A DNA stretch of 64,000 nt, taken from Amyelois transitella (taxonomy: Eukaryota > Arthropoda > Insecta > Lepidoptera > Pyralidae). The notes under the pieces are model-generated. The model saw only the letters and a program-made list of their open reading frames with translations, was not told the origin of the DNA and made no database searches. Made by a program: the position numbers and the translations under genes. Positions 1 through 64,000 of this stretch are shown piece by piece. How positions within the stretch are numbered: position 1 is the first letter of the stretch; every line of letters begins with the position of its first letter. The stretch lies in contig NC_083512.1 of the NCBI RefSeq assembly GCF_032362555.1, forward strand, positions 6,684,001-6,748,000, in the 5' to 3' direction.

Positions 1-660
1 TTCAAATCTCGTTTATTTCTAACAGTAATGAAACCATAACACTACCTCGCACTACCATAACTGCATAAACGTACGTTGAGCAAATTAGACGTGACCATGA
101 TATAGCTTCAGTTTGTACGTTCATATTCTCTATAATCGTATGTCTAATCAATTTATTTTATTTTAAGGAACCTAAACGCAATGGAACCAGAATGTATCGA
201 CTTACTAGAGTACGCGGCTCCGCCCTCCATACATGTTAAATGTGTTGATAAATCAATCCGACACCTCTGCCTTTTATATAGAAGATTTACCTACCTAAGA
301 TAATTTGAGAAATATTTGCCCACTGAGAAAATAAATTCCAATTTTACCACTACGTATTATAAATGGAATAATACCTTGGAACAAAGTGTCAAATCAAATG
401 AAGAAGAAATTTCTGTACCGTGTGCTGGTGAAATTTATTTATGCATCAAAGATAGGATGCTGTTTGTAAAACATTTCAGCCAAATGGATCTTGTTTAATT
501 GAAATCTTATTTACAATCGTTAAACAATACTTTCCGGAATTTGCCTGAGCAATTCATTTGCAAAGAAAATAACATGTAATAATATTTTTTATCCGACTGC
601 CAGCAATTTATGGTTATGTTTCTTATGCATAACTTTTATTTATGCGAGTAGGTATATAAT
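1..660. other. Unassigned AT-rich intergenic DNA
   Basis: No recognisable gene or repeat. A 40-codon frame (181-303, +) follows a T-rich tract ending in AAG at about 167, and a 60-codon frame lies at 316-498 (+) without an ATG start. Neither has family-like motifs, so neither is called. Confidence 0.4.
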
Positions 661-689
661 AGTTTCCACGGTAATAGAAAAGGTTATGC

Positions 690-1012
690 TAAGATGATTG
701 AGACATGTGGAGAATATGGGTCAACCTGCTTTCAAGGTTGACCAAACAAATATACAAGGAGACTTTGAATGGCGATAGAAATGGGAAGGCCTACACGAAC
801 GTACCTTGATCAAATTAAGAAAGTCCTGGTAAAAGTACAAGTACGTAAGTAAGTAAAGTCAAGAGTATCCGAAACCGCCAAGCTTGCATAAAGAGAGTTA
901 TGAATGTGTATGAACTGAAAGAAATACAGAGAGCATGGCAATTGGAAAGATGTAGTATCCGCTTACCACTCCAGTAAAGAGGCGTATTTTTTTGGATGTA
1001 AGATCAAGAGAC
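690..1012 (+). mobile_element. LINE 3' end, decayed
   Basis: The sequence reads in broken frames as the C-terminal tail of a LINE reverse transcriptase: a motif like GRPTRTYLDQIKK, then a stretch resembling RVMNVDEAKEVCRDRGKW, then the short 3' UTR. The same segment recurs at 23130-23455 and 49383-49622, which lets the order be read despite stops and small indels here. This is a 5'-truncated dead copy. Confidence 0.65.
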
Positions 1013-1823
1013 TAGCACTTAAAAGCATTTTCTGAATTTCCCGCGGGAACAAGGCCCTACCTATTTATTTTTGTATTAAAAAAATGTTTTATTCAAATGA
1101 CCGAAACAAATGGAACACAATCAAGTGAATACAAATAGTATTATTAGTCCGCGGTGGTGCAGATAAGAGCCTTTAGTCCAGCTTGTCTGTATTATTTAGT
1201 GGGTGGTTGGCCACCAGCCAAATTGAATAACAAAGTGGTGATTAGGCGACAATACAAGAGATGAGAAAAATGGCTGTCGAATTTTTTTATAGCGTTTTTG
1301 TTTTTGAACTTTTTACAAACTAATAATATTATCAATGCGATAGTTTTCATAGATGTGTGATGTATGTTTGTTACTCTCACGCGAAATAACTTGACTGATT
1401 TTGATGAAATTTGGTACACGGGTAGAAAATGCCATTAAAAGTTTTGCCTAGACTTTTTGCCCCAAATTCCGGTTCAGTACCAAAACTATAAAAATAAAAA
1501 AAAAAGAGAACTAAAACATCTAATCTTTTCTCTAGATGGATTATTAGTATTGATGAGAACTAAATTTATATTGGACGATACATTCAAGGCAAAATCTTTT
1601 ACCATTTTAACAAATATCAAGTTTACTTGTATCGACATCCATTAGGCGGGTCGTAAATAAAAGAGGAGCTTTTACGTGAGGTAACATAGGCTTACTATAT
1701 ATAATTTATGCAGTGTTCATGGCATGTCTGGTTTCTTCCACTGACAAAAATGTAGTGAATACTTTTGTCAAAACGTTATAAAATAACCATACGTGTTAAA
1801 AATTTATAAATAATTATAAACAG

Positions 1824-2056
1824 ACATGCAACTGAACGTGACAATTCAGTCTTTGAGACGACGAGAACGAGACTGTTGGCTCTGTCTTCCCCGTAAAGAT
1901 ACTGTGTCGTGATTATATGTATGTAATTTTTATTCCAAGTTGTATCCTACCCATGTTCATATATGTAATGCAGATGGGCGTGGGCGTCTTTTCGGGACTG
2001 TTGGCTCTGTCTGCCCCGCAAGGTATGAAGACGTGATTATTTGTACGTATGTACAA
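1824..2056 (+). mobile_element. Two partial SINE-A 3' ends in tandem
   Basis: Two successive copies of the SINE-A 3' portion. Both carry GACTGTTGGCTCTGTCT, then a CCCCG.AAG block, then CGTGATTAT leading into a TATGTATG-like tail, the first ending near 1922 and the second near 2056. Both lack the 5' half of the family. Confidence 0.6.
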
Positions 2057-2595
2057 ATGTTCATCAAAATCCGTCCTGTAGACTATGTGTGAAAGAGTAA
2101 CAAACACACATTCTTATAAACTTTCGCATTGAAATTTAATTTATTAGTAGGAGTAGAAAAGGTTCATTTCAGAATAACTATTCCTAAGAAGTTGAATTTC
2201 AAGTTAGCTGATGAAAAAACAAACCGAGCTATCTTTTGTAGAATTTACTCTTGACTCGTGCAAAGAAAATCTTTGTATGTTATTGTTCATTTTAAGCTGC
2301 CATATTGTTCTAAGTGCTAGCTTCTCTACTTGGACGACGTCTTATTAAAAAAGTAACCGAAATTTATTTTGAAGAGAAGTAAAAGTATTATAAGTGTAAA
2401 AGTTACTCATAAAAAGTCATGACAGAACAGCTTTAGTCCGTAGTTTCGTCCTCTCCTATACTTCATATCTTATCTCCCTTACACTTAACGATAAAACATT
2501 ACAAGAGTCTTCCTCCAGCATTCCATCAGTTTCGGCTGTAAATTGTCTGTCATCTGCCTATCAGTCACAGAAAAACGTAACTGTTTGGTACTCTA

Positions 2596-2835
2596 CAAGC
2601 TTTTACCCGCAGCTTTGCCCGAGATAATACCTACACGCGCGAATATATCGCCACCTACAATAGAAACCAGGTTTTTCGCAAATCCCACTGGAACTAAAGT
2701 TTTAACGGGATGAAAATTACCCTAAGTCCTTATCCATACTATTAATTACTTATACATACGCAAAGTTTCAAGAAAATTGGTTCAGTAGCTATAACGCGCT
2801 TGGAGACAACAAAGGAACAAACAAACCAACTCACT
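2596..2835 (-). mobile_element. Helitron-like fragment
   Basis: Begins with AGCTTTTACCCGCAGCTTTG and ends with a block like GGTTCAGTAGCTATAACGCG followed by an AACAAA-rich run. This matches the reverse complement of common lepidopteran non-autonomous Helitron-like repeats. The assignment is by recalled family pattern; no intact CTAG terminus is visible. Confidence 0.4.
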
Positions 2836-2974
2836 TTCACAATTAGATTATTTGTTGTGATATTGATGATAAAAAATATTTCATACTTTTTATAAGAGCA
2901 ATAAGTGAAGTCTCTTAAGGGATTTTCAATTAAAGTTCATCTAGGCATTCAAATTTGAGACTAAATGTGCCATG

Positions 2975-3216
2975 TGGTTTTCGGAACTTTAGAATAGAAC
3001 CACTCAATATCTTTTCCATGGAAATTGTAAAAGGTGACCAAGGTTAGGCTTAAAAATTAAAGATTCCAGTTGTAGGCGATGAGATAGCAACCTGTCACAC
3101 TATTTGAATCTTAAATCCACCATGAAGCCACACATCTGAACGTGGCCTTTTTGTGTTTTGGAGAATGTTGGATCTGTCTTTAAAGAAGGGATATAGATGT
3201 GACTATATGTATGTAT
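2975..3216 (+). mobile_element. SINE-A, diverged
   Basis: Follows SINE-A from the GTAAAAGGTGAC block through the GTAGGCGATG and TAGCAACCTGTCAC blocks to GGGATATAGATGTGACTATA and a TATGTATG tail. More diverged than the copies at 21978 and 52757. Confidence 0.6.
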
Positions 3217-3339
3217 TTAGTAACAACTTTACTAACTAGAGTAGTCTTTTCCTAATCTTATTGGACGTTTGTTATTAACTGGAGATTGTGTTATTTTCAT
3301 TGTATTCATTTTCACAAACAATTAGTCAATTAATCCTTC

Positions 3340-3705
3340 TTCCTCTTGGCTTTAGCCCCGGTTGCATTCTCACCATTCTGAAAACGACCCCGGGGTACGC
3401 CTTTGATCATGGATCCCGGATTGGGTGAGTTAGGTTTTTACACGAAGCGACTCCCGTCTGACCTCCGCAACCTTTGCAGAGGAAACTAACCCGCATTGGA
3501 TCGATCATGGTCAAACATCCATTTACCTGAACGTGCAGGTCTCCTCACGATGTTCTCCCTCACCGTCAGAGCATCTGTGAGTATTTAAACTAATCCACTT
3601 AACTTCGTAAATAGTTATTGATACATTGTCGAGGTGGGATTTAAACCTGTGCCTTTTTGCGCCATACGCCTTTGCACCATACCGATTCGACCTCCGACAT
3701 TCGCA
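3340..3705 (+). repeat. Interspersed repeat family D
   Basis: A GC-richer block containing CACGAAGCGACTCCCGTCTG, CTCCTCACGATGTTCTCCCT and, near its end, GGTGGGATTTAAACCTGTGC. Related copies occur at 9598 (+), 15545 (-), 47885 (+) and 50915 (-). The last block resembles a decayed tRNA-like B region, so a SINE-type origin is possible but unproven. Confidence 0.5.
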
Positions 3706-3965
3706 TTAGACGATAAATATTTAGAGCAGGAATAAAATGCAAAAGGTACTCTTAATATAAAAGCGGCGAATGATATATAATTACGACAACCACTTTATGT
3801 AACAGAACGGGCACAAACCCAATTGGTTTCGAGTTCATACGAACATTTTCCAATTTCCCAATATGAATGAAAAATTGGATTAATGTGCGACCCGTCGAAC
3901 CCTGAGTTCTTTTTATTCAAGTCTCAAGTCGAGACGTACGTGTATTTCACACACGAGAAGCTGTT

Positions 3966-4225
3966 CATACATACCTACATATAATCACTTATATATCCCT
4001 AGCGGGGTAGACAGAGCCAACAGTGTTGAAAAGACTGGAAGGTCCCTTTCATCGGTAGGTATGGCTTAATGATGGAATCGAGATTCAAATAATGACAGGT
4101 TGCTAGCCCATCGACTACAAAAATAAGACAAAAAGTCAGAAGCCTTTCCCTTAGTCACCTTTTACGACATCCATGGGAAAGATTGGAGTGATCCTATTAT
4201 AAAGTGCCAAGAACCACACGGTACA
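3966..4225 (-). mobile_element. SINE-A, nearly full length
   Basis: Reverse-strand SINE-A. The tail side (ACATA repeats, then ATATCCCTAGCGGGGTAGAC) lies at the left and the head (complement of the CCGTGTGGTTC block) at about 4220. Internal blocks are in family order. Confidence 0.7.
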
Positions 4226-4927
4226 ATTCGATTATGTAAATGATTCATATACCTTATAATATGAATGTTAAGAAGACCTGTTAGGTTCAGGCATAAACAT
4301 ATGTATGTTATTAAGACAAACCAATCATGTGAAACTAGACGAAAACCCGGCTTCGCTCGGGTGAAATGTGGTTCTTAATCCCAACTATTCCAATTAATAT
4401 TTTTAATGCGTAGGTAAGTTTATTTTTGTGCGTGTCTCTTTCCGCGTTATCTACTGGACCTAGCTTCTTGAAATTTCACATATATGTATATACATAAAAG
4501 TGGAGTAGGACAAAGGGTACTTTTCATAATAGTAAAAACTAAAGTTCTGTGAGATAAGTGAAAACCCTGTATTATGAACCTTTACATTTTGTAGGTGACG
4601 CTAATTTAAAATTGAAAATATTTAGAAAATGTCCAATATTTCTATAGTTATCGGTTTCCAAGGAATATAAGATAATATAAATTCCAAAAATCGAACCAAG
4701 TGAAAGTAGGATGGCGGACTCAGGGCCCCGAAAAATTTCTATGGTAACCGGAAACACACAGATATTAGAATAATGAGATTATTATAAATTAAAACAACAT
4801 AAGCTTTTACATAATTTTAATTAAAAATCAACATTCAAACTTACTAAAATTACCAAAGCTTTCAAGGGTTATTAAAACCAAGGGTTAGTAAACCTCTCTG
4901 ATATAGGCACTCAGTCTTTTTGGGGAT

Positions 4928-5265
4928 GTCTATACATACATCATTAGGCCTGTCCTGTTGTATGACAGCGAGACGTGGCCAGTGCTGGAGCGGTACAAGC
5001 AAAACCTGTGTGTAACTGGAATGAATATGCTAGGCTGGATTTGTGGAGTTTCAGTAAAGGACAGCGGCAGCTTTCAAGTCCGTGATATAGCAAACAAAAT
5101 GCAATGCCGCCTTCGCTGGTATGGCGACATCTTGCGAAACAGATGCCTGGCCGTGATGTCGCCTCTGGGCCCAGGTAAAGGCCGAGGAGATAAAAAAAGA
5201 GCCGACGAAATCATGGCTGGCCGTCGTGAAAGATGATATGCGAGCCAATGGACTAAAATCAAAAA
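4928..5265 (+). pseudogene. RTE-like LINE reverse transcriptase C-terminal fragment
   Basis: Translation gives RPVLLYDSETWPVLERY, then MNMLGWICGV, then CRLRWYGDILRN, matching the order LLYGSETW / MRMLRWMCGV / RLRWYGHVMRR typical of the region after the catalytic domain in RTE-type LINE polymerases. A frameshift near 5220 moves the homologous frame, which continues as VKDDMRANGL. No catalytic YxDD region is present, so this is an internal fragment of a dead element. Confidence 0.7.
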
Positions 5266-5539
5266 ACCTTTTTTTTAATTAATTTGCTGCCCTATGCAGT
5301 AGGTAAAACTACTTAAAATGGGTCATTCGAAAACGAATATATATTACAAATCACCTGAGTATTCTCTAATGGTCGTACATTGATGCATAAGTACCTGATA
5401 AAAATTGCCGAAAGTGCGTAAATATTAAAAAATATAATATACAAAGAACGTGTAATTAACTATAAAGAGGTGTCATTACCTAATGAGATATTTGACTAAT
5501 AGCAATCATGGTATTTATAATGCAGGATGTAACTATCCC

Positions 5540-6059
5540 AATTCATTTTACTGCGAAGCTTTTCAACACTGTTAACTTTTACGATTATAATTGATACTGG
5601 CACAATGAGAACTGCGGCAAGGACTGTACCTCAAAAAATCGCGAGACACGTGTGTGGCCGTTGCGCTATGTCGTACAAGGAGTACAAGCAGCTGGCGGAG
5701 CACCTGTACTGGCGGAACGGGACGGAGAGTGCCGCGTGCAAGCAGTGCCGCCAGCGGAAATGGGACTTCGCTCCCCACCGCTGTTATGTGCTCCCTTACG
5801 ACGATGAAGATACCGAGGCGAACATTGAGGCTGAAATGCCTCAAGGACAGGAGGAAATATGAATACAACGTAGATACGAATACTTCTATTGTGGAGTACC
5901 TAGTAATAAAGGACTTCGCCACGATCGGGTGCGACGGGACATAGTGTACGCTGAAGTGGTAACGCTTCTAATGCGTGAACATAGTGGACCCTCCAGATGG
6001 CGAATGATAATTTTTAAAACTTAAGTTTTTTTTAACAGTGTATTTCGCAGGTAAGTTTA
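5540..6059 (+). pseudogene. C2H2-PHD array, unit 1 (broken)
   Basis: First unit of the zinc-finger array. An ATG at 5605 opens an 85-codon frame starting MRTAARTVPQKIARHVCGRC. Residues 17-38 form a C-x2-C-x12-H-x4 C2H2 finger, but the final His is replaced by Asn (YWRNG). A second Cys-x2-Cys pair (CKQC) follows. The frame ends at 5862, before the PHD domain. The PHD sequence is still recognisable at about 5875-6005 but carries stops and substitutions. The left flank (5505-5604) matches the flanks of units 4 and 5. The right end keeps a TTTCGCAG/GTAAGT donor-like site at about 6050. Unit 5 shares the same altered middle, so units 1 and 5 are sister copies. Confidence 0.6.
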
Positions 6060-6126
6060 ATTAACATTTTAGAAATTCTTTAATATGCACAAAAAATAAT
6101 ATACACACAAATGCGGCCGTTGTGGT

Positions 6127-6631
6127 ATGTCGTACAAGGAGTACAAGCAGCTGGCGGAGCACCTGTACTGGCGGCACGGGACGGAGAGTGCCGCGTGCAA
6201 GCAGTGCCGCCAGCGGAAATGGGACTTCGCTCCCCACCGTTGTCATGTGCTCCCTTACGACGATGTAAACTATGAGTCTGCGACGCTTCAAGACTGTCTC
6301 AGTTATGAATTCTGCTATTGTGGAGTAGAAATAGAGGACTCCGCCATGATCGGATGCGACGGGGCACAGTGCGCGCTGAAGTGGTACCACTTCCAGTGCG
6401 TGGGCATTGTGGACCCCCCGGATGGCGAGTGGTTCTGTCCTCAGTGCATTTCGCAGGTGAGTTTATTTAACATTTCAAAAATTCATAAACGAATTAGGCT
6501 GATATTTTGCTTGACCCGCTTTTTATAATAATATATGTATTCTAATATTATTATAAAAAGCATTTTCCTTTTTCAAATAATAACCTTTAATTTGTTTACA
6601 GAAAGGTGATCCTAGGACCAAAGCAACTTGA
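6127..6631 (+). CDS. C2H2-PHD array, unit 2: best-preserved PHD finger, two exons
   Basis: Exon 1 coding sequence runs to 6456 and exon 2 is 6602-6631. The donor CAG/GTGAGT at 6457 and acceptor TTTGTTTACAG ending at 6601 define a 145-bp phase-0 intron; the joined frame ends CISQKGDPRTKAT. The PHD finger is complete: CYCG, IGCD, AQC, WYHFQC and CPQC supply the C4HC3 ligands in ING-family spacing. The aromatic and acidic positions used by ING PHD fingers to bind H3K4me3 look kept, so a histone-reader role is inferred. The first in-frame ATG (6127) lies inside the C2H2 finger. Upstream codons give HKCGRC but meet a stop at 6097, so the true start is missing: the 5' end was cut by the duplication junction. 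Expression is uncertain. Confidence 0.5.
6518..6561 (+). other. Perfect intronic hairpin, unit 2
   Basis: Arms GCTTTTTATAATAATAT (6518-6534) and its exact complement (6545-6561), 17 bp each, with a 10-nt loop, inside the unit 2 intron. Repeated in units 3 and 4. Confidence 0.9.
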
Positions 6632-6779
6632 AATCAACCTTCACAGTGGTGCATACGGGGGTAAAAAATCGATTGAGCTGAAACCCACATCCAGGAAAAT
6701 TCGATTTTTCTTATATTTTCACGAAAAAAACATTTTTCCCTTTTTTGTTTGTTTTACGTAATGTAATATATTTGACTAA

Positions 6780-7276
6780 AAGCAGCACCAGCTGGCGGAG
6801 CACCTGTACTGGCGGCACGGGACGGAGAGTGCCGCGTGCAAGCAGTGCCGCCAGCGGAAATGGGACTTCGCTCCCCACCGCTGTTATGTGCTCCCTCACC
6901 ACGATGCGAACTTTGAGTCTGCGACGCTTCAGGACTGTCGTAGTTATGAATTTTGCTACTGTGGAGTACAAATAGAGGACTCCGCCATGATCGGATGCGA
7001 CGGGGCACAGTGCGCGCTGAAGTGGTACCACTTCCAGTGCGTGGGCATTATGGACCCCCCGGATGGCGAGTGGTTCTGTCCACAGTGCATTTCGCAGATG
7101 AGTTAAATTAACATTTAAGATATTCTTAAATAAACGGATTAGGCTGCTATTGTGTTTGACCCGCTTTTTATAATAATATATTTATTCTGATATTATTATA
7201 AAAAGCATTTTCCTTTTTCAAATAATAACCTAAAATTTGTTTACAGAAAAGTGATCCTGGGACCAAAGCAACTTGA
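6780..7276 (+). pseudogene. C2H2-PHD array, unit 3 (5' deleted, donor mutated)
   Basis: Coding sequence begins abruptly at QLAEHLYWRH (about 6789), joined directly to the AATATATTTGACTAAAAGCA flank that in unit 4 lies well upstream of the ATG. The start codon and the first two zinc ligands are therefore deleted. The PHD finger is intact through CISQ at 7097. The splice donor has changed from GTGAGT to ATGAGT, so the frame reads two more codons and stops at 7106. The acceptor and exon 2 (7247-7276, KSDPGTKAT) survive downstream. Without donor or start this copy is almost certainly dead. Confidence 0.6.
7163..7206 (+). other. Perfect intronic hairpin, unit 3
   Basis: The same 17-bp arms as unit 2, at 7163-7179 and 7190-7206, with a 10-nt loop. 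Both arms are unchanged although neighbouring bases differ between units. Confidence 0.9.
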
Positions 7277-7894
7277 AATCAACCTTCACAGTGGTGCATA
7301 CGGGGGTAAAAAATCGATTGAGCTGGAACCCACATCCAGGAAAATTCGATTTTTCTTATCTTTTCACGAAAAAACATTTTTCCCTTTTTTGTTTGTTTTA
7401 CGTAATTTGACTAAAAGCAATTATGATATTAAATTTATACTGAAGGATCTAGCTGTCCCAATTCATTTTACTGCGAAGCTTTTCAACACTGTTAACTTTT
7501 ACGATTATAATTGATACTGGCACAATGAGAACTGCGGCAAGGACTGTACCTCAAAAAATCGCGAGACACGTGTGCGGCCGTTGCGCTATGTCGTACAAGG
7601 AGTACAAGCAGCTGGCGGAGCACCTGTACTGGCGGCACGGGACGGAGAGTGCCGCGTGCAAGCAGTGCCGCCAGCGGAAATGGGACTTCGCTCCCCACCG
7701 CTGTTATGTGCTCCCTTACGACGATGTAAACTATGAGTCTGCGACGTTTCAAGACTGTCTCAGTTATGAATTTTGCTATTGTGGAGTAGAAATGGAGGAC
7801 TCCACCGTGATCGGATGCGACGGGACACAGTGAGTTCATTTAAAATTTCAGAAATTCTTTAATAAACGAATTAAGCTGATATTTTGCTTGACCC

Positions 7895-7942
7895 GCTTTT
7901 TATAATAATATATGTATGTATTCTGATATTATTATAAAAAGC
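7895..7942 (+). other. Perfect intronic hairpin, unit 4
   Basis: The same 17-bp arms at 7895-7911 and 7926-7942, with the loop lengthened to 14 nt by an extra TATG. Confidence 0.9.
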
Positions 7943-7974
7943 ATTTTCCTTTTTCAAATAATATCCTTTAATTT

Positions 7975-8198
7975 AAGTATAATTTAATATTGTGAAGTTG
8001 ACGTTGTTGAAGAAAATGCTGCAGTGCAGTTTGTTACCGCTTCTTCTGCACTGACGCCTTGGAAGCGGCAGTAAACTTAGTTTTTAAGTAATTTATTTGA
8101 CGTCAACCAATGTTGTTAAACCATACGACAATTATTAAGCGATATATAGTATCCTATAATAATGAATAATAATTTTGAATTTGAATTTTGAATTTGAA
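7975..8198 (+). mobile_element. Interspersed repeat insertion with TTTGAA tail
   Basis: Sequence absent from the introns of units 2 and 3, with a GATTTGAA-like 3' run of TTTGAATTT repeats. It is flanked by an 8-bp direct repeat TTTAATTT (7967-7974 and 8199-8206), which reads as the target-site duplication; the empty site in unit 2 has one copy. The internal block CTGCAGTGCAGTTTGTTACC matches a very common lepidopteran repeat by recall. Confidence 0.75.
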
Positions 8199-8485
8199 TT
8201 TAATTTGTTTACAGAAAGGTGATCCTAGGACCAAAGCAACTTGAAATCAACCTTCACAGTGGTGCATACGGGGGTAAAAATCAATTGAGCTGGAAAATTC
8301 GATTTTTCTTATCTTTTCAGGAAAAAACATTTTTCCCTTTTTTGTTTGTTTTACGTAATGTAATATATATGACTGAAAGCAATTATGATATGATATTTAT
8401 ACTGAAGGAAGTAGCTATCTCAATTCATTTTACTACGAATCTTTGCAACTACTCTTTATTTTGAATCATAATTTAAATCGACACA

Positions 8486-8915
8486 ATGAGAACTGCGGCA
8501 AGGACTGTATCTGAGAAAATCGCGAGACACGTGTGCGGCCGTTGCGCTATGTCGTACAAGGAGTACAAACAGCTGGTGGAGCACCTGTACTGGCGGCACG
8601 GGACGGAAAGTATCACGGGCAAATAGTGCCGGCAGCGGAAATGGGACTTTGCTCCCCACTAATGTAATATGCTCCCTTACGACAATGAAGATACCGAGGC
8701 GAACATTGAGGCTGAAATGCCTCAAGGACAGGAGGAAATATGAATACAACGTAGATACGAATACTTCTATTGTGGAGTACCTAGTAATAAAGGACTTCGC
8801 CACGATCGGGTGCGACGGGACGTAGTGTACGCTGAAGTGGTAACGCTTCCAATGCGTGAACATAGTGGACCCTCCAGATGGCGAATGATAATTTTTAAAA
8901 CTTAAGTTTCTAATT
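8486..8915 (+). pseudogene. C2H2-PHD array, unit 5 (multiple stops)
   Basis: ATG at 8486 opens MRTAARTVSEKIARHV and a C2H2 finger with all four ligands. A stop follows 47 codons in, where units 2-4 have the CKQC pair, and another stop replaces the HRC motif. The later part (about 8685-8890) is nearly identical to the decayed second half of unit 1, including the EDTEANIEAEMPQGQEEI segment. It is clearly a pseudogene. Confidence 0.65.
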
Positions 8916-8924
8916 TAACTAATT

Positions 8925-9386
8925 AATAAATAAATACGGAAAAAATTACACAGATTGAGTTAGCCGCAACATAAGTAAATAAAATAAATAATAATAAAAT
9001 AAATAAATAATAAAGTACGCATCCTCAATGCTTTTAATCTGCGCTGCCTTTTTAATTATGGATTTTCCTTTTTATTTTGGTTGACTGGAAGAAATCCCGA
9101 TAGGGATAAGTCCGCCATTGTACATATTCTTCTTTATTTTTGTTATAGGTATTTATTTTTATGTGCAATAAAGAGTTTACAAACAAACAAACAAATAAGC
9201 TCGAAACTTGTGTCGTTGAGATACTTTTCAACGATACTATTTTTCATAATAAATACTTATATAAATAAATATCCAAGGTCCAAACCAATCAAAGAAAGTT
9301 CGTTTCTCGTCATGCCCTGACCGGGATTCGAACCCGGGACCTCTGGTGTCACAGATAAGAGTATTACCGGTGCGCCACAGAAGCCG
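8925..9386 (-). mobile_element. tRNA-derived SINE-B, interrupted by a LINE fragment
   Basis: The head is at the right. The complement of 9386-9310 reads CGGCTTCTGTGGCGCACCGG, then a TCTGTGACACC block and GGTTCGAATCCC-type B box, so it is a tRNA-derived Pol III unit. The body runs left to about 9196, is interrupted, and resumes at about 8990-8925 (complement of ATTACACAGATTGAGTTAGC). Copies at 39228 (+) and 42573 (+) show the uninterrupted order. The insertion sits between units' PHD remnant and intron remnant, so it entered the array after it formed. Confidence 0.7.
9062..9195 (+). mobile_element. LINE-type 3' end nested in SINE-B
   Basis: Starts GGTTGACTGGAAGAAATCCC and ends GTGCAATAAAGAGTTTACAA with an (AAAC)n-type tail. 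The same 3' end is found in reverse at 29517-29640. It interrupts SINE-B; an ATAAG-like short direct repeat borders it. Family assignment (LINE 3' UTR) is by recall. Confidence 0.5.
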
Positions 9387-9395
9387 TAGATTTAA

Positions 9396-9547
9396 TAAAC
9401 GGATTACGCCGAATTTTCGGTTAACCTGGCGTTTTCTAGTATTACTATATTAATACTAGAAAACGCCCAATAACCATGAATGTATTACACAAAAAAGTGA
9501 ACGTGGGCCCAAGACAACTCGAAAATCAACCTTCAGAAATGTGAAAA
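9396..9547 (+). pseudogene. C2H2-PHD array, diverged intron and exon 2 remnant
   Basis: After SINE-B the array resumes. TAATAAACGGATTACGCCGA matches the intron start of units 2-4, then comes a hairpin in the same place, then a block at about 9488-9535 matching exon 2. The acceptor AG is lost (CACAAAAAA for TACAGAAAG). In the alternative exon 2 frame the residues read KVNVGPRQLE against KVILGPKQLE in the other units. This is the oldest-looking copy; together with unit 5 it completes one interrupted unit. Confidence 0.5.
9428..9467 (+). other. Perfect hairpin with different arm sequence
   Basis: Arms GGCGTTTTCTAGTATTA (9428-9444) and exact complement (9451-9467), 17 bp, loop of 6 nt. Same position and arm length as the hairpins in units 2-4 but mostly different bases. 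Confidence 0.9.
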
Positions 9548-9597
9548 TGAGAAGAGACGTCTTATAAAGCGGCATATTATTATGTGTAAGTTTTACA

Positions 9598-9745
9598 TAT
9601 CATCCTCCTGGCGTTAGTCCCAGGTGCTTCTCACCTCTCTGTTGGTACACGGGATCTGATTCATTACCACGGTTCTGAATTGAGTCAGGTTTCTACACGA
9701 GGCGACTCCCGTCTGACCTCGGCAACCTTTGCAGAAGAAAGTAAC
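9598..9745 (+). repeat. Repeat family D fragment
   Basis: Shares CGAGGCGACTCCCGTCTGACCT and GGCAACCTTTGCAGA-like blocks with 3340-3705. Truncated before the CACGATGTT block. Confidence 0.5.
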
Positions 9746-9857
9746 GAATAACATATTACAAATCCAGTTGCCTTAGTGTGTGAATTATTGTAAAAAAAAA
9801 TTTATAATGTGAGCATTTTTGTTGTTTGTATAAAGTAATGTCAAAAGTTTTAAATTT

Positions 9858-9913
9858 AGTTTCACTTACTTTAAAATTGGGTAAAAAGACCCAATTTTAA
9901 AGTAAGTGAAACT
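9858..9913. repeat. Perfect 25-bp inverted repeat
   Basis: Arms at 9858-9882 and 9889-9913 are exact complements with a 6-nt AAAAAG loop. It is not part of any repeat family recognised here. Confidence 0.9.
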
Positions 9914-12900
9914 TTAACTTTTAATTTCATTATTTTTTTTATTGTTAATTTTTAAGACTTTGCTTTTGTTTACTTTTGTTGTTTTAAAATTAATACTGTT
10001 ATTAAAGTATTAACCAATTTAATATATTTTAATTATATGTTTACCATATTTTATAATTATGTTCATGAACGGCAATCCAGAACATATTAACCAATATATT
10101 GGTGATGATACAATTCAATGTTACTTACATCTTTCTAGCCATATCCATAAGACTTGCATTTTTTTTTAAATTTTAATCCACATTTGTCTTTCAACGGGTT
10201 TGTCTCAACTCAACAAGTATTCTTTGCCATCCCTCCGGGAAAGAAATGTGATTTATGTATGTGTTTGTATGGTTTCTACAAGAAAAACTATAGAAATGAG
10301 GTATCGTCGTTTTGCATCGAATAGTTTCTTAAACAGTTATAAAGCTGTCAAATAAATCTCAGAATTGAAATTATACGTTATGGTGCCAAAACCATCAGTT
10401 GCGGTATTGTATTTAACAGTTTTTATCTCTTTTACAGTCTTATATAATTCTGAAATCTATAGAATGTAGGCTTTATACTAATCCTGATAATGAAACCATA
10501 CATGAAAAAGTTCTTCGTGTTTTTGGATAAAGTAATTTTCTGACCATTTATATACAATGTAACCTATACAATTCTACATCATCACTGTATGTAAGTACCT
10601 TTTTATGAACTATTTCAGCATAAAATCGCTAACGTTGTTTAGTTGACGCTGTTTACAAAGCGGGCGATATTAGCCTGTGGGGCGCACGTTGAGAGTCCAT
10701 TTTTGTTTGCGTGTTTACACAGTCTCGTGTTGAACCACGCCAGCCCCTCCAATTAAGGGGCAAGCAAAGTGCGACGAGTGCAAGTAAGCAAGCCTGGGCG
10801 ATATCATAACGTTTACATATGACTTTTAAACGAGGCTGCGGCAGTTTTTCATTCTTTACAACCGTACCACGGATGCGGAAAGTTTTGCAGTAATGGTTTA
10901 GGCGCAAGTTGGCGGTTTTGACCAAGCAGTTAGTTATAGTAATTTATCGTCGCCTCAGCGGCAAAAGACATCCATTGCTGTATGTCAACCGCCCATTTTT
11001 CTATTTAACGTCTTCTTTTGTAAGACCTTACCTTGACAACCTTATTAAAGTAGTCGGATCTCTACGCTGCGTTTGCATCCTACATAATAATCAAATATAA
11101 ATCTAAATTGATAGAGTATCTAAAGGGGTGGATAAAAAATATGAAGAAGAATACTGCAAACTTGAAAGTGGAAAGTTACGGGACTTACAGGTCATAAGGG
11201 TTTTCATAACCTAGGTTACGGTCACAGAATAAAATATTGCAAGAAGAACTAAACGTTTGCACACACACACACACAGCCACACCTCAAAATAGACTGGAAT
11301 GGAGAGCTGCGAAATGCGGCACTTGCACAAACTGCAAGAAAGCTGAGATGACTATGGTGGACCACAACGCCTTCAGCCCGGATCGTCCGGTAAGAAGGAG
11401 GTAGGTCGGCATAGTCAGGGCAACCATTGCGTACTGCTAAGGGCGACTAAGGCATTTCAACTTCCTACCATGTTATCCAAACAAATTTGCGGAAGAAAAG
11501 CCTGGCCACAAACGAATTGTATATAGAAGTGATAAACCAGAAGAACAAGGCCTGGTGAAGGGAAGGCAGGGTTCGAGTCTTCCAGGATGATGAGATGCAA
11601 TAGTAGTCAAAGCTGCAATTGCAATATTCATTCAATATTTGATCCGGATATGTATTTACTGCAACATCCTCAATTGTCCACCAAAAATATCGTCGTCTTG
11701 GAGGCTGCCAAAGCCTGGATCATCGCTCTCGTCTCTTCCTACTTTGAGCCAAACCTGCTTATAGAGCCATATCTGGGGCACCTGCAAATAAAAAATGTCG
11801 TTATTAGAGGAATAGCCAACGCTAAAAGCATCATATTGGATCATAACGGCATTGCATTTGACATTTACTTCCAAAAATCAAAACGAATTAAAGTAGAAAG
11901 AACGACAAGAATCTTTAGTACCTACTAAGAAAGTAGATTGGGTACAATTTAAAGAGAAAATGGAAATGCTGAAAATTTAATATAAATTTACACTTACAGA
12001 CAGGCATAAACAAAAATAATAACAAAAAATAAACTGAAATGGTATAGAAAAATACTCCAAAATTGGTTGTGCGGAGACAACAGGGAGTAGGCCAACGTGG
12101 TTTTTATAAAAAAAATTGTAAAGCGATGCTTCACTGTACGCGATCAAAAAAGGGAAAGTTCGGTCGGCTCCAGAAATGGGAGATAAAAAATTCGGTATAT
12201 GACCTATGTCGGGTCTTGCACGTTAAGCAGGAACTACGTTTGGAAACGCTTCGCCTGTGGGAAGAGAGATCATTCACCAAATTGGCATCAACATCGTACA
12301 GTACGTTGAAGAAAATAAAAGTGACGAAGCTCACCACACAAGTCTTCACATTGAGTGTGCTCACTACACAAGTCTTAAGATTGAAATGTGAGGCGAATCC
12401 GTCATGTATCTATGTACCAGGAACACCGGAAGGCATACTGCTCACTCTGCTTAGCATAGCCAGCGCAAAAGAAATAACCTGAAACAAAAAATTTACAATA
12501 GGATTACAGCAGAGAATATTGTAGCAATAATGACTAACTCGACTAACAGGAACAATTTTTTTACTGGTGTAATAAAGACACAGACAATGAAGCACCTATA
12601 CATAAGGTGTAAAAATAGTTTATAAATATTTATTTATATAATAGAATATTTATTAATAAGAGACAAAACTGCTAGTAGGAAATAAAAGTAGATTAATAAG
12701 AAACTTAGTACATAAGATATAATTATTTACAACGAATAGTGTTGCTTAAAACGCCTAGTTCATAAGATCTGAGTGAACCAGAGAAACAAAACTAAAATAA
12801 AGAGACAGTATATTATAAATAATATAAAATAGAATTAGGCTAGAAACCTAGTCACAAAGCACGATAGAAAGAAAGACAAAGTATGAGGAATAAAAGTGCG

Positions 12901-13030
12901 AAATGAAAACTACCGAGAACTGGTATGAAAGAATAAATTTTATAAAAACTCCAATTATGTCAAAAGTAGATGTAAATAAAGGTAAAGGTACAGGTGAGTA
13001 TGTATCGATATTAAAATATATAGATACATA
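9914..13030. other. Unassigned intergenic DNA
   Basis: No supported gene. A short CA microsatellite lies at about 11260-11275. On the minus strand TTTTTTATTTGCAG (ending 11782) could be an acceptor for a 41-codon frame (11781-11656) beginning VPQIWLYKQVWL, but nothing identifies it. The segment 10620-10920 is GC-richer than its surroundings without a convincing frame. Confidence 0.35.
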
Positions 13031-13035
13031 TATAG

Positions 13036-13092
13036 ATACGGGACAAATAAGACAGATTGAAACTTGTGTTACGAAATACTAACTCAACGATA
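13036..13092 (-). mobile_element. SINE-B body fragment
   Basis: Carries GAAACTTGTGTTACGAAATA followed by CTAACTCAACGATAC, the complement of the SINE-B body as seen at 39380-39440. The tRNA-like head is absent. Confidence 0.5.
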
Positions 13093-13617
13093 CACACTGA
13101 CCAAGAGGCAACCACAAAATGAATAAAAACGCCGATGTGGATCCATCCTAAGCCTTATGGGTAAAGCACTTTTCGGTCGACTTTACATAGATTCTTGACA
13201 CGGGAATTATGTGTAATTTACAGATAAATAAACGGGTCCATTAACCACAGAACAGTGGACCGTAATTACGCGCGAGGTTTCTGTTAGATTCGCTGAATGC
13301 CAGATTAGGGGTAATTAAGTCTTGTGGGAGAGCCACGGACGAGAACCATTATTATATGGGATAATGAGGTGTCCAGTCAGCCGCCTCTTGTAATATGTAA
13401 ATTGAATTTTCTATTCCCATTTGTACTCCTAGTTGAGAATAAATAAACGTATGTGTATAGGACAAGTTAGTTTTCGTAAGCTTTTTAACGCAGATTGAAA
13501 TGGAAATTCCAAATACCCGTAAACCAAAAGGTAAGATTTGATACCAAAAATTTCGTCCTAATGAATAAAAAAGCGTAAAGTTAAACAAGTTTCAATGAAT
13601 GTTTTTTATACCGCGTG

Positions 13618-13852
13618 AATCATGGCACTTTAGAATCATTCCACATCTTATCCATAGATGTCATAATAAGCAGCTTAGCGAAAATCTAATAAACTTGGGA
13701 TTATTCTTATAGGCGATGGGCTAACTACGTGTCCTTATTTGAATCTCAATTCTATCGTTAAGCCATACAGCTGAACGCAGGTTTTAGACTTTTCAAGACT
13801 ATTGGATCTGTCTACACCGCGGGATATAGACGTGACTATATGTATGTTTGTA
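13618..13852 (+). mobile_element. SINE-A
   Basis: Runs from GGCACTTTAGAATCATTCCA through TTATAGGCGATGGGCTAAC to GATATAGACGTGACTATATG and a TATG tail. The CCGTGTGGTTC head is missing. Confidence 0.65.
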
Positions 13853-14349
13853 TTTTTTTTATTAAAGTGAAACTAATCTTACTTACAACAAAATAATGTT
13901 TCCTAGTATCAAAATAGATCGGTGGTTATAACTGACTAGACATTCCACGAATCCTAGTGGTAATAAAACGCGATAGGTTTCTGGCGTGCACCTACAAACG
14001 GCCCAACATTTATTTTCTGGTGAAACCCTTTCTACGAGTGAAAGAGCCGTACACAGGGGCAAATAGCGGGAAAAATTCCAATACCGCGTGCTAGCCGTTG
14101 CTACAGAATGAAGTGAGCACATAAGTTGATACTCCACTTGATTATTTACATACCCGGTTTGGGAATCAAAACCTTGTAGTGTTTCAGTACCGTGCTCGAG
14201 TGCCTCATCGCAACAGAAAATTGTTGATGAACTGAAATTTATCTATTGTCTCAAATCTCTCTCATGTATTGTTAGTACGCTCTTAACCTCAAGTTTTTTC
14301 TTAAGATAACAATTACAAGTGTCAATGAAAATAATTTGTAAAGATCTTA

Positions 14350-14445
14350 CAGGCAGCCAGACAGACCGAGCGGGATGGTGACGCACTGTGGATGCCCTCT
14401 GCCCCAGCTAGGGGACATAGGACCTTAAGTCAAGTCAAGTTACAG
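14350..14445 (+). mobile_element. LINE C-terminal/3' end fragment
   Basis: Reads DRAGW, a stop, RTVDALCPS, then AGGGGACATAGGACCTTAAG and AGTCAAGTCAAG. The DRxxWR.VDALCP pattern and the short 3' run are recalled features of a common insect LINE tail. Broken by stops. Confidence 0.5.
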
Positions 14446-15540
14446 ACAGCCTTAGCGGTAGCTTAGATTTTACTGATACCGAATAAGTGGTCTTGTAAAT
14501 TTTTGAGAGATATTTATTTCTGAGTATAATAGAGATATAGAAAAGAGTAATCGTTTCCTAAGCTTGGAACATTTTGGAAAGAGCTCATGATATTTTTAAA
14601 AATGTCGTTAAGATGATGTGCCTTAAATAAATAGTAACCACATTGGACCAAATATGAAAAATACATATGTTGTGTATTATATATTGTTCTTCTGCATTTT
14701 ATGTATTTTTCAACACAGCCCTAGTGTTGCGTGCCTAACGTTTTTGGGTCACACGAACCGCTTGCAGAAAAAAGTGGGCTGAAATCAAATATTCATAACA
14801 GCGGCGGTCGATGAACCAAACGTCGCTTCATTACTGGAAGTACAGGTGAAACTAACCGTGAGTTGCAACATCTTATTATCATCTTCTTCTTCGGACTTTC
14901 TTCCAAAATAATTTGCACAGTATATTGGTTCCCTTTAAATTTGTTTTTTACTATTTATGCTATCTATTAATTTCAAAATCATACCCTATGCTACAAATAA
15001 AAAAAACAGCCATTACAACTTTTTTAATATTGCTCCACAACTATGAAATAGTTCAGCTCACAATCCGTTATACGCATTATTATTAATTTTGAGAGGATTA
15101 TTAGGATATATCATGCATATTTTATCACACCCTTAGAGCAATTGTCTGTAAGTAGATAAGCTGTAGGCTTTTAGTGTAATCGCATTAAAATTAACGATCC
15201 ATATACATTATTCAATACATCCCTCAGTAAAAACTGAGATCAGCTTACCAAGCCACATAAATACCTTACGCTATTTGGTCTGGATTGTGATTATTAAATT
15301 ATTATTTTACAATACTAGCAAAACTTATTTTTTTATGCCATAACAAATAAACTATATTTTATGTAGACTGTGTCGAGAACTCCAGATGGAGTGCTGTATT
15401 TACAGAATTTATATTAAAAAAAAAACCTTTTTTGCAAATGATCTTCCGTTTAATTTGTTATAAGCTGCTTCATGAGCTTTACCCCACGCGGCATTTTACA
15501 TTAAGCATTTGGTAAACGAGCCAAACATTATAGAATTTTT
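14446..15540. other. Unassigned AT-rich DNA
   Basis: Nothing recognised: no frame above about 60 codons, no repeat family block, no strong inverted repeat. Confidence 0.4.
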
Positions 15541-15544
15541 GTTT

Positions 15545-15790
15545 CTTTGTTCTATGGTAAACATCGTGAGGAAAGATGTAAGTAGTTATGAACTAACAAT
15601 TAAGGCAGAATGAACTAGTTTGTGCATTATGAGAACAAATGTGCAACTATGATACAAGCTGGGTAAGATTATTCCATGCAGGGTTGCGGAGGTCAGATGA
15701 AAGTCACTTCATGTAAAAACGTGACTTACTTTCTCCAGGATCGTGTTCAAAGTAAGACCCTAAGCTCCTTTCCAGGAAGAGTATAACGAT
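15545..15790 (-). repeat. Repeat family D, reverse orientation
   Basis: Contains AACATCGTGAGGAAAGATGT and TGCGGAGGTCAGATGAAAGT, the complements of the CACGATGTT and GTCTGACCTCCGCA blocks of 3340-3705, in reversed order. Confidence 0.5.
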
Positions 15791-17290
15791 AATGACTTAC
15801 AGAAGCGGCCTTCGTAATAAGTCGATTTTAGCACTCCAGGCAGATCAAAGCAAATAATACCATCGAAAGTGTCATGATTCTAAAATCTTCAACTTGTAAG
15901 GATATGGAATTAAGTATGTTTCAGTCTCTTCTACAGCTTCGGTTAAATATCTATACAACACGTAGTATTTTACATAGCAAACTGATTGCCACATTACCGG
16001 CGAGGTAAACACCACTATCGACTGAAACTAAACATTGTTGGAAGCTATGCTAAACAATGAATAACTTTATTATGCGATGAACTGAGAATATATTGTAGGT
16101 ACAAACTGATGCTGTATCACAGCCGAGCCGAGCGGTTGTGGTCGCGTTCAATTTGCTCCACGTCCTTTATGCAGTCTTGGTACGACGAGGTTGTGTTATG
16201 GTTTCATAGGAACAAAATAATAATAGTATATTCATATCAAAAATTGTATGTTCAATGTCTATATATATGTATAACATACATAAATATCATCGCTTTATTC
16301 CCGGAGGGATAGGCAAAAACATCATCGTTTAACTTGTCGATTTTGCCGAGTAGTTTCTTTAAGAATAACAAAAAATCTCACTAAGTATTGGAGGCGACTG
16401 GGCAGAACCAGAAGCACATTCGACTTGTAGCGATAAATCGATACTAAAGGGCACCAAAAGTGAATACGTAAATGCAAACAAACTCACTTCCGCATGTATC
16501 TATATAAACATATATATACATATATATATAGCTTCATAGCTTCATGGCTATTTGCTGGCCCTGGAGTCATCGTTACGCATTTAAACAACAAAGAGTAGGT
16601 TTTTTAATAAACAATATCATCAGGATGAGGGACGAGCGTCCCCTTACGACCCTTTGCGGCGCCGAGTCAACGAGACGAACATAACGATGCAATTTGTCAA
16701 ACATATTTCACCTGTTCCCACTACGTATGTTATGCCACGAAATTACACTGAACATAGCGTTTATATATAAAGTCTTGAATATTAGTCTCCTGAATTCTAC
16801 TTATTACGGTTTGTTTTCCTAATTATCTTATAAAAATATAAATAAATTAAATAAAAGTTTGAATTTGAAATTATCTAAGAAATATCTTTCAAAATTAAGA
16901 TTACTCCGGTAATCTTCTATTCTTGTTCTTCAAATTCAAATAATTTATTGTGAAAAAACATGGTGTAATAATATAGGTGTGTATGTTGATAATAGGATGA
17001 CTACTTTTGGGATCACTACTGACAGAACAGAATCAACTATCCAACAGAGGCATTAATTTTTCTTTAATTTTTTTTTTACTTTTAATGTTTTTTTTTTTTT
17101 TGATAGAATCTCCCATATCAATTATTCTCTTCAACCGTAATGTTTGGATGTAAATGTAATATTTCCTTAGGTAAACTTAACATTGGTTTGAGAGCCCAGA
17201 ATTAAATCCGAAATTTTGGAATACCCCTCTTTGTATCCCCCTTCACTTTCTGAGAAATATTGTCGTAAATTTCAGTTTCATACGCCCAGT
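15791..17290. other. Intergenic DNA with TA-rich simple sequence
   Basis: A TATATA/CATATA tract lies at 16498-16531 and poly-T tracts at about 17060-17102. No gene or family repeat recognised. Confidence 0.4.
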
Positions 17291-17297
17291 AGTTACT

Positions 17298-17320
17298 TTC
17301 AGTTCAGTTCAGTTCAGTTC
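17298..17320 (+). repeat. (TTCAG)n microsatellite
   Basis: Four and a half perfect TTCAG units. Confidence 0.9.
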
Positions 17321-17388
17321 ACGTCGACTATCAGCCAGTCACTCACTAACGCAAAAGTTAATTGCAGCCAAACTTAACCTACGGAAAA

Positions 17389-17425
17389 TTAAGGTAACAG
17401 GTATTTGATATCCCTGTTACCTTAA
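17389..17425. repeat. Perfect 13-bp inverted repeat
   Basis: TTAAGGTAACAGG (17389-17401) and exact complement (17413-17425), 11-nt spacer. Lies just outside the Helitron-like end at 17447. Confidence 0.85.
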
Positions 17426-17446
17426 CTTTGTTTAATATTTTATACT

Positions 17447-17764
17447 AGCTGTCGCCCGTGACTTCGTCCGCGTAAATTTCGCGTTCATACAGTCAGATAG
17501 ATAGACAGACAGACAAAAAATGTAAAAAAAATCTCTATCCGTTTCAGTCAAAATATTAAATGTACAGACAAAATATTTTTACCGTTTTATTTTATGTACT
17601 ATTTTAATTTTCAGTTTTTTTTTAAATAAAATACTCAAACAACACAAAAAAAAAATTCTCGTTTTTGTTGGGGGTCGAACTTGAACCGCCAACTTCACAG
17701 TCTGACGCGCTAACCACTGGACCATCGAGGCCGTTGCGGTGGTGTCGAAATTAAAGTAGACTAC
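17447..17764 (-). mobile_element. Helitron-like end with embedded tRNA-like segment
   Basis: The left end CTAGCTGTCGCCCGTGACTT is the complement of a ...GGGCGACAGCTAG terminus, as in lepidopteran non-autonomous Helitron-like elements that end in CTAG. The block at 17525-17595 (ATTTCAGTCAAAATATT-like, then ACAGACAAAATATTTTTACC) recurs at 18243-18318, so pieces of the same family are repeated here. Confidence 0.45.
17686..17738 (-). repeat. tRNA-like promoter segment
   Basis: The complement reads GCCTCGATGGTCCAGTGGTT, then AGCGCGTCAGACTGTGAAGT and GGCGGTTCAAGTTCGACCCC. A-box and B-box-like elements are present, but the arms do not pair as a full tRNA and there is no matching acceptor stem. It reads as a SINE head or tRNA pseudogene, not a working tRNA. 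Confidence 0.5.
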
Positions 17765-17950
17765 ATACATGTGATCACGTCTATATCCCTTGCGGGGTAG
17801 ACAGAGCCAACAGGCTTGAAAAGACTGAATGGCCACGTTCAGCTATTTGGTTTAATGACAGAATTGAGATTCAAATAGTGATAGGTAGCTCCCCCATCGC
17901 CTAAAAAAGAATCCCAAGTTTGTAAGCCTATCCCTTAGTCTCCTTTCACT
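17765..17950 (-). mobile_element. SINE-A 3' half
   Basis: Starts at the tail complement (ACATGTGATCACGTCTATAT), then CCCTTGCGGGGTAGACAGAG and the complement of the ACTATTTGAATCTCAATTCT block. The head is missing beyond 17950. Confidence 0.65.
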
Positions 17951-18059
17951 TTTATTTGTATGTTATAGGTATAATGCTGTCGTATAATGATAAATGACTT
18001 TGAATTTTAAATTTCGTAACTTATTTGCAGGCAAACTTATGCCTTGAGTTCATTCAAAT

Positions 18060-18330
18060 GTCGATAAATTTTTTAGTGAACCGATTTTGATGAAACGAAC
18101 TTTAAATGTTCTTCTGAGTTAAAACAAAGCAATTGGTGAAAGTTTTAAGTAAATCGGTTCAGTACTTTCGGAGATAATCGTGATCATACATACAGACAGA
18201 CAAGAAATTAAAAAATATATTTTTGCTTTCTATTATTCATTTTAAGTGACCCTCTATCCATTTCAGTCAAAATAACTAAATGTACAGACAAAATATTTTT
18301 ACTGTTTTATTATATGTATATAGATTATGA
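18060..18330 (-). mobile_element. Helitron-like fragment
   Basis: Contains AAATCGGTTCAGTACTTTCG, GAGATAATCGTGATCATACA and ends TTTTATTATATGTATATAGA, the complement of an ATCTATATACATATAATAAA-type 5' terminus that begins with TC. Confidence 0.45.
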
Positions 18331-19565
18331 ATCACATTCTACTGAGCCTTGCAATTACAGTTGTTCAGGGACATTCTCAATTACCAAAATAATGTTGACA
18401 TTTTAATGATTACATTAACATGTTCGTAAATAGCTTCGTTAATATCAATTAATCACATACTGTTCATTTTACAATCTATTTTAAAATTAATATTTTTTAT
18501 AACCTACATATGTTTCACAAATTTTTCATAATTCTTTTTCTAAGTTTTTTAAATTCTCTGCAATATTGTTAATTTTTCTCTTACCTAACTTCAACCACCT
18601 AGTAAAATGTTAATACAATTTTAAATAAGAAGTTTGATGAAAGGTTTAAGAAAACACAAAACATTGGTGCAGGAGACTCGGTTTTACAAAGGTTAAGGTC
18701 CAATTTGTACCGATAAAGATGGAACTTATAATTATTAAATGCACCAGAAGTAGGCACCTATTCATGCGACAATTCTACGAAGTTACTTAAAGAAAATCAT
18801 AAGTGGAAAGCACGGAATCGCTTGCTATGAAGACCACGTGTCACTTTATGAATAGCTTAATGAATATTACTTATATTTCAATATTAAACACTTGCGTGAC
18901 AGGTAATTGTTGGTAATTGGACAAGAGTGCTCGAAAACCCGGTCATATGGACTTTTATCGGAGCTCATAAACTAGACAGTTTTATCGTCGTGACTATTAA
19001 CCTAGGTACGCTTTTAACTTTGTAGGTAGTTTAAATCTAAATTTGTGATCTTTTTAACTATATAAAAAATTAATGTTCACTAAAAGATAGGCATCACTTT
19101 GGTAATTAATTAAAAATAACTAAAACAAGTTTAAAATTTTAATAACGTTTAGTTTATATAATTTTAAAATGGCACTTTGTTAAAATTTTCATATGTCAAC
19201 TTCTATGTCTAGTGAATCTTATAGGTACCTAGCGAAAATAGGTAAGCTGCAGAATATCTCTGCAAAAGTTTAAAGCAAAAGAAGTCGATTTTATACATAA
19301 GAAAATGTTACGGTTAACTGGTAGGTATAAACCAACGCAGTAAGTATGATATATCTAATGAAGAACACATTTTTGGAGAATAGGCACATTGAATATATGA
19401 AATTAAGAAACTTTCGCAATGAGGGCAATCAAGACCAAATATTAACTTAGTAAACAAAATAACTCAATTTTGTTTGCAAAGTTTGCACATCTAACCCGAA
19501 ATTATTGCAAAAGATGTAGACCGTGCTCATATAATACACATTATTTGGAATAATTAATAAAATAT
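18331..19565. other. Unassigned AT-rich DNA
   Basis: No supported gene, family repeat or strong inverted repeat. Confidence 0.4.
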
Positions 19566-19567
19566 TC

Positions 19568-19668
19568 AACATGAGCCATACAGCTGAATGTGGCATTTCA
19601 TTATTTTATAGACTGTTGGCTCTATTTTTCCCGTAAGGGATAAAGACTAGAAGATATGTATGTATATT
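19568..19668 (+). mobile_element. SINE-A 3' fragment
   Basis: GAGCCATACAGCTGAATGTG, then GACTGTTGGCTCTATTTTTC and a short TATGTATGTATA tail. Confidence 0.55.
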
Positions 19669-21195
19669 AGCTTACAGAGAAATCATTAATCAAAAAAATG
19701 TTTTAAAAACTCCACTCAGGCAATATAACTGGTGTTCGCAAAAAAGCATTTACAGGGAAATATGCTAATCTTGTTAATTAGCGGCGTCTGCCATCCTTCC
19801 CGCGGCTGTGGGAGAAAAATACTCTGGCGGTCTGACTTATGGGGGACATTAATATTGTCCGCACTTCCGGCTGGCACCCGCTTATTTTCCAGCTCCTAAA
19901 TCTGCCCATTGCAAATCACTACCACTTGTACACTCGCCCCAATGGGCAGCTTATTTTCACGGAAATTAAGCTGCTTAGAATAAACCGCTTGATATTACAT
20001 GGAAGTATTTATAGCAGTGTGGTTAACACCAATATTATTTTCTAGCAGTTGTTTTCGTATAGTAATTTAACATTTGCAAAGAAATATTCAAAAACACAAA
20101 CTCAGTCGGTTATAAAAACCGATCACAGCAGTGAATCAATTAAAAAAACTAAGACTAACTCATACATACAAAGATTAATTCGGTTGCGGCTTCTCGGGTA
20201 AATATTAATAATCAATTGAACAAAAAAAAAACACTTACATCAGCCGGGTATAGCGCTCGTCCTTAGTACTAGGTTATATGGTATTTTTAAACACCAGGGA
20301 TACATGTTAAGTATAAATCATTGCACAAAGAAATGCCGTTACGAATCGGACTACAAACTAATATTTCCCCCCTACCCACTTAACAAATAAAAAATTGTAC
20401 TGCAGTGGTTCATAACTTCGTAAGCAAACTAATAATACTTACCTATATTTGATGCTATTGACATGGTAGAAAAAGGTCACAGCGCATACCCTGCATTTTG
20501 GAATAAAATTTCGAGGTCGGCTTATGAATGATACCTAGTTCATGTATTGTAACTAGCAGTTTACAAAAAAGCTGATTTTGTTCATCATCATCTTTTTTTT
20601 AGTTTTTTTTATCTTTTTAGTTTATTTTGTTTTTGTTTTAGTTTATTTATCTTAATAGACATCTACAGGATAAGGTGGATTAGTTACGATCCCTGTTTTA
20701 CTTTTTTAGCTATTTCACAAACAACTTTACTGATTAATCTGATTTGCTGTAAGCTGACATTAATCTATTACATTCTTACATAATGATTCAAGGTCTTATA
20801 TCATGAAGATGGATGTATTAATCAAGTAGTAGTCAATTACTAAATTTCTTATCGCGCTGTTTTTCAGCGCCATTTATTAAGTAACAAATTTAAACACAGT
20901 TGCTTCATTTGTTTAAATTTATTATTTTTTTATATAAAGTATCCTATTTTTAAAGTCATAATTATGCAATTAGTAATCACCTCTGCCAAATATCAGAGAA
21001 ATCCATTGAGTAGATCCGCTCGGCTGTAGGTACGTTGATAGATAAGTCTGTCACAGTTACTATTTCTACGTTATAAATCCGACTATATTATTCCAAACGA
21101 CCTATTTTATTTATATGTGCTATGAGGTCTTCATCTTATAAGGGGTAGACTGCGCCAATTTTCTTAAGATTCAAAATTTGTCCTAAAATATTTTG
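19669..21195. other. Unassigned intergenic DNA
   Basis: A GC-richer block at 19785-19935 (GCGGCTGTGGGAGAAAAAT, GGCTGGCACCCGC) has no convincing frame. The rest is AT-rich without recognised content. Confidence 0.35.
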
Positions 21196-21214
21196 AATCT
21201 TGTGATACATAAAT

Positions 21215-21460
21215 AAATACATACATATAGTCACGTATATATCCCTTGCGAGGTAGACAGAGCCAACAGTCTTGAAAAGACAGAAAGGCAGCGTTCTTAA
21301 TGATGGAATTGAGTTTCAAATAGTGACAGGTTGCAAGCCCATTGCCTACAAGAGGAATCCCCAGTTTATAAGCCTGTCCCTCATTCGCCTTTTACGAAAA
21401 GGAAAGATATGGAGTGGTGTTATTTTACATAAAGTGTCGGGAGCCACACGGCACAAACTT
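21215..21460 (-). mobile_element. SINE-A, nearly full length
   Basis: Reverse copy: ACATATAGTCACGTATATATC, CCTTGCGAGGTAGACAGAGC and, at the right, the complement of the GTGTGGTTCCCGGCAC head. A deletion removes part of the 3' half near 21295. Confidence 0.7.
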
Positions 21461-21977
21461 GTGATCTTAAGGTGAAAGTTGTAAAGTTACGTAAAGTGTA
21501 AAAATAACTGTCTACTAAAAATAATGTTACAACATAAGCATTTAAAAATTCTTTTATTTATGTTCGTCATTCTGGTTTAAATTTGATAAGTAAAGAGAAC
21601 CTTTTAGTCCGTATTATATGTAGTTCATAGTATACTGTGAAAAATCCAGTAAATTGTAGTATGGAATTCTTGATAAAAACTATGCCTATCTCAATAAAAA
21701 AATGTGTGGGTATTTTACAAAGAAAACTAGTATTCGGATTACTGTTATCGTTATAAAATTTTTTTTATTTCTATTCTGTAATGTATCAAAGGAAAACTAA
21801 TAAATTATAAGAAAAGGCCAATGCAAAACAGTTAAATGTATCTCTTGATATCATTCAAAGGCCAGGCAAAATAATCAAATTAATATAAAAATACGAAAGT
21901 AAATTATTTGAATCACTTCTATATTGGGAGCTCTAGCGTTTTGTCACTTATCGGAATTATATCGTGTGGATAACAAT

Positions 21978-22248
21978 CTTGTGCCGTGTGGTTCCCGGCA
22001 CCAATAAAAAAACTAATAGTACCACTCCATCTCATTCCCATGGATTTCGTAAAAGGCGACTAAGGGGTAGGCAAATAAACTTGGGATTCTTCTCTTTAGG
22101 CGATGGGCTAGCAAGCTGTCAATATTTGAATCTCAATTCTATCTTAAAGCCAAATAGCTGAACGTGGCCTATCAGTCTTTGCATGACTGTTGGTTCTGTC
22201 TACCCCGCAAGGGATATAGACGTGATTATATGTATGTATGTATGTATG
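21978..22248 (+). mobile_element. SINE-A, full length
   Basis: A reference-quality copy: head TGCCGTGTGGTTCCCGGCAC, centre GTAAAAGGCGACTAAGGGGT and GGCGATGGGCTAGCAAGCTG, 3' block TCTGTCTACCCCGCAAGGGA, then (TATG)n. About 265 bp. Confidence 0.8.
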
Positions 22249-22324
22249 ATAACAATCTTCGTTGGAAAGAAAGTCACACTAGACTACAGGAAAATAATAC
22301 CCGCAATAGGAAAATATTACCCGC

Positions 22325-22570
22325 ATTAAGTCAAAAGCCGTTCCTGGCACTTCAGAATAGGAACACTCCAAATCTTTCTCGTGGATGTCGTAAAAATCGA
22401 CTAAGGGAACAGCTCATAAGCTTGGGATTATTCTTATAGACGATAGGCTAGCAACCTGTCACTATTTGAATCTCAATTCCATCACGTAGCCTATCAATCT
22501 TTACAAGATTGTTGGCTCTGTCTATCCCGCGAGGGATATAGACTTCACTACATATATGTATGTATGTTCG
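22325..22570 (+). mobile_element. SINE-A
   Basis: Follows the previous copy by about 80 bp in the same orientation, from CCTGGCACTTCAGAATAGGA to GAGGGATATAGACTTCACTA and a TATGTATG tail. Its head is diverged. Confidence 0.65.
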
Positions 22571-23011
22571 GCTTTTAAACACGCTAAGTATAGTGTTCTC
22601 AGTCGAATGAAATCCTCCGCTTGCCCCTGATATTTGGTTAGAGGGCATACAAAACCCAGTATGCAGACTATCTGTATTACTTTTTACATGCGGACGCACA
22701 AAGAACAGTTCTGTAAATCAGATGTATTGGCAGAGATTTATGTGCAAATAAACGACCGCACTGTCGCGCGGAATTATTTCAATTTAACGCCACCCGCCGA
22801 CGCGATAAATTCATGTGTGCTGTAGATAACTACTAAATAGGATTGATTTTCTCGTTAGCGTTAATTAACAGACCACGACCAAAAATCCCATTATTATTCC
22901 AATCAATGGATGCTATTGGTTTCAATCAATAATGTTTTGAGCTTTATATAAGCTTCATGACCCTTTCATTTATCCTAGTTTATATGTGGTAAAAAACATG
23001 TATGAGATATA

Positions 23012-23080
23012 TAATCAAGTCCTTATCTCTTACGGAGAAGACAGAGTCAAAAGTCTCGAAAAGCTGGATCATTCAAGATT
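23012..23080 (-). mobile_element. SINE-A 3' fragment
   Basis: ATCAAGTCCTTATCTCTTAC, then GGAGAAGACAGAGTCAAAAG: the complement of the SINE-A 3' end, diverged. Confidence 0.45.
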
Positions 23081-23129
23081 CAATGTCAGTATATGATAAA
23101 GAAAAATCCCGAAAATGAAAGCAGGTTGA

Positions 23130-23455
23130 CTATGCAGATATCTGTACATACAAGGAGAGTGTGGAGGAGGAGGGAAATGTCGGAGTGGGAAGGGTTCGTG
23201 TAACCCTTCCCACTCCGACACTTCCCTATACACGTACCGTATACGTTCCCTATAAACTTATCTTGATCAAATTTAGGACGTCCTGGCAAAGACTCAGGAC
23301 AAGAGTACCCGAAACCGCTGAGATTGCATGAAGAGAGTTTTGAATGTGGATGAAGCGAAGAAAGTATGCAGAGATCGTGGCAAGTGTAAAGATGTAGTCT
23401 CTGTCTACCCCTCCGGGAAAAAGTCGTGATTTTAGATATGTATGCATGTAAAAAT
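23130..23455 (+). mobile_element. LINE 3' end; left breakpoint of the duplication lies inside
   Basis: Same LINE tail as at 690 and 49383: ACAAGGAGAGTGTGGAGG, then CTTATCTTGATCAAATTTAG, then GCATGAAGAGAGTTTTGAAT and TCTGTCTACCCCTCCGGGAA. A hairpin (23178-23220) interrupts it. The continuous element crosses position 23321, where the duplicated segment begins, so this copy preserves the original junction. Confidence 0.7.
23178..23220. repeat. Perfect 19-bp hairpin inside the LINE tail
   Basis: Arms 23178-23196 and 23202-23220 are exact complements with a 5-nt CGTGT loop. The left arm is ordinary LINE sequence (GTCGGAGTGGGAAG also occurs at 49409); the right arm has no counterpart in the other copies. 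Confidence 0.9.
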
Positions 23456-23652
23456 CCCGAGCCTATTAGCCTTTTCCTTGATTGACCTTTACAATCTGCT
23501 CACATTGCTTTTTCTTCACTGCCAGGCCAGCATCTTCTACGCTATTTCCTTGAACTTCATGAATTTGCTCTTATTCCCTTAGTCGCCTTACGAAATTCAT
23601 GGAAAAGACCTGGTATGGTCCTATTTTAAAGTGCCGGCAACCACATGGCACC
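23456..23652 (-). mobile_element. SINE-A 5' half
   Basis: The right end GGTGCCATGTGGTTGCCGGC-type complement marks the head; TTAGTCGCCTTACGAAATTC is the complement of the GGCGACTAAG block. The 3' half is replaced by unrelated sequence. The duplicate lies at 31328-31524. Confidence 0.5.
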
Positions 23653-24215
23653 ATCGGCGGTAAAATAACAATAGAGAAAGGTTTAAAAATAGTTTAACTA
23701 TTATATCATAGAAAGCTTTAAACTAGTCTTAGGATCTCATAACTGAGATATTGCTATTGCCTAAATATGGTCAACAACAAGTAGACGCAAAGACAAACAA
23801 GCCGACAGTCTTGGCATCTTATTACAGAGACAGCTGACTATAAATAATTGCAGGGAAGGAGATGCTATACTTTAGGTACTTAATTAATGCAACAAAATCA
23901 CCTCTCATTTATTTACACTTTATATATTTTTCTATTAACTATATAACTATAAAATAGCACAACCAACTCGAACTGAAAGCTACATGCTATTAATATTTAC
24001 CTGTGCTTTGTATGTATGTACTCTCTAGAAACACTAGTATTGAATAGGATCTATGTTAAATTATGCTTAACATTAAATAATGAACTGAGGTAAAGATTCA
24101 GTCTCTCGTTTACAATTCATATATAACTGATACACACAAAGCGTTCCTGTAAATTATTATTCACACATACATATTTATGTATTGAAGTATCAGCGCTTAA
24201 GTATTACAGAGTATT

Positions 24216-25172
24216 TTATTTTTCCGGCAAAGTAAATTTAACTAATCTTTCAGACTCCGCCCAAAGCCGTCTCGCGGCATCTCCGTCTTGTGATGTTTTT
24301 GACGGCTTCTTCTGACGACAATCGCTGAAATATTTCCCACTAACTCCACTCACCTCCGGTGACACCGCTAAGTATATACAAGTCTGTGAAGCCTCCCAAG
24401 GCGTTTGGAACATAAATCTTATACTCCTTTCAACCAAACAACGGACATAGTAGTAAGGAATGTTTCTGAAAATATTCGTTGCAGATACTCCCGGATGCAC
24501 CGCGTTGACAGTGACACCGGTGGCTTTTAACCTCTTACTCAGTTCCAAAGTCATTAAATTCATAAAAAGTTTACTGTTCGCATACACGAGTTGATCACTC
24601 CAATACTTCTCCATATTTAAATTATCGAAATCAAGTATGCCATAATGATGTATAAGGGAAGATAAGTTAATAATTCTACTAGGAGCAGATTTTTTCAGCA
24701 GTGGTAGTAAAAGACAGGTTAGCAGGAAACTCGCGTAAAAATTCACCTGCATACCAATTTGGAGGCCATCTTCACTGGTATAATTTCCTAGACCGCCCGA
24801 TGCTGCATTATTGATGAGTACATCAATTCTTTTCTCTGTCTTTATTATATTATCACAAAACTCACGAACGGAGCGGAGCGAACCCAAGTCCAACTGTCGG
24901 CAATGAACGTCTGTGTTTCCTGTTTCTTTAACGATTAATTCTTTAGCTGCTTCCGCGAGGCGCATGTTCCTGCAGGCCATTATCACTCTTGCACCGCGGA
25001 ACGCCAAATCTTTTGCTACTTCGAATCCCAGACCGCTGTTAGCTCCTGTCACTATAACCACTTTTCCGACCATGTGAGCACTCGACTTACATATAGCATG
25101 AGTTAATTTTTGATAAATTTTTACTGTCATGACTAATATCACTATTATAAAGAATATTGTCCATAAAATCAT
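24216..25172 (-). CDS. Short-chain dehydrogenase/reductase, retinol dehydrogenase-like (copy 1)
   Basis: An intact intronless frame of 318 residues, normal for the RDH11-14-like SDR group. Residues 1-20 form a hydrophobic N-terminal membrane anchor. The Rossmann motif TGANSGLG is at 42-49, NNAA at 121-124, the catalytic Ser at 171-172, YANSK (Tyr197, Lys201) at 197-201 and HPG at 226-228. All catalytic residues are present, so activity is expected: NAD(P)-dependent oxidation or reduction of retinoid-like or other lipophilic alcohols and carbonyls at the ER membrane (family knowledge; the substrate cannot be read from sequence). The ATG is the first in frame and starts the anchor. The gene lies in a recent duplication and has an identical twin at 32088-33044. 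Related members sit at 36196 (pseudogene) and 41048. Confidence 0.93.
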   Translation of the reverse strand: MILWTIFFIIVILVMTVKIYQKLTHAICKSSAHMVGKVVIVTGANSGLGFEVAKDLAFRGARVIMACRNMRLAEAAKELIVKETGNTDVHCRQLDLGSLRSVREFCDNIIKTEKRIDVLINNAASGGLGNYTSEDGLQIGMQVNFYASFLLTCLLLPLLKKSAPSRIINLSSLIHHYGILDFDNLNMEKYWSDQLVYANSKLFMNLMTLELSKRLKATGVTVNAVHPGVSATNIFRNIPYYYVRCLVERSIRFMFQTPWEASQTCIYLAVSPEVSGVSGKYFSDCRQKKPSKTSQDGDAARRLWAESERLVKFTLPEK

Positions 25173-27520
25173 GGTAATTTTTAACTGAATAAAGAATTAA
25201 CACTATACTAGGATTATGTGTTTATAGGTAAAACACGTCCGTTTCGAGGTGATTATTTTTTAAAATATAATATCGCAAAGAGGTCGCGAGATAAGCGTTG
25301 TCACGCTGCGGCTATACATAATCACACATGTGAAACTAGATAAGGTCGCTCCACAATTATGTTTACATTTATAGAACGAGCCGTCCCTGAAATACGCTTG
25401 GTCAAGTCTATTTCTAAAAACATTGAAGTATGCTGTAATACTTATATAATTAACCATCAACCAACATAAACATACTTTCTATGATACCATTATTTGCAAG
25501 CGATAAAAGGCGGATAGTAGGTAGTCACCAACCAAGTTTTGGTGATATTCAACATACAAAAATTAGATTTACTTAAGCTAAGTAAAAACAAAAGGATGGA
25601 ATAATTTCTGATATATTTTTATAAAAAAAATATTGACAAATACAAGAAAACTAAAAACGTGAGGAACATGTCTGTGCATGATAATTGTGTCGAATGATAA
25701 ACGTGACTTTTTGCCTTTACACGATACTTGAAGTTGATAAATGAATGGATGTATTGTTACCAAGTTTCGACAAACGCAGGGTAAGAAAATATCCTAAAAT
25801 ATTATTTATTTATAAATTTTAACTGAAATATCAGTATGGACACTCTATTCGGCATCCCATAAGTGCCAATTCACATTATTTTGTAATCTACTGAATTCTC
25901 ACTCTACTAGAACATTTCTACAAACGATGGACAAAATACATTTATTTTATGAACATTCCTTCTGCAGTTACATTGATTAAGCATCTAATCAGATGATGAA
26001 AAGCATTTACGAGCTGACTAATGTTTTATTATAAGCAATCGGCGCCAAAAGACGTAGGCTATTGTTGTTCCAACTATGTTAGTGGCTCATAACTTGGGCC
26101 ACTAAACATAATGGCTTCCCATTCCATTAGAGAAATGCCTGTCACTGGTAATTTGACATTTGATATACCCAGTGAAATGTAACGGGTATGATTACTTGAT
26201 TAGATATCTCGTGCCCTCGTATGTACATTTTACCTCGGTCAGAATTATTAATTTTATTCCTGAACCCTCAATTTTCAGACCCCGTTTCATAAATCTAGGG
26301 TAATTGGCAGAAAGGTAAAAACATATATTTTTTTATCGAATTTTCATGTACACGCAATCTTTTTAGGTACATACTTTTTCGCTTTAAGTGGAAATGGAAA
26401 TTATATAGAGCAACACAGCACATAGGATTCACAACTTTCTCAAAAAGCACGGCAGTACCTTGCTATTTTCGAAGTAATTCAGACAATATAATTTTCTTGT
26501 AAATAACTCTTTAATTTCCGTGTAAATAAAACTTAAGAGGCCTTAATTTTCAGACACCATGCAACCATTGAATTTTTCATTTTATGAATGACTTACTTCG
26601 GAAATGTTAATAAGTAGTTTGTAAATAGGTACTTTTAATAAAAGACTTTTCTACTATTTCTACTACAAATTTTTTACGGTTAGTCTCACTTAAAACTCTT
26701 ACTTTTCTTAGCATTATTCTCCAATGCCATAACAGGGTAGCGGATTAATTTAACGTGAAAAAAGCAAAATGGACAGTGCTATTTTTCAGCCGACGAAGAG
26801 GGCTGAATTATATAGCTCCGCAATTTACCGCGTCATGTGACATCAAACGATCTCATTACTGCCGGGACACCATTAAATTTTTAATTTTTTTATTAGAGAA
26901 GAGATATCTTAACTAAAACATAAATATTTAAAAATATGTATTTGAGGACCATAATTTTTGGAAACACAAAGTTAACTCTGTAAGTTGGTAAGAATTACTT
27001 TTTAAATACTAAACTGGCTTTCATTTCAATTTAATTTATTTTAATTGATAGTAAATTAATCATTATAATGTATTATTCAAGAAAAACATCAATAATCACC
27101 TCCGGAAATTACCAAAAAATTTCATTTTATGTGCTTTCAGTAAGCCCTCTCTGAAAATTTCTTCCACGGCCGGTTATTTTGAATGCTAATTAATTTTCCC
27201 CGCCGTAATACTTATTTCAAAAGGCTGTAAAACTCCTTTAAAACGCTGGATTGCTTAGTGAAGTGTATTATATTAATTAATTAAGCTCAACCTGCCTAAT
27301 TAGCCCGTAGACAAAATCCGAGCAAACTGCGAGAGGCTTCAATTCCGCGATGTCCTTTATTGTCGAACTTATGAGCCGTCGAACCTTTCGATGCCTATTT
27401 CAAGCTCTTTATATGTTAAAATACCGTCAAGTACGAGTTCTGTACCATTATCTCCTATTAATAATTATGAGCCCGAATGAAACAGGTAGGTTTTAATTTT
27501 TTTTGTATATAAATGTAAAT
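25173..27520. other. Upstream intergenic part of the duplicated segment
   Basis: The 5' side of the SDR gene, AT-rich. Small frames at 25260-25460 and 25578-25763 (-) recur in copy 2 only because the DNA is identical. No clear TATA/initiator pair at canonical spacing was found for the SDR gene. Confidence 0.4.
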
Positions 27521-27523
27521 GCC

Positions 27524-27786
27524 GTGCCGTGTGGTTCCCGGCACCAATACAAAAAAGAATAGGACCACTCCATCTCTTTCCCATTGATGTCGTAAAAGGC
27601 GACTAAGGGATAGGCTTACAAACTTGGGATTGTTTTTTAGGCGATGGGCTAACAACCTGCCACTAGTTGAATCTCAATTCTATCGTTAAGCCAAATAGAT
27701 GAACGTGGCCATTCAGTTTTTTCAAGACTGTTGGCTCTGTCTACCCCGCAAGGGATATAGACGTGACCATGTATGTGTGTGTGTAT
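27524..27786 (+). mobile_element. SINE-A, full length
   Basis: Head GCCGTGTGGTTCCCGGCACC, all internal blocks, 3' block ACCCCGCAAGGGATATAGAC and a GTATGTGTGTGTGTATG tail. Duplicated at 35396-35658. Confidence 0.8.
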
Positions 27787-28091
27787 GATGTACGGACTTC
27801 TTTCTCTAATTTAAAAGTTATTATTACGTAGATAACTATATTCAATTATAATAATAATATAAAGAAATCTGTGTTTCACATAGTTTCACGGCAAATTCAT
27901 TTATCAATTTGAATTTTTATTATATATAGGTGCATATCTTAATTATAAACTTGCCCATCCTGTACATTACATACGAGTTTAAAAGTCACCTTTATATAAA
28001 CTGAGATAGGCAGTCATTTAAGTTCGTTAAACCACCTTGTTTCCTAAATAAATCGTAAATTGGGTTTTTTCCTGAGAAAATATTAACAAAC

Positions 28092-28740
28092 TAGCTGTTG
28101 CCCGCAACTCCGTTTGCGTGTTATTGGAAATACGAAGGTTAAGGTTATTAAATTTACACAAATTCACCAAAATAAATTTCTACGAAATTTGGCATTACAT
28201 ACGATATATCTTGGATTAATAAATATTACTTTGCCCCAGGGCACAGACAGGTGACACTAAATATTTAATAATTCGTTCTAATATTATACATAGAAAAAAG
28301 ATTTGTATTTTTGTTTGTAACGAATAAACTCTATTTCGGATAGTTTAGCTGATTTGTAATGGTTCTGCATCAGGTGTTCCAATTGTTCGATTTTTATACG
28401 CTAACAGAAAATGCCTAATGAGGCTGATTAATTTATGTTAAGACGTCTTTTCGATATTTAATATAGTTAAGCTGAGCTGTTATGGTTCCACATCAGCTGT
28501 TCTAGATTCCAAAAAAAATTTAACTATATACATATGTCGGCCAGACATCAGAGCTATCCAACAAAAAAGTTTCATTCAAATCTGTTCAGTAGTTCCAGAT
28601 ATTAGCGTGTACATACAAACAGACAGACTTTTTTTTAAATTCAAGCTCGGTTACTATTTCTTTAACATGATAAATATTTTTTTGAAAACATACTCAATGC
28701 ACCGACAATTTTTTTTAATTTTTTATTATATGTATTGATG
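28092..28740 (-). mobile_element. Helitron-like element
   Basis: The left end ACTAGCTGTTGCCCGCAACT is the complement of a CTAG-ending terminus. The right end carries ATCTGTTCAGTAGTTCCAGA, TTAGCGTGTACATACAAACAG and TTTTATTATATGTATTGATG, the complement of an ATCAATACATATAATAAA 5' end. About 650 bp, non-coding, so non-autonomous. Confidence 0.5.
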
Positions 28741-28977
28741 AATTAATGAAAACTTTATTGCTTTGGAAAAAAATATATCAACTATGCCATACGATGATTA
28801 AGTAACTTTTTTTTATTTATTTTTATGTAGTTACCTTCTGATTAACTCCATTTTTCCATTATACTTACCTACTTATAAGAATAGTACGCAGAATTGATTA
28901 AACCCATTGCACCCACATCTCTCTTGGAATAAAATACCTGAATTTCAGCGTATGTATCACAGGTACTTTTATACCTA

Positions 28978-29138
28978 AACTTGAGATTCTTCTTTTAGGC
29001 GATGGGCTAGCAATCTGCCACTATTTGAATCTCATCAAGCCAAAAAGCTAAACGTGGCCTATCAGTCCTTTCAAGACTGTAGGCTTTGTCACCCCCCGCA
29101 AGGAATAAAGACGTGACTATTTATGTATGTATCACAGA
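28978..29138 (+). mobile_element. SINE-A 3' half
   Basis: TTTTAGGCGATGGGCTAGCA, then GTCCTTTCAAGACTGTAGGC and CCGCAAGGAATAAAGACGTG with a TATGTATG tail. Confidence 0.6.
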
Positions 29139-29455
29139 TACTTGTAAGAAGGTTTCATCAAAATTGAGTATTAATGTAGGTATGTATGGACTAATACAAA
29201 GCTCGGGTAGAAAGTGGTGGAAGTGGAAGAAGATAACGTTAAAAAGTCCATCTAAAGAGGAATAAAAATTATTTAATGTGCTTTAGTGTCAATTTTCGTT
29301 GCCAAATGTATACCTAAGTAAATATACTAGTAATGATCCTCAGTTTTTAGATTCACCACATCATCCGTGATAAAGATATAGCAAAGAACAATTTCGTACG
29401 CCTAGAACGTACCTCACCGCATCCATGAAGGCAGCTCTTTTTCATTTTACTTGCT

Positions 29456-30235
29456 ACTAGCTGTTGCCGACGCCCGCGACTTCGTCCAACTTAAAATGAA
29501 ATCTGTGTGATAAGATAGATAGATAGATAAAATTCTTTATTGTACATAATAAGAGTAAAACATACAAAACAGCAAAAAAACAGACAGCGATGGTAGGTAC
29601 AAAGGCCTCATCGCTAATGCAATCTCTTCCAGTCAACCTTTGGGTGGAAAGAAAATAAGTCTCAATTTCAGTGGTTTTATTTTCATTGTATAGCTCTTAT
29701 GCCTGGCCAACATATAGGTTATAATTTATTTTGAAATCTAGAACAGCTAATATCGAACTATAACTCTGCCCTGGTATAACTAAAATGCTGTTATCTGCCA
29801 AATCCTTGTTTTAAGTAAAACGTCAAAAACTGCGGTAAAAATTTAAACTGATGCCATTCATCAATGAGAACGCCTATTTATGACTTAAAGGTACCAAAAA
29901 GTCGTATATACAGATCGAAAGAGATTTTTTTTCTTATTTTACTGGTAAAAAAGGTGTAAATCCTGATGTCAGATAACGGCATTTTAGTTATACCACGGCA
30001 GAACTACTCAACTAAACCATAGGAAATATCGAAATGACGTCTTGACAAAAGTTGTTCAACCTGATGAACATTTTCTTTGGGCGAAAAAAAATGGAAGATC
30101 TGGATCATGTGATGTAGAAGCCAAAGAGACGAGCTACTCTGTAATATGTACCTACCGAAATAAGTAAATTTTATAACCTTAACATTGGTTTTTCCAATAA
30201 CACGCAAACGAAGTTGCGGGCAACAACAACTAGTC
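29456..30235. mobile_element. Interval bounded by opposed Helitron-like ends, with nested LINE tail and foldback
   Basis: Left end: ACTAGCTGTTGCCGACGCCC at 29456. Right end: GTTGCGGGCAACAACAACTAG, ending at 30233, the same terminus in the opposite direction. Within lie a reverse LINE 3' end (29517-29640, with (GATA)n and TTCTTTATTGTACATAATAA, ending in the complement of GGTTGACTGGAAGAGATTGC) and a 32-bp inverted repeat with two mismatches (29766-29797 and 29971-30002). No coding capacity. Confidence 0.45.
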
Positions 30236-31192
30236 AGTAATATAATTGGTATTTAATTCATCTGAAATCATCATCAAAACATCAAAATACATTTGGCTTA
30301 CAAAGTGCCGTCAGTGCCTCTCTTATCGAATATACCAATTCGTTACTCGTTAAATTGCTATTGTTAATGTTTAAACAAAATCTAAATATAAAAGAAAAAC
30401 GTGGTTCATGTTCTATTGATAACTATGTTTATATTTCAAGGCAGACTTATCAGTTACAAAATAAAATTTTACCATCTCAATCACATATTGAAGCACCAGA
30501 AGTCAAATCTTCCTTTTTGTAGGACATTTGGAGCACTTTCATATTTATGATATCAACCTGTATTTAATTTTTTTTTTTCCTATTGTAAGAACCCTCAACT
30601 ATTTAAGATTAACCCAAAGGTCTGTGAAGGACACTGAAGAATCTATACAGATTTATGTGGCTGATACCATATTTAACATAATAACTGTGACCTTTTGATT
30701 ATATTTATTGCTGTACCCCTGAAATACCTATCATTTCGAGACGTTGGCTTTCTATAAGAAAACATTAGGTATACTTATTTAATCGTTCTTCAAATAACGA
30801 TAATATAAATTAAACAGATGTGTGTGATGATATCATAAGGTCAAATGTTACTTTCCAGATAAATTCGGTTTAGATCGGTCTGTCTGCACTTCATTATTTG
30901 TATAACCTATCATTTTGGTTTGAATCTGTATACTAATATAACTTGTCTTTTAACAGCTGAGACTACACATTTTTGATGCATTGATAAAAATTGTGTTAAC
31001 TATACCATGATTTAGAAAACAATAACTTGTTTGAAAATTATTTTTAGGTTACCGCTACAGCGAATCCTTACCGTCAGCTTGTATACTGTATGTTATGTCG
31101 CCTTGTCTTAGTGTATTTTATTACAAAAACACCAGAAGATTTTTCACTGAAAAGGAATAGCTATTCACTAAACGTACCTACTACTATACTAT
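30236..31192. other. Unique spacer before duplication copy 2
   Basis: No gene or repeat family recognised. It ends abruptly at 31192/31193, where copy 2 begins in the middle of LINE sequence. Confidence 0.45.
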
Positions 31193-34100
31193 AGATTGCA
31201 TGAAGAGAGTTTTGAATGTGGATGAAGCGAAGAAAGTATGCAGAGATCGTGGCAAGTGTAAAGATGTAGTCTCTGTCTACCCCTCCGGGAAAAAGTCGTG
31301 ATTTTAGATATGTATGCATGTAAAAATCCCGAGCCTATTAGCCTTTTCCTTGATTGACCTTTACAATCTGCTCACATTGCTTTTTCTTCACTGCCAGGCC
31401 AGCATCTTCTACGCTATTTCCTTGAACTTCATGAATTTGCTCTTATTCCCTTAGTCGCCTTACGAAATTCATGGAAAAGACCTGGTATGGTCCTATTTTA
31501 AAGTGCCGGCAACCACATGGCACCATCGGCGGTAAAATAACAATAGAGAAAGGTTTAAAAATAGTTTAACTATTATATCATAGAAAGCTTTAAACTAGTC
31601 TTAGGATCTCATAACTGAGATATTGCTATTGCCTAAATATGGTCAACAACAAGTAGACGCAAAGACAAACAAGCCGACAGTCTTGGCATCTTATTACAGA
31701 GACAGCTGACTATAAATAATTGCAGGGAAGGAGATGCTATACTTTAGGTACTTAATTAATGCAACAAAATCACCTCTCATTTATTTACACTTTATATATT
31801 TTTCTATTAACTATATAACTATAAAATAGCACAACCAACTCGAACTGAAAGCTACATGCTATTAATATTTACCTGTGCTTTGTATGTATGTACTCTCTAG
31901 AAACACTAGTATTGAATAGGATCTATGTTAAATTATGCTTAACATTAAATAATGAACTGAGGTAAAGATTCAGTCTCTCGTTTACAATTCATATATAACT
32001 GATACACACAAAGCGTTCCTGTGAATTATTATTCACACATACATATTTATGTATTGAAGTATCAGCGCTTAAGTATTACAGAGTATTTTATTTTTCCGGC
32101 AAAGTAAATTTAACTAATCTTTCAGACTCCGCCCAAAGCCGTCTCGCGGCATCTCCGTCTTGTGATGTTTTTGACGGCTTCTTCTGACGACAATCGCTGA
32201 AATATTTCCCACTAACTCCACTCACCTCCGGTGACACCGCTAAGTATATACAAGTCTGTGAAGCCTCCCAAGGCGTTTGGAACATAAATCTTATACTCCT
32301 TTCAACCAAACAACGGACATAGTAGTAAGGAATGTTTCTGAAAATATTCGTTGCAGATACTCCCGGATGCACCGCGTTGACAGTGACACCGGTGGCTTTT
32401 AACCTCTTACTCAGTTCCAAAGTCATTAAATTCATAAAAAGTTTACTGTTCGCATACACGAGTTGATCACTCCAATACTTCTCCATATTTAAATTATCGA
32501 AATCAAGTATGCCATAATGATGTATAAGGGAAGATAAGTTAATAATTCTACTAGGAGCAGATTTTTTCAGCAGTGGTAGTAAAAGACAGGTTAGCAGGAA
32601 ACTCGCGTAAAAATTCACCTGCATACCAATTTGGAGGCCATCTTCACTGGTATAATTTCCTAGACCGCCCGATGCTGCATTATTGATGAGTACATCAATT
32701 CTTTTCTCTGTCTTTATTATATTATCACAAAACTCACGAACGGAGCGGAGCGAACCCAAGTCCAACTGTCGGCAATGAACGTCTGTGTTTCCTGTTTCTT
32801 TAACGATTAATTCTTTAGCTGCTTCCGCGAGGCGCATGTTCCTGCAGGCCATTATCACTCTTGCACCGCGGAACGCCAAATCTTTTGCTACTTCGAATCC
32901 CAGACCGCTGTTAGCTCCTGTCACTATAACCACTTTTCCGACCATGTGAGCACTCGACTTACATATAGCATGAGTTAATTTTTGATAAATTTTTACTGTC
33001 ATGACTAATATCACTATTATAAAGAATATTGTCCATAAAATCATGGTAATTTTTAACTGAATAAAGAATTAACACTATACTAGGATTATGTGTTTATAGG
33101 TAAAACACGTCCGTTTCGAGGTGATTATTTTTTAAAATATAATATCGCAAAGAGGTCGCGAGATAAGCGTTGTCACGCTGCGGCTATACATAATCACACA
33201 TGTGAAACTAGATAAGGTCGCTCCACAATTATGTTTACATTTATAGAACGAGCCGTCCCTGAAATACGCTTGGTCAAGTCTATTTCTAAAAACATTGAAG
33301 TATGCTGTAATACTTATATAATTAACCATCAACCAACATAAACATACTTTCTATGATACCATTATTTGCAAGCGATAAAAGGCGGATAGTAGGTAGTCAC
33401 CAACCAAGTTTTGGTGATATTCAACATACAAAAATTAGATTTACTTAAGCTAAGTAAAAACAAAAGGATGGAATAATTTCTGATATATTTTTATAAAAAA
33501 AATATTGACAAATACAAGAAAACTAAAAACGTGAGGAACATGTCTGTGCATGATAATTGTGTCGAATGATAAACGTGACTTTTTGCCTTTACACGATACT
33601 TGAAGTTGATAAATGAATGGATGTATTGTTACCAAGTTTCGACAAACGCAGGGTAAGAAAATATCCTAAAATATTATTTATTTATAAATTTTAACTGAAA
33701 TATCAGTATGGACACTCTATTCGGCATCCCATAAGTGCCAATTCACATTATTTTGTAATCTACTGAATTCTCACTCTACTAGAACATTTCTACAAACGAT
33801 GGACAAAATACATTTATTTTATGAACATTCCTTCTGCAGTTACATTGATTAAGCATCTAATCAGATGATGAAAAGCATTTACGAGCTGACTAATGTTTTA
33901 TTATAAGCAATCGGCGCCAAAAGACGTAGGCTATTGTTGTTCCAACTATGTTAGTGGCTCATAACTTGGGCCACTAAACATAATGGCTTCCCATTCCATT
34001 AGAGAAATGCCTGTCACTGGTAATTTGACATTTGATATACCCAGTGAAATGTAACGGGTATGATTACTTGATTAGATATCTCGTGCCCTCGTATGTACAT

Positions 34101-35793
34101 TTTACCTCGGTCAGAATTATTAATTTTATTCCTGAACCCTCAATTTTCAGACCCCGTTTCATAAATCTAGGGTAATTGGCAGAAAGGTAAAAACATATAT
34201 TTTTTTATCGAATTTTCATGTACACGCAATCTTTTTAGGTACATACTTTTTCGCTTTAAGTGGAAATGGAAATTATATAGAGCAACACAGCACATAGGAT
34301 TCACAACTTTCTCAAAAAGCACGGCAGTACCTTGCTATTTTCGAAGTAATTCAGACAATATAATTTTCTTGTAAATAACTCTTTAATTTCCGTGTAAATA
34401 AAACTTAAGAGGCCTTAATTTTCAGACACCATGCAACCATTGAATTTTTCATTTTATGAATGACTTACTTCGGAAATGTTAATAAGTAGTTTGTAAATAG
34501 GTACTTTTAATAAAAGACTTTTCTACTATTTCTACTACAAATTTTTTACGGTTAGTCTCACTTAAAACTCTTACTTTTCTTAGCATTATTCTCCAATGCC
34601 ATAACAGGGTAGCGGATTAATTTAACGTGAAAAAAGCAAAATGGACAGTGCTATTTTTCAGCCGACGAAGAGGGCTGAATTATATAGCTCCGCAATTTAC
34701 CGCGTCATGTGACATCAAACGATCTCATTACTGCCGGGACACCATTAAATTTTTAATTTTTTTATTAGAGAAGAGATATCTTAACTAAAACATAAATATT
34801 TAAAAATATGTATTTGAGGACCATAATTTTTGGAAACACAAAGTTAACTCTGTAAGTTGGTAAGAATTACTTTTTAAATACTAAACTGGCTTTCATTTCA
34901 ATTTAATTTATTTTAATTGATAGTAAATTAATCATTATAATGTATTATTCAAGAAAAACATCAATAATCACCTCCGGAAATTACCAAAAAATTTCATTTT
35001 ATGTGCTTTCAGTAAGCCCTCTCTGAAAATTTCTTCCACGGCCGGTTATTTTGAATGCTAATTAATTTTCCCCGCCGTAATACTTATTTCAAAAGGCTGT
35101 AAAACTCCTTTAAAACGCTGGATTGCTTAGTGAAGTGTATTATATTAATTAATTAAGCTCAACCTGCCTAATTAGCCCGTAGACAAAATCCGAGCAAACT
35201 GCGAGAGGCGTCAATTCCGCGATGTCCTTTATTGTCGAACTTATGAGCCGTCGAACCTTTCGATGCCTATTTCAAGCTCTTTATATGTTAAAATACCGTC
35301 AAGTACGAGTTCTGTACCATTATCTCCTATTAATAATTATGAGCCCGAATGAAACAGGTAGGTTTTAATTTTTTTTGTATATAAATGTAAATGCCGTGCC
35401 GTGTGGTTCCCGGCACCAATACAAAAAAGAATAGGACCACTCCATCTCTTTCCCATTGATGTCGTAAAAGGCGACTAAGGGATAGGCTTACAAACTTGGG
35501 ATTGTTTTTTAGGCGATGGGCTAACAACCTGCCACTAGTTGAATCTCAATTCTATCGTTAAGCCAAATAGATGAACGTGGCCATTCAGTTTTTTCAAGAC
35601 TGTTGGCTCTGTCTACCCCGCAAGGGATATAGACGTGACCATGTATGTGTGTGTGTATGATGTACGGACTTCTTTCTCTAATTTAAAAGTTATTATTACG
35701 TAGATAACTATATTCAATTATAATAATAATATAAAGAAATCTGTGTTTCACATAGTTTCACGGCAAATTCATTTATCAATTTGAATTTTTATT
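31193..35793. repeat. 4,601-bp segmental duplication, copy 2
   Basis: The near-identical twin of 23321-27921, in direct orientation. Its left end cuts into the LINE tail (starting AGATTGCATGAAGAGAG) with unrelated DNA before it, and its right end stops at 35793 followed by unrelated DNA. It includes a second full SDR gene, the SINE-A 5' half at 31328-31524 and the full SINE-A at 35396-35658. Confidence 0.9.
32088..33044 (-). CDS. Short-chain dehydrogenase/reductase, retinol dehydrogenase-like (copy 2)
   Basis: The protein is identical, residue for residue, to that of 24216-25172 (318 residues; anchor, TGANSGLG, NNAA, catalytic Ser and YANSK all present). Its flanks are also identical for about 0.9 kb downstream and 2.7 kb upstream, so promoter-proximal sequence came with the copy and both genes could be expressed alike. 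Neither of the two mismatches seen in the segment touches the coding region. That means either a very recent duplication or gene conversion, or an assembly duplicate. If real, gene dosage of this enzyme is doubled. Confidence 0.9.
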   Translation of the reverse strand: MILWTIFFIIVILVMTVKIYQKLTHAICKSSAHMVGKVVIVTGANSGLGFEVAKDLAFRGARVIMACRNMRLAEAAKELIVKETGNTDVHCRQLDLGSLRSVREFCDNIIKTEKRIDVLINNAASGGLGNYTSEDGLQIGMQVNFYASFLLTCLLLPLLKKSAPSRIINLSSLIHHYGILDFDNLNMEKYWSDQLVYANSKLFMNLMTLELSKRLKATGVTVNAVHPGVSATNIFRNIPYYYVRCLVERSIRFMFQTPWEASQTCIYLAVSPEVSGVSGKYFSDCRQKKPSKTSQDGDAARRLWAESERLVKFTLPEK

Positions 35794-35821
35794 CCCTAAA
35801 ATACTTATTTATTACCTGTAA

Positions 35822-35854
35822 CTAGGCGAACTGGTATTATACCAGTTCGCCTAG
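35822..35854. repeat. 33-bp perfect palindrome near the duplication end
   Basis: CTAGGCGAACTGGTAT (35822-35837), one central T, then the exact complement (35839-35854). It begins 29 bp beyond the right breakpoint of copy 2. Confidence 0.9.
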
Positions 35855-36195
35855 GATACTTTGAGATAGGTACCTTATTTGCTACATTTTATATTTTAAT
35901 GCTCCCAGCATATAACGGGATATAACAATGGGGCAGTTCAACAATAATGAACATAAGATCCGTCTCTTAGTAAACTGATTTATGCTCCCAATTGCGTGTC
36001 ATGTAATCGTGGCAGAGAAATTTTTTTTAATCGTGTGAAGTCATCATTACAAAACAAACATGATTATTTTTACCGATCCGAATATCTTTCCCATAACTAT
36101 GACGTCACTTCTACAGATAGATTAAGTTCAGTCACCGGATGATATCGTAATAGTAGGTACACAATATAAACTGTCCAGCACAACACTGCGATAAA

Positions 36196-37111
36196 ATGTT
36201 GCTTTTACCTATAATTGCCCTGATTATTGTCATATTTTAGCAAGTTTGCTGTTTAATAAGTTAACATGTGGTTTATGTAAATGTAGTAAACATTTAGTGG
36301 GTAAAGTAGCAATCGTCACCGGAGGAAACGCAGGTATAGGATATGAAACGGCAAAGGATCTTGCCGAGAGAGGGGCGCGAGTTATCCTGGCGTGTCGGAA
36401 CGAGCAACGCGGCACGACAGCACGAGACAAAATGATTGCTCACACGGGCAACAAGGAGGTACTCTTTAAAAAACTTGATTTAGCATCTTTGAAATCAGTG
36501 AGAGACACACGTCTAGATATTCTTATGAATAATGCTGCTATGGGTAGTACAGAAAATGTGAAGACTGAAGATGGATTACTGCAGGGAATGCAAACTAATC
36601 ATTTTGCACCATTTCTTCTCACATCTTTGTTACTTCCAATATTGAAATCTTCAGCGCCTAGTCGGATCGTTACCGTATCTTCCATTGCACATTACAAAGG
36701 AACAATAGATTTAGACGATTTGAACATGGAAAATGAAACAGAAAAATTTAGCGATTTCAAAGTATATGCTGCTTCAAAACTGTGCAATGTTCTCATGACG
36801 GTTGAACTAGCACGCCGGCTAAAGGGTACTGGAGTCACTGCTAATGCTTTGCACCCAGGGGCAGTTAACACTAATATTTGGTTAAATGTACCCGTTGCTA
36901 AGAATTTACCATTTATATTAAAGCCTTTTTTCAAAACAGCCTGGGAAGGTGCACAACGACGATCTATCTAGCTGTTTCTCCAAAAGTGAAAGATGTCAGC
37001 AGATACTATTATACTGATTGCCGTCAAACGCCTGCCTCTTCGTTAACTAATGACACTGAACTGTGTAGAAAACTTTGGACTGTTTCAGAAAAAAACCTTA
37101 AAATGAAATAA
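36196..37111 (+). pseudogene. SDR pseudogene related to the 41048 gene
   Basis: The closest relative is the intact SDR at 41048-41995. An ATG at 36196 starts the anchor (MLLLPIIALIIVIF) but a stop at 36238 ends it. The homologous frame resumes shifted near 36234 and runs as LLFNKLTCGLCKCSKHLVGK. TGGNAGIG, NNAA, the SS pair and YAASK are all present. Nine codons are missing in frame between KSVR and RLDIL. A one-base deletion after WEGAQ (about 36957) causes a stop at 36969; in the shifted frame the true tail continues (TIYLAVSPKVKDV ... CRQTPASS) to TAA at 37111. With two frameshifts and a deletion it cannot make a full enzyme, though it is young enough to align throughout. An ATTAAA lies at about 37259. 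Confidence 0.85.
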
Positions 37112-38354
37112 CACAGCGCAAGTAGCATCAAAGATCTTTTTGACACATGTATTACTTATTTGATTCATATTTTTATGTAATATATGTTAATTTGTAATTC
37201 AATAATTGTGTACCAAGTTAAATGTAATGTTTACTATCTTTTCGTTTTATCGTTCTTCAATTAAAATGTATTACTTACCAGTATAAATTGATGTTCGATG
37301 AAAGATATTATACATTACTTTAAAATCTTTGATAATTATTTTATGATATCTACTAATAATAAATCTGTAGAATTAAAAATTACTGAAAATATAATACACG
37401 GGGAGCCCATAGATAAAAAAATGGAATTTCAAAAAATATATATCCGTTCGTGGTATAGATATTATGAAATGATGAAATTATTTTAATCTGAACTACAAAA
37501 GTTATTCTTACTGAATAATACCAACCTATTTACGAGAACAAAGCTTTCACTACGAAAAGTATTCACGAGGATAATAGTAATTGTCTCTTGAACTGTATTT
37601 TATGGTCGGCGAAGTGTGAAAGATGAAATATAAAGGTATTCCCGCCGCTTCGGACGAAGACACATGAAACTTTACTGCCGATTGTGGGACGTGCGCGCTT
37701 TAATCTCATTTTACGTTGGATACAAAATGACTTAAACTAGCTTTTTCATGACGGTTTTCTCCAATGGGATTTTGCAGATACCTTGACACCATATAATATG
37801 TTTGCCGAATTTCATTGGAATCTATTCAATTCAGTGATTTCAGCCGAGTGTAAATATAGTGACATACTTTCTTATTGGAATAAATTAATTTTGTTATTGC
37901 TTAACGTCTTTTATCCATATAAAATGGACTTTATCCGATATTTAAAGCTCGAGTAAAGAGAATCATATACCTAGTCATGACACAATGCCTTCCTTCAGGC
38001 TCGACAGCCACGTTCTGCTTCAGAGCGGGTTATTACCATTTTCTTTTTATATATATGCATAACATACTCGTACACAACAATTACCTTAATTCTGTATTTC
38101 GTAATAGGTATAAAACGAGCACCTTCCACAAACAATTAGTAGAATCCTGGCATCGTTCTTAAAAAATATCAGGAAAAGATGTAGAAAAAGATATATTGAA
38201 TTTCTAAATACGTAAAATATTTACCGATAAACATTTGCTGTTACATCTGCTTCTACAATTAAAGTCCTTACAGATACAAAAGTTAAAAATCTCTCGAATA
38301 TCTTTATAGTAGAAAACAAACATGGTAAGCCAAAATAATAGATTATTAAAAGAA
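37112..38354. other. Intergenic DNA between SDR pseudogene and 151-residue gene
   Basis: AT-rich. Two 60-codon frames (37298-37486 and 37977-38162, +) have no recognisable motif. Nothing else seen. Confidence 0.4.
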
Positions 38355-38810
38355 TTAAATTGGATATACACTGTTATCACACCACAGTCCGCAGCCAGTA
38401 TCTTTCTCAGGTTCATTTACAAAGGAGAAGTACCCAGAATTATCGGCTGACATGCCTGCTCGTAGAGTCGTCACCATCTTCATGCCCTCCTGGCTTTTCT
38501 TTAGTTGCTTCTCCGTCCTCTCTCGTGTCGACATCAACCTCCGTTGGTCCATCTGAACCTTTCGCAATTTCTTTCTTACCAAGTTAATGTAATTGTCTAT
38601 CTGTCGCTGAAAATTATCAAGAGACCAGTAAAATCTTAAGTCTGCTACGACGATGATCAAAAATGCAGTGTAAAGAGCTAATAGTCCTAGGCCGAAGTAG
38701 TAGAGCTTCGGGTCAGCGATAGAAAAGAAGGGACACTCCTCACTGAGGGTCAAACAACTCCAGAAGTAAGATGGAGACTGCACTAAATATTCTTCTTGGC
38801 AATAATTCAT
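38355..38810 (-). CDS. Hypothetical 151-residue single-pass membrane protein with coiled coil
   Basis: Not recognised as any known family. The ATG at 38808-38810 opens a frame with a Cys-containing N-terminal region (four Cys before residue 30) and one strong hydrophobic segment at about residues 37-60 (YFGLGLLALYTAFLIIVV). A highly charged stretch at about 66-108, rich in Lys, Arg, Gln and Glu with heptad-like spacing, suggests a coiled coil. A polar tail ends in CGLWCDNSVYPI. The frame is much more protein-like than its overlaps, with balanced composition and a clear domain order. It is single-exon as seen; a further 5' exon cannot be excluded. It sits between the SDR pseudogene and SDR gene but shows no relation to them. 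Membrane orientation and function are unknown. Confidence 0.6.
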   Translation of the reverse strand: MNYCQEEYLVQSPSYFWSCLTLSEECPFFSIADPKLYYFGLGLLALYTAFLIIVVADLRFYWSLDNFQRQIDNYINLVRKKLRKVQMDQRRLMSTRERTEKQLKKSQEGMKMVTTLRAGMSADNSGYFSFVNEPEKDTGCGLWCDNSVYPI

Positions 38811-39227
38811 GATTTCGACAAATGTAACAACAAATTTTATCTCATTTTACCGAAAATTGTCAAAGTTATTTCTGACACATTGACGCCAATGACTTATCGA
38901 CGGAGTATCATAGATACGAGTGAATTTTAATCATTTTAATCATTGCTTCCTGATTTCCATTGTTACTTAAGTCAATACTCTAAGCTGATTTTTACTACTG
39001 TGGCAACATCACTAACATCACACACCAACTGTAAATCATAGCGAAGAATGTGATATGCTCAATCAATAGCAGCAAAGAGTCTAAATCGCGCAACTAAAGA
39101 TTTTACGTATTAGAGCATAAATACAACCTCGGAGCTGCGGTTCCCCAGGTATCGCACCTAGTCCGGCGGATCTTTCCTCGTCATCATCATCATTACTCTC
39201 GCTATACTACATAAAGTTAAAAAATGT

Positions 39228-39455
39228 GTCGGCCTCTGTGGCGCAGCGGTAGTACGCCTGTCTGTGACACCGGAGGTCCCGGGTTCGAATCCCGGCCAGG
39301 GCTGAGAAAAGAACTTTTTCTGATTGCCCTGGGTCTTGGATGTTTATCTATATAAGTATTTATTATAAAATATAGTATCGTTGAGTAAGTATCTCGTAAC
39401 ACAAGTTTCGAACTTACTTCGAGGCTAACTCAATCAGTGTAATTTGTCCAAAAAA
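39228..39455 (+). mobile_element. tRNA-derived SINE-B, full length
   Basis: Head TCGGCCTCTGTGGCGCAGCG with A-box, then GTCTGTGACACCGGAGG and the B-box GGGTTCGAATCCCGG. The body GCCCTGGGTCTTGGATGTTT and GTATCGTTGAGTAAGTATCT ends near AACTCAATCAGTGTAATTTG. The head folds poorly as a full tRNA, and the long body confirms a SINE. Confidence 0.8.
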
Positions 39456-39689
39456 AAATTATGAAACATGACAAAAATACTTGAACAATACGTGACTAAA
39501 GAAAAAGGGGCATTTATTTACTTACATATCTGCGATAACCATACCAGATATTAGACAGATAAACACACCTTTTGACAGGTTTCATAAGATGTGGCTTTTA
39601 ACGAGGGAAAATTAATTTTAAAATTCCGTTTACAATGTTTAAACACATTTTTTTTTTCACAAAATAGACATTAGTGATTATAATATTTA

Positions 39690-40470
39690 TAACCGGCATA
39701 CGCCTGAGGCTCCACCCACGTTATACCAAAAATCCTGTCCGATCTTTTTGTGCTCCCTAACGCTCCCTAAGGAACATACACGCCAAATTCCACCTTCCTA
39801 CGCCTTGTAGTTTCGTCTATACGTTCAATATAATTAACGTAAAATTACGTCAATAATGCAGGAGTTTTATATATTGATTGATTGATGATTTATAATTTAT
39901 AACGGTGAACTTTTTCCATAGCATAAAACATTTTGTAGTCTTTGTACTATTCAAAGAACATGATACCGCAATCATCGAAGCTAGACCAGACGAAGTGGCA
40001 TCTCCTAGACTGACAATAGCGAATAAAAGTTCACAATGCTCCCAGAACGCTCCACTCGAGGCAATATCGAATTCCCTGCCTTGTGCCCGGCGGACAGCCA
40101 CGCTTCACCAACAAAGAAATACTGCGGTTCTTCACAATTTCTCTACATAGGTAAGTATGTAGGTATAAATTACTATTTTCTTTTGTAGAAATACAATTGA
40201 TATTACTTTTAGCTAGTTATATCCGAATTTGTATAGATTTTACGTCTATTGATAATTGCCGAAGGCGGGACATGGACACAGTTTCCTTATTATGAATTAG
40301 ATGCCCACAGCTCCGCCCACGTTATTAGGAATACCGCTGGTATTTCGGAAAATCCCCTCTTAGTGCTCCCCTAAACCACATAAGGAACCTACATGTCAAA
40401 TTTTAAGTCTCTTAAATCTCTAGACCAAGGGGTTGATCAGTTTCCTGAACCAAATTTACCTCTTACTTGA
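39690..40470. repeat. Repeat cluster with two related blocks
   Basis: Blocks at about 39694-39800 and 40290-40410 share the order GCTCC(A/G)CCCACGTTAT, TGCTCCC, AAGGAAC and (ACACGCCAAATT / ACATGTCAAATTT), so they are copies of one dispersed family. Between them a GC-richer stretch (39905-40150) is open on both strands (81 and 83 codons). Neither reading was identified, and I treat it as repeat-derived. Confidence 0.35.
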
Positions 40471-41047
40471 ATAGATCTGGATACGCTTTGTAATTTTTTT
40501 AGTTTGGTAATATTTCTCTGTAGATGCAATTTTCAAAGCAAAACAATTAAATGACATTACCGAGAAATTTTCATTCTAATTTTTTTTTATTCATTATATT
40601 AGATACCTTAAAACTTGGTAAAAAATACTTAAGTAAGTACCGATGATAAATGAAGTCGGTTTAAAAATAAGATAACTCTGTTAGCTTTTATCTGATAAAG
40701 CGCCAGGTGTTTAGATGATATATTTCCATACCATGCTAACTTATGTTGATCAGTAAGTAGCCCTGCACTTAGATATTTTATTTTCGATTCTTTTCTTAGG
40801 TGTTGACTTCAAAGTTTGAGGTGGGCTACAAACAGCGTTTCTAAGTGTCACCTGTAGAACATTTTATTTTCATTCCACTTTAACTGTAAAGCATTCTATT
40901 AACACCTTATCTTTTCTTTACTTGGTCATCGCTAAGGGTTATAAATTTTAAAATAATTAGCTTTTCCTATGACCATTATATTTAGCAGCTTATTTACATT
41001 TTAAATTAATATAAGTAAAAATCAGTTTAAAATTTCGTATATTTAAA

Positions 41048-41995
41048 TCATTTCAGTTTAACAAGTTTTTCCGATACAGTCCAAAGTTTTTGAGCCAGTT
41101 CAGTGTCTCTGGCTAACTCGGATGTAGGTTTTTGACGACAATCAGAATAATAGTATCCGGTGACATCTTCAACTTCTGGTGAAACTGCCAAATAGATTGT
41201 AGTTTGCGCGCCTTCCCAGGACGTTTTCATAAAAGGCTTAGCAATAAATCTAAAATACTTGCCCCATGGTACGGTGGTCAATAAATTAGTGTAAACAGCA
41301 CCTGGATGCAGAGAATTCGCTGTGACTCCAGTACCTTTTAGCTGTCGAGCCAGTTCTACTGTCATCAAGACATTGCATAATTTCGACAAAGCATACACCT
41401 TGTTCACACTATAAGTTTTTTCTGTTTCTTTTTCCATGTTCAAGTTGTCTAGGTCTATCTTCGACATGGTGTGTGCTAATGACGACACATTGATAATGCG
41501 ACTAGGCGCTGAAGATTTTAACAACGGTAATAACAAATACGTGAGTAGGAAAGGTCCGAAATGATTGGCTTGCATTCCCAGTAGTAATCCATCTTCAGTC
41601 TTTACGTTTTCTGAACCGTACAAAGCAGCATTGTTGATGAGAATATCTAGACGTTTTTCAGTTTTTAACACGTCATTAGCGAATTCTCTCACTGATTTAA
41701 ATGAAGCTAGATCGAGTTTCTTGAATACTACCTCCTTGTTACCTGTTTCAGTAATAATTTGATCTCTTGCTGTAGTTCCGCGTTGTTCATTACGACACGC
41801 CAATATGACTCTGGCACCTCGGTCCGCCAAGTCCTTAGCAGTCTCATATCCTATCCCTGTATTGGCTCCCGTCACTATTACCACTTTTCCTACTAAATGT
41901 TTACTACATTTACATAATCCACTAGTTAACTTATTATACAGTAAAAGAACTAAAGCTAAAATAATATTTAGGGCAATTATTGATAACAAAATCAT
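41048..41995 (-). CDS. Short-chain dehydrogenase/reductase, retinol dehydrogenase-like
   Basis: An intact intronless frame of 315 residues. The hydrophobic anchor is at 1-20, TGANTGIG at 42-49, NNAA at 121-124, catalytic Ser at 171-172, YALSK (Tyr201, Lys205) at 201-205 and the HPG loop at 230-232. All expected SDR residues are kept. It is clearly a paralogue of the duplicated gene at 24216/32088, and is much closer to the pseudogene at 36196. The predicted role is an NAD(P)-dependent membrane-bound oxidoreductase on retinoid-like or other hydrophobic substrates; this is inferred from the family. It follows the cluster pattern of dispersed single-exon copies on either strand. No canonical TATA/initiator pair was found just upstream. 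Confidence 0.92.
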   Translation of the reverse strand: MILLSIIALNIILALVLLLYNKLTSGLCKCSKHLVGKVVIVTGANTGIGYETAKDLADRGARVILACRNEQRGTTARDQIITETGNKEVVFKKLDLASFKSVREFANDVLKTEKRLDILINNAALYGSENVKTEDGLLLGMQANHFGPFLLTYLLLPLLKSSAPSRIINVSSLAHTMSKIDLDNLNMEKETEKTYSVNKVYALSKLCNVLMTVELARQLKGTGVTANSLHPGAVYTNLLTTVPWGKYFRFIAKPFMKTSWEGAQTTIYLAVSPEVEDVTGYYYSDCRQKPTSELARDTELAQKLWTVSEKLVKLK

Positions 41996-42572
41996 TTTGA
42001 TGTCGGTGTTGGTTGACTGGATAATGTAGCTGCAGGTGAGTAAGTGCTACGATTATAGTACACATAATCAAAAAAGAGATATCTTATATCAGATATATTT
42101 TTTTTTATCATTACATTACAAGCTTTTTTTATCAGTAATATATTGCAATTCCTCAGTAAACTTATGCAAGAGGATCTTCTCAAACATTTTATCTTTATAT
42201 TAGTGTATCAGTAGTGTATCAAAAGATAAACCAATGAATAACTTCAGAAAAATTATATCATTCATCTGATGTTGCTTAAAATCACATCAGTGCATTTTAA
42301 ACTTTTACCATAAAATATAAGCAAAAGTTATATAAGAGTACTCAAAGAGAGCTGTATCGAAAATATGGAACATTGGCGAGTAGCGAATGCCGAACTTTGT
42401 CGAAACTTGATCCTTTGGGTATATCCGGAAAAACATTTTAAAATTCAGTAAGAAATTGCATTGCTGTGAGGTGGACGTGACGGGCAGAGGCGATCTATAA
42501 CATTCCTAAAATATTTGAAAATACAATTCTTAGAGATGATTCTTATATCTGTTCGCATACTCCATATGCGGA

Positions 42573-42735
42573 GCATAATGCCGCAGCGTAGTGCGCTTGT
42601 CTGTGACACCGGAAGGCCCGAGTTCGAATCTCGGCCCGTGCACGATTTGAAACAAACTTTCTCTGATTGGCCTGCATCTTGGACGTTTATCTTTATAATC
42701 ATTTATTATAAAATAAAATATCGTTGTCGGGCTAG
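42573..42735 (+). mobile_element. SINE-B, 3' truncated
   Basis: CCGCAGCGTAGTGCGCTTGT, TCTGTGACACCGGAAGG and GAGTTCGAATCTCGG mark the tRNA-like head. The body is recognisable to about 42735 (ATCGTTGTCG). Confidence 0.7.
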
Positions 42736-42959
42736 AATATCAATATAAAATGTATTTTTACAAAGGCGAAATATACTATAGGATTATTGATAAAATCAAC
42801 AATAGATGTATAAAGGTATCCTAAAGATTCAAACGGTGAAACTGATACTTCGAGTTTCTCTGTCTTAAACTATATATGATATCATATAATTTATAACTAA
42901 ATAAAAATTTACAAAGAACTCATAATAGTAAGTACATTATAGTATAAGACCATGTTGTT

Positions 42960-43140
42960 AATTTTAGAACAGGAACACTCTATATATTTCCATTGTTGTC
43001 GTACAAAGCCATTAAAGCTAATAATTCTTCTTGTAGGCGATCTGTCACTATTTGAATTTCAATTCTATCAGCTAAACGCGACCAATCAGTCTTTTCAAGA
43101 CTGTTTGCTCTGTCTACCCTGTGAAGGATGTAGCATAAAT
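42960..43140 (+). mobile_element. SINE-A, diverged
   Basis: GAACAGGAACACTCTATATA, TTCTTGTAGGCGATCTGTCA and AAGACTGTTTGCTCTGTCTA follow the family order with a central deletion. No TATG tail remains. Confidence 0.55.
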
Positions 43141-43912
43141 TACTACGGGGCATGGCACCATCTTAATTATTATTTCGTGAGTGTTACACAAGGGAATTTT
43201 TTGCAACGCAATCAATGGTTATGCAACAACGGGTAGCATCTCAAGATAATCAATCTGGTTTCTGTGTCGTGGTTCTATATGAAAATATTTGCTAGTAACC
43301 AAAACTGTTGGCCTGAAGCCAATTGTAGACTATCAGCAGCATAAGTTTAGATTTATCTGATGCAAAACATTGTAACCGTACACAGATATAATGTAACGAA
43401 GATAGTTCTCAATGAAAACATACATAGTTGGCCGTATGCAATCTCCCCGCTTAGCCACTTCTTAATTGCTTAACTTTGAACAGAGCCTTTCCTGCCATTT
43501 CTAGATTCGATTAACTGAACGCATAGTTCACAAGGTGGGATTACTTAAACTAAATTATTACGAGAAATTTTACGGCTTAACTAGTTGTGCAATGTTTATA
43601 AAGTAACAGTAATTCTCTCTCACTCTTTAAACTCTAAAATCTTCTCGAGTGTAAAACTCGGGTTTATGATCTGCTGTTTTTTTCACAATTTTATTTATTT
43701 TATTAAAAAAAATAACAAATTTTAAAGGAATAACAATAGAAAGATTTAATATTTTATCGATTATATGGGAAACTAGTTAAGTGAAATTTTATAACTCATA
43801 GCGGAATTAAGGATTTCACTTTGTTTTCGAAGTATTTAATTATCCCAATAAGTATAGCAAAATAGTAAAAAAGGTGGGTAAAAAAGAATAAAACACGATT
43901 TCCCTGTTTTTC

Positions 43913-43918
43913 TTTATT
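43913..43918 (-). terminator. Poly(A) signal AATAAA
   Basis: AATAAA on the minus strand with a GTGTTTTATTCTTTTTT element 18-35 nt downstream, a strong cleavage context. It coincides with the left edge of the strand-biased region. Confidence 0.5.
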
Positions 43919-46540
43919 CAAACTTCACACATACACACAACTGACAGACGTCCCTTATAAATAGCCTTAACCTATTTGTTAATTTTACACAAAGTTTCTG
44001 TTTCACTAATCGATGAAAAAAACCCTAAATCTAAGTACAATATATTACAATTTAATTACAGGTAATGAATGTCGTCTGTTGGCCTTAATGTCGGAAAACA
44101 ATGAACATTGAATTAAAACGAAAACTTAACATAAAATTAACAAACACAGCCATATGAATAATAAATAACAAACATATCACAAAACTTAACAACAAATCAA
44201 CACTTAAAAAGAAATAACTAGCAACAATAACATTTAAATTTATAACAACACAAAAACAACTTTTTACATACCAATAACAATAACATAAAAGTATAATGAT
44301 TGTTTTGTCCCGACAACATATGTATTTTATACGCTATCCTGTAAACTGTGGAAAAAGCAATTACTTGTGTAATTATCACATTTCAACACTTATGATTACA
44401 TTACATATTACATACATTATAAATATTAGTAAGAAAAATACCGAAATAATAAACAGAGTATGATATAATAAATGGGGACAAAACAAACATCAAATAACGT
44501 ACATTAACAAAAGCAATTTTTTAATACATTTATTAACACAATGGTGAAATATTGCTCATCCTCTAAAGGACATGAGCAAACAATGGATTTTGTTTTATTT
44601 ATGACAAATGTGGCACCATTGAGCAACAATGCATAAAAAAATAAAATAGCGTTCTGATAAGGTTGATGACTGGCAAAAACCATATCAGAAGGCCGACTGC
44701 GAAAACGAAGAGATAAGTATAATCAACTGAAACAAAATCAGGCACTTCAGGCTTATAAGGCACAATGTGATTGTTTCAAACAGATTAGAAAAATATTATT
44801 TTATCCAACAATTTTAAAGGCGGATTTGACAAATTGTGTTAAATTATGTTTTATTATCATAATGTGGTGCGGCGATGGTGGATGGTTAAACACGCAAGTT
44901 TTACTAGTTGTATTGTTTCTGAAGGATACTATTTTTTTTTTTAGTTTTGAAAGTTTTATTAACTTAAGCAAAACAAAAACTTAATTGATTAACAACAAAC
45001 AAATCAACTTAGGCAAGAAATAACAAACTTAACCGATGAAGTAACAAAACGAAAATTCAACACTTATTACAATTGAAACGTTAAGAAATACTTATTGAAC
45101 CTGCAATGGAATTTGAGACAATTTTTTGTTGACCAAATAGTTCAATGATTTGTTTTTCGAAATATAAACAAAACAAAAAATCAACTACCGTTGGATTCAC
45201 GCGAAACAAATAAAATAACGAAAATAAACCAGTCCAGCCGGTTGTAAGAGAAAATAAAACGATAAACAAGAAACTTAAATATGAACGTTACGGTGATTTT
45301 CAAAACTTAATAAAATCAAACATAACTGTAACTTCTAAAAACAAGATAGGAAAAACATAACAAAGTAAGAACATAACATCAACAAAAAGAAAGAAAACGA
45401 TTTTTGGGCCAGAAAATTATGAAGTCATTAAGTAATAACTAAGTAGTAAGCGGAAAATTAGTTGGATTTACGTAGTAACTAATTTGATAGATCTGTACCG
45501 AAACTAAATTCCAACTGTGACATATGTTATTGTCAAGAATCTAACAAAAACAGCAACAACGTTGTAACAATAGGTTTTAAAACAGAAACTTAACTTAAAA
45601 CAAACAGTTTTGATAACTTGGGAAATCAACAAAAAATACCGATCATTAAGGCACTCAATTATCCAAACAAGTACATAGATTTGAACGGCTTCGCGCTTAA
45701 AATGTATCTGCAGAAACGAATCCTAACTAAAAGTGTTATCCTAACTACTTTAGTTATATGCTAATGAAAAAGTAAGTACGTAATACACAAACTATGTTCT
45801 ACACTCGCTACATAAGTGCTACAACCTAAGTTTAACCTATCTTTGGGTTTCTAAAAAAACACTTTGTTCACGTTTGTTTTTTCTCGTTTTGGTGCGATAA
45901 CTGAAGAGACTGCTGGATTGATTTTGATAATTTCATCATTAGTTGATTTTGATCAAGGCGTTACTTCAATCACCAAATTTATAATATTTTTGGACTATAG
46001 CTGTATTCCAAATTGTCTTTTTTTCGTAAATCAATATTTACAACTGAAACAAAATATCTTCTATTAAGTAACATATACACATGTTAAATTTATTCAACTC
46101 AGACAATTTTAAGTAGTTTTGGTAACACAAATCAATAAATGGCCTACACAGTGGATAACTATGAATTGACTAAACAATTGAAACAAATATATTTACTTAG
46201 ATAATGCTTTTTTTAAATATATAATCTTATGAAACAAATAAAGAATCAAATTACTGAAAATATCATTACTCTCAAGCAGAGTTTGTGTCAGGCTTATAAT
46301 AAAAAGTTTGACAAATCTTTTCATAGCATGTACTTACTCATTTAAAAAATTGCAAAATCCTAAACATTGTTATTGACTAAGGATGCAATCGGGAGAAAGA
46401 AAGAAATATAATGATTCTTACCTGCCAAGAGAACCAATTTCTCCACCGGTGGAATACTATGTATTCCACACGTCTTAGTATCTAGTGTCAAACTTTAAAC
46501 ACTATCACTTTTCGTCTTTGATATTTAAATTGCAGATGAC

Positions 46541-46570
46541 CCGGGGGCGCCACTAAGGGCCAGCCCCCGG
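46541..46570 (-). other. GC-rich stem-loop in leader exon
   Basis: On the minus strand CCGGGGGC pairs with GCCCCCGG (8 bp, all G-C), and inner GCC/GGC can extend the stem past a 2-nt bulge around a CTTAGT loop. It lies about 33-62 nt after the predicted start, in otherwise AT-rich DNA. Confidence 0.6.
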
Positions 46571-46599
46571 AGTATTAACTACAGGCCTTCAAATTTGGA

Positions 46600-46634
46600 A
46601 GTGATCCGTTAGTCGTCGAACACCCTTATATATG
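46600..46634 (-). promoter_or_regulatory. Core promoter: TATA box plus initiator
   Basis: TATATAAG on the minus strand (first T at 46632) and an arthropod-type TCACT initiator with its A at 46602, so the spacing is 30 bp, the canonical value. The 46640-46760 region upstream is GC-rich (CGCGCAGCCGTGGGAGCGCT). Confidence 0.55.
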
Positions 46635-46639
46635 GGTCC

Positions 46640-47880
46640 CGAAATCCCTTCCCGCGCAGCCGTGGGAGCGCTTGCGCACGTGGACTCCTTGCGTAAACGC
46701 ACACAATGGTTCTCTTTCTTTGTCCGCATTAATTTTTGATTTCACCCCTCGGACGTCTTGGCTTCTATCTGTGTTTACCTGTACTTACTTAGGGGAAAAT
46801 CTCACCCGGTGGGAACTACGTAATCGCAAATGAAATTGGATAATTGTACTTCACGATATATGATTTTAAAAGAGGGTCGGTAAGTAACTTTCACACGGTA
46901 AGGGTTTTTGTTATGGAAATTGTCATCTGCAACGCATTTTTTATTTGCGTTACCGTTATTGCGCAATAGTGTCTTGGTGGAGTTTAAGAAAAACAAAGGG
47001 TTATAAATATGTAACTGATTTGAATTTATCGACGGATTAATATAAGAAAACTTATTCATTTAGACATTGGCAACATGTATAATGTGCTACGAGTATGTAA
47101 TAAGTAATTATAAATTCTTTCAATGTTCATGACCTTGGTTCATTTTCTTTAAAAGTCTTATGTTTTTTTTTATTTAAAGATAGTCAAGTAAAGATAAGTG
47201 TCGTAATCATCAAGTATCACAAGTTGTGTACTTACGAAAACCATTTTTACGAGTCATTACTATCATTTAGTGTCTTTTCCTTGTCATGATATGGGTTAGT
47301 AGTATCTATTAATTATCATTAAGTCATTCGTATCAGAAATAAACTAAACGGCAACAGACTAGACAGTAAGAACAGCAAGTCTGTGCTGTTTGTCTGCATC
47401 AAAATCTGGTTGGTTCATTACAAAATATTTAGAAAAATAAGTTACGTACTTAACAAGTATCAGGTTTATGCATGTATAAAGGCCGGAGTCGATTCGCCAG
47501 CTCTTGTGAGTCATTAATTTGCGAGTTCACAAAGCAACGACGATTGACTTGCCGAGTGTTTGCTGGCGAACAAAAGATCTTTTCACCGATACCCGGGAAC
47601 GTGCGCTGCTAAAATAATGAGTCCTTTAATTTAAAGGTAAAATAGCGTGGTGATTCTTTTAAACAGCGGCCCAAAGTCGCTCCGCCACGAGGGCTGCAAA
47701 TTTTTTGTCCAACATAGGTACTTAAGTTTTCAACTTATTGGAATGAAAAATATGGATTTATATGAAGGAGTATTTAAATAAACATAAAATTAATAATCTA
47801 AGGAAAAACATAAAGTATGATTTCGTAATTTTACTTAAATTGATAATTATTTGTTTTTGGTTTGGTTGGGTCGTCTATTC
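46640..47880. other. Intergenic DNA upstream of the minus-strand promoter
   Basis: A TATAAAGGCCGG at 47475 (+) with GTCATT 38 bp on could be a weak divergent promoter, but the spacing is off and no frame follows. Otherwise nothing recognised. Confidence 0.3.
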
Positions 47881-47884
47881 TCAC

Positions 47885-48140
47885 ATATCTGAAGAGAATC
47901 TCCGAATGTGATCAGCCTATGACTACGATCCTAGATTTTCAAGGGAGCCTTACCAATATTAGATAATGATTATACATCCATTTGCATGAATATGCTGACT
48001 TCCTCACGATTTTCTTCGCTCAATTCTCACTTAGTATTCAACCTAATTTTACTTACATAAATAAAAAAAAGATTCATTGTCTTCGGAGCCATCCTAGGTA
48101 GGATTCAAACCTGTGCATCATGCTTTATAAGTCCTAAACG
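47885..48140 (+). repeat. Repeat family D, diverged
   Basis: GACTTCCTCACGATTTTCTT and GGTAGGATTCAAACCTGTGC match the middle and end of the 3340-3705 copy. Confidence 0.45.
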
Positions 48141-48419
48141 TTTGACAACCAACTATTAATGAATTTGGGTAAAATCAACACTTATAAATATCTTTTGCGT
48201 CAACAATAAAAAAAATTATATGTAGGTACAAGTCCGAGGTACAAATCCCCTTACCAATTTTTTTTTATTTCCGAGAAAGACATTCTATTCGTAGCAGATT
48301 GTTCAATTTAAATTTTTGAAATCATATTCGTTTTTATTTATTTTATTATACAGAAGCTTTTATTTTATCTGATTGAGGTACTTTTTCAGAGATGAGTATG
48401 TAAGCGGGATTAACAAGCC

Positions 48420-48490
48420 AGTAGACAAGAAAACGTTTTTTGGAAAAGAGATAGCATGGTTTTATCTTAAAGTGGCGGAAACCACATGGC
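48420..48490 (-). mobile_element. SINE-A head fragment
   Basis: The complement of the head: TTTTATCTTAAAGTGGCGGA then AACCACATGGCA. Confidence 0.4.
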
Positions 48491-48649
48491 AATAAATCTT
48501 GAAAAAATATTTGTTAATTAAATCCCGTATTAGTATTTAATGACAAAAAGGATTTAAAACTTGTTATTCATTAAGCATGTTCAAGTTAGAAACGTTTGCG
48601 GTGGAGCCCGCCAGGTGCGCTATATGTTTCCAACGATCGCTTTCTCACG

Positions 48650-49195
48650 CTTACCTACAAATATCAAGACGAAATCGTTCCAAGCGTAGAAGCTATGAAT
48701 AGCATTACCTAAGACGATTTACTCTAACTTGTTTTAAATAACTTACTTTATAGAAGTTCTTATTCTGACGATATTTCACAATTTAACGACAGCACGTCGC
48801 CGTGGCTAGGTAATATCGGTATTTTTAAATTTACTTTAAGAACGTCCAAACTTATGATAAAAGTAAATATGTGTTTGCTAGTTTGTGCTTTTTTCGCGGT
48901 TTTAAAGGACTAAACTTCATAAAATTAAGCACATAGAACTAACCTTTTATCACGAAAAAGTACTTTTCCCTTGGGATTTGCCTATAAATATCAAGACTAA
49001 AGCGAACGAAATCATTCCAAACGTAGCTATGAAAATCAATACCTCAGACAATTTACTCCAACTTGTTTTCAATTACTTTCTTAATAGAATTCGTCATTTA
49101 AATTGTGAAAAATTCTGACGTTATTTCACAATTTAAATGATGCACGTTACCGTGGCTAGGTAATGTCAATATATTTGAATTTTCTAAAGTCAAAA
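48650..49195. repeat. Diverged direct repeat, two units of about 210 bp
   Basis: Units at about 48650-48855 and 48980-49195. They share (ACAAATATCAAGAC / ATAAATATCAAGAC), GAAATC(G/A)TTCCAA(G/A)CGTAG, ATTCTGACG(A/T)TATTTCACA and the block CCGTGGCTAGGTAAT. The sequence between them is unrelated. Non-coding, family unknown. Confidence 0.7.
49094..49140. repeat. Perfect 17-bp hairpin in second repeat unit
   Basis: TCATTTAAATTGTGAAA (49094-49110) and its exact complement (49124-49140), 13-nt loop. The first unit has the right arm sequence (ATTTCACAATTTAACGA) but no left arm. Confidence 0.9.
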
Positions 49196-49382
49196 CTATC
49201 AATCAATAAAATAGAGTTACCTTACAGACAGAAGGTGAAACAGTATGCAAGTAGAACATAATTTGAAACTATATTTCTTCCGTACATTGTAGGTGGATGG
49301 CAGAATATTGCTACTTGCCCAAAAGAAACTATCCACCTGACTGAACGAATTTACATGAAACTTTACACTTATATATATGATA

Positions 49383-49622
49383 TACAAGGAGAGTGTGGAG
49401 GGAAAGGTCGGAGTGGGAAGACCTAGATGAACGTATCTTGATCAAATTAAGAACGTCCCGGTAAAGGGTCAGGTTAAGAGTACCCGAAACCGCCGAGCTT
49501 GCATGAAGAGAGTTATGAATGTGGATGAAGTGAAGGAAGTATGCAGAGATCGTGGCAAGTGGAAAAATGTAGTCTCTGCCTACCCCTACGGGAAAGAGGC
49601 GTGATTTTATGTATGTTATGAA
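49383..49622 (+). mobile_element. LINE 3' end, well preserved
   Basis: ACAAGGAGAGTGTGGAGGGA, GTCGGAGTGGGAAG, CTTGATCAAATTAAGAACGT, GCATGAAGAGAGTTATGAAT and TCTGCCTACCCCTACGGGAA, ending GTGATTTTATGTATG. Best local reference for this family. Confidence 0.7.
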
Positions 49623-49977
49623 TGTTTAAACTTATTGATTCAAAGATATCATGTTTTCAGAAAACACGTACAAGTATGAGCATATAAAATTTATATGGGA
49701 GCGAAAGCATAGGGGCGGACGCCTATCCTAGCTTTTAATATAAATCAATGAAAGATCCATATGTTTGCTGTACAGATGTGCAATTTTCCGTAAACAAATT
49801 CCTGTGCAATACAGTTTTCTGCAATCGATAACTATGTCAGATTGCGATCACAAAACTGGTGGATAGCCTATGATGCAGCAAATAAATTTCCATTTTGTAT
49901 AAATAAACCCAGGGTTAAATAGTAAACGATAAAATGAACGCTGAAGCATTGTCGAGGTTCAGGATAATGCTATTCGA

Positions 49978-50145
49978 TATAGTATTTTATTTGCCACGTG
50001 GTTCTTGGCGCCAAATAGACATTCCCGTGGATGTCGTATAAAAGATATCCAAGGGAATAAGTATTACCACGCATATTATAAAAATCAATCAAGAAAAAGG
50101 CTAAAACATGAGATCCTTCTTTAAGGCGAGGTGCTAATCTGAATT
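49978..50145 (+). mobile_element. SINE-A 5' half, diverged
   Basis: TTGCCACGTGGTTCTTGGCG, CCGTGGATGTCGTATAAAAG and CTTCTTTAAGGCGAGGTGCT follow the 5' half of the family. Confidence 0.5.
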
Positions 50146-50914
50146 TGAAATTTATTGAGATGCAAATATACATTTTATTCTTAAGAATTTTTATGGTTGC
50201 TGAGTAATTATGTCAGTAATATGTCCCTGACAATCTATGATATTTACTTAAGATGAAAATTGTTTTCTTAAGGAGGCACTAGATTACTTTTATAGGGACA
50301 GAAATTTAATTTAATGAACTGTCTTAAATATGGAATAGAATGAAACTTGTGCGTTGTTTTGCTACACACATTGAACTCTGCCGTACTACTCAGATCAAAT
50401 ATATGATCATAGTACCTCAAGTTAAAGCAAAATATTATTTTACTATTCTGAGCTTTTACTCTGTCTGCCGGAAGATTTCCAGAGTCTTGGTTCAGCGCCC
50501 GCTTATAAATCTGCACGTAGGAATAATTCTGAACCTTATTCAGTTGAGAATTGGGGATATCTGCAACTGTGCAGCATTGCGTTCACAAAGCACAGTCAGA
50601 TACAAGATTATCCTACGGGATATACTGCCATTGTACCGATGTCCCACGAACTGTGTATTTGTATAGACATACAAGTTATTGTATCGGCTATTGCTAATGC
50701 AAGATGAATGTGAATAGGACAACAGCTGCTAGTTAAATTTTAAATGTAGTCATCATCGTATTAGTTTCGTTTATGACGACCATCCAGGAGTTCATAAATA
50801 ATTCAGGTAAAAGGTACCTATGACTATCATCTTACTTCGAAAAACTTAACCCAGCTTCTTTATAATTACATATTACAGATATCTGAATTAAGTACTCGTA
50901 TGTAATTTGTTTGA

Positions 50915-51085
50915 CTTGTAACCAATGCTGTACGGTGAGGAAAAACATCGTGGGAAAACGCGCACACACATATTCAGGTGACTGGATGTGTAACCGTGAA
51001 CTAACAAAGGTTAGGAAAAGATTGGTACGACGGGAGTTGCACAGCATACAATTCAGCCTAACGCCAGAGGGATGACGGTTCAGGC
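50915..51085 (-). repeat. Repeat family D, reverse orientation
   Basis: Carries GTGAGGAAAAACATCGTGGG and CGACGGGAGTTGCACAG, the complements of family D blocks; the family's first block CCTCTGGCGTTAG appears at about 51075-51060. Confidence 0.45.
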
Positions 51086-52755
51086 AAATGTACAGATTTA
51101 CATACTTTATCTTTCTTCAACGTTAGAATCCATCACATACACCTAAAAAGCATACTTCTTAACTATTTTACGCATTCGTCATATTAGTCAATCCAGTAGT
51201 TAGTCGTTCTGATAAATATTACACTAATTATCAGATTTATTGCTAATTGATTACGTAAATAATTAATTATCCAGTGGTTTATATTGAATCATAGTTAGCA
51301 CTAATTGCTGAATTTGCGTTTGCACGACAAATTCACCTGTAGTGACAATATTAAATAATAATGTAGTATTACGTTTACATTACGTCATAGTAGCTACTAG
51401 CAAAGAATTTATTAATCGTTTTATTAATTAATTTTTACAAGGAGATTTGTCGCCTCTAAAATAACACTTTGTTTACTGGTTCAATGTTTGACAAATACAC
51501 TTAATTCTATTGTTGTTTAAGTGAACTGTTTTAATTAAGCAGTTATTTTTAGCCCAAACGCCTTAGTGTAAACAAAATCCTTATGCTTTCGTAGATGTAC
51601 TAATAAATATTATACTTAATGGTACTTACTCGTAGAAGAGTTTGCTAGATTTTAAGGAAATAAGCCGCAATGCCTATTTTCTGCCATTGTACATAATGGT
51701 TATTAAAGTAGTCAATAATCTAGTACATGACTGCAATTCTTGCTGAAGAAATAATTACATGATTAACTTAAAAAAATATTATATGGATTTTTTGTCACAT
51801 TTCTGAGAATCGAAAGGTGAAACTGATATCTGATACATTTCTAGACTACGTTAATTCCTTCGTCCGAAGAAAATTAATATTACAAGGCACTCACATTAGG
51901 CGGGAGCATGATGGACAAGCTTTGCCGATCATTTATTAATAGATGGCAGTAACTAAGCAAATATTAACGAGAAATGCCTACCACAATCGCGGAATAATAG
52001 ACGTGAGAGGTTATAATAGTGCTTTACGAAATTCTGTTAAGAATGATATTCACTATACTGAAAACCTCGAGTTATTCATTATATAGCAAAATTGATTTTT
52101 TAAGATTTGTCCAATGTTCAAAAAAATTAAAAATTATACATATCGAAGTAAATTGTGTCAAAGCATGCTGTTTTAACAGTACCTAAATACTTAACAATCT
52201 ATTTTATGAGGAAAGTGTTCAGTAATAGGAACATATAAAACTCCTCGCACTTTCTCCATTGATATTTGCCTAAAAAATTGGACGTTTTGCAGCAGAAGCT
52301 ATTACGAACGGGAATTAATATTAACGTCAAGTTTTGATAGTTTAGATTTCAAACCAGAGTTTCTGGTGTCTGAAGGAAGTATGTAGGAAGTGCATTCAAT
52401 AAATGTGCTTTATCGGTGTTTTCAATGTAGGTACTCAGGTGTCAGGAACCTCGACATTGTAGTTATTTACATACAGCGTACTGTACAGTACAGTAATATA
52501 ATAATAATAGGTTACTTGACTGGTATTATTGGCGATTCGCTGGGGGAAAAAACACGTGCACTTTGGCAGTGAATCCCAAAGTGGAATCAATGAGTTAGTT
52601 AAAGCCTGAAGTATGGAGATAAAAATGTGGTAAGATTTAAAAATGACTATTGCCCCTTATAAGACATAATTATCTTCGCCTTACATATCATACAAAATGC
52701 TGAAATAGTTACCTACGCATATATGTGACTTTGCATTATAAAGTAAAATAAATAT
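51086..52755. other. Unassigned AT-rich DNA
   Basis: No supported gene or repeat. A GTACTGTACAGTACAGTA micro-palindrome lies near 52480. Confidence 0.4.
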
Positions 52756-52756
52756 A

Positions 52757-53030
52757 TTTGCCGTGTGGTTCCCGGCACCAATACGAAAATGAATAGGACC
52801 ACTCCATCACTTTCCCATGGATGTCGTAAAAGGCGACTAAGGGATAGGCTTACAAACTTGGGATTATTTTTTAGGCGATGGGCTAGCAACCTGTCACTAG
52901 TTGAATCTCAATTCTATCGTTAAGCCAAATAGCTGAACGTGGCCATTCAGTCTTTTCAAGACTGTTGGCTCTGTCTACCCCACAAGGGATATAGACGTGA
53001 TCATATGTATGCACATATGTATGTAAATAT
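52757..53030 (+). mobile_element. SINE-A, full length
   Basis: TTGCCGTGTGGTTCCCGGCA to ACAAGGGATATAGACGTGAT with an ATGTATGCACATATGTATG tail. Every internal block is present, making it, with 21978, the best reference for the family. Confidence 0.8.
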
Positions 53031-56000
53031 ATATAGATTCGAAATACTTATTAGAGAATATCTTTAAGTGTATCAAATTTGTTTTATATATTTCTTCTTA
53101 CAACATATCTATGTATATAACAGATGAACGTAAATTGAAATGGGTTTCGTGAGTTAAAAAGTTTGGGAGCCGCTTACCAAAGTACGTAGGACGCTTTCCT
53201 ATGAGTTTTGTTAAGATTTCTCCGGCTACACGGAGTGTTCCTCAATTATTCACGCACACACTCCCTTTCTAGTCCCACTTCTTTTCATATGGCACAAAAG
53301 CGGATTCAGGTCGTGCCAACAACAACGGAAAGATTGCAAACGACCTACCTACTCCCGTATAGGTGAGCTTTAAGCTTTTAATATTAAGCGCTGAGCCCGG
53401 AGCAAGTTTATTACAAACGCCTAATATATGAGCGTTGTTCTGTATTTTTCTATGTGCCTCGTATATCAGTGCTCAGCCTTCCAAACAAACACATTCCTTT
53501 CCAATTTACCAAATCTTTGTTTTATGATCTTACGAGTGCTCCGGATATAAAAGGGAAATGATAGCACTACGGTTGTTTTATTTTATTACTGATTCGACGT
53601 TTGATTTTTGTCGTAAATGTTTACAGCATATTTTTGTATAATGTTGCAGTAAATTGGATTTAAATTGAAAATCAATCCTTGTTCGTATTTTTTACCGTTT
53701 TTTTTATCTATATCATTACCGAAAAAAATATCTTAGCATAGGTACTCCCCGTTACAAAAATGTACTTTTTTAGTTCAATATTATAATTAACCTACCCATT
53801 TAAATGTATAAATAAACTACCATTCCAGAAAACAACTTCATATGAAATCGAACCTATATTTACATAAATTTTCAGCGGAATTCAAAAAGGGACCTTCCTA
53901 TCTCCGTATTTGACAAACACTACTGCAATAACGTACATCCTTGTACACGACATATGTATGTGGAACTTGCGGCAAAACGTTATCAGGGCGTATTCTACCT
54001 CTCGAGGGTACTGTGAGAAACTGTTTATGCAAATAAGAACGAAACGCACGGCTCCCCAGTTTGATATAGTACAGGCAAGGAATAACCAGAGGGTCCTTTT
54101 CAAATTCACCCCAACCCGACACGATTGAACGAAGGTTTTTTTATAGCGCGGATACAGTAATCTAGTTCAGGTGTGCTCTCGAAAAATCCTCCCGGATCTG
54201 AGGTCGCATACGTTTCCAATTTTATTGCATATTGAGACGTACTATTCTTGTGATATATTTCCCTAGGCCCGTGTTGTATGGGCTGTGATATGGAGGCTTC
54301 GCGTGTTATAGACTCCAAACATAATACGAATCTCACATCCCTTTCGAATTTCCTAAAATACATAGTTTCAAGAATAGATTTGCAAAAAGAATTTCTGCGT
54401 ACAAGCTTAACAATTTGTTTTGGTTCTTAGATGTATTGGATTTTTTTTTTAAATACTTACTTTTTTCGCATTAATATTAATCTTAATACGAGTATGTTGA
54501 GAATTTTTTTTTCTATTTTGTAGTCGTAATTAGTTTTCTCTGAGATTTCGATTCATTCTGATAATGATTATCGAATTCTGAATGACGATCGATTCCAGTA
54601 GGTAATTATCATCAGAATGAAAAATATCTAAAACGGAACTTGCTTCAATAAATATCGCAAACACTCCTAAAAATATCACACCAAAACTCAAAAGTTCGCT
54701 AAAAAAAAACCTAGCAGCAGACATTCTCGAAAATTTATAATTGGATGGTCCGCAAATGGAACGGGTTGAATTCTCCGGAAACTAAACGTTTTCATAAGTT
54801 TCTAGCTTGCATAAAGTGCAGGTGGTTTCGGTAATCCGGGATGCATAACGTGGGAACGGGTGGTGGCAGAGGCGCAAGGTGAACTTGCAATTTGCTTTCA
54901 CGCCACCTGGTGAGACTCTGATTGCACACTTTGCGATGCACTTTATCGAATGGGTTACTCTTGCTTGCATTGGACGACGATTGTATTGTCTGCTCAATGC
55001 TTTGCTAAACGAAACTTTTCTGTTGTGCTGGGTTGAGCTTTGTTGAAATTACCGTTATAGTTGGAGGATTGAATGCTTGTATACATTTGTGTCTGATCCG
55101 TTTGTTCATAGTTAATAATATGTTATGTTAATAACGTTTGTAAAATGTGTGTTTGAAAGTCTGCTCGACTATCGTCATGATTTATGGAGGCCACAATGAT
55201 TACGCAACTTTTCACACTACGCATTCGGTCTAACTAATTGCAGTAGCCTGTAATATTTCCCAAGCTGACATTGCAAAGATACTATGCTTCTAATAAACAA
55301 AATCATACTAACTTCTTTTACATTATATTATGTAAAGAAATGAACCAAAAATGTACCATTAGACCTCACAAAGAATATTTTAAATAAAATTTGAATATTC
55401 AATGGCGACGATTTTTGTACACATAAAACACATTGAAATCAAAATGATTTAAATTCCATTTGTCTCTCACGATTAATATTCAGTTCTACCTGAAATTATC
55501 AGTAAGGTCATCTGTTAAATATTAATTCCCTTCGATTGTATATTTCCGTTCCATCTTTACGATTTCGTCTATTTTACACGCATTTTGAATTTGAAAACTG
55601 TATTACCATAAATAGGTGTATGGGTCGTTCGGGTCGGAATCGAATTCGTCATCTTGAGATCGTTATTGTAAAGGCATTATCTGGGATCGGAGTCGGAATA
55701 TAAATGTAGGGTCCTGGAGATTTGGAGCAATATGTCAGGCGCAGAGCGGGCCGCCTGTCAGGAAGAAGGAACATCGCGTTCGGTCGCCTGGGAAGTTTGT
55801 GCTGTTTACAATGGTCTTATGCATGTATGAGGTACTTTTGTACGTGACTTTGACCCTTGATACACCGTTTCTATAGGTACATTACTGACACGCATCGGGT
55901 ACCTTTCAAAATAAAGTAGGTATATCATCAGATTACATGTTTCTTATATTTCACAATTTAAGATTTCGTGCAATAGTATTTAGCAGATAAAGGTTAATTA

Positions 56001-56420
56001 TGTGAATATATATTCGAGTTATTCGCAAGTTGATACCGTACAATTTGTAAATTTAATTTCAGTTTGTAGTCATCTTTTTTTTTATAAAAAGTTTAAGTTT
56101 TAATTTTTCTTATTCCAAAATATTTTATTGATTGGTTAATCAATAATTGTATAGTCATTACTCGTTTGTATATTTTCGAGTTAAAAATTTTGTACTGTAG
56201 TACAAACTTCAAGTAGGTTTCGTCTCAGAAGTTAGGTACAAGTCAGCCAATGCGAAAAAGAAATTAAATTGGAAAAGGAGACTGATTCCATTAATTACAT
56301 TTCTCTAAGAATAGACTTAAGCATATATCAGTCCAGTCATATGGTTCCACTAGCAGCTAAAATATAAAACCCACCTGTACTTATCGAGCTTGTTCCTATC
56401 CAGTGTTTCATTTAAGAGTG
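53031..56420. other. Unassigned intergenic DNA
   Basis: Overlapping frames at 53882-54128 on both strands and 54782-54997 (-) have no motif and look like chance. A GC-richer island at 55620-55830 holds a 32-codon frame (55732-55830, +) starting MSGAERAACQEEG, not identified. No family repeats recognised. Confidence 0.35.
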
Positions 56421-56426
56421 CAGTCA

Positions 56427-56612
56427 TCCTACTAATAGGTATTATAAATGCGAAAGTTTGTGAATATGTCATAATGTCAGTATGAATGTTTCTTACTCTT
56501 TCACGCAAAAACTACTGAACCGATTACGATAAAATTTGGTATGTAGGTAGCTGAGGAGTCAGAATAACATATAGGCTACTTTTATCCCGGAGTTGAGTCC
56601 GCGGGATTGATA
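56427..56612 (+). mobile_element. Helitron-like 5' end
   Basis: Starts TCCTACTAATAG, then ATTATAAATGCGAAAGTTTG, CACGCAAAAACTACTGAACC and CATATAGGCTACTTTTATCC. This is the recalled 5' part of lepidopteran Helitron-like repeats that begin with TC. The 3' end is missing. Confidence 0.5.
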
Positions 56613-57524
56613 GTAATATTTTAATCCATTCTATTCAAAAATAAATTGTTAATTGATATTGTGACTACCACCGATGCAAATCCTATTATCAATAGTTTTC
56701 GAGTTTTAGTCAAAACATCAAGCTGCCATCATCGAATGAAGCGAGCTATTGTGAAGTATAATGCATTTGGAAATGTAGCATGCTATGCGTTAATGGAGTG
56801 GACTAGACCGACGCGTGCCGCCCGCATACCCGCAGGAGACATTCACACGAGGGCATAGCAACTCGATTGTTTCATCTATCGTCCCTTGCACAACACTAGT
56901 GAAAAGCCCAATCACTACACAATCAAATTCTCTTGTTAAAATCGAATTTCGATTGCAATTGAGATATCTTGATGATGCATATTAAAGAATAATTGTATGA
57001 GATTCTTTGCAACCACAGCTGGAATTACTAAGGTTCAATACTATCAACAAATCTAACCTAGCTTTTTGAAATACATAAACATAATGTTTTGGTTTCTCAA
57101 AAAAAATTGTTAGATCTTTAAGTTTTTTTTAATAGCTTGACCCCATAAACTGGAAATTGCTATAAATATTTGTAGATTCATCAACATTTCAGCTGCAGTA
57201 AGTCACATAGCCCTCCGAAGATATAAACACAACAACAAAATTTGTTAATCTACAATTCAATTTGGTTGTATGTACACGGAGTACTTTTAAGAACAGAACT
57301 GTCAAGTGGTAATGTGTTCGTGTACTACGTAATATCGTAGGACTCGTAGTAGCAAGAACCAATCATGTATTTTTTAATGCTGGGTTATTAAGTGTCGTAT
57401 TATTTCGCGTACGTTACATAAAGACATAACATACATTAATTTACACTTTAATTAAAAATATTATGAATACAAGCCCTTTCATATCTTAGTTATATTTTGT
57501 GATCACCAGGGAATAACAACAAAT

Positions 57525-57660
57525 ATTATGAATACGAAAGTTACTCTATCTGTCTGTTACTCTTTCAATCTACTTATCTGGTTTTAATGCAATTAGGTGC
57601 AGAGATAGAGTTGACCCTGATGAAGAACATGGGCTACTTTTACTTCAAATTATAATTACC
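57525..57660 (+). mobile_element. Helitron-like fragment, diverged
   Basis: ATTATGAATACGAAAGTTAC, TCTGTTACTCTTTCAATCTA and ATGGGCTACTTTTACTTC parallel the element at 56427. Confidence 0.4.
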
Positions 57661-57903
57661 ACATGCTATGAATTGTATGGAATATATTTTAATTGGAATC
57701 TATTAGTGTTAGAACATAAAAAAAAACACCTAAAATTTACAAAACAACTAAGAAGTAAAACAATAGTGTTCGCATATTTAGAAACATGCATAATAACCCC
57801 TTACACGGGTCTCGTTTATGTCAGAAAACGATTAACGAAAGTGGTCTGGGCTGAGTTTGGCACGCGACACGACATCCGACCACCCGACCAGACCGCCCGC
57901 ATG

Positions 57904-57911
57904 TGACGTCA
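57904..57911. promoter_or_regulatory. CRE-type palindrome TGACGTCA
   Basis: A perfect CREB/ATF consensus in a GC-rich block (57830-57990) within AT-rich DNA. No promoter or gene was found beside it, so its use is unknown. Confidence 0.25.
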
Positions 57912-58549
57912 CCGTTTTGTCCCATGTCAAGTTCCTCGCTGGCTAAAATCGAAGTCGTGTACAACGTGTCTGTCTGGCGGCTATGACATGATGTTGCAGT
58001 TATACACAAAATACCTATACTTATTCCATTTCTTTGAGTACTGAAATGAAGGTAAAAAATCTTGATACACTCAGTCAATTATTTAATTTAATAGCTTTGT
58101 TTTTTAGCATATTTCTTACATCAACCTTCCTATGAAATACCCAGGTGTGGGTCACAGAGACAAATTAAGATTTTTTTTTAAATCTTTAACTTCTTCTTTT
58201 CCTCTTCATATATTCAAGTTAAAATTAAATATTCGTGGATAAGTATTGCTCATTTCAACAAAATAAAAACGGTAAGTACCTACGCTTTATATGTTTACTA
58301 CATTTTTTTATTTCAAATGAGGGTAACGTACAAACACTACAGCTTTGCCAAATCGTATGCGTGTAAAAAAAAAACATCTTATAGTTTCGCACACAACCCT
58401 TCCTCAGTTCTTGAAAGATAAATTCAGTATAAAAAACAATCAAAACAGTCCCTTCGTCCGTTATCCCCGTCTCAACATCCCCAACGTCTTCACATCACAG
58501 CCGTTATATAAATCCAGCTAATCGTTACAAAACTGGCTAGCATTGTCCA

Positions 58550-59278
58550 AACTAGTGCTGCCGTCTTGTCGATAGTCGAACTATCGATCGTGCGACTATC
58601 GACAGCTAGTCCCCGGAAATCATCTATAATATATATCGATAGTTCATACATACATACAATTACGTCTTTATCCCATGTGAGGAAGACAGAGCCAGACAAG
58701 ACTGGCTGGTGGTAAGCAAAATGAGGCCTAAAATGGTGCTGAAACAGTGTCTATTCACTCTTGCCTAGCAAATCCCCAAGTTGTATGTATCGGGGAAGGA
58801 AATTCCAAATCACACCAGTTTACATGATAAAAGATTTGGCGAACCAAAGGTTGCAAAGGGGGAAATTCGACCATGTATGGTGGAATCACTGGCCACGCCA
58901 CATCGTCCGATATATGAATGGTGAAAAAATGGAATTAAATTATGCAATTCCAGTACACTCTTTCCGAAAGAGAGCCCATAGGCAACACATAGACTAACAA
59001 CATATTATTTTGAACCGTTTCCATACCATTGGTTATGTCGATTGTCTACACAATATTGTGCCGCTTTAGTATCGCTAGTCTTATTGACATCACAGTTTAA
59101 AACTATCGATAGCTGTTTTTGGTCTAATAATAAAGGACTTCTAGTAGACTAAAAAGGATAACGAACTAATAATTATTTATTCAAGTGAAACAACTATCTA
59201 TTACCAATATAATTTAACTTACTATTAACTGAATCATCGACAACCTATCGATAGGTTTATCGAGCGACAACACTAGTT
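58550..59278. mobile_element. MITE-like element with TATCGATA palindromes
   Basis: The ends are inverted: AACTAGTGCTGCCG at the left, and the complement of CGACAACACTAGTT at the right reads AACTAGTGTTGTCG. Subterminal palindromes occur on both sides: TGTCGATAGTCG/CGACTATCGACA (58567-58604), TATCGATA (58634), CTATCGATAG (59103) and CCTATCGATAGG (59244). A reverse SINE-A 3' fragment sits inside at about 58645-58695. A 78-codon frame (58761-58997) is not recognised. No target-site duplication was settled. Confidence 0.55.
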
Positions 59279-60640
59279 CAGACGCTGAATACCTTAATTG
59301 TCTTCGAACCCGGTATCAAGTAAAAGATAGAAACCGTAACTCTCTACACACAATTCTGATCTCAAAAGCCCCACAGTCAAGGTTGACTTTCGTGATGGTT
59401 TGAAGAAAGAAAAAGGTTGCACAAGACGGACAAAGGTAGACAAGATTGATGTAACGGCCGATGGCAAGTTTGCGCACGTGCTGTGGCCGGCTGCAAGTCT
59501 ACGTTACGTCTTCAAAAGTTATAAAAAAGTGTAAGGAAGAACATGGTAGCATGAATAAACTCCGAGGTTCCGTAGGTAGATGTATAGATAAGAAATAAAC
59601 GAATTGATTTACTTAAATACAATGCTCATTATTTTTATGTTCTAATAAATAAAATGATTATACTTGAGTGAGGGTACATTTCCTTTACGATTTCCGAAAA
59701 CACAAAATTTTGAGTCTGAATTAATAGTGTTTATTAAAAGTGTGATTAAAAGGCAGTTTTCACAACACACAATGGTAGTGAAATTATACTGACCCTTTCT
59801 ATACAGTATGTTCGTTTGTCAATTCTATTACACAGTAAAATCGAATTTAAATTACTATTTATATCGATTTTAATTTTAGAGGCTAAACACTGAACTGTTT
59901 TGAAAAAAGTTCTAATTTTAATTTCACATTGTTTTGTGTAAATTATTTTTTTAATTTATAAACCTACATGTTTTAGTAGTACCTACCTATCAGGCTGGTG
60001 GTCTAAGGAAGTAAAAAGGTTAAAATATGTCGGGTTTTCCCTCAATATTTTTTTTCATATGATGGGCATAAGTTGAAGGATCTATCTACATCAAGGAGAT
60101 TGTATGTTGGTACGAGTATCTACTAACATTTGTCAGGCCCATAAATATTTTAATTACCTTTTCTAATACTACAAGAGGACATTATAAAAATTTGTTTCAT
60201 AAAAATTCATTAATAATTCAGAAAAACTTATATTAATTATAAATAATTAAAATATGTAATAATAAGTTACGGTTTTACCAAGAAAGAAATCACGAATAAT
60301 GGCAAAAAAACATTACGGATCTCTAAAGTAAATGATATCTTTCTGCCATACATATTGTTAATAGATTAATTTTGTTCGTTCTTCTAGTATAGTTATGTGT
60401 ACAATCAGAATCAAAATGTGTTCCTGAATTAGATTTTTTGTCAGTATTGATTAACGTCAGAAACTATTTAACAATACATACACTCACCTAGACACATTCC
60501 GTTTTAGAGTCTAATATCCTAGCCACATTGTGTTCGAATTATAATAAGCAGTATAAACACTACTTCTATCTTATTTCTAAGTAAATAGATTTTATTATAA
60601 ATAAATTGATCTATAAATCAAATGATTGGGCACTTGACAA
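59279..60640. other. Unassigned intergenic DNA
   Basis: A GC-richer stretch at 59440-59510 (GTAACGGCCGATGGCAAG, GCGCACGTGCTGTGGCCGG) followed by TTATAAAAAAG has no frame. The rest is AT-rich without recognised content. Confidence 0.35.
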
Positions 60641-60644
60641 GAGG

Positions 60645-60880
60645 GCATACATACATATCACGTCATGTCACGTCTTCATCCCTTACGCGGTACACAGGGC
60701 CAACAGTCTCGGAAAAGACTAAAAGGACACATTTAATTGTATGGCTTTATGATAGAATTCAGATTCAAATGACAGGTTGCTAGCCCATCGCCTTAAAGAA
60801 GAATCCCAAGATTGTAGGCCTTTCACTTGATTGACTTTTACAATTTGAATGGAAAGAGAAGCACTCATTATGTATTTAAA
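60645..60880 (-). mobile_element. SINE-A
   Basis: ACATACATATCACGTCATGT, ACAGGGCCAACAGTCTCGGA and GACAGGTTGCTAGCCCATCG: a reverse copy with its tail at the left. The head is separated; a piece appears at about 60960-61025. Confidence 0.65.
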
Positions 60881-62925
60881 GGGTTTTATTCTACGCTAAT
60901 AAGACTGCATGGAAGCTTGCACTAGATGAATATGCGCCTATTTCTTTTATCGCCTTCTACTATATGTTTGGAAATGAAATCGCGTGGTCCTACTCTGAAG
61001 TCCTACCGAAAACAACGCGGCACAAAAAAAAACTCATCTTTACGTAGATATAGTTTGAATTTGTAGTTGGATAATAAAAGACATAGGCCAAATTCTTATA
61101 ACCACTTTCGTTTTAAGTGTACGTATCTACGCTACAGCCACAACTCTCAGTATTGTAAAGGATTTTTTTACATCGCACTAAAGTTGGTTTATTCAATCAT
61201 AAAATCTTTGTAAGGACAGATCTTTTGTCAAAAGATAGTCTTGGCTTTGTTGGTACTCTGAGCGGAATAGTTTTGTGATTTATGTTTTCAAGATGATCAA
61301 AACCCGCTTTGTTCGACTAATTGAAAAATACATGATATACTTAGCTTAAGAAATTGCATTCGAATACAATCTTATTTTTATATTGTTGAATTTCTTGAGA
61401 AATTTTATATTTTTAAAGCATAAATGAACGCAGCATTTCAGTTATTTCGAGGCTCTGTCTACAACGTAAAAGATAAGAACATGACATGAAATATGTACAT
61501 ATGTATGTATATTTGTACCATTTGTATTAACATAGGCTTCTACTAATGAGTATAATAATACCAAATTTTCTATATGTTAACATACCTAAATTCAAAACTA
61601 ATTTAATCTGGACGTTATGGCCTTTATTCAGTTGCAATTTGTCCCTGCTTCCTAAAGGAAGGTATACTTTTCATTAACATAATGTTTCCAACTTACGGGT
61701 TTTTCCTCAAATTTAGGAATCGCAAGGTCAAATAGTCACTTTAGCGGTATGAATAAAATTATACACCTCAATAGTAATTAAAACATATCATGCGCTAGCA
61801 AACCTATCACTATCGTCATCTCAGTTCCTTTTCTATCCAGCTGCACCTAATCCCTAGCAAAAATTATCAAATTTAGTAAAAGAATGACGTAAACGCCTGT
61901 AACGCGGCTTTATTTATATGCGTGTCAAAAGAAGATACGCGCAGCACTGGGACGCTATAGGCTAGATTTTTAGCTGGACGCTAGATTTTTGAAATTGCTG
62001 TCGATTTTTATGTACCAATAGTAGAAGGGAGCATAACCATATCTCCAATACAGCTGAGACTAGCTGAGGGTTCTTCATCAGATAATTTAGGCCTTAGATT
62101 TTTGACATTAAATAAAGCGACTCACCAAATTGAATAAAGGCGGTATGTCGATATCTCGAATAGTTTGATTGGGCTCTTTTGTTTTCTAATCAGGGTCACC
62201 AGGTACTCCAGATTTTCGATTATCCTAGTTTTTATAGTTTTCCCTTTATGCGGCTGTTAAACCGTGACTCTGGTCCAAATTTAAGCTCTCTGAGTTTATG
62301 GAAAGTAGTTGTTCTATTTGCAATCATAGCTTACTATTTGACGAATTTGTGCGTTCTGATGTTATCCACTAATTCCATCCACCTTTTCAGATCTAATATC
62401 TATTAGTATGGATTGATAGTACCTACTGTACTGAACACGAAAAATGACAGACATGCATTTTGAGAGGTTGTAGAGTTGGCTACTCAGGTTGCCTCGATTT
62501 CTTGTACGAATAATTTGTTTTAAACTTAAAGTCTATAATTATTAAGTATGTGGGTAGATTAAATAAGTTTTCAATATCAGTCAAACGTGGTTCAGCCAGT
62601 ATTAACTATAAGTAACTAAGCTCGGTGAACATTATCCTGTAAGTAAATTACAGTTTTTAAAATAATACTAATTGTGCAACTTTTTTGTTGTAACCCTTAA
62701 TTTTATATAGGCTTTTTTACAAAGCCTACATTTGTCATTAAATTATATTCATATTTACGTACATTTTACATTTTTAAAGAAATATTTGCATTTAGTAAAT
62801 ATATAACAAGTTAGGTATTTTAGAGTAATATAAAAAAAGGTGACATTATGTGGGTTAACTAGCAATAGCCTACGATGTGTAAATTAACGTATAATTTTAA
62901 CAACGATTAGCAATATATACACATA
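60881..62925. other. Unassigned AT-rich DNA
   Basis: A weak SINE-A 3' fragment lies at 61435-61515 (+). A 75-codon frame at 62179-62406 lacks an ATG start and any motif. Nothing else recognised. Confidence 0.35.
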
Positions 62926-62985
62926 TGTAGTCTCTGCCTACCCCTACGGGAAAGAGGCGTGATTTTATGTATGTATGTATGTATG
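62926..62985 (+). mobile_element. LINE 3' tail only
   Basis: GTAGTCTCTGCCTACCCCTA, CGGGAAAGAGGCGTGATTTT then five TATG units: the last 60 bp of the family seen at 49383. An extreme 5' truncation. Confidence 0.7.
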
Positions 62986-63207
62986 TAATCACGACTATAT
63001 GCCTTGCAGGATAGACACATAAAACATGCGTATCTAAGTTCCTGAAAAAAATAAACTGTAAAGAGTTTTTTGGAATAATTTAGACTTTTTCACTACAGAG
63101 GCCTTTTGTTAAACATTCTATGTATGCCTTACCTTATCTTTATACTATTGAATTAATAATTTTATATCATAAATTTATATATTATTGCTTTAGGTTAACT
63201 GATTCCA

Positions 63208-64000
63208 ATGCCGCGAAAAAATCGTAGAAGCAAAAAGAAAAAAAAATCTTTTGAACATGTTCAAGGGCCATCTGAACCCGCGCAAGATGCAGAAACTGTA
63301 CACGCATCAGAAACTGTACAAGATACATCAGACACTGAACAAGATGCATCAGAAACTGAACAAGATTCATCAGACACTAAACAAGATTCATCAGAGACCA
63401 TAGATGATACATCTGAAACTGTGACAAATGTGCCAGATACTCAACAAGACTCATCAGAAAGTGATCAAGATTCAACCGAAACATTAAAAGGTATACCTGA
63501 AAATGTCGCAGAATCATCAGAAAGTGTACTAGATTTGTCAGACACAATAACGGATGTATCAATGCTAGATAGCTCTGATACTTTTGATGAAATAACCGAA
63601 TCTCTGGAACAATCTCATATCTCCGAAAATTTACCAGAGGCCGAAATTAAGTTTAGGACCGATATACCAGTCGAAGTAAGGGTACGTTGGCTTCTGCCAA
63701 AATATAAGGTTCCTCCTCTATTCCTTCATAAGCCTTTTGAAAATAAGAGTCAAATAGTCAGCATCAAAAGAATGCTAGCGGGCATCGATAAATGTAATAT
63801 AATAAAGAAAGGTAAATATGTGAAATTTAATATGAAAACATTTGAAGGTCATATTTGTATATCACGATACCTGCAGTACCAAAAAATACCGTTTCATACA
63901 TATGGATTTCCTAACTATAGAACGATGAAGGTAGTGGTGAAAAATTTACCAGTTGGTACCGACTTAACAGTAGTGAGAGAAATATTGCGAAAATCGTCTA
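63208..64000 (+). CDS. Partial ORF: acidic 7-residue repeats plus pre-C2HC-like region (LINE ORF1-like)
   Basis: ATG at 63208 with no stop to the window edge: at least 264 codons, 3' end missing. Residues 1-14 are very basic (MPRKNRRSKKKKKS), like a nuclear localisation signal. Residues 34-117 are twelve consecutive 7-residue units with consensus S-(E/D)-T-x-Q-D-(S/T). After an acidic linker, residues about 175-260 read as a folded domain: an IKRMLAGIDKCNIIKKG stretch, then IPFHTYGFPNYRTMKVVVKN and LPVGTDLTVVREIL. The FHTY...R..KVV.(R/K)(G/N)LP...... pattern is that of the pre-C2HC region upstream of the CCHC knuckles in gag-like ORF1 proteins of jockey-class LINEs. It may be the 5' end of a young retrotransposon or a host gene derived from one. 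A TTGCTTTAG before 63193 could be an acceptor. Confidence 0.7.
   Translation, partial: MPRKNRRSKKKKKSFEHVQGPSEPAQDAETVHASETVQDTSDTEQDASETEQDSSDTKQDSSETIDDTSETVTNVPDTQQDSSESDQDSTETLKGIPENVAESSESVLDLSDTITDVSMLDSSDTFDEITESLEQSHISENLPEAEIKFRTDIPVEVRVRWLLPKYKVPPLFLHKPFENKSQIVSIKRMLAGIDKCNIIKKGKYVKFNMKTFEGHICISRYLQYQKIPFHTYGFPNYRTMKVVVKNLPVGTDLTVVREILRKSS
63307..63558 (+). repeat. Coding minisatellite, twelve 21-bp units
   Basis: Twelve in-phase 21-bp units, best typified by TCAGAAACTGAACAAGATTCA-like sequence split across codons S-E-T-E-Q-D-S. Early units are close to each other and late ones diverged, with no unit-length change. Confidence 0.85.

Follow-up and report, generated by a model that had tools for sequence, protein, structure and literature searches.

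Fork stalling and template switching (FoSTeS) and microhomology-mediated break-induced replication (MMBIR) are described as yielding complex duplications (Hastings et al. 2009, PMC2621351). The locus analyzed here, in which a segment (A) occurs twice with a stretch of other DNA (X) between the copies, shares several features with the account of these processes (local duplications, nearby segments inserted at a joint, several closely spaced switches, and one joint with short microhomology), but differs in that one joint is blunt and another carries filler, the genome is insect-like rather than a source of human disease alleles, and the arrangement is read from an assembled sequence (PMC2621351). 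Capture of proximal DNA, as presented by Pace et al. (2009, PMC2671141), likewise involves a donor near the acceptor and filler at the breakpoint, although the largest unequivocal case given there is 619 bp, compared with 4.6 kb for A and 3.3 kb for X. Pack-TIR gap filling, as outlined by Tan et al. (2021, PMC8277862), also copies nearby DNA with little or no microhomology, whereas no inverted-repeat transposable element (TE) was detected on either side of the copied A. False duplications are described as common in assemblies (PMC9516828), and the locus resembles the cases outlined there in having near-identical copies on one scaffold and in the allelic look of X and its counterpart X'; unlike those cases, there is no gap between the copies, and A lacks allelic flanks. 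The event, in DNA that looks lepidopteran, is a clear example of an already known kind, produced either by an assembly fault or by an accident of local copying that happened very recently.

Within the window (the whole stretch of DNA analyzed, 64,000 nucleotides, with no N anywhere), the 4,601 bp common to both copies of A align ungapped with exactly two mismatches (24151, A/G; 27338, T/G), and identity along the same diagonal in the 200 bp just beyond the edges is 0.215 on the left and 0.325 on the right (Table 1). The direct match with two substitutions, both outside the coding region, was correctly described by the original prediction: the SDR frames of the two copies are identical, with position 24151 lying 65 bp past the stop codon, and the evidence supports a direct duplication, nearly perfect and very recent, that includes an intact SDR gene. 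The same holds for its remark that this is not a simple tandem duplication, as the copies lie 3,271 bp apart instead of abutting head to tail. At an allelic divergence of 1%, A would be expected to show 46 differences, compared with the 2 observed. Plain concatenation of two haplotypes was rejected for A because the flanks of the copies are dissimilar to each other and the differences too few (2/4,601).

Table 1. Features of the duplicated locus, numbered from the first letter of the window.
Feature	Position	Strand	Basis or remark
Segment A, copy 1	23321..27921	+	self-match at offset 7,872
Segment A, copy 2	31193..35793	+	self-match at offset 7,872
X, near-copy of C8 DNA ~47 kb downstream (X')	27922..31182	+	sequence comparison
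X', counterpart of X	74678-81238 (window-scale)		on C8
10-nt filler at the X-A joint, absent from X'	31183..31192	+	X/X' comparison
U, second unit, part inside window	1..23942	+	unit starts 8.7 kb left of window
SDR gene of copy 1, one open frame of 318 aa	24219..25172	-	PF00106, 115.6 bits
SDR gene in copy 2, identical to copy 1 gene	32091..33044	-	sequence comparison
Neighboring SDR pseudogene, early stop and frame change	36198..37111	+	sequence
Neighboring intact SDR paralogue, protein 55% identical	41051..41998	-	sequence
LINE-like repeat, uninterrupted across left edge of copy 1, truncated in copy 2 at 31193	23252..23449	.	relatives in window
Strong hairpin ending 93 bp before copy 1	23171..23227	.	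hairpin listing
Strong hairpin starting 28 bp after copy 2	35822..35854	.	hairpin listing

The protein encoded in A belongs to the SDR profile PF00106 (cut-off 26.6 bits); its best match among NCBIfam subfamilies, NF004846, scores 200.2, below the cut-off of 268, so the subfamily is left unassigned. The gene may be retinol dehydrogenase 11-14-like. The extra intact copy is carried with ~2.7 kb of upstream and 0.9 kb of downstream DNA. A scan of the SDR protein against viral contigs gave four stretches, none of them confirmed, and a literature search on SDR or retinol dehydrogenase duplications in Lepidoptera found no report.

The intervening 3,271 bp, originally described as unrelated DNA, are indeed unrelated to A, but consist of a near-copy of other local DNA (X') followed by the filler. 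X differs from X' at 31 of 3,132 aligned bases (1%) with 13 small gaps, and is without a 3.0-kb TE and 301 bp that X' has; in sequence it resembles a different allele of X'. This divergence, together with the TE presence, far exceeds that between the copies of A (0.04%) or of U (0), a longer duplicated unit described below, and would be equally compatible with an assembly that mixed haplotypes and with recombination at a later time. The match to X' follows copy 1 with no intervening base and ends 10 nt short of copy 2.

Relatives of the LINE-like repeat (49427-49625 and 860-990) pass through the point matching 23321, and the match in copy 2 begins exactly at 31193, so the earlier observation of an unbroken repeat in copy 1 and an interrupted one in copy 2 is borne out; the new junction lies at the left end of copy 2. 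The label "LINE-like" was taken from that observation; the open reading frame of the repeat matched no Pfam family, a 33-nt repeat pattern had no matches in a scan of viral contigs, and a literature search with the letters of the repeat found nothing. The continuity of the repeat in copy 1 also favors the scheme originally proposed, in which a copy of A entered older DNA where X met the right flank (R), making copy 2 the derived, inserted copy. The newness of the left junction stands, but insertion of the whole of copy 2 into older X/R DNA is not supported. Because the match of X to X' sets in immediately after copy 1 and breaks off 10 nt ahead of copy 2, insertion would need two coincidences, with A ending exactly at one edge of the X/X' homology and landing at most 10 nt from the other; additionally, there is no target-site duplication, and this scheme is considered highly improbable. 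A tandem duplication of A that took up X and the 10-nt filler between its two units would require neither coincidence and is the simplest reading; under it, the old left flank would have stayed with copy 1 and the old right flank probably with copy 2.

Other routes to a second copy of A were tried and rejected. Helitrons are marked by 5' TC and 3' CTRR ends and insertion between A and T, whereas segment A has ends AG...TT at a site between T and C. A retrocopy is contradicted by the lack of a poly(A) tail or target-site duplication at the edges of copy 2 and by the long non-coding flanks that the copy contains, and inverted- or direct-repeat element ends were looked for at the same edges and are absent. 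For Pack-TIR capture, joining 1 kb of X to 1 kb of R revealed no long inverted pair across the join, just a local 33-bp palindrome, a result that applies to the originally proposed insertion site alone. Re-insertion of a circle normally gives a permuted copy, and the copies of A are collinear. Repair-mediated duplication as in the cases of Pace et al. was rejected by size (4,601 bp for A versus 619 bp for the largest unequivocal case; PMC2671141).

Segment A overlaps a second duplication, U, a 32,604-bp unit present as two abutting head-to-tail copies with no mismatches (match 32,608 bp), which ends 622 bp inside copy 1 of A. Most of U lies to the left of the window, and it was thus invisible to the original prediction. 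The locus has three joints: that of U (-8666/-8665 on the window scale) has 4 bp of microhomology, CTAT (at least 4 bp is expected by chance with a probability of ~0.02), the X-A joint carries the 10-nt filler, and the A-X joint shows 0 bp of microhomology. The donors lie within ~125 kb on one chromosome (C8), and the pieces searched genome-wide (2,201 bp of A, the first 2 kb of U, and 967 bp of X) each occur at full length at two places and nowhere else; one control segment had a single full-length place, its 39 other rows being ~200-bp pieces of a dispersed repeat.

These sequence features point to a real, young, local rearrangement of the template-switch type, a reading held at about even confidence and favored over an assembly fault, although the allelic look of X and a further SDR duplication on C19 keep an artifact alive. 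The older order would have been U - A - R - ... - X'. Copying may have run through U up to base 622 of A and then jumped back 32.6 kb via the 4-bp microhomology; U and the whole of A would then have been read before a jump ahead to X' (in a TE-free allele), followed by addition of the filler, a jump back to the start of A, and a second reading of A continuing into R. All pieces have the same orientation. In the animal, the locus would have gained a net 40,476 bp, and with it an additional intact copy of the SDR gene, through a series of template switches or through error-prone repair of a break. A single event is strained by the occurrence of both mismatches in A and none in U (2/4,601 versus 0/32,604; p 0.015 under one shared age), and the A-X joint without microhomology also counts against the rearrangement. 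An alternative in two steps, with X coming to lie beside A and a tandem duplication of the 7,872-bp A+X unit then losing its second X by deletion, explains the occurrence of A then X once and X then A once by common types of event. It would nevertheless demand a deletion starting exactly at the A-X edge, and the start of R shows no trace of X, making it improbable.

The older order would also place A between two strong hairpins, both among the 4 best in the window (p 0.0014, or p = 0.014 using all 12 listed, for a pattern spotted post hoc). A more specific version of the template-switch reading is a single replication accident in the germline that made several jumps, amounting to a small chromoanasynthesis in direct orientation. 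Triggered by the hairpins on either side of A, it would have added 40.5 kb in one step and, at under ~16,000 generations as judged from the perfect 32.6-kb repeat, would be young enough to segregate still; filler-marked events would then be doubling SDR genes here repeatedly, with C19 as a second case. This version is speculative and rather unlikely as a whole.

An assembly fault, in part or whole, would involve overlapping contig ends placed in series (giving U twice) and a piece of the other haplotype (X) threaded between two passes over A. The original prediction was justified in keeping this option. A perfect 32.6-kb tandem repeat is difficult for ordinary long-read assembly and easily produced by joining overlapping contig ends, and U repeats over its whole length without a mismatch; a literature search on tandem duplications made by overlaps found nothing. 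The mismatches, small gaps, and TE presence or absence between X and X' are allele-like, and their divergence can be set beside the heterozygosity of ~1.9% given for the wood tiger moth (PMC7433188). Among 60 SDR rows, C19 contributes one further perfect, structured SDR pair with nearly symmetric arms (1,989 and 2,009 bp), whose copies resemble the alleles of a TE site with and without the element. Against a fault stand the lack of N at any joint or in the 314 kb around the locus, the microhomology and filler at the joints, and the two real differences between A copies whose flanks are not allelic. Additionally, all repeats of at least 500 bp with 97% identity or more in the 314 kb belong to this complex except one VNTR, and 93 P450 rows, read by eye, include no equal-score pair on one contig. 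An assembly fault appears a serious but less probable explanation than the template-switch rearrangement.

If the locus is an artifact, it serves as a warning, as annotation of the assembly would gain one extra SDR gene and an extra 32.6-kb neighborhood. Either way, the window alone pointed to a different order of events, and the deciding facts lie outside it. If real, the locus would be a barely aged record of a multi-joint duplication in the insect germline, with its donors nearby and the copying path readable base by base.

Direct comparison of the two copies of segment A, the duplicated 4.6-kb segment that carries an SDR gene, bore out the original prediction of a near-perfect direct repeat. 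The copies align over 4,601 bp at a constant 7,872-bp offset and differ only at 24151 and 27338, both substitutions; similarity is lost abruptly at both ends, and the flanks of the copies are non-allelic. A LINE-like repeat spans the left edge of copy 1, and since its relatives at 49427-49625 and 860-990 cross the equivalent of 23321 uninterrupted and the match in copy 2 starts exactly at 31193, it is copy 2 that has the new left junction, in agreement with the original prediction. Outside the window, 9.3 kb to its left, stands a third copy of the first 622 bp of A, because a 32,604-bp unit lying mostly left of the window (U) is repeated head to tail and ends 622 bp inside A copy 1. The window itself corresponds to C8:6684001-6748000. 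In a joined 314-kb view of the surroundings, drawn from the assembly of 327 Mb in 33 contigs, the repeat of U forms a 32,608-bp match. Four bases (CTAT) are common to both sides of its joint, and the chance of at least four shared bases there is ~0.02 with an assumed per-base match chance of 0.27. Inside U lies a Copia-type LTR retrotransposon (window-scale -4029 to 25; stretch L013 and the window start), with a long open frame bearing RVT_2, rve, and gag domains and 142-bp LTRs that are 99.3% alike.

Coordinates of the duplicated segments and neighboring SDR relatives (window scale, negative to the left; C8 is the contig, L-numbers are fetched stretches of the same assembly)
Feature	Position	Strand or orientation	Length	Remarks
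Segment A copy 1	23321-27921		4,601 bp	fixed-offset match
Segment A copy 2	31193-35793		4,601 bp	fixed-offset match
U tandem duplication	-41269 to -8662 vs -8665 to 23942 (C8:6642731-6707942; L009-L013 and window)	direct		0 mismatches
SDR pseudogene	36198	+		neighbor, relative of SDR gene in A
Intact SDR paralogue	41051-41998	-		~55% identical to duplicated SDR gene

The A copies are separated by sequence (X) that is a copy of DNA farther downstream (X'; window-scale 74678-81238). The alignment falls into three blocks, with 28 mismatches by BLAST, or 31 in 3,132 bases plus 13 small gaps by global alignment. X' contains an inverted-repeat TE of ~3.0 kb (76807-79814, L015; inverted ends GGCGGGTCCACACA, 5-bp direct repeat TAATA), and X has the exact empty site. 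Two further differences are 301 bp of X' missing from X and ~65 bp of X (29643-29707) missing from X'. X starts at the first base after A copy 1 and ends 10 bases before A copy 2, with the filler ACTATACTAT between. Genome-wide copy number was searched with three probes: the right-hand 967 bp of X, 2,201 bp of the A interior, and the initial 2 kb of U. The X and A probes each have two places, and the U probe has two full-length places plus 55 rows of partial matches that nearly all come from a dispersed repeat; the single 4-kb control segment (n=1) has one full-length place.

From the sequence, the older order would have been U-A-R-...-X', where R is the flank right of A copy 2. A would have been duplicated in tandem, with X and the filler joined at the seam, and two new joints would account for the edges of both A and X. 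The original prediction instead had A inserted between X and R as a derived copy 2; the new left junction agrees with this, but the insertion as a whole requires that the end of A coincide exactly with one older joint and that its landing site lie within 10 nt of another, two coincidences at the edges of X; it is considered highly improbable. Copy 1 therefore probably retains the flank originally to the left of A, and copy 2 the one originally to its right. A two-step route is also considered improbable.

One or more real rearrangements of the template-switch type are given about even odds. Serial template switching or break repair would suit the local donors, the unchanged orientation, and the mixed joints (4 bp, 0 bp, and a 10-nt filler). 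A partial or complete assembly fault is less likely but well short of remote: U is perfect over 32.6 kb and X is allele-like relative to X', yet there is no N within 314 kb, the U joint has microhomology and the X|A joint filler, the A copies differ at two bases and have non-allelic flanks, and, within the 314 kb, further repeats reaching 500 bp and 97% identity are absent apart from one VNTR. This VNTR, of 172-bp period and with units >99% alike, occupies window-scale 91491-92938 (L016). The X-X' difference is allele-sized and need not give the age of the event; a real event copying a TE-less allele, followed by recombination, would yield it, and an allele-mixing assembly would do so equally. 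Heterozygosity in the wood tiger moth is ~1.9% (PMC7433188).

Also favoring a fault is another perfect SDR-bearing duplication, on contig C19 (C19:5749011-5761778, L034/L035), where a 3,987-bp unit occurs twice with 0 mismatches and a 7-bp filler at the joint. The second copy is split near its middle (1,989 + 2,009 bp) by a 4,776-bp P-element-like TE (PF21787-PF21789) with 11-bp direct repeats on both sides. Either a TE inserted into one copy after a tandem duplication, or the assembly may have strung together two alleles of a single locus, one empty and one filled; the near-symmetry of the arms is uncomfortable. Against a fault, a P450 control yielded no same-contig pair of equal score among 93 rows, and the 4-kb control segment has its one full-length place.

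In the older order, hairpins would flank A at distances of 93 bp (left) and 28 bp (right), and replication could have stalled at them. They are two of the window's four best (p 0.0014, or 0.014 over all 12 listed, for a pattern spotted post hoc). The left hairpin (23171-23227) is a quasi-palindrome in a LINE-like repeat and is absent from two related repeats; it resembles a small inverted insertion left by template switching, which produces insertions of this sort. The strongest hairpin in the window, at 9858-9913, has perfect 25-nt arms and a 6-nt loop. New duplications in Drosophila are ~80% tandem, the remainder being dispersed (PMC3207856).

At the Heliconius rate of 2.9e-9 per site per generation (PMC10048334, which gives 4.1e-9 for silkworm), the A duplication dates to ~75,000 generations, with Poisson limits of 9,000-271,000, that of U to < ~15,900 generations at 95%, and the X-X' divergence to ~1.7 million generations, all soft ages because of conversion, polishing, and base errors.

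Elsewhere in the window, related segments cluster at 5476-8919 (73-96% identical pairwise), encoding C2H2-like and PHD-finger pieces, one barely over the PF00628 cut-off (24.8 versus 24 bits). The tRNA-His call at 39231-39304 is probably a tRNA-derived SINE, since it heads a dispersed repeat (relatives 9193-9386 and 42579-42726).

The SDR gene in A is intact and runs on the minus strand as a single frame of 318 aa (115.6 bits for PF00106 versus a cut-off of 26.6), with the same sequence in both copies. Its protein may be a retinol dehydrogenase; the best of the NCBIfam subfamilies compared fell below its cut-off. A whole-genome SDR search gave 60 rows, 13 of which, besides the two A copies, are open relatives (at least 290 residues matched, 37-56% identity), the majority on other chromosomes. 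If the duplication is real, the moth carries two identical intact SDR genes, each with 2.7 kb of upstream and 0.9 kb of downstream sequence, and the extra copy would therefore predict a possible change in dosage.
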